Notes under the pieces: generated by a model
What the model was told of the DNA's origin: nothing
The model's database searches: none
Seen by the model: the letters and a program-made list of their open reading frames with translations, nothing else
Translations under genes and position numbers: made by a program
Shown: positions 1 through 64,000 of the stretch, in pieces
Numbering within the stretch: position 1 is the first letter of the stretch
Layout: each line of letters starts with the position of its first letter
NCBI RefSeq assembly: GCF_003086295.3
Contig: NC_092052.1
Span: forward strand, 26,945,427 to 27,009,426
Direction: 5' to 3'
Length of the DNA: 64,000 nt
Source of the DNA: Arachis hypogaea
Lineage: Eukaryota > Streptophyta > Magnoliopsida > Fabales > Fabaceae

Positions 1-1749
1 ATTGAATAAATATTGATACCCTTTACTTTCTCTTGGTTTAAGCATGAGGACATGCTTGGTTTAAGTGTGGGGAGGTTGATAAACCCCATTTGTAGGGTTT
101 ATCTTGTGCTTGATTTAGGGTATTTTATAACCTTTTACCCACATTTATCCAATAAAATAGCATGATTTTATAACTTCTCCTTTAATTGTGCTTAAGAGTG
201 AAAACATGCTTTTTAGGACCTAGAATAGCTAAATTTAATTCACCATGATTCCATTAGATGCCTTAATATGTTTGTTAAGTGATTTCAGATTTAGGAGGCA
301 AAGATTGGATCAAGAGAATGAAGGAAAAGCATGTAAAAATGGAGAACTCATGAAGAAATGAAGGAATCGCAAAAGCTGTCAAGCCGACCTCTTCGCACTT
401 AATCGACCATAACTTGAGCTACAGAGGTCCAAATGATGCGGTTCTAGTTGCGTTGGAAAGCTAATATCCGGGGCTTCGAAATGATATAAGATTTGCAATA
501 GTTGCACCGAGCATAAGGGCTCGCACATGCACTGTACGCATGAGCACCAATTTGCACGAAATTCATTAAATGCAAATTCATGGCCAGCGAATTCTAAAGC
601 CTTGTGGGCCCAACCCAACTCATTTCTGATGCTATTTAACCCAAGGATTGAAGAGGAATGAGATATCTAGTCATTAGTTTTAGTTTTATTTTAGTTTTAT
701 CATGCTTTAGTTAGTTTCTAGAGAGAGAAGTTCTCTCTTCTCTCTAGGATTAGGATTAGGTTTTAGATCTAGATCTAGCTCTTCTTCTCCTCTTCTAATT
801 TTTCTTTTTCTTCCCTAATTGTCCTCTTGTAGTTGTAGAATTCTTCTTCTCTTGTAATTCTTTTGTATTGTTAGTTGTAGTTTATGAATTTTCTTTTATA
901 GATCTACATCTCTTCTTCAATGCAATTGGTAAGTTCTTTGTTGTTCCATAATTGTTTTCCTTTTTATTGTTGATCTCTTGCTATTCTAGTTAGATATCTC
1001 TTTAATTCTTGCAATTCATGTTGTTTACTTTTATTGCCTTCTATGTGTTTGTTAAAATGCTTCTTTTAGTTATGAGTTTACTTTTCTATTATTTTGCCTT
1101 TCTATTGTTAATCTCTTACTTTTATAGTTGTAGATTCCTTTAATTCTTGCAATTTACTATGCTTTTCTTTTATGCCTTCCAAGTGTTTGATGAAATGCTT
1201 GGTTGGATTTTAGAGTAGATTTTAGTGCTCTTGCTTGGGAAGGTAACTTAGGAACTCTTGAGTTACTAATGTCCAAGTGATTGACGATTGGGAGCCATTA
1301 ACTCTAGATCTCACTAATTGATTTGGTGGAAAACTAGGACTTATGGACTTGGATTAACATAGCTCATTTGACTTTCTTTTATTAGTTAGAGGATGACTTA
1401 ATGGGGTTGATCCTTGCCAATTCTCATGTTGTGGTTAGTGATTAGGATAGAGATCCTTGACCACCAAACCTTGCCAAGTCCTTTTTAGCTATTAGTTTAA
1501 TTCATTGCCATTTACTTTTATTGTTTCTTATCAAAAACCCCAAAACATGCTTCATAACTAATAACAAGACACTTTATTGTAATTCCTAAGGAGAACGACC
1601 CGAGGTTCAATACTTCGGTTTATAGATTTTAGGAGTTTGTTTTAGTGACAAATAAAATTTTTGTATGAAAGGATTAATGTTGGTTTAGAAACTATACTTG
1701 CAACGAGAATTTATTGTAAATTCTAAACCACACAAAAATCTTCTCATCA
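1..1749 (+). mobile_element. 3' end and 3' LTR of a Ty3-type retrotransposon
   Basis: A purine-rich tract (positions 66-75, GTGTGGGGAGG-like) lies directly before an LTR that starts TGATAAACC at 77 and ends ...CTCATCA at 1749 (1,673 bp, TG...CA ends). This order, polypurine tract then LTR, marks the 3' end of a plus-strand element whose body lies left of the window. The same LTR type recurs at 55483-56918 (plus) and, reversed, at about 15896-17276. The first of these is followed by a tRNA-Asp-type primer site, so the group is Athila/Tat-like. No protein is encoded in this part. Confidence 0.8.
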
Positions 1750-3490
1750 GTCCACTTGGTCGTCTTTCCGTTGCTACCTGCTCACTCTCTCCACCGATGG
1801 AGCTCCCCTGTTTGTAGTAATAGCATGAATCAAATTAACAACAGCGAAGTAAACTTGTTAAAATACTAAGCCGTTAAAACGTGCTTACCCTTGGCGGCGC
1901 CGAATCCTTTCGTCCACGCTTTTGTGGTGCTTTTTTTCTCGATTTTCTCCTTTCAGATTGCGGTGACCGGCCTTTTATGTCTTCACCTTTCCGCTGTCTA
2001 GTCATGAGGCGGCCCAGATTTAAGAAATGAAGAGAGTCATTGACCTTAGTCAAACCCCCAAGCATCACCAACACAAAAACCAGAAACAAAAAAAAAACCA
2101 TTCACATCTTAAATACACGGGGTCAACCACAACTACCTAGCACATCTGAAACTGGAAAAACATATTTAGAAACAACCAAATAGCAAACATAAGAAACATC
2201 TTGAGTCCTCTCGAAAGCAGCATCCACTTACATACTGGCATAAAGTAACCGATTACCAGAGAGAAATGAGTACCTCGAATATAATATATTGCGCCTTCTT
2301 TTCTAGCCTCTCCGAGGTCTACGCAGCTAGCCATGGCTTAGCCTCATGACGGTTGTCGAGCTGGCCGTATTGCAACCACTGAAAATAGAGGACCTGCACA
2401 AAGGATGGTTACCGGTTATGTTCTACATGAAGGAAAAACAGTTTGAATATATTCTTAAGTTGAATAGTTAGCACCAGATATGGTTCAAGATGGTAAAAGG
2501 TTAGAAAGCAATGGGGGAAAGTCTTTGGCATTCAGAAAAATGACTTAACAAGTAGTAGGGTAAAAAAAGAAAAGGAGAATCAGTTTTGGCCATTCATTGC
2601 AGGACCAATAATATAAACTTTTTGAATGGGAAAGACATATTACATAAAAGACAAAAACTATCTAATCAGTTCAAAAAAAAAAACACGGATGTCCACTTAG
2701 ATAATCATCCACATCGCTACCAATAGATTGAGTTAAAACTCCAACAAACCTTTCCAAAAAATCTCTTTTTGATGCTGCAATTTTAAATAACCACATTCAG
2801 ACAAAAGTTTAATTTAAAACAAAAAAATAAACTTAATTATAACTAACTTTTTTCTTACAAAACACCCATTACACAAGGAAGAACATCAGCTAACGTATAC
2901 AAGAGATATATAGCAAGGCACATAGAACTAGTGACATGAAATATTCAGCTGAAATCATAAGCTGAAACATCTAAAATTAGTCAACAAAAATGCAAGTAAT
3001 TCAGCAACATATCGGTACTAGTGCCTGAACTCTCGAAACTAATGCATAGGAAATTAATTTTCTACAAGTTATGTTCTACATAAAAAAATAGCATACTGAA
3101 TTTACTAATAGTCATTACGTCCTACCAGCATGACGAAGATGCAACCTTCACAAATTTTGTTCCCTTTCAGCTTATACTTCTCGGTTGCCATGTTGAACCA
3201 CTTTAGAGTTTACAACAGCCAGTTGAATCTTCGTGGATCAAAAACATCTAAGACGGGGTAGATGTGCCATGGCGAAATTACCTGTTGAGTGGTGGGGTAC
3301 AGGAACATTTTTATTACCACCAGTAAAAAATATCTCCTGAACTCCATTCTATCTTATTCTGTTGCCATTGGACAGTTGTAAACTAAATCCCAGAGTTCAG
3401 TTATTGTCTGTCTATAGAACCTCTTTTTGATAGTCACGTGGCAGGGATTACTGTCATCCAGGGATGGGAATGGATCGCCTACAACATGTT
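1750..3490. other. Non-coding stretch with two short unrecognised minus ORFs
   Basis: Short minus-strand ORFs at 1874-2101 and 2137-2334 have no motif I recognise. They lie downstream, on the minus strand, of the mobile-domain-like fragment at 3497-3829 and could be later exons of the same decayed transposon gene. Nothing else is supported here. Confidence 0.3.
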
Positions 3491-3496
3491 CATGTG

Positions 3497-3829
3497 TTAG
3501 TGCATGGTGATATATCTATACCCAAAGATATTTGTGCCAATACGCTTACGCCACACTAGGTAATTAAGATAGCAAAACTTACCTCGAGACGGAATGCCAA
3601 AAACCCTCCCGATTAACTCGGCATTGAGGCGGATGTTTCCAATGTCGAGTATAAAAGTTCTTGGCTTCACTTGATATGACTCGACCAGGTGAACCATGAT
3701 GGCTTGCTTCACCGACCAATTTGGAACAAGCCTCAAGAATCCGAATCTGATCTCATCAATCTCCGCAAGCTTCTCAATGGAGTTGTTTTTAAATAGCGTG
3801 CTCATCATGTCATGTATGTAGCTGGGCAA
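3497..3829 (-). pseudogene. Fragment of a Ulp1-TE / plant mobile-domain-like protein
   Basis: A 110-codon ORF starts MPSYIHDMMSTLF and contains FGFLRLVPNWSVKQAIMVHL (residues about 29-48) and ELIGRVFGIPSRG (about 71-83). This order (a conserved basic/hydrophobic helix region, then 'IGRVFGIPSRG') is what I know from the N-terminal part of large legume transposon proteins that carry a C-terminal Ulp1 (C48) peptidase or plant mobile domain. No peptidase motif is present, and the ORF runs into unrelated sequence after SRG, so this is one exon or a broken piece. Family placement is from memory of the motif pattern and is moderate at best. Confidence 0.45.
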
Positions 3830-4008
3830 GTATCACGACTCTAACAATTTTTGTTAATTGTAACACTAGCTGTAAGTCACACATAAGATCATGTGGAATA
3901 TTAAAATGAGAATGGTAGACATCATTTTACCTTTTTTTCCATGTTGGTTGGCTTTTCTGCAAAATAATCCTGCTGCGGTTTCACAAGAAACAGCCCCGAA
4001 TCCTTTAA

Positions 4009-5823
4009 TGGATACTGCATACAAAGATCAGAGGCAACATCAAAAGAGTTCTCAATTAAACATGGTTGATGATGCTATACGAAACTCATATCAATTAATA
4101 CCATATTAAACCAAAATTAGAAGCAGTATATATCAAATTGCACGAGGTTCATTTTTAAACACATGCAAAATTAGAGTAGATGTTCAGCATGAATAGAAAA
4201 CTGCCTGAAGAGAGTCTTAAGTTACACAGATTGCATCAAGTGTGCATTCCAGGGTATAAAGGGTTGGAAAGCAAATAGGTAAATTTGCATATATAAAACA
4301 TGATTTAACAAGCAGTAAGCTACAAGACGGGTAGTAGAAATGATTTCAGAGTTCCAAATAAATTGACTCTTGGATCATGAGTAAGGACCAAAATTAAGTT
4401 CAACCAAAATTAGACTAAATTTAATATAATTTCATCATCCAAAATCCAAACCACTATTCAGAGCACATGAATAATCAATCTCCAATCATATTCAATATAG
4501 CAAAATCCAACTCCCAATAACAACATCTTTCGCTCTCTAATTTTTGAATCATCCATTCGCTAGTTACAGCAATTTAACAACATCCAACAACTTAGCAAAA
4601 GTAAACCACTTCGACTACAACCATAGTTCCTGAACCTAAGCATAGATTACAAAACAAAATTAAACCATTTCTAATTTTATGTTCTTGGTAATTAATAAAC
4701 TCCAATAGATGTTGTAAAACCTCCAACAAATCTTACCCAGAAAATCGAATTTTCTTGCTGGAATTTTATATAATCAGGTACAGACCCAAGTTCAATTAGA
4801 AAAAAAAAACATACTTACCAGTGATCACGCTTTTGCGAAACTCCTAAACCATAAAAATATGCAGCTGATATTTATCAAAAGGACCAGTGATTCACCAAGA
4901 TTATAGTACCTGAAAATGGATACTGCATACAAAGATCAGAGGCAATATCAAAAGAGTTCTCAATTAAACATGGTTGATGATGCTATACGAAACACATATC
5001 AATTAATACCATATTAAACCAAAATTAAAAGCAATATATATCAAATTGCACGAGGTTCATTTTTAAACACATGCAAAATTAGAGTAGATGTTCAATATGA
5101 ATAGAAAATCGCCTGAAGAGAGTCTTAAGTTACACAGATTGCATCAATTGTGCGTTCCGGAGTATAAAGGGTTAGAAAGCAAACAGGTAAATTTGCATAT
5201 AGGAAACATGATTTAACAAGCAGTAAGTTACAAGACGGGTAGTAAAAACGATTTCAGAGCTCCAAATAAATTGACTCTTGAATCATGAGTAAGGACCAAA
5301 ATTAAGTTCAACCAAAATTAGACTAAATTTAATATAATTTCATCATCCAAAATCCAAACTACTATTAAGAGCACAGCAACAATCAATCTCCAATCACATT
5401 CAATATAGCAAAATCCAACTGCCAATAACAACATCTTTTGTTCTCTAATTTCTGAATCATCCATTCGCTAGTTACAGCAATTCAACAACATCCAACAACT
5501 TAGCAAAGGTAAACCACTTCGACTACAACCATAGTTCCTGAACCTAAGCATAGATTACAAAACAGAATTAAACCATTTCTAATTTTATATTCTTGGTAAT
5601 TAATAAACTCCAATAGATATTGTGAAACCTCCAACAAATCTTACCCAAAAAATCAAATTTTCTTGCTGGAATTTTATATAATCAGGTACAGACCCAAGTT
5701 CAATTAGAAAAAAAATACATACTTACCAGTGATCACGCTTTTGCGAAACTCCTAAACCATAAAAACATGCAGCTGATATTTATCAAAAGGATCAGTGATT
5801 CACCAAGATTATAGTACCTGAAC
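4009..5823. repeat. Tandem duplication, 2 x about 908 bp
   Basis: Two head-to-tail copies, 4009-4916 and 4917-5823, align over their whole length with scattered substitutions and small indels. Both begin TGGATACTGCATACAAAGAT and end ATTATAGTACCTGAA. The block has no convincing coding frame. It lies between the mobile-domain fragment and a GC-rich ORF, so it is probably intronic or internal sequence of a decayed transposon. Confidence 0.85.
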
Positions 5824-5884
5824 TATACAACATAAAAGAAACCTTCAATCCCTAAAATTTAACTGGAAACACTACAACAACACC

Positions 5885-6289
5885 ATGTCCAAATCCCTTT
5901 TCAAAACATGCAGAGGAAATCATAAGAAACATCTAAATACTTACCAATTAGTTGGAGCAGTGGAAGTCCAATGGTGTTCGGCCGAGCTGCACCAGGAGGC
6001 TTCAATGGCACCGCTAACACCGGCATGCAGCAGCAGCGGCGCGCCCTCCGTGATGAGAAGACCCTACTCGCTCGACACACCTGGGTGGGAGCCCGTGACC
6101 GCGACCGAGGTTGGTGAAGCTACAAGGGGACGGGGGAGTCGCGCCATTCTGGAACAGTGCGTGGAGGCGCGATGCGCAGAGGCGCGGGGGGAGGCGTCGC
6201 GGCGTCCGAAGAAGACAGGGAAGAGGTTTGTCCAACGCTCCCGGAATCGTGGCACGGCCGTAGATGGTTTTCAAAATATGGTGCGGTAA
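5885..6289. other. GC-rich stretch with unrecognised overlapping ORFs
   Basis: The base composition jumps to GC-rich (about 6000-6260) in an AT-rich setting, and ORFs are open on both strands (134 codons plus, 86 codons minus). Overlapping open frames on both strands are expected from GC-rich DNA and are not evidence for a gene. The block could be the first exon or 5' end of a decayed minus-strand element. No domain was recognised. The following 6300-6760 is AT-rich with no feature seen. Confidence 0.25.
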
Positions 6290-6763
6290 AACGGTGAAAG
6301 GAAATGGTAGGGTTTTGGGGAGGGTGATTTTGGTTTATCCTTGGTCAATTTTGGGGTGATGCTGAAGTGAATTAGGCTTTTGGATCCCAACCCAAGAGCA
6401 TTTGGCTAGTTTTTTGCTGGAATCATCTTGATTTTCTAGCATTGTTATAATTTTACTAATTAGTTCAATGTGCTTCCCTCTCAATCTATTTTATTCGCAT
6501 TATGAAGGTTTTATCACATAGTTTTTCGTCTTTATGTATTTCATATAAAATGAATTTTTAATATAATTTAAGGGATTAATAACCATATTTAGACAATTTA
6601 ATTTTTATGTACCCTCAATATAAGAGAATTTTACAAAACTTTTCAACCTGTGTGTTCATGTATTGTTATATAAATAAAAGTGACCAATATTTTTAAATCA
6701 AATATTTAAAAAATTACTTCACAATACATAAGATGTGATCACTCGAGCCTGTGTTTAGTTAAT

Positions 6764-7286
6764 TGTCACGGTCTTGAATACACTCCATTGAACTTACTCG
6801 ACCTTTTGAACTAGGACTAAGTCAGCCTAACCTTCAATATTTAGCAAAGAAGCTAATAACACAAGAGAAAGGAAGTTTTGATGGAAAGAATACTTTATTA
6901 CTCAAGTGTTTGTTACAAATGACTCACACACTCAAACTCTAACTCTGACTCCCTATTTATAACCATCCACCTCCTCAATGGATAGTTAGGATTAAATTTA
7001 CTGAACGATCCAGATTGATCATCCAAAATCTTCACTATAAATATCTATTCTACCATATTTCTCTAAATACTTCTAGATTATTTCATACTACTCTTCATAT
7101 TCTTATATACATCCACACTCTTTTAGAATACTCTACAATATTTTAGAGTCTTCTAAAATCTTCTAGAGTATTCTGGGATCTTCTAGAACATTTTAGAATA
7201 TTCTGGAACCATTTAAAACATTCTCAAATACCCTAAAAAATTATATAAACACCATTAAATATAACTTTCTAAAATTTAGCGTGATA
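6764..7286 (-). mobile_element. Probable solo LTR with heat-shock-type promoter
   Basis: Read on the minus strand, the block starts TATCACGC at 7286 and ends CCGTGACA at 6764, which are imperfect inverted ends of the TGTCACG type. Inside, in order on the minus strand, are a heat-shock-element array (7208-7181), a TATAAATA box near 6960 and an AATAAA signal near 6895. This is the layout of an LTR promoter and polyadenylation region. No matching second LTR, primer site or target duplication was found, so the boundaries are provisional. Confidence 0.4.
7181..7208 (-). promoter_or_regulatory. Six-module heat-shock-element array
   Basis: The sequence alternates TTCnnGAAnnTTTnnGAAnnTTCnnGAA. These are six contiguous 5-bp modules, of which only one (TTT for TTC) deviates from the plant HSE consensus. 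It sits about 220-250 bp upstream of a TATA-like box on the minus strand in a probable LTR, comparable in layout to heat-activated copia LTRs such as Arabidopsis ONSEN. Activity is inferred. Confidence 0.55.
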
Positions 7287-7644
7287 ATGTTTATGTTTCA
7301 TTTGACCTTAGGCCCTCTCCATAAACCCGCAAAGAAAAAAGAGGTTAAAATTTAACTACAACTCAGCAATTCTGTTGGGGTTTTTTCTTTTTCTAATATT
7401 AAAGTTTGTTACACAAGTATTTATCCAGTTACATACCATAATTAGCTTTTTTGCTCTGTTATTTTTAATTACTATTTTTTTGAAACAAAGGAAGCTCAAC
7501 ACATGAGAGTGGAGCATAAAACAAACATAAACAGAAGAAAATCTAAAAACAAAAGGTAACAATCCTATGTCATCTCCGGCATTGCCATCAACAACCAGTA
7601 GGATCAATACTAGTACACTCCTTATAGCTCAAAAACGTCCTGTT

Positions 7645-9165
7645 TTATATGACACCAACATTAACCTCTTGATTGTTGAAGATCCTATTATTGCGTTCTA
7701 ACCAGACGTTCCAAATAACCGCAAAAAACCCAACCAGCCACCTCTTCTGCTCCTCTTTTCTATTTGGCGTTCCATTCCAACTCTCAAACAAGCCTTTAAT
7801 GCTTCCTAGGACAGCCCAATCTTTGTGAAAACATCTCAACCAGACGCACCACACCTGCCATGTAAACTCACAAAACACAAACAAACGATGAACACACTCG
7901 ATTTCCTTTTTACACAAGACACAGATACTATCATGTTGTTGAAGTATGCCTAATCTACTCAACCTTTCTTTAGTATTCACTCTTCCTACTAAAACAAACC
8001 AACCAAACAGCTCGACTCTAGTCGGAACCAACCCTTTCCAAATCGCACTTGTGAAGCTATAACTCGTAATCTCCTCCGAAAGATTCTCAGATTGCAACAC
8101 CTGCAAAAAAGAGTTAGTAGAAAAAATACCTTTATTATCAAATTTCCAAACAAGATTATCCTCTCTGTCAGCTGATAGTTTCACTGGTCTTAATCTCTCA
8201 TGAAGTTGGTGCGCTAGTTCCAACTCCCATTGAAACAATTCTCTCCTCCAATGGAAATTTCAAATCCACTTTAACCCATCCCAGAACCCACAATCCCCTA
8301 TCACAGATCCTTGTTGGTTTGAAACAGAGAAGAGCCTTGGAAAACTCGCTTTCAGAGGACCACCATGGACCCAATTATCTTCCCAGAAACATGTTCTACG
8401 CCCATTTCCAACTTCCATTGTCAGCCCACTCATCATTTTTTCTTTTACCCGCTGTTCCTTTATATTCAACTGACAGATGTCTTTCCAGGGGCTACCCTTT
8501 ACTGGTAGAGTCTGACTAGAAAGCATAACCTGAGGATTCAAATTGTTACAGGAGCATACAATCTTCTTCCATAACGGACAATCTTCCTTGGAGAACCGCC
8601 ACCACCACTTAAACAGCAGTGCTGTGTTCCTGAGCACTGCATCCCCAACCCCTAACCCTCCAGCCTTCTTAGGAGCCTGAACCATTTCCCACTTCACTAA
8701 AGGTATACCGTTGTTACCATCCTCCTTACACCACAGGAATCTCCTCTTTAAGGCAATCAACTTGTCAGCGACCGCCTTCGCCATCTTGTACAAGCTAAGG
8801 TAATAAACCGGCAGGCTATTCAACACCAATTTAATAAGAACTAGCTTGTCTGCTTTATTTAGAACCTTCGCTTTCCATAAGCTGAGATTCGCTTCCACCT
8901 TATCTATGACCGGTTTCCAAGTCTTCACCAAATGCGGGTTCGCTCCTAGAGAAATCCCGAGATACCTCTCAGGTAAAATAAACAGCTTGCTTGCACTCTA
9001 GAAGGCCACACACATGTTCCACCCACTCCTGCTCACAATTAACTGAGATGAGATTCGACTTATCAAAGTTAATGCTCAGACCCGACATCAGCTCAAAACA
9101 CCGCAGCAACCTCTTATAATTCACAATTGTCTCTGTCTCCGGAGGACAAACCTCTCCCGGAATCG
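7645..9165 (-). pseudogene. LINE (non-LTR) retrotransposon ORF2, 3' part
   Basis: Minus-strand frames at 9165-8940, 8931-8260 and 8238-7645 together give the downstream part of a plant LINE ORF2. The first carries CPPETETIVNYKRLL and LSINFDKSNLISVN from the end of the reverse transcriptase. The second has the thumb-like region with KMAKAVADKLIALKRRFLW, and the third has the zf-RVT domain with CVLCKKEIECVHRLFVFC. The catalytic FADD region and everything upstream are missing, because homology stops just after where FADD should be. Stops and a frameshift near 8250 and 8935 break the frame. This is a typical 5'-truncated dead LINE. It follows the probable solo LTR directly. Confidence 0.85.
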
Positions 9166-9836
9166 TGACAGCAAACCTCTTATAATCCTATTTTAATTAC
9201 TATTATATTCAACATCTTAAGCATGTATTGATAAAATTAAATAACCCTCCCCCTCCCCTCCTTTTATTTCTTATTTTTAATAAGTTGTCATGTCTTAAGA
9301 GTTAAGATGTTTGAACTTTGAATCCCCTCCAACACAAAAGCAAACTTTGATTTTGTAAGAGTCCTATTTGTTCGCAGGAGCAAAAAATGGTGCAACTTAC
9401 ATGAATTGCACAACTTGACTAACTCAACCCAAAGCCATCTCCATTATTTGTTTTCCATCGTCACCACGCACACAACTACACACTATCTTTATCACATAAT
9501 AATAATAAGAAAATATTATCAAATTTATCAACATTCTTTGACCCTTACCACTGAGTACAGAGGCAGGCGTCGAGTTGTCCTTTCAAATCAAGCTAAGCAT
9601 ACTAATAATTGAAAATATCTATCATGTAAAAAAAATTATACTATTATTTATATATTATTAGAAAAAAAATAAAAAATCCCAATTCATTTCACTAATTATT
9701 CTTTTAAATTCTGAAAAAAAATATTTTAATTTTTTTATGCTTTTAAAAGTAAAATATATTTTATTTTTTAAATATTAAAAAAATAATTAAGATGATATAT
9801 TAGAATTTACAATCAGTACACTTATTAAAAATATTA
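9166..9836. other. AT-rich intergenic DNA
   Basis: Low-complexity AT-rich sequence. A short plus ORF at 9406-9612 has no recognisable content. No feature supported. Confidence 0.4.
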
Positions 9837-9845
9837 TTGTTTTTA

Positions 9846-10150
9846 GGTTTAATTATTCTGTCGGTCTCTATAGTTTTGTGAAATTTTTAATTAGGTTCCT
9901 ATACTTTTTTCTTTTTAATTGGGTCTCTGCACCAATTTTTTTTTTCAATTAAGTCCCTCTTAGTAGTAATTGGTTTAATTTTATAGGATCCAACTAAAAA
10001 AAAGAATTGGTACAGGGACCTAAATAAAAAAAAAATGTAAGGACTCAATTAAAAAAAAATTGGTGTCAGGACTCAATTAAAAGAAAAAAAAGTATAGAGA
10101 CCTAATTGAAAATTTTGCAAAACTATAGGGACCAGCAGAATAATTAAACC
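9846..10150. mobile_element. MULE-type MITE with exact 9-bp target duplication
   Basis: A 305-bp element starts GGTTTAATTA and ends TAATTAAACC. The two halves are near-complete inverted repeats, so the element can fold on itself. It is flanked by perfect 9-bp copies TTGTTTTTA (9837-9845 and 10151-10159), the length made by Mutator-like transposases. It has no coding sequence. A longer relative with the same ends sits in an intron of the NOP2 gene (26320-27532). Confidence 0.9.
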
Positions 10151-10626
10151 TTGTTTTTATTCTGACAAGTCTGTCAAATTGCTCTGTGAAATTCAAATAA
10201 CTCTCAATTTAGATCGTTATCTCTATAAGACAAACTCTTAATTTTATTCAATTTGACTTATTATTCTTTCTTTTTTAAAATTTTTTTTCGTTTTTCGACC
10301 ATACACCATTACATAAATACCTTTAGTATTATTTTAAAAAATTTTTACCTTTTATTATACTATTCTACTTTTAGACATCTTTATATTTTATTTTTCAATA
10401 ATTAATAAAATATAACCTACTACTTTTGGGGAAAAAAAAGCTAAGCATCCCAGGACTTCACAAAATCACAAGTCCACTGTCATTAGGGATGAAAAAAATC
10501 CGTTACCCACGTATATACGTAGGAATTATCACGAAAAAATTAATAGAGATTCGTAAAATTTTTAAATTGGGACGGGACGGGGATTGAGTTATTCATTCCA
10601 TAGAAATTCGCAAAATTCTTGCAAAA

Positions 10627-10628
<2 letters not shown>

Positions 10629-10671
<43 letters not shown>
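10629..10671. repeat. (AT)n microsatellite
   Basis: About 21 uninterrupted AT dinucleotides. They lie inside AT-rich sequence with G-rich 'gggacgggacgggg' remnants (10565-10580) of a further small repeat. Confidence 0.95.
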
Positions 10672-10674
<3 letters not shown>

Positions 10675-10870
10675 TAAATAATCATAATTCATTTGATTTT
10701 AATTTATATGTTAAAAATTTTATTTGTATGTTATTATATTAAATTTGTGTTTGAATTGTATTTTATTTGATCTATTTGATTAAATTGTATAAAATTTTAT
10801 TATGGTTGTGTAATTTTTTTAAAAATTATTTAAAATTTAATTATATCCAATTATCTATGGATACCCGTAG

Positions 10871-12747
10871 GTAGGGTTGGAAATGAATCGAATTGAGCCG
10901 AGTTAGACCAAGCTCAAACTCAAGCTCGACTCATAAAAATTGAACTTGGCTCATGACTCGACTTATTAACAAGTGAGCCTATTTCTTAAATTCAAGCTCA
11001 ACTCACCAAAAGGACACAAGTTGGCTCGAACTTACGAGTTGGCTCAAATAACAGAATATAATTTATAATTTTATATTAACAAATTATATATATATATATA
11101 TATTAAAAAAGTTAATTTTATATATTGACTATCTATTAATTATAAATTTTTTATTCATGTCCTATATCAAAATTATATATAAAAAATGACTATAAAATTT
11201 GATACGTGCTTCAAATGTTCGTGATATGAAGAGTTCAAGTGTTATTTAGAAGATATTAGTTTACATTTTTAGATTATTTTAATTTAATGTATTTTGATTT
11301 TGTTTATTTAATTACTAGATTGGCCTTATGTGTATGGGCTTTAGGGTTTTCTTTATTTTAACCTAATAAGAGGTTATAAATACCTCCTTAGCTATTGTAG
11401 TCATAATATAGAATGATTTAGAGGTTTTGAAAACCTTTTTTTGGTTTCACGATGAAATCTTGGTATGAACAATTGAGGTTGAGGAGTCCCTCTCTTGTTG
11501 CATCGGGGAATTGAGTAGAAGGTTGAGGAGTCCCTTCGATTCAATTCCCAAACTATGGCGTTGACAAGTTAGGTTGAAGAGTCCCTTTCTTGTTGCGTCA
11601 AGAAATTGGGTAGAAAGTAGAGTGATTCTCTTTGTACTCAATTTCGACCTATACTTTTTGTTTTTATTTCAATTTTAATGTATCTTTTCTATTCAATTTT
11701 AATTATTGTCTTGTTTATCTTTTTATTTCTTTATCATTTGGTATCAGAGGTCATGTATTAGATTAATTCTTATTAATCTATATTTATTCTTCTTTTATCA
11801 TAAAAAAAAGAGTCCAGTATTTATCGCGTCTTTCTTTTTGTTTTTGTGTTCTTGTTTTCGTTTGCGTTTTATTATTGTTTAAAAAAAAGCATAAAATGAA
11901 AAAGAAAAAAAAAATTATCTTCCTTATAGTTATTGTCCTTTTCATATATTTTTTTCCACCTACAAGATTCAAGGACGAATCTTTTTTGAAGAGGAAGAGA
12001 ATAATACGTGCTTCAAATGTTCGTGATATGAAGAGTTCAATTGTTATTTAGAAAATATTAGTTTACATTTTTAGATTATTTTAATTTAATGTATTTTGAT
12101 TTTGTTTATTTAATTACTAGATTGGCCTTATGTGTATGGGCTTTAGAATTTTCTTTATTTTAACCTAATAAGAGGTTATAAATACCTCCTTAGCTATTGT
12201 AGTCGTAATATAGAATGATTTAGAGGTTTTGAAAACCTTTTTTTTGGTTTCACGATGAAATCTTGGTGTGGACAATTGAGGTTGAGGAGTTCCTCTCTTG
12301 TTGCATCGGGGAATTGAGTAGAAGGTTGAGGAGTCCCTTCGATTCAATTCTCAAACTATTGGCGTTGACAAGTTAGGTTGAAGAGTCCCTTTCTTGTTGC
12401 GTCAAGAAATTGGGTAAAAAGTAGAATGATTCTCTTTGTACTCAATTTCAATCTATTATTTTTTATTTTATTTTAATTTTAATGTATCTTTTTTTATTCA
12501 GTTTGAATCATTATCTTTTTGTTTATCTTTTATTTCTTTATCAAAATTTTAATATATATATATAATTGAGCTGGCTCAGGAACTAATAAGTTGAGTTTAT
12601 CTAAGTTTAAATTCGGCTAATTTAATTTATGAACTCAATTTCATGCTCAAATTCGACTCACCAACTCACAAGTTTAGCTTATCAAGCTATTAACGAGTCG
12701 AGCTCGAGGTGACTCCTCAAGCTGACTTAACTCACTTCCAATTCTAC
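10871..12747. mobile_element. Inverted-repeat element (hAT/MITE-like) hosting a TRIM
   Basis: The left end (GTAGGGTTGGAAATGAAT) and the reverse complement of the right end (GTAGAATTGGAAGTGAGT) agree at 14 of 18 bases. The similarity continues inward as repeated GAGCTCGA/AAGCTCGACTC words on both arms. The complete TRIM at 11200-12543 splits the element, so the original was about 530 bp. The target duplication is not clear, so the superfamily is left open. Confidence 0.6.
11200..12543 (+). mobile_element. Complete TRIM (miniature LTR retrotransposon)
   Basis: Two direct repeats, 11200-11736 and 12002-12543 (537 and 542 bp), are nearly identical and end ...TTTATTTCTTTATCA. Between them are only 265 bp. 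These hold a tRNA-Met-type primer site TGGTATCAGAGG (11739-11750) just after the first LTR and a purine tract GAAGAGGAAGAGAA (11988-12001) just before the second. The flanks carry an exact 5-bp target duplication AAATT (11195-11199 and 12544-12548). No protein is encoded, so movement depended on enzymes of another element. The first LTR starts TGATACG and the second TAATACG. Confidence 0.9.
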
Positions 12748-13345
12748 AAGTAGATATCCACTTCTTTCACAGAAAAAAAAAAAAAACATAACAAAAATAA
12801 AAGCGAAGGACATTTTACTAAATGAAAACAAAATACAAAAAAGAGGTCCATCCCCATCAAAACCCATTGTCCTCTCTAATTTTTACTTCGCCTACATCAC
12901 CTTTGGAAAGGATTGCAGTCAGGTAAGGCTTGAAATAAGCTCAAAGCAATGTCTCTGCTTTTTGTCTTTTCAACATTATTTACAAACTCTCATTGTTTCC
13001 ATATAGGTTTAACGGATTTTGTCCCATTTTATGAGTCATTTCTTGCATGAAATCCGGAAAAAAATATGATATAAAACAAAAAAGATGATATTTTTCTATT
13101 ACTATTAAAAACAATAAAAAATTGTTTTGTAAAACCAAACAGATCCATAGTCCTCCCTTTATATGTTTGCTCCTAAAATCCAGCTTAATTTCTCCATAAT
13201 TTATATGAATTTTTCTTAGTGCATGAACAGTCACAATTTAATCACTCAAACAATAACTTCATTTTCCAATTTCCTCTCCCTTAGTTCTTATGATTGTTCC
13301 CTAGCATCATAGAAACACAAAATCATCTTCTCAGATTGGCAACTG
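12748..13345. other. Intergenic, nothing recognised
   Basis: Contains a poly-A run near 12772 and a minus ORF at 12980-13234 without known motifs. No feature is supported. Confidence 0.4.
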
Positions 13346-13640
13346 CTATTTATCAGGTCTCACAACAACCAATGTTCCCACATTGTGCTGGGTCATCTGC
13401 AACAAATGTAAAATTTAGTTAAAAAACACTAGCTCCTTACATATTCCAGATATTAGTAACAATTACAATGAAGATCGGATTCATGTACCGATTAACTAGC
13501 ATCGTAAACAGAGTCGTTCGTCGTGCACCACAGCCAGGAGCCATCTATACTTTTGCCCTTTGCCTCCAGGATGTTAGAAATTGTGGTGCCCTCAAAGCCA
13601 TGCTCCTCCATGCGTGCTGGAGTAGCATAGGACTTGAACA
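13346..13640 (-). pseudogene. CBSX3-like gene fragment
   Basis: On the minus strand, about 13640-13498 encodes a segment with YATPARMEEHGFEGTTISN and KSIDGSWLWCTTNDSVYDA. After an intron with a TTTGTTGCAG acceptor, 13396-13346 encodes MTQHNVGTLVVVRPDK followed by a TAG. This matches the start of plant CBSX3 proteins (mitochondrial CBS-pair proteins that modulate thioredoxins): the linker after the transit peptide and the first beta-alpha-beta of CBS domain 1. The TAG stands where the family has Gln (CAG to TAG). No transit peptide and no second CBS domain were found, and the exon 1 donor is unclear. It is a truncated copy, not a working gene. Confidence 0.7.
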
Positions 13641-13712
13641 GGATGCAATTGAGGGGAATTCACCATGCAGATTTTTTGTAGAATTGTACTCTTGACAACG
13701 TTCCCATGGAGG

Positions 13713-13875
13713 AATGCTAGAGGCCAGCAATTTTAGTGTTTTGTAACTATCAATCGGCCAACAATAGTGTTTTTAATGGTGTGAGATTATATTTAATGGT
13801 AAAAAATCACTCACTTTTATTTTGATGGTTAAGTGCTGGCCAGAAAACACAAAAGTTGCTGACCCCTAGACTTTT
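13713..13875. mobile_element. Small MITE, family with GGCCAGCA ends
   Basis: The ends read GCTAGAGGCCAGCAA and, reverse-complemented, GTCTAGGGGTCAGCAA, followed on both sides by TTTT(A/G)TGTTTT-like sequence. Related copies occur at 14955-15296. Non-coding. Confidence 0.65.
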
Positions 13876-14954
13876 TCATTCACCAATTAGGTAGCGTACT
13901 GCATACCAATTTATCTGTGTACCATAACGCCATATGTATATTTTCCAGATAATATTTTATAACCATTCCCGTACTGAAACGTAACTATGACACAAACAGA
14001 TCATAGCGTACCCCTTAGTGTTTTATCATTTCAATATTTTCAGCTGTCTAATCTTCATGCAATAGGCTAAACACTAACATCCATTTCATTTTCTTAACCT
14101 CAACCAAATAAACTCTTCAGATCTTATATCGTGACGCTAGAAATAAGAAATAATAAAAAAATGTATTAAACAGAACAACAGGGATACGAGAGTTATAAAT
14201 TCAATCCTCATCAAATATAATGAATGAATGAAAGAAAGAAACAATCGTTGCATTTAAAAAGAATAAAATTATACATACGAAAGAGATCTGATGAGGAAAA
14301 AAATAAGAGGGAATCACCAGAGATGAGATCAGATGAGAAGAGAAGAGAGAAAGTTGTTGCGACCGAGAGAGAGAGGGGGAATGGATGACCCTAAGAAAGA
14401 ACACTAGCTCAGTGCTACACTTTATGTGCTCACTGGTTTCTCTTACAGCAAAATGCTCTAATGACTCATTCTTTGTAACTAAAATGGGTCATGCACTATT
14501 ATTAATGAATAGTTTGGATGCATAGTGCGTACCGGTGTTTCCTTTATCCACAGTTTATGGCAAAAACGCTCTTTATCTTTCTGACTCCCGGCAATTCCAC
14601 CATTGATCCTTTCTGGCTCCATACCAGCAATGCTACTAACAAAGTAACGGGTGTCCGTTTTGTTGAATTGTTACGGGAGAGTACTATCAGCCTCCGTCTC
14701 ATGAGCATCTAAAAGGATAAACGAGTGAATGGGATTATGGAGAAAGAGAAGGAGGACGACGGTGGCGGAGGGTGGGGGTTGGTAAACATGCATGCTCTGG
14801 CCGCGCCAAAGCCTGCCACCAAATAGGGTGGGTCAGCTTTGTCCGATTCGGTCAGACCAAAATCCATCCAATAAAAATCGAATTTGGAACAAAAAACTGG
14901 CTAAGATTGTAAACCGGAACAAGGCCAGCTCATATATAAATAAATGTATATGAG
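13876..14954. other. Intergenic, nothing recognised
   Basis: Short ORFs (14201-14404 minus, 14518-14712 plus) have no known motifs. A purine-rich stretch GAGAGAGAGGGGGAAT-like at 14365-14383 and a GGAGGACGACGGTGGCGGAG-like stretch near 14750 stand out in composition only. Confidence 0.35.
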
Positions 14955-15296
14955 AAAGTCTAGGCGGGCAGCATTTTTGTTGAAATCTGCACTTAACTAT
15001 AAAAAAAAATAATTAATCCTACACTATTAGATGTCATCTCACACAATTAAAAATGGAAAAGTCTAGGGGGCCAGCAATTTTTGTGTTTTCTGGCCAGCAC
15101 TTAACCATCAAAACAAAATTGAGTGATCTCCCACCATTAGATGTAATCTCATACCATTAAAAATAATATTGATGACCTATTGATGGTTACAAAATACCAA
15201 AATTGTTGGCCCCTAGCATTCTTCATTAAAAATATTAATGATGGCTAATTAATGGCTAAACATCACAAATTCTGCTGGCCCTAGCACTCCTCAATG
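14955..15296. mobile_element. Cluster of two or three degraded MITE copies
   Basis: GTCTAGGGGGCCAGCAATTT occurs at about 15060, its inverted partner TTGTTGGCCCCTAGCA near 15203, and further end-like pieces near 14957 and 15272-15288. They share the ends of the MITE at 13713-13875 and appear nested or tandem. Confidence 0.6.
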
Positions 15297-15895
15297 TATA
15301 TATACAAAGAAACACAAAACCCTAGCATGTTCAGTCCACTTCCCCATTCCCACTAGCAACCACGCACACCCTCACCAATCACCCTTAAACCCCTCATTTT
15401 TGTCCTGTTCTCTTCGGTCTGCCGTTCTTTTAGCTTTGTATCCCTTTGTTGTTCTTTGCTGGACAAACTCAAACGCTCACTGTTTGCCTCGGTTCTCTAA
15501 CTTATGAGTACTCTGCTCCATCTGTGGTCTTCTATTTACTTGTGCTTCTGCTCCGACGCCTTCTTAGTGCCTCTGCTCTGCTACCTCCTCGACTCCTCTG
15601 GTATGCTCCACCTCTCTGCCTCTGCTTTCCCCTCTAGGGGTGGTAGGAGTACCCGAACCCATCCCGTTCCGGACATATTTAAACCCGACCCGAAGGTGGG
15701 GATGGGGTGTTGAGCGGGGCAGGGGCGGGTTCAAGGTAAGCCCGCCTCGGAGCGCACATATATATATATTAGGGTTCCCCACTTCCCTAATCGGCTAATC
15801 CTTCATATCAGATATCCTCATCGCAGCCAACCCTCCTCTCAACCAAACTCCAAGTCTCCAACGAACCCAGCCAAGCTCCATGACAGAGAGAAATC
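15297..15895. other. Intergenic with a G-rich repeat remnant
   Basis: Overlapping short ORFs (15446-15782) on both strands have no recognised content. GGGGATGGGGTG and GGGGCGGGTTC words near 15696-15732 with AACCCGACCCGAA at 15683 look like a worn small transposon of the 'GGGCGGG' type. An (AT)n run lies near 15760. Confidence 0.3.
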
Positions 15896-17276
15896 ATCGG
15901 TTCGGAATTTTCACGAAATAATAACGTTATAAGTATAGTTCCAAACCAACAAATAACTCTCAATCAAAGTTTAATTTGTTTGTCACTTAAGTTAAACCAA
16001 TAAAAATACCGAGAATATTAGATCTCGGGTCGTCTCTCAAAGAAATTATAGGAAAGTGTGCATATTATTGGTTATGAGATATTTTTGGGGTTTTGAATGT
16101 AATAACAAGAAATGTAAATTGCAATAAAGTAAAGAGAAAAAAAAAAGAAATCAAATGCTAAAAGACACTCCTGACAAGGATTAAGAGTTAATGTTTCCTA
16201 TCTAGATTATTGATCGCAACATGGCAATTACAAAGAGTTAATTCTACTTAGCTTTCCTCTAACATCGGAGGGAGAAATCAAATGGATATAGTTGATTTGA
16301 AAACCAACTAACAACCCTAAATTACCAATTACATTGGACATCAATGACATCAAGGCACCTAAACCCTAATTCCAAACCAAGAGTGCTAAAAATCTATCAT
16401 AAAACTAAGCCAAATATTTTATCAAACACTTGGTGTGTATGAAAATAAGAGCATGGTAAATTGGAAGAATAATAAAATCTAAGACCACCAATTGCAAGAA
16501 ATCAATAACAACAACTAAATTAAATCACAAAAAATATAAAACATTAAATTGCATTAAAGAAAAGGGAATTAACAATATTGTTCATAAAACTAAAATTGAC
16601 AAAATAAAGAGATTAACAAGTAAAACTAAGAGAATTAAGACAATAGAGTAAGGAAATATAAAAAGGGTTGAACTAAAACAATAATTAAAACTTAGATCTA
16701 AAAAAATTTGGCCTAAACTATCCTAAATTCTAGAGAGAAGTTAGAGCTTCTCTCTCTAGAAATCTAACTTAAAACATGGCTAAAACTCAATTATGACTAC
16801 TTGGTTCATTTTCCTTCAATCCTGGGTTCAATAGCATCAGAAATCAGTTGGATTGGGCACAAAATGGGCTAGAAATCGCTGATCACGTGTTGTCTTAAGT
16901 GAGTCACATTTTTTGTGTTTCGCATACATGGCACTTTAGCTATGTACGCGGATGTCTTAACTCATCGTTCACTATAGATAATTGCATATCATTTTGAAGC
17001 CCCGTATGTTAGATTTCTAATGTCATTGGAATCGCCTCATTTGGAGCTCTATAACTCAAGTTATGATAAGTTTAGTACAAATTGGTCAGGATTGACAGCT
17101 TTGCAAATCCTTCAATTCTTCATGATCTTGCACTTTGCATGATTTTTTTCCATTTCTTCAAGCCATCCTTACCTTCAAAATCTTAAATCACTCAAACAAA
17201 CATATTCAGGCATTAAAAGGGAGAAAAGTGAATTAAATTTAGTAATTTAAGAGCTTAAGAAGTATGTTTAGCAGCC
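15896..17276 (-). mobile_element. Reversed Ty3-type LTR remnant
   Basis: The block reads as the reverse complement of the LTR type at 77-1749 and 55483-56918. Shared words include the CCCGA(G/T)G...AATACTTCGGT promoter-distal region (here reversed near 16010-16050), CACTTGG(T/A)GTGTATGA-like sequence near 16425, TCTCTAGA near 16730-16765 and the CTTAAGCACAATTAAAGG-like end, which is truncated near 17276. No internal region follows. It is a truncated solo LTR. Confidence 0.65.
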
Positions 17277-18480
17277 AGGCACTTATAAATTCCCGGGAAG
17301 GTTCCCCCAATGAGTTGAATTTATATATGAATGAGAAAAAGCTATGCATAGACTCTTAGGGATGCACGTCGAGGGACAGTCCAGGGTTTAACAGTTGGAC
17401 TTGTCGGGTTGGCTTGATAACCGACAATTGAGACTCATCAACCACATGACATGCATACATCATATGCATATGTTTGATTTACTTGTTTGTGCATTAATTG
17501 GGAGTCCTTTGTGATTTAGTATACCTAATTGTTATAATTGCTACCTGCATTACTTGTACTCTAATTGTGTTTGCCATTGTCTATTTGTCTGTCTATGTAT
17601 TTCCACTGGAGTTGGAGGATTTGGAGGAAGGCGGATGATGGAGGGTGTTGGATAGAGTCTTGGTTAGGATTAGGAACCTTAGAGAACCACCATACTTATG
17701 GCTTTCGTTTTTAAATCTTTAAGTGTTATATTCTGAGTGTCGGAGTTCTAGGATTACCTCTGACTTTTCCGGGACCTTATATCTTATGTATGCGACATCT
17801 TTACCATGTTGAGAACCCCCGGTTCTCATTCCATACAGATGTTTGCGTTTTTCAGATGCAAGTCGAGAGGCACGTCGCTAGGCGTCTGGCGTCCTCTGCA
17901 GCGAAGTGGGCTTTTGGGATATTATGTTTTATTCTGCTTAGACATGTCTATATGTATAGAACTCTCCTTATGTATATATATGTATGTCTATATTCTGCTT
18001 TTGTACCTCATAGAGGTTTATGGAGAACTAAGGTTTCTTTTGTGTATTTTGGGTTATGAATTTTATGTATATGTATGTAAATATCCTTTGACTAGCCTTA
18101 GCTTCGCAGGCTGAGCTCGGCAGGCTTGAATATTTTGTACCTAGACTCTCCACTCTCCTTGTTTAAATTTTTATGTTTTTGTACCTATGCTTTCTTCGTA
18201 CGCAAGTAAAATTTATTCCTGAGCGTTGCGCTTTTAATTTTGTATTTTGTTTTACCTATCCTTCAAGGCTCCTTGTATATTATATTCTTTCAATTATTAT
18301 ACGTACATATATCTTATTTTAGAGGTCGTAATACCACACCACCTCTGTTTTATGACTTAAGCATAAAGATCTTTAGTGACAACTTTTTTGCATAATCCAT
18401 TATCTCATTTCTTTTTTGAGATTGTATTGACTATAAAAAAAATAAGTAAACTGATTATCTCCTTTTGATGTGAACAAGAA
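17277..18480 (+). mobile_element. LTR-like 5' part of a chromovirus-type element
   Basis: Directly upstream of a Ty3/chromovirus gag fragment. It includes a TATATATATGTATGTC-type promoter-like tract (17960-17990) and a CTTAAGCATAAAG end-like word near 18355. The expected primer site was not found, so the element is truncated or recombined at that place. ORFs at 17790-18114 overlap in two frames and have no known motifs. Confidence 0.5.
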
Positions 18481-18484
18481 CCAG

Positions 18485-19552
18485 ATGTCGACTCACGGAC
18501 GCAGTCGCGGATGAGGCAGAGGCAGAATAGGCAATGCTAATCCTGAACCGGCAGGGAATAACCCCATGGATTTTATGGCTTCCTTGGAAAACATGGCTGC
18601 AGCTATGCAGGCGACAGCCGAGGCGTTGAAGATCAGATGAATAATGGGAATAATGGGAACAACAGTGAAAAGGGGCCAATGACACTTGCCTCTTTTCTGA
18701 AAGTGCATCCTCCGACCTTCAGGAAGACTACAAACCTACTGAAGCTGATAACCGGCTACAGGCAATGGAGCAAGTTCTGCAAGCTCAGCAGGTTCCTGAA
18801 GAACAGTGGGTTGAGTTCGGAACCTACTAGTTACAGGGTGAAGCCCAGTACGGGTGGCAGGAAACACGACGTATCCTTCAATCAGATGGTGCTGTGATAC
18901 CTTGGGAGGTGTTCTGGATGGAATTCTACAGAAAATATTTTCCTAGTTCAGTCAGAAACGCAAAGGAGCTTGAGTTGCTGCAGTTAAAGTAGGGACAGAT
19001 GACTGTTGCGGAGTACACCAATAGATTTGAAGAGTTGTGCCGTTATTTCCGAATTTGTCAAGGTACTCCAGAGGACTTTATTGAATGGAAGTGTATAAAG
19101 TATGAGGGAGGACTTCGAAGTGATATTTTGAGCTCCGTTGGACCGATGGAGATTAGGGTCTTTTTCGAGCTTATGAATAAGAGTCGAGTGGTTGAGGAGT
19201 GTTTGAGGAAGGTAGTAGTAGAGAAGGGGAATCAGAGGATGACTTTTTAGAGAACTCAAGGGAGGAATTTCGCACCAAGGGCTAGGACTTTTAAGCGTGG
19301 AGGTTTTGTCCCACAGTCGAATCAAGGTCAGAACAACTTTCGAAGGCCAAATAATAATGATAATCAAGGGAGGAGGTTCGCAAAGCAGCCACAAAATGAG
19401 TTAAGTTGTCAGAGGTGCAGGAATTATCATCCCGGAGTCCCGTGTAAAGTAGGATAAGGAGTGTGCTACTTTTGTGGACGACCTGGGCACTTGGCCTGGA
19501 ATTGTCTAGAAAAGAAGAAGTATGAAGCTGGTAGAGTGCAACAACCCGAGAG
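18485..19552 (+). pseudogene. Ty3/chromovirus gag fragment
   Basis: The frame starts MSTHGRSRG at 18485 and meets TGA at 18512-18514 where an Arg codon of the usual Gly/Arg-rich start is expected. It continues with MDFMASLENMAAAMQAT (near 18568-18620). The retrotrans_gag core follows at 18999-19250 (MTVAEYTNRFEELCRYF, EDFIEWKCIKYEGGL). A Gln/Asn/Arg-rich linker leads to the CCHC knuckle CYFCGRPGHLAWNC (19463-19504). Several stops and a frame change break it. No protease or reverse transcriptase follows, because the sequence switches to an AACCGG-rich repeat at about 19560. Confidence 0.8.
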
Positions 19553-19559
19553 AGTGTTT

Positions 19560-22099
19560 AAAAGAAACGACTGTAATTACGGTCCGGTTTGTCCTCTGAA
19601 ACCGTTTCTTCAAAAACTGCTGAATCGGCCGGAACCGGCCGGTTGAACCGGACAGGGAACCGGTTTAAAAGAAACGGCGTCGTTTTTTGGCAAATTTGGT
19701 TTACTTTCACTCTTGGTTCTGAAGCCTCTTCGTTTCTTTCTCCCTTTCTCCCTCCCTTTCTTTCATTCAAAGAAACTCAGCCAAAAAACCCTAGCACTGT
19801 AAGCCTACACCACCGCCGCAAGGAGTGGCATACTGACGCCGTCCGTCCGTCTATCTGGCTTCCCTCGTGCTCCAAGTCTTCAACTCCTGTTCGCTGTCAC
19901 CGATCGCAGTTGCTTCCTCGAGCTCGGCGTCCGTTGTCTTTGTCTGTTCAGCCGCGCTTCCGCCGCCGTTTCTTTGCCGTTCACATTCGCGTCTTCGTTC
20001 AGCCGTCGTCTTCGTTTGCGTTCTTCGCTGTTCAAGTTTGCTCGGCGTTCACCGTTCGCGTTCACTCGCCGTTCACCGTTCGGGTTCGCATTCGCGTTCT
20101 TCTGGAAGCCACGTTGCTCTGCTTCAAACTCTGCGACCAACCCGCGCGCTCCACCTAGCGGTCGAACTGCGCTCTTTTGTCGCCGCCGTGAGTTCCCTAA
20201 ACCCGCCACCAGACAATACACTCGCACAACACCACCAATACTCTGCTTCAAACTCTGCAACTTCTTATTTCTATTACAATAAGTAATTATTTGATTTGGT
20301 AGTGGTTTGGATTTTTTTCATAGACTGAATTAAAGTATACAATAGTTATAGTCTCTTCTCTATGACATTGATATTAAGCTTTGAAATCTCTTATTTCGTT
20401 TTAAGTTTACCGCACTCAACATGTTTAATGAAATGCTTTAACCATATTTCGGATTGGTTTTATCATTTCTAGCTTTTAGAAACTTAGTAAGTTGATTGCA
20501 TGTGACATTAGAATAATTGGATCTTAGTAATTAGGAAATTTTAGCTGCACAAATAGCATCTTTGTAGAAAACATATTAGCATGATGATTCCACTTGCATT
20601 AGTGTTCTTCTGGTAAATTTTTGGGCTGTTGTTTTAATTTGCTAAATTGTTAGGTTTCTGCGATTTAATTTTTTGGATTTTCTATTTAGGTCTTGTTCTT
20701 GTTTATTTGCTAAATAATCGTTGTGTATTTATTGTTGTCTTTGAGATTCTTGCTGGATATTGGTGATTATTGATTTATTATATGCTTCATGTTTTCATTG
20801 TTTTCTTCTTCTGAAGGAAAAAAAATTTATGTTTTCATTATTTTGTTGATTGTTTGTTTTGTTTCAGAAATCAATTTTTTGTCATCAATGCTCAAACCCT
20901 GAATGTTGTTCTTCTGTTTTTGTTTTGTTTCATAAATCAATATTTTGTGATCAATGCTCAAATTCTGAATGTTGCTCTGCTGTTTTTGTTCTGTTTCAGA
21001 AATCAATTTTTTGTGGTCAATGCTCATACTCTGAATGTTGTTCTGTTTTGTTTTAAGGCTGTGTTTGGAAGAGGTGAAAGGTGATTGATTTCTGAGTGTT
21101 GTTTTGTTTTTGTTTTAAAGCTGAGTATTGTGTTCAATGTTCATTTTGTAGGAAATTCTGAGGTATATAAGAATTAAGAAGGAAGACTATTTCAACGGTA
21201 TTACTCTGTTGATTCTGGTTTGCTACAAGCTTGAACATAGAATTGAAGAGAGAAACCCTTTATTATTTCATCATTGGCCTATTTTTGACATTACATATCA
21301 TCATTGTAGTTTATTTATTCATAGAACTAGTTGTTTATGATTCCCTTTTGAAGTAAAAAAATGCAGTAGAACAGTGTTTAGAACTAGTTGCTTTATTCAT
21401 TGAATTTTTATAGAATCAGGTGTTTATTATAAAACGGTTTTTCCGGTTAAACCACGGTTGAACTGGTTGAACCAATGAACCAGTGAATCAGTAACTAGAA
21501 CGGTTCGATGACTGGTCCGGTTTTCAGAACCTTGATTAGGATGGAATGGTGTTCTAGAAAGAATGAGTACACTGTATTCTTGCATTAGAGTAATGTTATA
21601 ATATTTTAAGTGTTACTAAATAATAGTAACTAACGACATAGATAATTTGAATTTGTTGAAATCTGAAAAACCAATTGATTGTTTGGGTAACTTGTTGATC
21701 GAACACTTAAATGATGATTATGATTTCTGATGAGTAGTGTTTTTTGTTTAGTTGAAAACTTGTTTGTTCAATGTTGTTTCTTTGGTGGTAGAACATTTTG
21801 TATTTGTCATTTATGTGCGCTTTGATTTTCTTTTGTTATAAACTTTTATATTTGAAGTTGTTTATGAACTTTTAATGATAAATTATCGATAATTTATTGT
21901 GTGGAATTGTCAAATTTTAAATTTTATTAGTTTAGAAATTATTGAATAATATTTAAAATTATATAGTGAATTTTTTTTATAATTTTACTGTATATTTAGT
22001 TAAATTGGTTCAACCATGGTTTGACCCTGGTTGGACCATTGAACCATTGAACCAGTCACTCGACCGGTTAAATGACCGGTCCGGTTCTCGCAACCTTGG
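19560..22099. mobile_element. AACCGG-rich repeat block, probable hAT-like elements
   Basis: The left part (19575-19680) has many CCGGTT/AACCGG words. Two right-hand ends follow: 21430-21534 and 21995-22099. Each carries ACTGGTCCGGTT- or ACCGGTCCGGTT-type sequence and stops with (AGAACCTTG) or (GCAACCTTG). Inverted, these give CAAGGTT..GAACCGG, similar to hAT-type ends. A matching CAAGGTT left end and 8-bp duplications were not found. The GC-rich block 19690-20290 has overlapping ORFs in several frames and no recognised domain, so it is not called a gene. Confidence 0.45.
20861..21058. repeat. Tandem repeat, 3 x 66 bp
   Basis: Units start GTTTCA(G/T)AAATCAAT at 20861, 20927 and 20993, and each contains TCAATGCTCA and CTGAATGTTG. 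The unit length is divisible by three, which explains the long open frames on both strands over this block. They are not taken as genes. Confidence 0.9.
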
Positions 22100-22125
22100 A
22101 TGATATATATATATATGAAAAACCT
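22100..22125 (+). promoter_or_regulatory. TATA-like tract upstream of the NOP2 gene
   Basis: GATGATATATATATATATG lies about 150-170 bp before the start codon of the NOP2-type gene and directly after the CAACCTTG end of the repeat block. A CCTAAACCTTAG word (22171-22183) resembles the telo-box often seen near ribosome-biogenesis genes. The transcription start is not known. Confidence 0.4.
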
Positions 22126-22272
22126 AATGCATAGGTCTTTTCAAACTACTGCATTCGGTTCTTTCTGCTAAATCCTAAACCTTAGCCGAGTTTATTTTTT
22201 TTCTCAGCAAAGGAGAGAAAACATTCTCAACCCCCGAATCAGAATCTCTGATACACTCTGCATACGTAGATT

Positions 22273-29457
<7,185 letters not shown>

Positions 29458-30379
29458 GGAATGACCATTGGCATCAAACTGACTCACACTTAATGAAATG
29501 GAAGAGTTGTAGTGATTGCCTGCTATAAAAAGTTTGTCCTGGAATCAGTTCTATGCGGTAATCACACAGCGCAATTTTGTTTGGTTTTAGTTATTTAATG
29601 TAGCATCTAAAGTCTAAACATAGATATAAACCAGAAAAGAAAGTGTATCTTTTTGAATTAGTCTTGAGATTTCATTCTAAGTACTGTCATCATATCAATT
29701 GTACTGTGCTAGTTATCCTTTTTAAGACACTAGCCAAATGTTATAATATTGATAATGTTTTCATAGTTATACCTTTAATGGTTATGTGTTGGCGAACAAG
29801 TATTTTGTTGTTAGTGTTCCCCTTGGTGGGGTGTGTTAGGAACTTTCTCAAAATTAGGATTTATTTGATGTATAAATCAATTCTCTTGTTTGAAAATAGA
29901 GAAGAAAGAATTGATTTGATTTAGAAATTTCATGAATTTGTTTAATTGTTTTAGTTGTTTAGAATAATTTTTTCCACAACATATGCTTAAGTTTCTCAAC
30001 TTACTATACTTTTTCTCTTATTTAAATGTTTTGATGAAATAAAAAAAATTTTGTATGAATGAATTAAAACTCATTTGGAAATTCTCTCAAATTTTTGAAA
30101 TTTAAATTATTTATTTTATTCCCCCATCATATCAATTTTGTTTGCTAATTTGTAGTGATGAATGAATTAAACACTAGTTTTTCTGTTAATGGTACTAAGT
30201 ACGTCAAACTCATAATTGCCAATAAATCTCCAGAATGCATTTCTATTTAGAATAAGGAAATAAGTTAGAAAAAAAAAGTTTTAGAAACTAATTACATTTC
30301 AGGTATCTACTAATTTTCTCTTGAATCGCTCCATTATTTTATTTATTTTCTATATTCTTTATTATTCAAAAATAATATT
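29458..30379. other. 3' flank of NOP2 and tail-to-tail spacer
   Basis: AT-rich sequence between the stop of the NOP2 gene and the minus-strand WNK pseudogene fragment. The plus ORF at 29643-29924 has no recognised motif. Confidence 0.5.
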
Positions 30380-30622
30380 TCCAAGAAGACCTAATGTTAA
30401 CACCTAAACCCACTTTCTTGTATACCTTCACAACATTGTCACACTCACTATATGGATCTCTATTGTCACCATTTCTAACACACATCCCAAATGAGTATAT
30501 GTCCCCATTTCCGTGTACTTCTCGTATAACTCCGGTGCCATGAATTCCGGCGTCCCAAGAACCAAACGCGCTGAGTGGCTCCTCCCCACAATTGTGGCTA
30601 ACCCCAACTCACCAATCTTAAC
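30380..30622 (-). pseudogene. WNK11-like kinase pseudogene, exon 3 fragment
   Basis: After an acceptor ...GAATCAG at 30623, the minus strand encodes [37 protein letters not shown] and, after small frame changes near 30513 and 30450, [16 protein letters not shown] and VYKKVG. This is the activation segment and C-lobe of a plant WNK kinase, closest in wording to WNK11. The DLG metal-binding motif reads ELG. The phase (starting with GTT AAG after CAG) fits exon 2 at 55172-55482, which ends ...TGQ with CAG|GTATGT. I take it as the same gene, now 24.5 kb away because of two MULE insertions. Confidence 0.85.
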
Positions 30623-31108
30623 CTGATTCATACACATTACAGCAAAAATGTTGCTTATGGAATCAGTTAGTAAACATTGTAACTATATCCAAACTTATAA
30701 ATTCTTTCCTATGCTAATCGGCTGAAGTATGTAGGAGACACCGTGACTTGTTATAGTTTAATGGTTGGTTAGATCTAACAACATTTTCTTGTTATCTTGA
30801 TGCGCTAAGAAAAACATTTCTATCTGTGTAATAGTATTTTATCGGACGTGTATATTAATGAGTGAGGACTAGGGAGTATGACAAATACTTGATCTACTAT
30901 TCTATAGTATCACGATTTTACTATATGGAAATAGCATAAATTAATTTCCATATGGAAAGGAAATTGGTATAATGCACTATATTAGTCATTGGTGAAATTT
31001 ACGTATTTGGGATGGTAGCATCTTTTCGCAACTTGTGAAAAGTATAAAGGACTAATGAAAGCTTTTTGCAATCTGTGAAAAGCCTTTTAGACCGATGGTT
31101 GCCTTTCG
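30623..31108 (-). other. Left remnant of the WNK intron, with 40-bp repeats
   Basis: The remaining intron sequence before the large MULE. Its last part (31021-31060, 31061-31100) is two about 40-bp units with TTTTCGCAACTTGTGAAAAG / TTTTTGCAATCTGTGAAAAG. A third unit starts at 31101 and is cut by the MULE, then resumes after 45282. Confidence 0.75.
31100..31108. repeat. Target-site duplication, left copy of the 14.2-kb MULE
   Basis: TGCCTTTCG, identical to 45274-45282. Confidence 0.95.
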
Positions 31109-31550
31109 GGTGAGTTATAGCATGCACCGGTCCAAATGAGGAGATTGATGCACCTGTCACCTCTGACACAAGTTTCTGCTTTGGTGGCAGGTCTTTTTGT
31201 TATTTACAACATTGCTTATATAGTTCTGCATATAGTGTTATTACCCCTCAATTTATACATTTTTCCATTCGAACCCCCTTGTATGAATGGGCTGTTGACT
31301 GAGTTTTAGCCCATTTGGTAGAGCGAGGAGATGAAGAGCGACTGCCATGAACCATCATCTCAAGTGACGGTGAAGCCCTGGATTTAAGGGATTTAGGGTG
31401 TGGGCAGTGATATTGTTTCATGGTCTATTTTCTGGGTGACAAACAAGGTAGGACAGAGCACAGTAGTGTTTCGGCAATTTTTGGTTACAGAGTATTATGG
31501 CTGATGTAAAAAGATGTTAATCCGTGAATGCCATTTTTGCGCAGGACAGC

Positions 31551-34099
31551 ATGGAGGGAGAATCCGCGGTGGACGAATGTTACCGGTCGTTGTCTGCTGA
31601 AGAAGAGGGAGGCAATGGAAGCGATGCCTTCGACCCTGGTGGCGACGAATTCGGTGACGACGTTGAGGATGGGGAATTAGGGGTGGAGTCGGATGCAGAG
31701 GAGAATTTCGGGGATAGCTTCTTTGACAACTGGGAGGAGAGAGCAGTGGACGGTATTGCGGAGCTGGGGTGTATAAATTTCAAGCAAATCACTGCAAAGG
31801 AGATTATGATGTGTCATTTTTCAGATCGATCGGTGGCATTCTTGTTTTACAATTTGTATGCAAAGATGAATGATTTCACTGTGAGGAAGAATAAGACTCG
31901 GCGAAATGTGAGGAATGAGGTTACTCAACAAGAATTTGTATGTTTCCAACAGGGGTTCAGAGGAATGGGGTCCGTTAACAACAGCACGCGACGGAAACGT
32001 GAGCCGAAGGCGGAGACCAGATGCGGCTGTGAGGCAGAGATGCGCATCCACGTGCACTCCGAAAGTGGTAGATAGATAATATCATACTTTCAGAACGTTC
32101 ACAACCACGAGTTGCTGGACGATAGACTGACTTTCATGCTACCGGGCTATAGGAAAATGGATGCAGCCGCCCTGGAACAAATGAACATGATGCTTAGAGT
32201 TGGGATTAAAACGCCATAGATTTATTCATCTTTTGTGCAAACTGCCGGGGGATTCCAAAACCTTCCGTTTCTAAAGAGGGATATGTATAACCAGATAGGG
32301 AAGCAACGGAGGCTCATTCGCGGGGACGCGACAGCTTACCTTAAGTTCTTGGAATTAACGGCGCAGGCTAATCCTGGAATGTTTGTGCGTTATTTGGCGG
32401 ACAAGGAGGGTCGTTTGGTGCACTTGTTTTGGTCGAATAATTGCAGTCAGCTGGATTATGGTTTGTTTGGGGATATCGTTGCATTTGATGCGACATATCG
32501 GAAGAATAAGTATATGTGTCCACTGGTTGTGTTTTCTGGAGTGAATCACCATAACCAAATAATTGTGTTTGCGGTTGCGCTAGTTGCAAATGAGAATGAG
32601 CAGACTTACACCTGGTTGCTGCAACAGTTCCTGGACGCCATGAAGGGTAAAGCACCTGGGTGTGTGATAACAGATGGACATGGAGCGATGAAAAAGGCAA
32701 TCGAAGCGGTGTTTCCTGGGGCCTATCACTGTTTGTGTGTGTGGCATCTGGTGAGGAATGCCATGTCTAACCTAAGCAACCCCAGATTTACTTCTGAATT
32801 TAAGAAATGCATGCTGTTCGATTATGAGGTGTGGGAGTTTGAAGATCATTGGCATTATATGGTGGATGCGCTTGGTCTGGCTGATAATCAATGGGTTTCT
32901 AACCTTTACTTAAGGAGAAGGATGTGGGCAACTGCACATATAAGGGGCAACTTCTTTGGGGGGTTTTCGTACACCGTCAAGGTGTGAAGGATTGCACTCA
33001 ATGTTGGGTAAATTTGTCCAGTCTCGCCATAACTTGAGGGACTTTGTTGAGCAGTTTATGCGTTGCATATCCCAAATGAGGTCTAGGAAAGCACACTCTT
33101 ATCTGTTATCCGTGGTTGGGGAACCAGTGCTACAGAGTCCATTTCATGATTTGGAGAGGTCAGCTGCAAAGAAGCTCACAAGGGTAATTTTCTTCAACTT
33201 CAGGCCCATGCTTTTCCGCGCTTGCACACTGAAGGTACGAACACACACATGGAGCCAGACTTCTAATACATTCACTTTGTCTAGGTCAGCTAATACGCGT
33301 AGGGAGTGGCAAGTGTGTCACTATGGTGACAGTAACAGTTTCAAGTGCTCTTGCTTGCGAATGGAGTCCCTTGGTATACCGTGTGATCACATTGTAGCAG
33401 TGCTGGTACATTTGGAGATGACTGACATACCAGACAGTCTTGTTCTGGATCGTTGGTCCAAGAGTGCTCGCTCGAAAGTAAGGGCCTTTGTGGAGAAAGG
33501 TCCGTTTTGCTGGGATTCAACGATCACCTGCCGCAATTGGATGTTGAATGATCTATGCAGGAAAATGTGTGTTCTTGCGTGTCGTCACGAAGCTGAATTT
33601 GCCGACATGACGGATAAAGTTCTTCATGAGATAGCGCGGCTGAAAGAGATTCAGGATTCTGGTGATGCAGGTGGTCTGAATGAAGTTGGAGAAGCTTCAA
33701 CACTAGAGGGCTGTGTGAGGGATCCACAGTTGGTGCGGTGTCGAAAGAGGCAAAGAAAGGAAACGCTGAAGGGGGTGAAGAGGTGCGGTCTTTGTCGCCA
33801 GACAGGGCATAATCGAGTATCCTGCCACTTAAATCCCAACAGCAGAATGAATACACAACAGGGTGCATCATACTTTGGTGGTGAGGGCGAAGGTGAAACT
33901 GGCACAATGGAGGACTCGTCTGAGGAGGAGGAGGTAACACTTTGTCAACAAATTTGTTTAGTCGTCGTTTTCATTTAATGTATTGACCATTCATCGATTC
34001 GTTGTTCATGGCTAACTGAATGTATCATTGTAGTTGGCATGGGACGATGCAGCGGACCTTGCCTTGGACGAGGGTTATGATTCACAGGGCACAATTTAG
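31551..34099 (+). pseudogene. FAR1/FRS-type MULE transposase, broken
   Basis: Starts MEGESAVDECYRSL after an acceptor-like TTTTTGCGCAG. Order of parts: acidic leader; FAR1 DNA-binding domain with FYNLYAKMNDFTVRK and a Cys-rich CGCEAEMRIHVH piece; MULE DDE domain with IVAFDATYRKNKY (first Asp), CVITDGHGAMKKAI (second Asp), CLCVWHLVRN and CEGLHSMLGKFV (Glu); SWIM finger CSCLRMESLGIPCDHI; zinc knuckle CGLCRQTGHNRVSC. A last exon (34034-34099) follows an intron at 33933-34033. Defects: TAG at 32073-32075 (Trp expected), TAG at 32217-32219 (Gln expected), and a one-base frameshift near 32965. Otherwise full length, so death is recent relative to the LINE and gag remnants. Confidence 0.9.
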
Positions 34100-36183
34100 T
34101 AACCATTCCTGTGGTTAGTGCGCTCACAGCTCAATCCAGTGGGAACGTGGGTCTTCATATTAGGCAAAGGTTAGGTGATGCAGCAGGTGTTTTAGTTTCT
34201 TATAAGATCATGCGTGATGTTATATGTTTGGACAAACAATGGCTAGCTATAGAAAACATCTGTTTTGGACTGTTATACTTTCAAATTGACCATATTCAGG
34301 CCGCTACATGACATTATTTTGTAACGCACTATATTGAGATTGGAAATTATTCTAGAGCATCCGTGGTGCTGTATGAATTGAAATTGCAAATTAGTCTAGA
34401 GAATCCATGGTGCTGTGTGAATTGAAATTTTAAAGTAATCTAAGGGACAATGATTTTTTTAAAAGTACTTACTTAAACGTCATAAGATTGTATCATGTAC
34501 AAAAAGTTAAGTCTAGCAGTTGTAACACATCAACAACCACAACACATAAAGTTTTTGCCAAATCAGAAAAGGCAATCCAACGTCTCTCCTTCGGGAATAT
34601 CTGGCGAACCGTTCGGCATGTCGAAGTGGCCATCGGCAGGTGGTGACTCCACAACGGCCATGTTGTTGAATGTTCTTTTCCAGAGAGAAAGAGTAAGTTA
34701 GTGGGAGTTATATGGGCGCTCTAAGCCTGTTGTGTTACAACCCTTTTAAACCGGAGGAAATCAACGTTTTTGCTATCTCGCGCTATCTACCTTTCCAACG
34801 GAGTTCCATTCCCGTATACGCTCCGTCTGACTATCGTATAAAGTTTCCAGTAAGGAGTTACTACTAAGGTGAAAGACTCCCAGAGCTGCTGACTGGTCAT
34901 TGTCAATGCATTGGACGAGGATGGGCTCAGAAGATGGGCTCAAAGCAGGATGGAAGGTCAATCATACTTTCATTAAATGTCTAAATTGTCATTTCTAATG
35001 CCAAGAGAATGGCAACCCTAATTAAACGTTGTATTGCAATGTGAATATATGCATTAAACCATTTATAAGGCATAAAAATTACATCTTATACACAGATATG
35101 CATGTTAAGGCACACTTAAACGCTGAATACGCTCGCTGATATTAGTATCATGTTCCACAGAGGGTTTGTTTTATCCTTTTGTTTAATGTTTATACCACAT
35201 AATAGTTTGCATGTTACGGCCCACTAATGTATGCATACATGATAGTTCCACATATTAGCATGTTCCGCATATTGGCATGTACGCTTAAAATACTTAAAAG
35301 ACAAGGGGTTATTTATTTTTTTTATTCGAAAAAGGGCGTTAATATATTTTCTCATAGAAGCTAAGCTAAGTGGCAAGGCAACCCAGATGTGGTTATGCTA
35401 TCGTTCCAAATTCCATGCATGTAACCAAAATTTTTTTAACTTGTTATTCGAATATGTGATTAAAGCGACAAAAAAATAGTTTCAACCACCCCAAAATAAG
35501 AATAAACTGACTGCTGCTGCGTTAAAAACCTCGGTGGGAGCGAAGAAGGACGCTCTGCAGGCTTCATTTTGTCCCATCCTTAACTTTTTCCCAGTTATCA
35601 CTGCACATACTGTCATAAAGACAATCCCAACATAGGACAAATATGGTAGAGTCAACTATCACTGCAGAGCATTAATTGCAACAGGCCACACCTGATTACA
35701 CTTTTCCTTCCTTGAATTACAACTATCTTAGACAACGTTAAGCAAATCCAATTTCAAAGTTAAGGCAGTACATAACGGTTAGCTAATAACAAAAGCGACA
35801 AACTAAATGATTCTGGGGGGCATGTTGCAGTCCCGCAGAACCTTATTTTGTCCACAAGCAACTGCTTGCCTAGTCCACCATCTGCTCCCCCGTTCCATCC
35901 ACAACTCCGTCCTGAGAGGAAGATGATTTCACGGCGTACGTCGTTGCTACCACTGACCTACGCACATCCTAACCAAACCGCCGATTGCGTTAAAGGGTCC
36001 ACCCGCAAGGGACACGTCTGTTCTGCCGCGGAGTGTAGAATTCTCAAGCTGCGAAAGACAAACATTAGGGGGATGTAAATTACTACACATGGACATGTTT
36101 TACTTACATTCATATGCATCTACTTACAACGCACTAATTTCATACGTGTTAAAGGAACCTTCAGGGTGGAGCCATTGTATCAC
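34100..36183. other. MULE interior, no gene recognised
   Basis: Small frames occur (34577-34660 minus with MAVVESPPADGHFDM; 34773-34961 minus; 35848-36078 plus) but show no known motif. They may be exons of the minus-strand Ulp1-like gene or of a lost cargo gene. 35000-35500 is AT-rich and empty. Confidence 0.35.
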
Positions 36184-37961
36184 CTAGGCAGCAGAGCTGT
36201 CGCTGCAGAACGTAAATATGAAGCGGGTTATAGCTGACAGTAACTCAATGTTCCAATATACAGACCCAACACTCACAAAACAAGGTGCACCTGGTATTGC
36301 AATTTGGTATCCCATTTCCTCGCCGTATTGGCCACCGAACCATGTCTTTGGGAGTGTACTATCGCAGGGGTCCAAACGCCGGAGAAGTCATCATCGCGTA
36401 CAGCATTTCGAGCTGAGGCATGGTCCCCAAATTAGGAACATATAGAAACTGCATAATTTTGGTTCAAACATGGTACAACAAACAATAAGAAGTCACGTTA
36501 CCACGCGTTCCATAAGCTGCTCTCGGTCGCTGACCATATTCACGTCCGGGAAGGAGTCCAGGTGGTAGACGGTCTTCTCCCCAAATTCGACCACCATGCA
36601 GTACCAGTGCATGAAGATATCCTCAATGGGGATGAAGATCTGACAGCAGACGAAGAAAATAAAAAACTCGAAATTAGTTCCAATGGGGTCAGCAGCCCTG
36701 AAAGTAATGCAAAATGCCAAAAAGTCCATATGGATTGAGACACAAACCCTGTTCAGGAATCTTGTTGGTTTCAACCAGAAAGGCACGTATATCTCGTTGA
36801 GCTCCACAACAGACAATCCCTTACTAACGTCATCCTATAATAACAAATAAATATACTTCAGAATCCGGTAAAATATGCAGATGTCGTTGCATCCTTGAGT
36901 TAACCACTCACAGTGAAGCTTGGTAGGAGACACCAAAAATTGGGATGCTTAAGGTGCTGTATAAAACAAGTGTTGCACATGGCCACCATCTCCATGACGG
37001 CTCCGTCAATGGGACGCCCAGGTATGAGGGATTGGATTTTTTCCGCCTTGTTAGTCTGTACTGGAGCATTCTCACAAGAGTATCTCTGCAATAGATGCCA
37101 TGGTTAATGTTGTTGTTCAAGGATGCAGAATTGTATAAACATCGCGTCAAAGTAATCAGGAATTATAACATACTCCATCGAATGACCATCCGAGAAAAGG
37201 AAGTTGAACAGGAGTGTCTCCGCTCGGTTAAAGTCCATGGCATATGTTGCCTTGTACTTCTACGTTAAACACACGGGGTTAAATGAAATTCAAATAAGAA
37301 CGCAAACATGGAGGAAATAATTAAGGAGATGATTTCTTCATACCCGTGTGTTAGCCGGCGACGAGGTAGATTTGTCACGCTTAGCAGGTGCTGATTTGTT
37401 CACTTTGTCAGAAGGGGATCGAAATAGCCTCTTTCCCTTCATAGCTGGAACGGTGGACTGTCTATTGGGACGGTCCTCGTCGGTGTCAGGAGCTATTATC
37501 GGCCGAGTAGCATGACTATCGACTGGGACACCCATTGGTGTCACGTCTAACACTGCACCGCAAGCAACACAACTTTCCTGGGACAAAATCTCAGCCGACT
37601 CAGGCGTGGCTTGCACGAAGAATGCTGCTCCAGTCCCATCTTCCGCCCTACAAATGATGACTTAAGGGATTAGGTATCTACACATGTAACGTATAAGTGG
37701 AAGGACGTATGCAACACAATGTATCTGCCCCATGAATTTCCTTACCATAGCCTCGGAGGTTGCTGTGTCCCGCCGGAAACATTGAATAGGTTCGTCGGCT
37801 TCATCTCTCTTGAGTGAGGGTGTCTGACAATCTTTGCTAATTGGTCGTGAAGCCTTGCTTAGTGTATGTTTGTCACTTTTTACGCTTAAAAGCGAGCCAT
37901 ACCGAATTGTGTTAGCGCTAAAATTTTCCCCCAACATTGAAAAATGGCGCTTGCAACCCAT
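36184..37961 (-). pseudogene. Ulp1-like (C48) peptidase gene of the MULE, degenerate
   Basis: Minus-strand exon-like pieces in order: 37961-37662 (MGCKRHFSMLGENF...), 37616-37338 (Ser/Lys-rich linker), 37260-37165 (YAMDFNRAETLLFNF), 37091-36900 (KAEKIQSLIPGRPIDGAVME), 36816-36493 and 36450-36190. The fifth has DDVSKGLSVVELNEIYVPF just upstream and IFIPIEDIFMHWYCMVVEFG then YHLDSFPD, the His and Asp positions of Ulp1/SENP-type cysteine peptidases. The last piece has GIPNC, where the family has a PNC motif shortly before the active region, but no convincing active-site Cys context follows. It is convergent with the transposase, as in other plant MULEs that carry Ulp1-like genes. Splicing is inferred, and activity is doubtful. 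Confidence 0.65.
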
Positions 37962-38508
37962 GCCTCCCTTTAATCATCCAATTTTGGCGTTTTCTGGAGC
38001 AATGCCTCATTAACGACATCCGTTTCAGATGAATCTACTGTTACACATATGCTTTCTATCTGAACTTGGTTTTTGTCGTCTTCTGTGGTGTATCTCAAAA
38101 ATACTAAAATGTACATACGAATAAAAACTAGACGACCACAACAACAAATGACGAAAATGATTCAAACTGAATAACTGTATATATATTTGTTACATTTAAT
38201 TTCACAATAAATTCTTCAGATAATTCCAAGATAATTATATCATGTCTAAAAATTATATTTATACTGCCTACATATTATTTAACTATTGACTTATAGATAA
38301 TTTTGTGGTCAATTCGTCAAAATATAAAACACAAGTATATACTGATCGGATCTTAGTTATTATAAAGAGTATTATTATAGATTATTACCTGAATATTTTT
38401 ATAATGTTTAAATGAAAATTATGTAAAAAGAAATATCGAAAAAATTATTCAGAGATGCAAACAAATTATATTTAAAACGCAAAGCAAATACCAAGAGTTT
38501 CAGAGTAA
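37962..38508. other. MULE interior, AT-rich, nothing recognised
   Basis: AT-rich DNA between the Ulp1-like gene and the duplicated block. No ORF worth noting. Confidence 0.4.
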
Positions 38509-39115
38509 GCGTACACCAGAAGCCGTGGACCGTAAATCAGGAGTACTAATCAGGGAACCCTAAACTCGAAACCACGTGAACCCGGCCCGTCCAACCTAAG
38601 ACACATGGACCCGGACCCTAAGCCATGAACTCGTTGACGACCCCGAACCATGAAACCACCCGACCGGCTCACCTTGCTGTGGCCCCTAAGTCATGAACCC
38701 CCGACAACGAACCATGGACCGTGTACCATGAATCGTAACCACGAAACCCTAAACCCTAAACCCGGATTCCTAAGCCCTCGAACCCTTAGCCGTGATCCCT
38801 AACGGACATACCCCAGAGCGTACACCAGAAGCCGTGGACCGTAAACCAGGAGCACTAATCAGGGAACCCTAAACCCGAAACCACGTGAACCCGGCCCGGC
38901 CAACCTAAGACACATGGACCTGGACCCTAAGCCATGAACTCGTTGACGATCCCGAACCATGAAACCACCCGACCGGCTCACCTTGCCGTGGCCCCTAAGC
39001 CATGAACCCCCGACAACGAACCGTGGACTGTGTACCATGAACCGTAACCACAGAACCCTAAACCCTAAACCCAGATTCCTAAGCCCTCAAACCCTTAGTC
39101 GTGATCACTAACCGA
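38509..39115. repeat. Tandem duplicated 309-bp block of telomere-like words
   Basis: Two copies (38509-38817 and 38818 to about 39115) start GCGTACACCAGAAGCCGTGG. Each is built from degenerate short words such as AACCCTAAACC, CCTAAGCCATGAAC and CGTGGACCGT. AACCCTAAACCCTAAACCCGG-like runs resemble the plant telomere repeat (CCCTAAA)n. A shorter run of the same words is at 39828-39905. The surrounding MULE DNA is AT-rich, so this block stands out in composition. Confidence 0.85.
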
Positions 39116-39915
39116 AATTTGTATAAATTTATGTTCCATATGAACTCTTTATAATATTGTTAGGTAAAGAAGTTTTGTCAACTACTGTTCTTGTTATTAG
39201 CAAACCTAAAACTAATTTTAAAAAAATACTAATAAAAAATTAATATTCTTTTGATTAGATAAACATACCAAATATCTAAAATCATTTTTTATCGTGCAAC
39301 ACTAAACACGAAAGCACATGAACCATGAACCATCAACCATGTCCTCACCCTTTCGATTCCAATTGGAACTGGATAATGACACCAGTTCACCAGGGACTTT
39401 ATTAAATTCCATAATGAATACATTAATGTCAATTACCCGTTTTCACAACCTTCCACAAACACTTACAGCCCTTTCGGCTACCACATTTATGAGACAAAGT
39501 TGTGTGCTATTCAATTTACTCCGTATTAAATGTTACACTTCAATCTTTAAATTAGTTTCAACCTGACGTGGAATGACTTTAAATTTAACTTCAATTGCAT
39601 GCAATGCACTATCAAACGTCAAAATAACGCCAAGCTTCAAGACTAATTATGCAATAAAAAAACAATATCATATTCGAAGCTGCATGTAACGATAATTTTC
39701 ATTTTTTCTGTGTACGAACCCTTGTAAACCACGCATAAAGAAATAAATTGTAAGTATTACATAACAACGTAACATAAACATAAAAGTCAGAATCCTTACC
39801 CAAAAAGTTGCATAATAAACCATTCACCAGAAACCCTAAAACCGCCAACCATGAACCCTAACCAAGAAACCCCAAACCCTAAACAGTAAACCGTAAACCC
39901 AAAACCCAACCAAAA
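39116..39915. other. MULE interior with telomere-like words near its right edge
   Basis: The plus ORF at 39318-39566 has no recognised motif. 39828-39905 repeats AAACCCTAAA / CCATGAACCC words like those of the duplicated block. Confidence 0.4.
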
Positions 39916-40529
39916 TTATCCACGGCCGTGCAAGGTTTCCCAAACATCCATCCGCTCCCTCAGCAGAGCGTTCTCAGTCTCCAATTCAGCGACACGGGAG
40001 TCCACGGACAGACTGGAGACCCGCTGCAACTCCAGAAGCCGTTCCTTGCAACGCTGAGCCACCTGGAAATTGAAATCCAGGATCTCCTTCCCGGAGTCTC
40101 CCACAACCGCCTGCAGAGATACAAAAGTGGCATCTTGCCTGGCCATGCGTTCATCGGCTGAGTACCTGCCGAAGGCAGAAAAATTGACTCCCTCCAGCGG
40201 TCCAGCCACTTGCACCATATACCCATAATAGCGCTCGCCCTGGACATGTACGCAATCACGCGGCACAAACACTGGAGGCTCTGTCTTAAGGGCGTCGCAT
40301 GCCCTGCGTAGCATCTGCTCAAGGTCCTCCATGATGACATACTCGTCAGGATTCACCGTGGGGACAACCTCTGAACGTTCAATCGCAAAAAAACAATAAC
40401 AATAAGTAAACCTCAACCATAACCGGGAAAAAACATAATCTAAAATCGCCTACCCTCGTCGCCGAGAAGGACGCCAGGAGCAGTTCCTCTGGATGAACTA
40501 CCTCCATCACCAACGCTGGGAGTCGACAT
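39916..40529 (-). CDS. Orphan protein A, dsRBD-like, MULE cargo
   Basis: Two exons: 40529-40454 (MSTPSVGDGGSSSRG...) and 40370-39916, with GAGG|GTAGGCG donor and CGTTCAG acceptor. They total 531 nt and give 176 aa in frame. Residues about 60-125 read like a double-stranded-RNA-binding fold: PPVFVPRD, ERYYGYMVQVAG (beta), GVNFSAFGRYS (beta), then ADERMARQDATFVSLQAVV (helix with the K/R-x-A-spacing of such domains). A GKEILDFNF signature follows, then a coiled coil (RVAELETENALLRERM). ORF B at 43859 is a clear paralogue (shared G-Y/F-G, ARxDA/TREDA, GKEI-x-D-x-N). I know no named family. The dsRBD reading is from the pattern only. The frame is intact and could be expressed. Confidence 0.7.
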
Positions 40530-41363
40530 TGTTCCAACCCAATAAACAGCGATTCACTCACAACAGGATGTAACAACCTTCAATCTTATTCACAAATTCA
40601 TTAGCGAAGTTATCTCAAACATCAAACTTATTTATATATGACATGCCTCATCACCTTCTCCAATCCAATTATGTATACACAGTTTTCTCATTGGACAGTC
40701 ATACCGCTTCCCCAGGGCTTTAAATTCGATAATAAATGCATTAAGCTCACGTATCCGTTTTTCCCACCTTCCACCATAAGTTCAGGGCTTTTTTACCTCA
40801 CATTAAACGCGTCACAATCTCTCTTCTCTATGTGATATACGAAACGATTTTCAAAAACAAAAAATTCACATACATGATATTAAAAGCCTTAACTATGCAG
40901 ATTACAAACCTAATTAATTATTCATATATTAAATGACAAAATATTTGCCCCAACGTTTAACGTTATTCTGACTACACGTGGAAGAATCTATACTACTAAT
41001 TACAAGTTTCAAAAAGTATAGGTAACTAACAACTTTTGTTTAACAATGTGTGAACAGTGTAAAATAATAGGATTAATAGAGTAAATTTAATTAATAGCAT
41101 TACATTAGGGTGTAGGGTATTTTTATTAATAACATTCCTCATACACTTTTCACTTTAATATAGTTACGCTTACTCTAACGTTTAATATTACGCATATATT
41201 ATTCAGAACCTATTTGCTACACTACAGTTCAGGATTCCAACGGGATCGGTGGACTTATAAATATGGAGGCACACTCCTTTGTCACACTCCATATCCGCAA
41301 CTCTATACACATATCCCCCACCTTATCGAAATACGAACCAACAGGAACAAACGTAAAACGACA
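40530..41363. other. Divergent spacer between orphan A and the F-box gene
   Basis: The two genes point away from each other, so their promoters would lie here. The plus ORF at 40638-40835 is not recognised. TATATAG and TATAAATATGG words (41255-41265) precede the F-box start by about 100 bp. Confidence 0.4.
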
Positions 41364-42080
41364 ATGGACCGTTTCTCAAATACCCCCTTCCTTCCGAATG
41401 ACATTTGGGTTACATTAACCGTTAAAGTTGTGTCAAACTCCATTCAGGACCTCTGCAGTCTCATAATGACTTGCAAGGCTGCACGGGATGCGGGAGACGC
41501 GAATATTGTTCACCGCAGTGTTTCTATACCGCCACCGCATGCGACGCCGTGGTGGTGGAGCCGCGACACCGAGGCAACAAGATTCTTTGACCGTTGCATG
41601 GCCGCTGGCCATCCAGAGCTTCTGTTTCGTGAGGCGCTTCGGGAACTCTTCATCAGACGTAACCAAGACGTTGGCTTCCAAATGCTGATTAGTGCAACAA
41701 GTAGAGGCCATGAAGCAGCCAAATACGCACTCTCGATGACGTTGCTGCTTCGCAGGGACGTCAACGATGGAAAATGGAAAGGGCTCGAACTGTTTTGCGA
41801 GCTAGATGCGGCTGGTTTACTCGCTGATTGTAATGCAAGGTGCTTCTCAATACTGAATAACTTGTGGCCGGATGAGGTCTGAATGCCCCATATAGAAGAA
41901 CAACATACGGTGTGTGCCTCGCCCAGGTGCTCTACCAGGAGCCACATGGGTCCTCTGTATGACAATCGCAGACGGGCAGCAGAGAGAAACTCTGTCCATG
42001 CTTTCGGAGGGGTCGTTCATATCCCCTGCATCCACTGTCGGGCGGACTACGAGTTGCTACTCTTCGTCAACCTCCCATGA
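41364..42080 (+). pseudogene. F-box protein of the At1g67623 type, interrupted by in-frame TGA
   Basis: Starts MDRFSNTPFLPNDIWVTL. An F-box-like helix set follows (VKVVSNSIQDLCSLIMTCKAARD). Then VSIPPPHATPWWW, FFDRCMAAGHPELLFREALRELF and LISATSRGHEAAKYALSMTLL, the Sel1-like repeat part found in At1g67623-type F-box proteins (SCF substrate adaptors). TGA at 41880-41882 stops the frame after WPDEV. The same frame continues directly for another 66 codons, ending with HIPCIHCRADYELLLFVNLP, which has the CxxC...RADYE tail usual in this family. So a single nonsense codon splits an otherwise full-length gene of about 238 codons. It could instead be a truncated but functional version. Confidence 0.8.
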
Positions 42081-42640
42081 GTTATGTTCCCAAGTAGATT
42101 TAATGTTCTGTTGTTTACACTTTTCCTGTAAAAGTTTCGTACAACATATTTGGTTACTGAAATCAATTTTCATTAACGATTGCACATGCTTTAGTTTGTA
42201 AATTGTCATATTTCTTTCATTGATAACAGTACAAAACTAAAAAACAGGTTATGATTTCTACTTGTCAACTTAAATAAACTATGAAACCAAACCATATTTG
42301 AAAGTAAAGGTATAGGTAAACCATTATTTACCTAAAAAATTTTAATACCTTGCCCGGTTCTTTTATAAGACTCGGTTTTTTTTTTTTATATTTTGGTTCA
42401 ACCGGGTTTCCATCATTCATCGAACCAACATTACGCTAGTCCAACCTTACTTTCTGGTCCTTGCAGAAGGACACATCTCATCCATACATTCGACCACTTT
42501 TTTCAGCCGTTGGAAATGTTACAAAAATATAATTTCCTGTTCGCATCACAAGACCAATCGTCCTTGGGTATAAAAACCTCCAAATCCAACCTCCCATCTT
42601 ACCCGAACTCAACACACCTCTCCCTTCGAATCTCAATATA
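42081..42640. other. MULE interior between F-box and viroplasmin-like ORF
   Basis: AT-rich. The plus ORF at 42393-42641 has no recognised motif but leads into the next frame and could hold its lost start. Confidence 0.35.
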
Positions 42641-43159
42641 GTCCGAGCCAAAAAGAGATACTATGTTATTTTCCGTGGGAGGGTCCCTGGTATCTATAGT
42701 TCCTGACTGGCCTGTCATAGCCAAATTAACGAATTTAGCGGCAACCTCCATAAGTCTTACCAAACCTTCGATGAAGCTCGTATGACGTTCGAACAATTCT
42801 CCTCCGACAGACGCTTACAGAATCAGCTCAACCATAATGTTGCTCTACTGCATCGTAGTCAACCACCAACCATTCAGCAGAACCCATTACTGATGGCTGA
42901 CCAAGTACTCCCCTTCGAGGAAGGCTTACAGGGTCATCGTCCAAAAGAACATGGAGACAACCACCCAATTGTTGACCAAATACTCCCCTTCGACGAAGGC
43001 ATACATGGTCATTGTCAAATAGAACAAGGGGACAACCACCCAACTGTCCGTCAAAACAACCGATCCAACCAAACACAGCGGCAACAAATTCCTTACCCGT
43101 GTATCCTATTTATCTTCGTTACCATCTTCGTCCTATACTTAGCTTTGGTTAGGAAGTAG
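42641..43159 (+). pseudogene. RNase H1-N/viroplasmin-like protein with C-terminal membrane segment
   Basis: The frame gives KKRYYVIFRGRVPGIYSS, then TGA (42704-42706) where the domain has its conserved Trp, then CHSQINEFSG and HKSYQTFDEARMTFEQF. This is the small hybrid-binding domain found at the N-terminus of eukaryotic RNase H1 and in caulimoviral viroplasmin (PF01693 type). After it come two copies of a 40-residue repeat (DQVLPFEEGLQGH... / DQILPFDEGIHGH...), a Gln/Asn-rich stretch and a hydrophobic end YPCILFIFVTIFVLYLALVRK, a likely tail-anchor. No RNase H catalytic domain is present. No ATG is in frame just before the domain. Translation could restart at Met 42782, giving only the tail part. 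Confidence 0.7.
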
Positions 43160-43858
43160 GCTACTCTTAACCTTAAAACACCACCTACCACCATGTGTTA
43201 CCTGCATTGTAGTAGGCTTACTTTTCACTGTCTTTCACTGTTTACTTTTTAACATATATTCTATTGTATTAATTACTTTAATCTTCAGTTCACGCATAAC
43301 ATCAGGTTATTATTCCAGCATAATTGTCATTAAGTCATCAAAGTATAATTATTCATATGTGATTTTAGTACTTTAACCCGTTAACTCATTTACTCTCATC
43401 CTCTATTTACGACACCTAAACACATACGGGACATGCATTCCAAAAGCCACCCCACGACAAATTTTTTTCTGCACATTGTGTCACCGCAAGCACAGCCGTA
43501 CAGTCCAAGCCAATCCCCGAAAAAAGACAAAACAAAAGTAAGCATATCTTCTTCTCATGCAGGGATATCTCTGCCAACATTTAAAATAACCACTGCACAA
43601 TAACGACAAAACAAATTTGAGGGTCAAACAAACAGAATTTCACCCGAATCGTACCTCGTTGTATTATAAGGTAACGTCATTAATCATAACATGATCACCA
43701 CTAATTAACACAAACTAAAACACATTACATACTACTTTGCGGTTTAATCACCAAAAATAAAGGACACACAACAATAACTGAACAAATACAACATAACCAA
43801 ACACCAACGACACATTCAGAACACACACATCAAACTCCTTCTTCTTCGACATGGTGTC
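43160..43858. other. MULE interior, nothing recognised
   Basis: AT-rich DNA between the stop of the viroplasmin-like ORF and the stop of orphan B. No ORF above background. Confidence 0.4.
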
Positions 43859-44311
43859 TTACAAGGGAATCGTACTGGCCTTCAGCTTCTCGTAAGATTC
43901 TTCCAGTTGACCTACCCCAGCCCGAAGCGCGTTATTTGAGTCGCCAAGAAGCTTCACCTTTCTGTAGTTATAATCCCGAATCTCTTTTCCAGTTACATCA
44001 AGCAACACGCACATCATCTCATAAGCAGCATCCTCTCTTGTAGCTTTTTCAACCATCGAGAAATGACCATTGACAAATAGCTCTATCTCAAATGGATGTC
44101 CAGGAATAACAACCGTGAAGCCAAAGAACGGGCCTTGCTCTCCGAAAAATCGTTCCACCTTGAAGAAACAGGGGCAAGGGATCTCTGCCTTTAGGCAAAC
44201 TTTCAGCAACCACTCCTCCATGCTGCTCACAACTGCGAAATCCACGTTAAGCTCCTCCGCCGGAATTACAGGAATCCCTTTTGCACAGTCATCGAACAAC
44301 AAAAATCGCAT
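43859..44311 (-). CDS. Orphan protein B, paralogue of A, dsRBD-like
   Basis: 150 codons, open from MRFLLFDDCAKG. The true exon may start at GIPVIPAEEL (44286) after an AG acceptor, as in orphan A, but no first exon was found. From SSMEEWLLKVCLKAEIPCP it aligns with orphan A from MEDLEQMLRRACDALKTEPP: GPFFGFTVVIPG with YYGYMVQVAG, NGHFSMVEKATREDAAYEM with FGRYSADERMARQDATFVS, and GKEIRDYNY with GKEILDFNF. The C-terminal coiled coil is weaker (GVGQLEESYEKLKAS). It lies 120 bp downstream of viroplasmin-like ORF 2 on the same strand. Function unknown. Confidence 0.6.
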   Translation of the reverse strand: MRFLLFDDCAKGIPVIPAEELNVDFAVVSSMEEWLLKVCLKAEIPCPCFFKVERFFGEQGPFFGFTVVIPGHPFEIELFVNGHFSMVEKATREDAAYEMMCVLLDVTGKEIRDYNYRKVKLLGDSNNALRAGVGQLEESYEKLKASTIPL

Positions 44312-44432
44312 AAATTAATAATTTTAATAACCGGACATAAAATGACCAGAATAAACATCACTAACAAAACTCCAAATCGAATAAAATCACATTCCATTAC
44401 TGCAAAGCAGAGCTTCATAAATACACTAACTT

Positions 44433-44756
44433 TTAAAAAGTGAATGTCGTTTCACAAGTCTTACATGAAACAATTGAAAGGCAAGGATAGCCTCCGCCGG
44501 AGACAGCCAATTTCTTGTCGCCACCTCCATCCGGCGTCACTCGACCAGTTTCACCACTATGACCTTTCTCAGCACAAATCGACGACATCATCGCTTTGAA
44601 GCACGAGCATGCGCGTTCAAAGCTATTGAATCCGTGAAACTCAGAAAACGTATAATCCAGAACTTGCTGGTTCGCCTCCTCCCAACTGGTGTATACACCG
44701 GGCTTGTGCCCCTTCGTAACGGCAATGAACAAGAATCGTTGCATATTCACCTCCAT
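44433..44756 (-). CDS. RNase H1-N/viroplasmin-like small protein
   Basis: 107 codons, intact. Residues about 6-55 (RFLFIAVTKGHKPGVYTSW, EEANQQVLDYTFSEFHGF, NSFERACSCFKAMM) match the RNase H1 N-terminal/viroplasmin-like domain: F-x-A-V-x-x-G-x-x-P-G-V-Y-x-S-W, then Q-V, then F-x-S-F-x-x-A. The conserved Trp is present, unlike in the copy at 42641. The C-terminal half is Gly/Ser-rich with two Cys pairs (CLSIVSCKTC) and no known fold. No nuclease domain. In RNase H1 this domain binds RNA:DNA hybrids and dsRNA, so a nucleic-acid-binding role is inferred. Confidence 0.7.
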   Translation of the reverse strand: MEVNMQRFLFIAVTKGHKPGVYTSWEEANQQVLDYTFSEFHGFNSFERACSCFKAMMSSICAEKGHSGETGRVTPDGGGDKKLAVSGGGYPCLSIVSCKTCETTFTF

Positions 44757-45273
44757 CTCTCCTACCCTCTCCTATCCTTCATACTCAACTTGCGCCTATA
44801 TATAAACATTTATTCTCCATTCAAAGTTAGGTGCTTCGTTGTTTCTTTATGTTTTTTTTTTGGGTCACACATGATTGTTAACGTTTTCTAAGATTTATGA
44901 AGTTCAATTCCTCCCTATAATTTTTTTCCCGTTCCCTTGAACTTTGTTTTATTTTCGGAATCAAAAAATGTAAGCCCACAAATTTTAACACAATATATGC
45001 CCAAACTGGACCAAACAATTTCACCAGCCAACCAAAAAACATGTTTCAGTCTCACCCCATAATTTTTCGCCATTTACAAAGCAGTTCCAATGAGGCCAAA
45101 TTAAAACTCCACCCATTAACCCCTCCCTCCCTTCACCAGTGAACTTTCCACCTGACACATGCCACCTCACTGTACCTCACATTTGCGTGGCACTCTCTCA
45201 AGTTGGACACCAATGCAGAAAAGACATGGTGCACCAATCTTCTCATTTGGACCGGTGCATGCTATAACTCACC
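44757..45273. other. Right end of the 14.2-kb MULE
   Basis: A plus ORF at 44559-44891 overlaps the viroplasmin-like gene in antisense and is a shadow. The last 46 bp are the right terminal inverted repeat. Confidence 0.7.
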
Positions 45274-45282
45274 TGCCTTTCG
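45274..45282. repeat. Target-site duplication, right copy of the 14.2-kb MULE
   Basis: TGCCTTTCG, identical to 31100-31108. The sequence after it (CAACCTGCGAATT) completes the interrupted 40-bp repeat unit. Confidence 0.95.
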
Positions 45283-45543
45283 CAACCTGCGAATTGTGTC
45301 AGATATCAGCATGCATTTTCTTTTTGCAAGTTATATAAAAAGAGATAGACCCATCCATTTATATACAGGTATTTCACCTAGTTGGTTCATTTTAGTGAAA
45401 ATACTAATTTTGAATCCATAATAAAATTTTTACACTAATTTTCTATCTCTTATAAAATATTAAAATAATATCTAAAAGAGAGACTAATGATTATACTTGC
45501 GACTTGACATGACAATAGTGTCAATCAAAACCTCAGTAGTAAT

Positions 45544-45552
45544 ATTTTTTAT
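45544..45552. repeat. Target-site duplication, left copy of the 9.6-kb MULE
   Basis: ATTTTTTAT, identical to 55135-55143. Confidence 0.9.
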
Positions 45553-45826
45553 GGTGAGTTCTATTGTGTCTTTTATTATGGTGCTTAAATTGTCTAACTT
45601 GCTTTTAAAAATAAAAAATAAAATATTTAAAATAAAAAATAAAATATTTAAAATTTATTAAATATTATCTATTTGCCTTTTTTAGTAAGTTAGGCGGCTG
45701 AGTTTTTTAAATATTGTGAAAAGATCGCTTTTTATTTTTGATATGGAAGAGAGGGTGGGGTGATGCAACATTATGGAAAAGAGGGATGCTTTCCCTGGAT
45801 GTGGTGTTAGTAGTGTTTTAATAGAA

Positions 45827-46085
45827 TTCGGAGGGTCCGTTTTGAGTTTAGAAAAAAATAAAAAAATAAAAAGCCTAATCGGAGGGTCCGTTTTGATTTA
45901 AAAAAAAAAGAAAACAAAACTAATCGGACGGTCCGATTTATGTTTTCGAAAATAAAAAAAAAATTTAATGTTGAAATCGGATCGTCTGATTTTTATTTTT
46001 AAAAATAAAAAATAAAAAATACAAATCGGATCCTCCGATTTGTACATTATTTTTTTCTTCAAACAAATCGGACCATCCAATTTGA
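45827..46085. repeat. Array of TCGGANNNTCCGATT palindromes
   Basis: At least six sites (near 45828, 45879, 45922, 45977, 46025, 46066) match AATCGGA(c/g)(g/c)(g/t)TCCGATT or half of it. They are spaced 43-55 bp apart by A/T-rich filler. They lie about 280-530 bp inside the left end of the MuDR-type MULE and upstream of its transposase. Confidence 0.8.
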
Positions 46086-46721
46086 ATAATACAAAAAAAA
46101 AGACCATATCAAAGAAAAACACATAATCTTCCAATAACAATGTATTACACATATATTTAATCAATATAAAAAAATTAGCCTGAAAAGATGTGTGATTTTC
46201 TTTAATATTTTTCTTTAGGTGAATTTAACACTGCTATGGGAGAAAAAAAATTGTGTTAGAACACAAAAAACGTTGGAGGGTTAAATTTTTTGAATGGATA
46301 AAATCAAAATGGTACTACCGTTTTGTGTACAAATGAATAATTTAAAAAGTGAGCAAAGTTGAAAACGGCGCTGCCATTTTGTCTAGGGGCAGAATTTTTT
46401 TAATTTAAAAATAGTAAACGGCGGTGCCATTTTGTGCTGAAATCAATTTTATCGTTGAGAATGGTCAAAACGGTGGTGACGTTTAGTATAAGTGCGAATA
46501 AAAAATATAAAATTTGCTATATAAGATACGCTAGTGTTATGAGGGAAACACGTTGAATAAAGTAGAAAGTGAATAACACAAAGTCATTTGCCTTCAAATT
46601 TTCAGAGCTGAGAGCTCTTTCTTCTTTAGCAATTGAAGTTGTTCTTAATTTTTTAGCATTTGAAGTTGTTTTGCATTTGTTGAGTGAAATAAGTTGTAGA
46701 TAAATGTAACAAGTGTAAAAA

Positions 46722-47446
46722 ATGGAGAGTTATGTTAGTTTAAGAATATATTTTAATGGTCAGATTTTGTATGATACACATGAGGGTGTGAGTTTTTTGT
46801 GTGAGAATCCATGTGTTATTATTGTTTCTCTTTCAATAACATATGAAGGACTTAAGAGTGTACTTTGTCAGAATGTAGGTCAGCAAGGCCTGAAGAGAGT
46901 GAGCAATATTTTACACAGGCAGCCTGTGTTAGTATTTGGTAGTTTCGTTCAATTTCAAATAATGCACGTGGCTGATGAAGCTAATATACAAGGAATGTTT
47001 TCGACCTACCATCAAACTAGAGCATGAGCCTCACTTATCAAGTTATCGTTGAGTTCGAAGAAATTGAAGATATTGATTTTTCAGAGTCCAATATAGACTG
47101 GATGGGTTATAATACCGAAAGTGATGAAGAGTTTAAAGGTAATTATGAAGTTGTTGGTCCCACTGAAGATGTGAAAAAAGATGATATATCAATTGAAGAA
47201 GATGTGGCAGATGTTAATAATGCACTAATAGATCAATATCCATCGGAAGAGTCATCGTTTATGCATATTTTAAATCTTGATGTCATGCATGTTTCAAAAT
47301 TTCCTAAATATGTTAATACAGATAATTTATTATTATTATTATTGTTGTTGTTAGAATTATTTAAATTATTATTAGTATTGATACGTTATTATTATTCTTA
47401 TTACTAATTATTATATATATTATTATTAGTGCAACGGAGGTTAGAA

Positions 47447-47505
<59 letters not shown>

Positions 47506-47673
47506 GCAACGGTGATTATAAAAATTAATGTTATTATTATTATTATTATTAATATTATTATATTATGTGTTACAAAGATTATTTTAATTATTATTAGTAT
47601 TCTTACGTTATTGTTATTGTAATTAACACTAATTATTATATATATTATTATTAGTATTATTATGTAACGGAGG

Positions 47674-47705
<32 letters not shown>

Positions 47706-49665
47706 CTGTTTTATCATTCGTGCAGTTTCTGCTGTTGTTGTGGACGGTGAATTTGTCGTTAGAATGGAGTTTAACTTCAGAGAAGCTGTGATTGCAGCAG
47801 TTAAAGAATATACGATTCAGAGGGGCGTCGATTATAGGGTGTATGAATCTGAACCGACGACATTCTATGCTAAATGCGTACATTACGGAATAAGTTGTGA
47901 TTGGCTTATCAGAGTTAGTCTTATAAAAAGACAGTATTGTTGGGTGATAAGGAGGTATAACAGTAGTCACATGTGCATCAGATCCACCATCTCTCAAGAT
48001 CATGCCAAACTGGACTCTGGTACAATTGCAAAAGTGATAAAACCATTGGTTGAAGCCGACCCATCTCTAAAGGTGAAATCTGTAATTGTTGAAGTGCAGT
48101 CGAAGTTCAACTATACAATAAGTTATTGCAAAGTATGGTTGGCCAAGCAAAAAGCAGTTGAGAAAATATTTGGTGGGTGGGAAGCTTCTTATGAAGCTTT
48201 GCCGACATGGTTTGAAGCAATGGTTGCAAAAGAACCATCAGCAACTGTTGAGTACGAAACTGCATATGCTTACTGAGGGGATGAGTTGGTTGAGGATCTC
48301 AGGATTTTGACGCGAGTCTTTTGGGATTTCTATCCTTGTATTAAAGCATTCAGAAGCTGCAAGCCGCTGATACAAGTAGACGGCACACACTTGTATGGAA
48401 AATATAAAGGGGCTCTCTTGGTTGCAGTATCACAAGATGGAAATGGGAATATCGTGCCTCTTGCATTTGCCATAGTCGAGGGTGAGACTGCCGATGCTTG
48501 GCACTTTTTTCTTAGCCATCTACGAACGCATGTAGTTAATCGAGATGGTGTTGGTCTTATCTCTGATCGACACGAGTCTATTATCTCAGCTGTAGGTCAT
48601 AGTGATGGAGCATGGCAATACCCGAGGGCTATTCACATGTTTTGCATCAGGCACATAGCTTCTAACTTCTTGAGAAGGTTCAAAGTGCCACAAATGCAGA
48701 AGCTGATTGTCAACATAGGTAAATAAATTATTTACATTTTATGCAGTTTGTGGCCGATGGTGAAAAGTTAACAACAAACTGATTGTATTATCTGGATTTC
48801 GTTGTTCTCTTCTGGCAGGCTATTTTAGAACAATCCGTGAATTCAACATGTGTTATGAGAGATATTGTGAGCAGGGTGTGGCTTACAAGCAGTGGCTCGA
48901 CAATATTCCTCGGTTGCAATATGCCTTGGCATATGATGAAGGACATCGCTGGGGACATATGACCACTAACCTAGTGGAGTGCATTAACGAAGTTTTGAAA
49001 GGAGCACGCAATCTTCCTGTGACAGCCGTTGTCAAGGCAACTTTTTACAGACTTAATGTCTTGTTCACAAGGAAGAGAGCCGAGGCCAAGGCTCGTATAA
49101 GTGCAAGTCATCTATTCTCTGAGTATGCAACTGAGAAAATCCAGTCTAATCAAACGGCATCAGGAAATATCCAAGTTAATTTATTTGACAGGCAGAACGA
49201 AGTTTTTAAAGTACAAAAGATGCCCAGTGGTTTAGAGTTTGTAGTAAATCTGCATCTAAGACATTGCGATTGTGGTGAGTTTCAGGTCGATCGAATTCCT
49301 TGTCACCATGTATTTGCTTATTGTGTAAACTAGCGCCTAGATTGGAAGCAGTATATGCATGAGGTATATACAATGGCAGAGATCTTAAAGGTGTACAGAA
49401 CTCGATTCAGGCCACTAGGACATCTAACAACATGGCCTGTGTATCAAGGACCACGACTAGTACCCAATCCTCACCTCAGGCGAGTGGCCAAAGATCGTCC
49501 TAAAAAAACACGCTTCTTGAATGAATGGATGTGCGTGATTTACGTGGTCCTAGACGTTGTAGACTTTGTGGTGGTGAGGGTCACAACTGAAGTAGATGCC
49601 CGCATCGTGGAGGAGCTAGTGCTAGTGGTTCGGCTCCGAATGAGTAGTTGTCATCTTGGCTGATT
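46722..49665 (+). pseudogene. MuDR-type MULE transposase, broken
   Basis: N-terminal piece 46722-47026 ([33 protein letters not shown]), an acidic piece 47024-47310, then after a (ATT)n-rich stretch 47716-48719: MuDR plant domain (FNFREAVIAAVKEYTIQRGV, CVHYGISCDWLIRV), helix-turn region (ISYCKVWLAKQKAVEKIFG) and MULE DDE core (LIQVDGTHLYGKYKG, GLISDRHESI, FCIRHIASNFLRRF). Intron 48720-48819. Then 48820 on: [20 protein letters not shown] and the SWIM finger [20 protein letters not shown]. Defects: TGA 48274-48276 (Arg expected), TAG 49331-49333 (Gln expected), and a frameshift near 49528 that throws the C-terminal CCHC knuckle ([10 protein letters not shown]) out of frame. Non-functional in this copy. 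Confidence 0.9.
47322..47705. repeat. (ATT)n/(TTA)n microsatellite
   Basis: Long interrupted trinucleotide arrays, the purest near 47445-47505 and 47676-47704. They separate the N-terminal and central parts of the transposase. Open frames across them are not genes. Confidence 0.95.
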
Positions 49666-50317
49666 TTTAACTGTCCCCATTTATGTTATTTAATCTTGTA
49701 TTCAGTTATATCCATTTAACTCACTTGCTCTTATTTTTAGTTGTTTCCATGTTATTGATTTAATCTCTTTTTTAGTGTTGTCCATTTAACTTGTTTAGGT
49801 GATATTCAGTTAAAGTTTGGTTCTTTCAAGTCACATTTCACACAATTCAATAGTTAAACTCTTACATTTTTAAAAAAATTTGGAACTACCCTTTAGGGTT
49901 CCTTTAATCTCAACAATTCATCAACCATGTTCACAACAATCTAAACCCTAGTGTGCACTATCATTAAACAATGGTCTCTCTATTATGTATAATAAATATT
50001 AGTACAATGGTTCATTTAGAGAAAGTTTTCTTCATGCTTCGTGCCATTTTGGAACATCCTTTCTTTACCCTCTTTTTGATGGTTGACGGAGACCACCTAG
50101 AGGCACTTTTACGAGTCGGGTCAATCCTAAGGTCATATCCCTTATCCTGGGCACCTGAATGATAACAAAAATTAGCCCCAGTCAATACTCATGTATCAAT
50201 AATATGAATACCAACCAGGGTGAATAGCAAACCTAAATCAACAGCTAAAAACAATTTAACACAATACTATTACTATATCACTAAATAATGTCTCATAAAC
50301 ATAAATATCAATCCCAT
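49666..50317. other. Convergent spacer between transposase and mobile-domain gene
   Basis: AT-rich. The small plus ORF 49971-50162 has no recognised motif. Confidence 0.4.
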
Positions 50318-52561
50318 TCAATGCATAACAATCAAATTACTTACACCTGCTTCGTCAACCATTTCATCACTTGTATCAACCTCATCAACCACATCAGGAA
50401 CTAAACCAAGCTGATCGACTTCATGCTCCCATGCACAAGTCTTGTCAGCCGTGTTGTCAGTCTCCTCCTCATCCTCTTCGGGCATAGAAATCCGTGTCAA
50501 AGTCTGGCGACATCCAATCCCCCTATGGGCACTCCTACCAGAATCAACAGAGCTCTTCGGCATAGAGTGCTCAGAAAAGGACCGCGGTGGACGGCTCGCA
50601 TCCAAAGATAACCGACCAGGACCCTCTTGAGGCACCGGCACCTGTACAGGGTCCTGGATACCACTGAGATGACTCAGGACCCTGAACCCAATCAATAATA
50701 TGCCTATACTGTTCCTCATCATGTGTTGATGTCCCTAGTATTTGTGTCAACGAATAGTGCGGTGCCTGGGTCGGTATGCATTCCTCGTGCATCGTAGAGG
50801 GCTGTGTGTATGACTGTATGGTAGGTTGAGTGAAAGGTTGTGCATATTCCTGTGAGTATGGTGGATATGATATAACAGGCTGAGTGAAATGTTGTGAATA
50901 TGGTTGTGTGCATGGTGGGTATGCTTATGCTTCTGGATGTGGTAGGTACGGATACGGTGGGTATGTATATGGTTGTGAATATGGTTGTTGATCTTGCCGT
51001 GGTGGGTGTTGTTGCTGAGCTGGTTGCTCTTGTTGATGTGATTGCTCTTGCTATGGTTGTTGGTCTTTATTGACATGCTCGGAGAGACGCAGGTGATGAC
51101 CAAAATTACAAACATAACAGTCCATGTACTGCTCAGAAGGTTGATAATGGTCGCCATGTGCACCGGTCAATATGGATGCGGGACTGTTTAACCACTGTGA
51201 GATCCATTTTTTGTGTTCTATGCTCCAGTTCTTGTTTTTCGGTCCCGTCAGCACTATGTTGTGGGATGCGCCGAGTTTCATATGTTCAACTAGCGGGTCT
51301 TGATGAAAGCCAAATTGTCTTCTGACCCTATCAGTGGGATGCCACTCCACAGTCTCAAAGCATATTAAAGGCACAGTCGCACTCCAGAGATCTGCACCAT
51401 CGTTGATCTCAAATGGAATAAGATGCGGCGTAATCCGGTTGGGACTGTATGCATCCCACACAAACTGTAAAAACACATCAAATATCAAAGTTATAAATGA
51501 GCAATCATCAATTTAATATAGCATAAGAAAAAATCTAAATGACGAAACAAGTACCCCGTCCGGAGAAAGATCGTCCAACCTTCTCCTGACGTCAGCAGTT
51601 GTCCAATTTTTATACTGCTCGATAGCGATTGAAAATCATTCCACCTGGCATATTGCAACAACTCGTATTTTTATAAAAATTTGGACATAACCTCTCCTAA
51701 ATGTGGACTTAACCACCCTTAAGGGTTCCTTCAATTCATAAATCATTTCAACCATCAACCACAATGTCATCAAATTAAATCATAAGTGATTCGTAATATC
51801 AGTTGCTACAGTAAAAAACACTAAATCCACATCTTAGCTAAATTTTACCTGCGAGCAAGTGGAAAGCTAGTATCCATCGGCAGTGGTCCTATTGACGGTA
51901 GTCGTAACCATGCCCATACAAGGAGCAACGGCATAGGACTATCAATGTCCTTGCAATCATACCTAGATGCCCTACATAAGGATCGATACATGTGTGCAAG
52001 GCAAGCTGAACCCCAACTAAACTTGTGAATATGAGAAAAGTCACGAAGCAACGGCAAATACTTCCAGTGCACACTGATTCTAGATTTGTCACTAAATAAC
52101 GTTGTTCTAAATAGACACATTATGTGACATTTTACATAAATTTCCCTACTTACTGCGTTAGTCAAATGTTGGCGCCGCTTTAGGGTGCGGAACCATGCTA
52201 GCTTCACTCCGCTTCCTTTATGGCTGTTCAGGCCAGGAGCAATACCAAATTGGGTCATGCACTTATTCTCTAACCCACTTGTGCTGTGGTCAGTTGATCC
52301 AGTAAATGGCAAGCTGTGAGTTTGGAGTCCAAAAATCATGGCGACGTCCTCCAACGTAATCGTGCACTCGCTGTGTGGAAGATGAAACGTGTGCGTCTCA
52401 GGCCGCCACCTTTCAACTAGTGCGTCTATAGTTGGACCGTGAGACATGATCCTTCCAATCTGAGATACATGATAGAATCCGCTCTCTCTGAGTTGTTCTT
52501 CCACCCTAGCATCATATGAGTTTATTTGGTGTAAGTGTCTAGTGTGCAGATTTCTTAAACC
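50318..52561 (-). pseudogene. MAIN-like plant mobile domain (PMD) gene of the MULE
   Basis: Exon 52561-51849 starts after TTTTCAG and ends LARR at a CAG|GTAAAA donor. It holds ARVEEQLRESGFYHV, ALVERWRPETHTFHLPHSE, TITLEDVAMIFGL and TGSTD, the N-terminal part of the plant mobile domain (PF10536) of MAIN/MAIL proteins. A short exon near 51655-51552 (TTADVRRRLDDLSPDG) reads through a TGA. Exon 51483-51054 (FVWDAYSPNRITPHLIP, WSATVPLICFETVEWHPTDRVRRQFGF) completes the domain. Then a stop (TAG 51051-51053) enters a long Gln/Pro/Tyr-rich tail frame (51050-50580) and an acidic end (50722-50318). MAIN-like proteins act in meristem maintenance and TE silencing. TE-borne versions are common in legumes. 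This copy is probably dead because of the stops. Confidence 0.75.
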
Positions 52562-52665
52562 CTGAAAACAAAAGTAATAACTAACCGTCAATAACCAGAA
52601 CTAGTCAATATTACTAAATTAATACTCGGTTTAGTAACAAATATAATTAATAAGAGGAGTACTAC

Positions 52666-53600
52666 ACATACAAGTCATTTTTGTTTACAAGTCTTACAAG
52701 TTGGGCCTAACACGCGCGTTACTGAGCCATCTTCGCGTGTTTCATCTTTGTTTTCTTTTTTACGAAAAAGAAGAAGAAGAGACACAGAGAAAGAAGAAGA
52801 AGAAGAAGAAGAAGAAGAAGAAGAAGCACGGAGAAAGAAGAAGAAAAAACAGAGGCACAAAAAAAATGTGAAAACGGCGTGAATATAAATGACTTGTATG
52901 AGTTGTATGGAAAAGCGTTTTCTCTTTGCCTTCGATCTCCTTCTGTTTTTTTTTCATGGTTTCTGAAATCAAGCTTTGAAATTGTTTTGAAGATGATGGA
53001 ACTTCAGAAATACACCCGAACAATTACAAAAATACACCCAAACGATTACAGAAATACATCCAAAGGATTACAAAAATACACCCAAACAGTTACAGAAATA
53101 AACCAAACGATTACAGAAATACACCCAAAGGATTTAAGAAATACACCCAATATAGGGGGAGACAGTATATTTCTTCTTGAAATCTTTTAATGTTTTGCTG
53201 GTTAAGGATTAGGCACATAACAGAGACAATCTAGAAAAAAAATCTAGAAGAACAGTAAAACAGTACCTTGAATAATGTTTCTTCGTTTTTTCTGGTGAAT
53301 TTGATGAAGGAGAAAGAGAAAACGAAAAGAGGAGAAGAAATTTCAATAAAAAAAAAAAGGAAGGAAGAGGTGGTGTTGATGACGATGATAACGAGAGAGA
53401 AATATTACGAAAAAAAAGAAAAGAAGAAGAAGAAGAAGAAGAAGAAGAAGAAGAAGAAGAAGAAGAAGAAGAAGAAGAAGATGAGGAGGAGGAAGAGGAA
53501 GCACGGAGAAAAAAGAAGAAGAAAAAGAGGCACAAAAAAAACGTGAAACGGCGTGAATATAAATGACTTGTGTGACTTGTATTGAAAATCACTTGTATGT
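52666..53600. mobile_element. Nested 0.9-kb inverted-repeat element
   Basis: The left end ACATACAAGTCATTTTTGTT and reversed right end ACATACAAGTGATTTTCAAT agree at 16 of 20, followed by TACAAGTC(T/A)(T/C)ACAAGT on both sides. Flanks GGAGTACTAC and GGAGAATTAC share 8 of 10 bases, a possible degraded 10-bp duplication. It contains two direct copies of a segment with GAAGCACGGAGAAA and AACGGCGTGAATATAAATGA (52824-52890 and 53499-53560), (GAA)n runs and a 22-bp minisatellite. Non-coding: the long Ser/Lys-only frames are microsatellite artefacts. Confidence 0.6.
53005..53150. repeat. 22-bp minisatellite, about 6-7 units
   Basis: Units of the form AAATACACCCAAACGATTACAG with variation (CGAACAATTACAA, CAAAGGATTACAA, CAAACAGTTACAG). 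Confidence 0.85.
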
Positions 53601-55134
53601 GGAGAATTACTCAATTAATAATTACTAAAAATCCAAATAATTTATAATTACTAATTGAATTATTAATTATTAAGCATAACAGTAAACACAAAAATTACTT
53701 ACATATACAAGATGTTAAAGATATTCTGATATATGCTCGTCAGCACGTGTGATGTCACGCTTTTTCATTTTTGTCTTTAACGCTACACTAAAATAATATA
53801 GAAAGAAATTATTTATATTTTTCTTTTTTCTTTTTTACTGAAAACAATAATAATAATAACTATTAATCTATTTACTAAACACATATCCTAAGAATTACTA
53901 ATTATCCTATCTAAATATGTTTCCATTATTTTTCAATATATATTGCAAAAATGCCTAAAATTACTAAACATACTAAAATTTAATAACAATAATTTTTTTT
54001 CCAATAAATAATTAAAATAAAAAACATAACGGTATATATATATATAATAATTCAATTTTATTATTAAAAATTTCACGCACTATACATATAAATTAACTAG
54101 AAATTTAAACTAATAAAAACCGAAACATCTAATATTTTATATAAAAAAAATTTAAATAATAATCAAAGCTAATATATTTTAGTTAAATTTTAACCTAAAA
54201 ACCTAAATCACTAAAAAATTATATCCGAATTAAATAAATAATAATTCTATTTTGAAATCAATTATTTTAAATAAAATTAAAATTATTAATTTTTTTCTAA
54301 TAAGTTATTTAAAATATAACTAAAATTACTAAAAACATCTGTTTTTTAAAAAAGTAAAAATTAAAACAAAACTAAAATTCTAAAGCGGCCTTTTTTCATA
54401 TAAATTATATAAAATCAAACTAAAAATAATAAAATTCTGTTTTTTAAAAAATTAATTAAACAAAATTAAAATTAAAAAAATATACACTAACATTCAACTA
54501 ATACTATACACTAACGATAATTTATCAATGCTAACAATTAATACTATTATTATAACTTTAACAAAGAAAATATATTTTTTAACTACTCCTAATCAACTAA
54601 TAATTAATTTATTTATCTACTTAATCAAAAAACTATTTTAAAAATATTATATACTATTTGTTTTTAGAATTTTTAGTTCAAAAAAATAGGATTAACCCTA
54701 ACTAACTACTAATAAAACGTTTAAAATATTAACCATTTTCTATCTTTGACTGACTGCCGTTTTCTTTATTGTGGGAATGTGGGGTAAGTAAAATGGCAAC
54801 TTCCAGCTTCTTCAAACAGAATGAATAATAGGAATGGAGACAATGAACTGAAGAAGAAAGAATGAAGGAAGAAGGGAGTTGGCGTTTTCATTAACGTGTG
54901 GAAAGAGAAAGGAACCTGCCACGTGTCGATCATGCACAACAAAACGTCGGTGACATTTTGATCAACACGTCAGTGACATTTTTCACATAACGGCGTCGAC
55001 GTCTTCCTTGCGGCTCCCATAGCGCCGTTAAACTCTCCTGTTCGGTCATTTTTGTGGGTAACACCACCTTTGGTCCAATATTAAAAAAAAAAGTTCAAGT
55101 TAGACACAATCTCAAAGGCACCATAGCATTCACC
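53601..55134. other. AT-rich right part of the 9.6-kb MULE
   Basis: Very AT-rich to about 54720, then a mixed region with repeated CGTCGGTGACATTTTG / CACGTCAGTGACATTTTTCA and GGCGTCGACGTC words (54945-55000), and finally the right inverted repeat. No gene. Confidence 0.6.
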
Positions 55135-55143
55135 ATTTTTTAT
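55135..55143. repeat. Target-site duplication, right copy of the 9.6-kb MULE
   Basis: ATTTTTTAT, identical to 45544-45552. Confidence 0.9.
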
Positions 55144-55171
55144 ATATACATAGTGTTTTTGAATAACATAC

Positions 55172-55482
55172 CTGGCCAGTTTTTTCATTGACAAAGGCAT
55201 TACTGCAGTTGAGGCCTCTATAGATGATGCAAGGATGATGAGTATGCAAATAATTCAAACCTTCAAGAATCTGCTTAGACCATTTCTTTAGAGCCTTCAA
55301 GAAAACATGTTTGTGCCTCTTCCGGTATTCCCTCAGATTGCCACTGTTACATACCTCAGTAATGAAATTGAGTGTGTTGTTCATGTCATCCTCCCAGAAG
55401 GCGAAAAGTGAAATGATATGTTCATTGGAAATGCTTTTGAGCAATGTGACTTCAGAGTAATGCCTATCCACCATGGAAAGAT
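55172..55482 (-). pseudogene. WNK11-like kinase pseudogene, exon 2 part
   Basis: The minus strand encodes [76 protein letters not shown] and [19 protein letters not shown], ending at a good donor CAG|GTATGT (55171). The order matches WNK11-type kinases from the alphaC helix to the catalytic loop. The catalytic HRD is replaced by YRG, so the kinase is inactive even where the frame is open. The upstream part of the same exon lies at 63180-63376, cut off by a retrotransposon at 55483. Confidence 0.9.
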
Positions 55483-56918
55483 TGATAAACCACTATTTTA
55501 TGGTATATTTTGGATTGAATTGAGTGAATTTTATCAACTATTCTCACACTTATCCATATAAATTGCATGTTTTTAAGTTTCCTTTCTAATTTTATGCTAT
55601 GATTGAAAACATGCTTCTTTGGCCTTAAAATTGCTAATTTTTAATCATCTTTTATTACCATTCGATGCCATGATATGTGTGTTAAGTGTTTCAGGTTTTA
55701 TAGGGTAGGGATGACTTAGAAGATGGAAAGGAAGCATGCAAAAGTGGAACGAACACAAAGATTTGCAGATTTGAGAAGCTGGTACCGACGCATACGCGTG
55801 GCTGACGCGTGCGCGTGACCAAATACAACGTCTACATGACGCGTACGCGTGACCTTGCGCATAGTTAAACGATGCGTATGCGTGGCTGACGCGTACACGT
55901 GACGAGCGGCATGTGCCTCGATAAAGAGAAAACGCCGGGGGCGATTTTCGGGCTACTTTTGGCCCAGTTTCAAGCCCAAAAAGAAAGACAAGAGGCTGGA
56001 GAGGGGAGCTGGAAAGGGTGGATTTCTCTCTTTAGGTTTTAGGGTTTCTTATTTTATTTTCAGTTTCATTTAGGTTTAGATTCTACCTCTCATCTTGATT
56101 CAAGTTCCTCTTTTAATTTCCTATTATTACCTCTTTGCTCTTTTAATTTTATATGTTATTTCCTTTACCTTGTTACTTTATTGTTCATGACTCTTTGTTG
56201 ATTCTAATTTCTTTTTAATGCACTTTGAGGTATTTTATGTTTATTGTCGCTTTCTTCAATTTGTTGTTATTGTATTCTTGCAATTGTTAGTCTTAGATTT
56301 TACTATTTCTTGTTAATTTTTTATATTTTTATTTTGTGTCTTCCAAGTGTTTGACAAAATATTTGGTTGGATTTTAAAATAGATTTTTGTGTTCTTTTCT
56401 TAAATTGAGTAATTTGGAGACTCTTGAATTGTCAAAGTCTCTTGTTGATTGGTGATTGAAAGTTGCTAGTTGGGTTGAGTTTCAATAAATCTAGTCTTTG
56501 ATTAGGATTTGTGAACTTAAGTTGATTTTGCTCACTTGACTTTCGTTCAATAGTTAGAGGTTAACTAAGTGAGAGTAAAAGGCAATTACCATCACAATTG
56601 ACAACGATAATGGGGATAGGAATTCCAATTCTCAACCCTTGTTAGGACTTTTCTTAGTTATTAGTTTATTTTCTTGTTATTTACATTCCTTGTTCATCGT
56701 TCAAAAATCCCAAAAATACTTTTCTACAACCAATAATAAGTACACTTTCCTGCAATTCCTTTGAGAGACGACCCGATGCTTAAATACTTCGGTTATTTTT
56801 ATTGGTTTGCATTGTGACAAACAAATTAAACGTTGATTGAGGATTGAATGTCAGTTTAGAACTATACTTCAACGTGATTATTTTTGAGAAATTCTTTACC
56901 GACATTTATCCTCTGTTA
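55483..56918 (+). repeat. 5' LTR of the Ty3-type element
   Basis: 1,436 bp, beginning TGATAAACC. Its last 220 bp match 62961-63179. The terminal CA has become TA. It includes a segment of tandem ACGCGTACGCGTG-type words (55790-55900), and GGGTTTCTTATTTT near 56041 may mark the leader. Confidence 0.85.
55785..55905. repeat. GACGCGTACGCGTG-type short repeats in the LTR
   Basis: Five or six copies of (T/G)ACGCGT(A/G)CGCGTGAC-like words, CG-rich in an AT-rich LTR. CpG-dense words of this kind are common in peanut-type LTRs. No function is shown. Confidence 0.7.
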
Positions 56919-56924
56919 AGTTTT

Positions 56925-56941
56925 TGGCGCCGTTGCCAGGG
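56925..56941 (+). other. Primer-binding site, tRNA-Asp type
   Basis: TGGCGCCGTTGCCAGGG pairs with the 3' end of plant tRNA-Asp (...CCCCGGCAACGGCGCCA) except for one base. Starts 6 bp after the LTR end. Confidence 0.85.
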
Positions 56942-57060
56942 AATTGCAAATGTGTGCCTTATTATTGGTTATTGTATATATTATGAATATGTTTGCCTCT
57001 TACTTCTTTGTTAGTTGTTGCTTGTTTCAGGAGTTTGTTTTCATTATTTCTTATTAGCTT

Positions 57061-57870
57061 TTGATTTTATTTTGTCTTTTCACCATAAATTCTCACCCCT
57101 TTGGCTATGAGTGTGGTTACAACTATGTCGTAGGAAATGGGAACTCCAATGAAGGCTTGCATCAAGGATGGGAGAATCAAAGGTGGGAGGAGGCTCAAGC
57201 ATATGATCAATCTTCATGGCAACAACCCTCTCCAATGCACTATGAGCAGGAGCCATTCCAAGATGTATACCAATCAGATGGCTATGGTGGACCTTCTTGT
57301 GACTATCAACAACCTCCACCATATGCATATGAACCTCCTCCACAACATAGCCCTCAACCATACTCACAAGCCTCATACCACCAAACACCCTCATATGATC
57401 CTAATCCTTATCCACCACACCAACCACCATACGAACTATACTTAGAACCACAACAATTCCAATACCCATACTCCCAAGAACCACCACCTCAATATACACC
57501 ACCTCCATGCTCTTACCAAGATGAACCACCTTCCTATCATGAACCCTTCCTCCCAAGCAATGAACCCTTATATCCATCCCAATCTCCAATGGGTGACACC
57601 CTTGGTCTTATTCTTCAAGGCCAAAGCGAGATGCAAAGGACGACACTAGAATTCGCAGCTGCCTTGACCGAGGTAGTAAGTCGATTAGCTTCCCAATGTT
57701 TGGACACTCAACGAACTCCCATGGCCTCATGCAGAGAATCTAATGAAGAACGGAGCATGAGAGAGAGATTAGAAACTCCGATAAAAAATGAGGAGTGTGA
57801 CTTTGTATTGGAGCAATTGGAGGAAGCCGTAATTGTTAAAGTTTTGTTGAACTTGCTTGAAAAAATTTAA
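57061..57870 (+). CDS. gag-like ORF of the Ty3-type element
   Basis: 269 codons. The likely protein part starts near GYECGYNYVVGNGNSNEG (57106). A Tyr/Pro/Gln-rich region follows (57300-57590, many PPP, QQP and SYHQ words). A helical end comes next: GDTLGLILQGQSEMQRTTLE, FAAALTEVVSRLASQCLD, ECDFVLEQLEEA. This matches the Pro-rich N-terminal gag region of peanut-type Athila/Tat elements as I know them. No CCHC knuckle, protease or polymerase follows, and the frame closes with TAA. The element depends on others for movement. Confidence 0.7.
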   Translation: MILFCLFTINSHPFGYECGYNYVVGNGNSNEGLHQGWENQRWEEAQAYDQSSWQQPSPMHYEQEPFQDVYQSDGYGGPSCDYQQPPPYAYEPPPQHSPQPYSQASYHQTPSYDPNPYPPHQPPYELYLEPQQFQYPYSQEPPPQYTPPPCSYQDEPPSYHEPFLPSNEPLYPSQSPMGDTLGLILQGQSEMQRTTLEFAAALTEVVSRLASQCLDTQRTPMASCRESNEERSMRERLETPIKNEECDFVLEQLEEAVIVKVLLNLLEKI

Positions 57871-58584
57871 TTTAGAACATGGTATTAGAGCTCAAACACA
57901 CAAGCCTAGTGATATTTTTGAACCTATTTGATTGGTTGCATCTTATCAACCAATATTTTATTTTGGTGTGTGTTGTTCTCTCTAAGATTATAATCTTTGT
58001 CTTGATTGATTCTATATTTTCATTGTTTGATGTATGAACGCATTTATACGATTGAGGCATTTGTTTCACAAAGTTCACATACCCAAATAGCCTTACCTTT
58101 TCATCATTCTTTGCAAACCAATGCTGAGCCTATTTTAACCCATTTGTTTTTTATTTTAGCACATCACTAACTCTAAACGGAAAATAATAAATGTCCTTAA
58201 TTTAAATCATTGATTAGTTTAGACTAGTGTGATTTAAGTGTGGAAAAATTGGGTTTGGGAATATTTGATTTGGGAATTGGGTATGTTATACTTTTTGTAA
58301 GAAAGCGAAAAAAATATATAGTTGGGCACATATTCATGCATTCAATACTTGAATCATATGCATTAATTTCTCGTTCATATATATTATTCACCACGTATAT
58401 AAAAAGAATAAAAAGAAAAAAAAAAGAAAAAAAAAAGAGAAAAAAGAAAGCAACACAAGGGGACAAAATGTCCCAAAATAAGTGGTGTTGACAATGCATA
58501 TGTATTGTTCTCAAATTTGGGATGCATGAATATGTGGCAAAAGATAGTCAATGGGTAGTCAAGTTTTTGCATTTTGATTACATG
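57871..58584 (+). other. 3' internal region of the Ty3-type element
   Basis: Non-coding. It includes TTAGCACATCACTAACTCTA and a short AAGTGTGGAAAAATTGGG purine stretch (58228-58245), as in the 3' part of such elements, and a poly-A/G run at 58400-58450. It ends where the copia LTR begins. Confidence 0.6.
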
Positions 58585-58786
58585 TGTTAGAAACAAGAGA
58601 CTGAGAGAGTAATCTGAAAAGTGTATTATTGAGTTGTGTACTGAGGTACAATATACAAGGGGTATTTATAGGTGCTAAATGAATCAAAGTAATAAAGACA
58701 TAGAATCCTACAATTAATGTACAGATATGCTATATAAATATAGACGATGCTAATTGATCTAAATTGATTTTAATGATTCTCTAACA
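58585..58786 (-). repeat. 3' LTR of the copia element
   Basis: 202 bp with perfect TGTTAG / CTAACA inverted ends and a TATTTATAG box near 58663 (reverse CTATAAATACC). It abuts the polypurine tract. Confidence 0.88.
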
Positions 58787-58799
58787 TCCCCCCTCAAAC

Positions 58800-61700
58800 T
58801 CAAGTGGGAGCTAAGGATACCAACTTGAGTTTGGATAACAAAGTCCGAAAGCGAGTCGGGTGATGAGCTTTCGTGAAGATATCAGCAGTCTGATCCAGTG
58901 TCCCAACAGCAATGAGACGAACAACATCAATAAGGATACGTTGCCGAACAAAATGACAATCAATCTCAATGTGTTTGGTGCGTTCATGAAACACATCATT
59001 ATGGGCAATCTGAATAGCACTGCGGTTATCACAAAAAACATCAGTAGGGGACGACTGAGGAGCACCCAGATCTTCGAGAAGCCAACGAACCGAGATAACC
59101 TCAGCAGTGGTGTCAGCGAGGGCACGGTACTCAGCTTCTGTGTTTGAGCGAGCAGTGAACGTTTGCTTCTTAGCACGCCAAGAGATGAGAGCATCGCCAA
59201 GAAACAAACAGTAACTAGTAGTAGAACGACGATCAGTGGGATCACTAGCCCAATCAGCATCAGAGTATGCCTGAAGGGTCAAAGAGGAATGGACAGAAAA
59301 ATAAAGACCATGAAATAGAGTGCCTTTGACATACCGAAGAATGCAAAGAACTGCTGCATAGTGAGTAGTACGAGGAGCAGACAAGAACTGGCTGAGGACA
59401 TGAACTGGATAGGCAATGTCTGGTTGGGTGATAGTCAAGTAGACGAGACCTCCAACTAACTGGCGATAAAGTGTCGGATTATCCAAAACAGTGCCATCCA
59501 TAGGGGTAAATCGAACATTAGGCTCAAGAGGAGTAGACTCAGTGCGACTATCTGTAATCCCAGCGCGAGCAAGAAGATCTGAAGCATACTTAGCCTGAGA
59601 GAGATAAATTCCATCATCTGTGGAGATGACCTCGAGACCAAGAAAATAGCTGAGAGAACCAAGATCCTTCATCTCAAAGGTACGGTGAAGTAAGGCCTTG
59701 AGATCAGAGATACCATCAACATCATCTCCAGTAATGATCATGTCATCAACATACAAAAGTAGAAGAACAACTCCACGGTCGATTTTACGAATGAAAAGCG
59801 CATTCTCATGAGGACTAGAAATAAAACCAAGACTGCATATGGTAGTGCTAAACTTGTCAAACCATTCACGAGGAGCTTGCTTAAGTCCATAAAGTGCCTT
59901 GCGAAGGAGACAAATCTTACTGGAAGGACAAGGATATCCTGGAGGTGGTTTCATATAGACTTTCTGTTTCAAATCCCCATTAAGAAATGCATTCTTCACA
60001 TCCATCTGACTGAGAGACCATCTTTTAACTGCAGCAATGGCAAGGAGAGCTCTAACAGACGTAAGGCGAGCAACAGGAGCAAAAGTCTCTTCATAATCAA
60101 TACCATACTCTTGCGTACAACCTTGAGCAACCAAGCGTGCCTTATAACGGTCAATAGAGCCATCAGAGCGAGTCTTGATCTTGTATACCCATCTACTACC
60201 CACAACTTCCTGATCAGAAGGAGGATCAACCAAATCCCAAGTGTGTGCTTTTTCAAGTGCCTGTATTTCTTCCTGCATTACTTGTTGCCAATTTGGATTT
60301 GTGGAGGCTTCTCTGAATGACTTAGGTTGATGTTGATGAAGAATAGTAAAAAAGCAATGATAATCAAGAAGATGAGGAGGGAGATTCCTTACCCTAGAAG
60401 AACGAGTGGGAGGAGGAGGCATGACACTAGGAGCGGGATCGCCGTCCGAACTAGAATCATCTGGAGATGGAGAAGGTGGAGGATCAGGAGCCTCGAGGGG
60501 TGGACTTGGGGTAGACCCTGTAGTATCATCACTAGGAAATAGATCAACATTTGGGTTAGTAAAAAACAGTGACGGAGTAGAAGGAATGGACTCAAAGAAG
60601 GAAAAACTAGAGAACATGTGATGCTCCCAGAAGACAACATGACGAAATATACGAATACGGCGAGAGATAGGATCCCAACAACGATAACCCTTATGTTCAG
60701 AAGCATAACCAAGAAAACAACACATGCGAGCCCGAGGTTCAAGCTTATTATGTTCATGAGGCTGAAGAAGGACAAAACAGACACAACTAAAAACACTGAG
60801 AGAACTGTAATCGGGAGAAGTACAATAAAGACGCTCAAAGGGAGTAGTGTTACCAAGAACAGAAGAAGGGAGTCTATTGATAGCATGAACAGCAGTGAGG
60901 ACAGCTTCACCCCAAGCACGCTCAGGACAGGAAGAGGAAATAAGCATCGCACGGACAGAGTCAAGAATATGACGGTGTTTACGCTCAGCTCTGCCATTTT
61001 GTTGAGAGGTACCAGGACAAGAAAACTCGGACAAAGTATCCTGTTCAGCGAGAAAATTTAAAAGTTTGGAGTCACGATATTCCATAGCATTATCACGTCT
61101 GAAAATTTTAATGACCTTTGAAAACTGAGTTCGAACCATAGTGGCAAAGTTAATATAAATCTGAGGCAACTCACAACGATTAGTCATCAAATAGACCCAA
61201 GTAAAACGTGAATAATCATCAATAAAGATGACAAAATATCGAGCCCTTCCATAGAAGCGGTGGGAGCGGGGCCCCAAACATCAGAATGAATAAGATCAAA
61301 AGGAGAGCATGCAATAGAGGAATTATTATTAAAGGATAAGGCAGGTTGTTTTGCAGTGTGACAAGAAATGCAAACTAAAGACTCATTTTGAACTTGACCT
61401 AAAACACCCGTAGATATAAGAGGACGTAATTTGCCTAAGGAGCTATGGACAAGACGACGGTGCCACAAGTGAAGAGTAGATGGAGAGGAAGCAGCACAGA
61501 GATTTATAGAGGAAACATGAAGGTTCTCGAGCTCAAATAAGCGTCCGACCTTACATCCAGTCCCGATGATCTTTCCCGTCTGACGATCCTGCACACGACA
61601 ACCAAAATTTGAAAAAATGACATCAAAACCAAGTTCAACAAGCTGACCGACAGAGATAAGATTAAAATTTAATTTTGGAATAAAATAAGCATCAGAAAGA

Positions 61701-62956
61701 TGAATATTGGACTGTGAAATAACCCCGTGATGTGATGGATGCAAGAGGGAACCATTAGCAGTGTTAACAGAAGGTGCATTTGTAGTGGGAGACAATGACG
61801 AAAAAAGATGACGCAAAGGAGACATATGATTGAAACAACCAGAATCAAAATACCATTTAGAATTACTTGGAGGGGTGGAAAGAGTAGCGGGGGTATTACC
61901 AGGAAAGGAGAGAAGTTGCCTAAGAAAGGTTTCAATATCTGATGTTGAGACAGAAGGTATGTTGAGAGATGTGGAAGAGGTGGACTCAGTAGCAGCAGCA
62001 GCAGCAGAGGCAGGCACATGCGAAAAGTTGTTGGGACGAGGTTGATACTTATTCTGATCTGAGCGTGGTGGTCGAGTAGGACAGGTAGCAATCAAGTGAC
62101 CCGAGAGCTTACAATAATGGCAGAACAGTTTCGGGCAGTTGGAGCCAATGTGGCCTTTTTGTTTGCACTTACGACATTCAATAGAAGGACAGTCGGAGAA
62201 GGAATGCCCAGGCCGATTACAATTGCGACAGATTTCGCCCTTTCTGTCGGTGGCAGCAAAGACAATTTCACTTTTAGAACGAAGCAATCCCAAGCGCGTT
62301 TCTTCAGACTTAAGACGAGGAAGAGCATCTTCAAGACTAGGCAAGGGATTCTGATGAAGAAGAGAAGCCCTGACCGGCTCATAGTCATCAGTAAGTGCCA
62401 TTAGAAATTGGATGAGACGTGTCCAGTTCCGATAATCCTCATATGCCTTAGCATCAGTGGGATCTTTAAGAACAGGCTCACAAGAGGTCAACTGATCCCA
62501 AATAATCTCCATCTGAGCAAGAAAATCAAAAACTGCTTGGCCACATTCTTGCTTAAGGCTATGAAGTTCCTTAAGCAGTTGGTACTGATGAGAGAGATCA
62601 GAAATAGTGTAACGTTTTGCCAAATGATCCCATACTTCTTTAGCAGTTTCAAAACGCCCAAACTGTAAATGAATGCCAGGAGTAGAAGTGTTGCGGAACC
62701 AGGTGATAATCTGATGATTTTTACTATCCCAATCTTCTAATTTCTCTGCATAGTCCTTCTTCTTCTCAACATCCTCCTTGGATTTGGAGGCACCATCTTT
62801 GGATACAGTTGGCTTAACAGGACAAGCAATATCACCAGTCACATATCGCCATAATTTTCGCCCTTTAAGAAATCCTCGCATAGCTTCAACCCAATGTGCA
62901 TAGTTGGAGCCATTAAGAATAACAGGGATAGGCTGAAAGACATCCGGTTTTTCCAT
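58800..62956 (-). pseudogene. copia gag-pol polyprotein, one frameshift
   Basis: First frame (62956-61187, 589 codons): gag start with VILNGSNYAHWVEAMRGFL, UBN2-type gag core (EVWDHLAKRYTISD), three CCHC knuckles (CRNCNRPGHSFSDC, CRKCKQKGHIGSNC, CHYCKLSGHLIATC), protease WYFDSGCFNHM, pre-integrase HH-CC (LWHRRLVHSS...CISCH), and integrase start IHSDVWGPAP. Second frame (61277-58800, 825 codons): integrase FIDDYSRFTW and ...TSQQNGRAERKHRHILD, reverse transcriptase with WDLVDPPSDQEVVGSRWVYK and LLLYVDDMIITGDD, RNase H with AYSDADWASDPTDRRSTT and TEAEYRALADTTAE. The frames are joined by a one-base shift near 61245. There is no other stop, so this is a young copy compared with its Ty3 host. Confidence 0.93.
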
Positions 62957-62960
62957 AGCT

Positions 62961-63179
62961 TCAAAAATTCCAAAAATACTTTTCTATAACCAATAATAAG
63001 TACACTTCCCTGCAATTCCTTTGAGAGCCAACCCGATATTTAAATATTTCGGTTATTTTTATTGATATGTATTATGACAAATAAATTAAACGTTAATTAA
63101 GAATTGTATATCAATTTTAGAACTATACTTCAACATGATTATTTTTAAAAAATTCTTTATGGACATTTATCTTCCGTCA
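62961..63179 (+). repeat. Remnant of the Ty3-type 3' LTR
   Basis: Aligns with 56700-56918 (CCAATAATAAGTACACTT, CAATTCCTTTGAGAG, AAATA(C/T)TTCGGTTATTTTTA), about 85-90% alike by eye. It ends ...CTTCCGTCA. Confidence 0.85.
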
Positions 63180-63376
63180 AGTATCATCATCACTCAAGTT
63201 CCCAAGCTTCACTTGGTTCCAAGCCACTCCTGTTCCCTCTTCTTTATCAAATGCTCTGTACACAATTTTGAAAGCACCACTTATTCCTAGTGTCTCACCG
63301 TATCTGCCATATCTTCCGGTTGGATCAACTTTAACAAATGGTTCTTTGTCTCAGGACCGGTGTTTACAATTGGCAT
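63180..63376 (-). pseudogene. WNK11-like kinase pseudogene, exon 1
   Basis: The minus strand starts [11 protein letters not shown] at 63376 and, after a one-base loss near 63345, continues [33 protein letters not shown] and [20 protein letters not shown], reaching the retrotransposon at 63179. This is the N-lobe of a WNK kinase, including the Lys of the glycine-rich loop (FKIVYRAF) that WNKs use in place of the usual strand-3 Lys (VAWN). The reading frame would continue in exon 2 at 55482 once the insertion and one 5-bp flank are removed. Confidence 0.9.
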
Positions 63377-64000
63377 CTACCACCAAAACATATTATGGAT
63401 CAAAATTAGAACTAATAACATCCATAAGAAAATAAAAATGTTATATATACAAAATTTTGTGTATAAATATATATTGTTTAACTTATTTTATACGAGTAAT
63501 TAATTTGACAACTAATTTTTAGTGTGACGTAATATGATTGTAAGAAAATAATATAGTATAAGAAATTGATACGAGAATAAAATTAATATGGTTTAAGTAT
63601 CCACCAAAATAAAAATGTCTATTTTGATGGTAATTAAAGAAATAATTTAATGATAGCGTGGAAATAAAAACTGATCTGTAATATCAAATTGAATCAATAT
63701 AAAATCATTACATGATGTGTCTGGATGTTATACTATTCAAATAAAATTTTAATATATTCTAACAAAAATATTGTTGAAACAAATTTAAGTGAAAAAAAAA
63801 TAGAATTCACCTTTAAAGTTTTGGAAGAATTTTAAATATCTGAAATACTAGTATTTTAGTAGTTTTAAATGTTGATTTTAATTATAAAAAATATATATAA
63901 TATATTAATTAAAACCAATAATTTAATAATATTAATATTTCAGATACAACACTTAAAATTTTTTCTAAAGTTTTAACTCTATCATGTGTACATCTAGTTT
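63377..64000. other. 5' flank of the WNK pseudogene
   Basis: AT-rich. The minus-strand promoter of the former gene would lie here. A TTTTGGTGGTAGATG context precedes the start codon. No other feature seen. Confidence 0.4.

Follow-up and report, generated by a model that had tools for sequence, protein, structure and literature searches.

The window analysed here, a stretch of 64,000 nucleotides of the Arachis hypogaea genome, harbours at positions 31109–45273 a Mutator-like element (MULE) of 14,165 bp, both ends of which could be confirmed. Its two terminal inverted repeats (TIRs) of 46 nt are 96% complementary and identical over the first 32 nt, and they are bordered on either side by an exact 9-bp target-site duplication (TSD), as a preliminary description of this DNA had stated. 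The features of the element are the following:

31100–31108, left copy of the target-site duplication, TGCCTTTCG, exact 9 bp
31109–31154, plus strand, left terminal inverted repeat, 46 nt (from end comparison)
31551–34099, plus strand, FAR1/MULE/SWIM transposase pseudogene (limits inferred from reading)
34577–34580, internal deletion junction (from comparison with other copies of the same family, A)
36493–37973, minus strand, Ulp1-like gene with several exons (limits approximate; Peptidase_C48 match below cut-off)
38508–39112, noncoding tandem array, two copies of a 309-bp unit (other A copies hold longer or different arrays)
39916–40449, minus strand, main exon of the dsRBD1-like gene (open frame, probably preceded by a first exon reaching ~40530)
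41364–41882, plus strand, F-box/TPR_27 gene (At1g67623/At2g35280-like), cut short by a premature stop
42628–43159, plus strand, RNaseH1N-TM, an RNase H1-N (Cauli_VI) protein with a hydrophobic C-terminus (TGA in frame near 42706)
43859–44771, minus strand, RNaseH1N-dsRBD2 gene, two exons at 44771–44433 and 44314–43859 (apparent 1-bp loss near the end)
45228–45273, minus strand, right terminal inverted repeat, 46 nt (from end comparison)
45274–45282, right copy of the target-site duplication, TGCCTTTCG, exact 9 bp

The transposase gene matches the Pfam domains FAR1 (E 1.6e-12), MULE (PF10551; 3.1e-33) and SWIM (3.2e-5), which upholds its earlier designation as FAR1-type, but the gene is no longer intact: two in-frame stops lie between the ORF pieces 31521–32075 and 32220–32987, and the frame changes near 32950–32980. 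At ~34578, about 4.8 kb or more of family A sequence is absent; in other A copies this stretch contains a B3-type gene together with a second piece of Ulp1-like sequence. The remaining Ulp1-like gene shows the similarity previously noted, with a Peptidase_C48 match (E 0.0018, 18.6 bits) that nevertheless stays below the Pfam cut-off of 20.7 bits; a further Peptidase_C48 match, at E 0.0048 and 17.2 bits, likewise falls short of it. The F-box label rests on annotated names, some sources calling homologues putative F-box protein At1g67623, whereas the profile actually matched is TPR_27 (1.1e-31 for the window ORF, 4.4e-32 for the protein of a second MULE family, B); no F-box profile match at E<=1 was found in either of the two. 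In RNaseH1N-TM, the Cauli_VI domain (PF01693) is clearly recognised in an open B copy (E 2.5e-15, 56.8 bits) and reaches 17.3 bits in the window piece, under the cut-off of 21. The same domain scores 41.5 bits in the RNaseH1N-dsRBD2 exon and is matched in 17 of 22 homologues. Because the second RNase H1-N piece (44433–44771) and the second dsRBD piece (43859–44314) are exons of one minus-strand gene, predicted elsewhere as one 246-aa protein, the five cargo ORFs originally counted reduce to four genes in addition to the Ulp1-like gene. In the window the dsRBD1 frame is open; the F-box/TPR gene, RNaseH1N-TM and RNaseH1N-dsRBD2, presumed complete at first, are damaged.

A genome search with the 68-bp left end yielded 40 scored matches among 48 candidates. 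The fuller A copies measure 19–28 kb; those on C5, C11 and C13 are colinear with the window and hold the Ulp1-like gene, and the copy on C19 spans 19,300 bp with the TSD TTATTTTTG. Other loci are more reduced: five of the ten first fetched (C9, C12b, C12c, C12d, C19s) share only the ends and hold no cargo, C12a retains RNaseH1N-dsRBD2 and a portion of the transposase, and a 35-kb copy on C7 lacks the stretch matching window 35.6–42.5 kb (Ulp1, dsRBD1, F-box). Many A copies are broken, as is the window copy. In 6 of 11 pairs measured (window, C11, C12a, C19, C19s, C12d) the TSD is exact in 9/9 positions; in C7, C12b and C12c it is shifted by one base, C5 and C9 agree in 6/9 and 4/9, and the right end of the C13 copy is absent. 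The homoeologous site on C7 is empty and contains the target sequence once (TGCTTTTCG), which together with the further copies attests to mobility. The central claim of the preliminary description, a gene set with introns travelling inside a MULE, is thereby borne out: the same ends enclose the same cargo elsewhere, the set is found again in family B, and the empty site argues against ordinary genes already present there before insertion. Within this giant multigene MULE family (A), the window element is a copy that has decayed and lost part of its interior.

Two copies of family B were read, both of ~27 kb (27,417 bp on C19 with the TSD TAAATTATA, and 27,124 bp). One contains an open transposase frame of 724 aa (PF10551, E 5.4e-28), the terminal repeats comprise ~50–60 nt, and open cargo frames are found in many B-type copies. 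The searched A end motifs are absent from the two B copies, no Ulp1-like match was noted among the B ORFs compared with A, and an extra 215-aa ORF of B gave no Pfam match. Cargo order and orientation are constant across the window copy, the other A copies and family B. A copy on C6 has B-type sequence flanking both sides and A-type genes inside, including an A-type RNaseH1N-dsRBD2; it possesses stops in the transposase and no recognisable left end. From its sequence, this chimeric copy looks like a recombinant between A and B.

The two families differ strikingly in how far their parts have diverged. The transposase (DNA identity 49–55%) and the RNaseH1N-dsRBD2 gene (50–53%) are synonymously saturated between A and B, whereas the cassette B3–dsRBD1–F-box/TPR–RNaseH1N-TM is 67–87% identical over its four genes, mostly ~80%, and even its intergenic stretches align at roughly 75–85%. 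In A–B comparisons, all of which use one B copy and are hence not independent, dN/dS amounts to 0.29–0.60 for the F-box gene, 0.49–0.59 for dsRBD1 and 0.43–0.65 for B3 with bootstrap upper limits below 1, and to 0.81–0.95 for RNaseH1N-TM, which shows no clear constraint. As a control, one antisense frame of the F-box gene gave 0.85–1.54 against A copies, and the antisense frame with coinciding third positions mirrored the gene, as expected (0.29–0.58). These ratios indicate purifying selection between the families on three of the four cassette genes (F-box, dsRBD1, B3). Between the two B copies, dN/dS is clearly below 1 only for the transposase and dsRBD1; the F-box gene, B3 and dsRBD2 are without clear constraint.

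Locus counts were based on match lists that each comprise at most ~150 scored of 287 to 9,562 candidates; used were the best 95 of 150 dsRBD1 matches, the best 87 of the 150 listed for B3 (151 matched), and all 150 dsRBD2, 150 F-box and 65 + 149 transposase matches. Among the matches listed, cargo lies downstream of the transposase at 19–20 of 23 B loci and 7–9 of 12 A loci, against shift-null means of 0.5–1.0; of 23 or more loci, 14 are known from coordinates alone, with no sequence read. Within the same lists, the first cargo matches keep one orientation per gene except at one B locus, their spacing is much alike over B loci, and the F-box match is missing at 4/12 A and 4/23 B loci. Beyond these, and known from coordinates only, the listed matches include 29 C-like loci (dsRBD2 at 21, B3 at 5, dsRBD1 at 2, F-box at 1), 91 more distant loci (F-box 15, B3 8, dsRBD2 2, dsRBD1 1) and 39 relatives of B (dsRBD2 6, other cargo genes 0).

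We consider it likely that the window preserves a decayed copy of a giant multigene MULE whose cassette was passed en bloc from one MULE lineage to another and whose genes serve the transposon. In the fuller copies, the FAR1-type transposase occupies one end and is joined by several accessory genes. A transfer of the cassette by recombination between old lineages would account for its ~80% identity beside the ~50% of the transposase and the RNaseH1N-dsRBD2 gene. Since three of the four cassette genes are under purifying selection between the families, they presumably work for the element, and the common possession of the set as a block by two long-separated families likewise suggests that the cargo helps its carriers. 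Alternatively, an A element might have inserted into a B element and lost its outer parts, a somewhat improbable origin of the A–B similarity to which the C6 copy lends colour; no A-type end was recognised, however, in the two C6 end pieces, nor are the A end motifs searched for present in the two B copies, and the uniform spacing over B loci also speaks against it. If true, such nesting would be a route of exchange between A and B rather than an alternative to it. Two independent captures of one and the same host gene cluster, by A and by B, are quite improbable given the alignable intergenic stretches and the conserved order, despite gene names reminiscent of host genes (putative F-box protein At1g67623) and the 91 of 150 listed F-box matches with no transposase match within 40 kb.

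As to function, the most likely one, put forward tentatively, is interference with host silencing: putative dsRNA- or RNA:DNA-duplex-binding cargo proteins would act on silencing, F-box/TPR and Ulp1-like proteins would target regulators of the host, and the B3-type protein would act on DNA. In a poor, low-confidence model of the dsRBD, the best fold matches are plant small-RNA dsRBDs (HYL1, DCL4, DRB4). The RNA-duplex theme proposed at the outset stands in part, on domain matches and this model. More speculatively, peanut MULEs might carry a transferable multigene module of putative RNA-silencing suppressors, in which F-box/TPR and Ulp1-like proteins accompany DRB-like dsRBD and RNase H1-N proteins. 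Handed as a cassette between anciently separate lineages, it would be the transposon equivalent of the silencing suppressors of viruses. The accessory genes could instead aid transposition or influence when it occurs, a role suggested for maize mudrB, though this option is doubtful: PMC6446971 describes MULEs whose extra genes have an unknown or integration-related role, a B3-type DNA-binding protein would fit, and nothing is directly contrary, although dsRBD and RNase H1-N matches suit RNA duplexes better than DNA ends. It is less than likely that captured host genes merely hitchhike without benefit and then decay. MULE capture of gene pieces is well known (PMC13317346, excerpt), the window cargo is damaged, RNaseH1N-TM is nearly neutral, and constraint within B is unclear for F-box, B3 and dsRBD2; yet the A–B upper limits below 1, the many B-type copies with open frames and the gene order kept over many loci speak against passengers. 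A separate lead, connecting an RY motif in the TIR (GCATGCA) with the B3-type gene of the longer copies, was rejected. CATGCA exceeds the maximum of 100 shuffles in 7/7 elements, but the window flanks show a similar excess over the second-order Markov expectation (25/14.8 and 14/10.4) as the elements (15/12.7 to 31/18.1).

Among known systems, the VANDAL MULEs of Arabidopsis (Hiun/VANDAL21 with VANA, VANB and VANC) similarly combine a MULE-type transposase with further genes. Their noncoding tandem repeats gain and lose units (PMC5735166, excerpt), and A copies likewise hold arrays; the absence of arrays from the two B copies departs from this likeness. VANDALs are, moreover, characterised as non-TIR MULEs in the cited part of PMC13317346, whereas the peanut element has 46-bp TIRs and more genes, and a VANC-type DUF1985 gave no Pfam match among the ORF pieces scanned, which covered part of the Ulp1-like gene pieces. 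Kaonashi/KIU and other Ulp1-bearing MULEs carry an Ulp1-like gene within the element, as here (same excerpt), but in peanut the Ulp1 match is below cut-off and B3, dsRBD, F-box/TPR and RNase H1-N genes are added. Pack-MULEs also enclose host-like genes between MULE ends; as portrayed in portions of PMC6431247 and PMC6446971, they contain gene fragments and no transposase and reach 7 kb in the first report, in contrast to the transposase gene, whole small genes and 19–28-kb size of families A and B. Caulimovirus P6 (viroplasmin) is an RNA-silencing suppressor that includes an RNase H-type region and probably acts by way of DRB4 (PMC3836500). It is comparable by analogy only, via the Cauli_VI domain of cargo proteins and the dsRBD model resembling DRB4, HYL1 and DCL4 domains; the common domain is small and also occurs in cellular RNase H1, the peanut element is not a virus, and a comparable activity of its cargo is putative.

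MULEs with extra genes are known, but the literature searches brought up no report of MULEs so long, multigene and cassette-sharing. The peanut elements show that plant MULEs of 19–28 kb can carry several accessory genes, partly under selection, which old lineages have in common as a block; such modularity is more familiar from bacterial mobile elements. Some proteins that Arachis annotations list under ordinary genes (putative F-box protein At1g67623, RNase H1-N proteins) probably belong to transposon cargo. Should the dsRBD and RNase H1-N proteins indeed weaken RNA silencing, the escape of MULEs from silencing outside the VANC system would become directly testable.

The element at 31109-45273 of the window (C17:26945427-27009426) comprises 14,165 bp and is bounded by inverted ends of 46 bp, which are 96% complementary and identical in their first 32 nt, and by an exact 9-bp duplication, TGCCTTTCG. 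Its joined flanks match C7:22606245-22606717 to 86% across the junction; the target sequence is single there, and the tested TIR motif was not found at this site. The window element is therefore an insertion, and the cargo is absent at the corresponding site of the other chromosome, C7, which the flank match and the chromosome numbering suggest to be the homoeologue of C17. The preliminary description of a MULE with inverted ends and a 9-bp duplication is thereby confirmed. Just left of the element (30366-30682, minus strand) lie overlapping ORF remnants reading like protein kinase pieces, presumably of a WNK-like kinase.

The window transposase retains FAR1, MULE and SWIM domains and is broken by two in-frame stops and one frame change. 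The F-box/TPR gene has a premature stop, RNaseH1N-TM one in-frame stop and RNaseH1N-dsRBD2 an apparent 1-base loss near its end; the frame of dsRBD1 is open. Five cargo ORFs had originally been counted, but a single gene with two exons accounts for both the second RNase H1-N piece and the second dsRBD piece; a 246-aa protein is predicted for it in Arachis. About 4.8 kb are missing at ~34578; longer copies of the same family (family A) have a B3-type gene and a second Ulp1-like piece in this stretch. The B3 profile match comes from a copy of family B and, with E 9.7e-7 and 29.1 bits, falls short of its cut-off of 30.1; the Ulp1-like piece (E 0.0048) likewise scores below its cut-off. Named homologues of the window cargo proteins come from Arachis, mostly A. 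hypogaea, and five from Stylosanthes scabra, which makes peanut very likely the source of the window.

Family A is mobile and numerous, the 68-bp left end giving 40 scored matches among 48 candidates. Ten loci were fetched first, the C19 copy listed below being added later. Among these ten, C5, C11 and C13 (named by chromosome) show the window's cargo in colinear order, the middle part of the cargo region is absent from C7, C12a is a deletion derivative of 4.1 kb, and five short loci have their ends and nothing else in common with the window element. Family B, reached via F-box and dsRBD matches, has ends unrelated to those of A; two copies were read.

Lengths and TSDs of long copies
A, C19:15724073-15743372: 19,300 bp, TSD TTATTTTTG
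A, C11: 24,542 bp, TSD ATCAAATGT
A, C5: 27,781 bp, poor TSD (6/9)
B, C19 (B19): 27,417 bp, TSD TAAATTATA
B, C5: 27,124 bp, TSD not assessable because of the surrounding AT repeat

The TSD is exact in A loci C12a, C19s and C12d, one base out of register in C7, C12b and C12c, and matches at 4/9 in C9; the right end of C13 was looked for and not found. C13:121267400-121307399 (loci L025-L028) holds two A left ends 21.4 kb apart; both have the 9-bp left flank AATTCCATT, which would fit a tandem duplication of the element together with its flank. The B19 transposase is an open 724-aa frame whose FAR1 and MULE matches exceed the cut-off. It is followed in B by RNaseH1N-dsRBD2 (same strand), B3-type and dsRBD1 (both opposite), and F-box/TPR and RNaseH1N-TM (both same). 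At one B locus, C2:94965676-94982674, a single transposase match is followed downstream by two sets of F-box, dsRBD1, B3 and dsRBD2 matches, with ~10.5 kb between the sets. The B F-box/TPR gene is matched by 48 Arachis proteins of this type (P0047-P0094), some named putative F-box protein At1g67623.

Among the matches listed across the genome, 194 distinct transposase loci were grouped by transposase identity, and cargo was counted if downstream within 40 kb; all listed dsRBD2, F-box and transposase matches, the best 95 of 150 for dsRBD1 and the best 87 of 150 for B3 were used.

Loci with downstream cargo, among the matches listed
Family B (89% or more), 23 loci: dsRBD2 20, B3 19, dsRBD1 19, F-box 19
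Family A (83% or more), 12 loci: dsRBD2 9, B3 7, dsRBD1 8, F-box 8
C-like (68-81%), 29 loci: dsRBD2 21, B3 5, dsRBD1 2, F-box 1
B relatives (57-79%), 39 loci: dsRBD2 6, B3 0, dsRBD1 0, F-box 0
Others (50-64%), 91 loci: dsRBD2 2, B3 8, dsRBD1 1, F-box 15

The first downstream match has a single orientation per gene and group, bar one dsRBD2 in family B (19 same, 1 opposite, n=20), by coordinates the C6 locus. Among the matches listed, 62/150 for dsRBD2, 33/95 for dsRBD1, 59/150 for F-box and 51/87 for B3 lie within 40 kb of a transposase match; in 300 circular shifts such matches averaged 0.5-1.0 and never exceeded 8. The other cargo matches, more than half of the total for every gene except B3, have no scored transposase match near among those listed, and nearness may be underestimated. 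Further MULE groups (e.g. C8:29312110 and C7:15320804) include C-like loci, whose transposases are 68-81% identical to A and most of which have the dsRBD2 gene on the opposite strand. Distant loci (~55%) have two consecutive F-box-type genes, in some cases accompanied downstream by a B3-type gene. At 1603939-1615751, C5 and C15 carry F-box and B3 matches of equal coordinates, scores and identities, reflecting either homoeologous replacement or an assembly effect.

Families A and B share a cassette. Over aligned codons of five A copies versus B19, the transposase has a DNA identity of 49-55% and RNaseH1N-dsRBD2 one of 50-53% (dsRBD part alone aligned in 4/5), both with saturated synonymous sites, whereas identity reaches 79-87% for F-box/TPR, 73-82% for dsRBD1, 81-82% for RNaseH1N-TM and 67-83% for B3 (four A copies holding it), with dS of 0.2-0.75; intergenic stretches of the block are also alignable (Blastn). 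Selection on amino acids cannot explain why synonymous sites are young within this block and old in the neighbouring genes, so the block most likely moved between MULE lineages. On C6, near 86.02-86.05 Mb, one copy is of B type in its left sequence (90-92%), its transposase (90%, 3 stops) and its right part (78-85%), which includes a degenerate B TIR; its left end was looked for and not found. Inside this copy lie an RNaseH1N-dsRBD2 gene of A type (91-92% over 357 bp) and a cassette 83-88% identical to A copies and mostly 79-85% to B19; a dsRBD2 gene of B type is also present, in inverted orientation.

Purifying selection on the cargo is partial. Versus B19, the single B copy in all these comparisons, which are thus not independent, dN/dS of A genes is 0.29-0.60 for F-box/TPR and 0.49-0.59 for dsRBD1 (bootstrap upper limits <1 in 5/5 each), 0.43-0.65 for B3 (<1 in 4/4) and 0.81-0.95 for RNaseH1N-TM (limits including 1 in 5/5). 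Between the two B copies, limits are <1 for the transposase (0.27) and dsRBD1 (0.19) only, and not for F-box (0.71), B3 (0.55), RNaseH1N-dsRBD2 (0.58) or RNaseH1N-TM (0.69).

MULEs bearing Ulp1 or VANC have been described (PMC13317346), and those with additional ORFs reviewed (PMC6446971); no Pack-MULE of the first description exceeds 7 kb (PMC6431247), and arthropod MULEs span 1.4-10 kb (PMC13359780). Among the titles and abstract openings listed from open-licence literature, we found no publication dealing with multigene MULEs of peanut or with the exchange of a cassette between families of MULEs; an earlier description may exist in print.

The co-mobility underlying the suggested anti-silencing cargo was borne out; the role itself is a proposal, which we hold to be possible rather than probable. 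No VANC-type domain was found among the cargo and transposase ORF pieces scanned. Polerovirus P0 is an F-box silencing suppressor. The duplex theme of the cargo resembles viral strategies such as that of CaMV P6, a protein with an RNase H-type region that suppresses silencing, probably by way of DRB4 (PMC3836500). Noncoding tandem arrays occur in 5/5 A copies examined and, like VANC targets (PMC5735166), differ in unit and copy number; GC-rich arrays of this kind were not found in the two B copies. A motif like AAATCGGA...GTCCGATTT recurs in tandem repeats right of the window element (45854-46041) and inside B19. The cargo would represent accessory genes serving the element.
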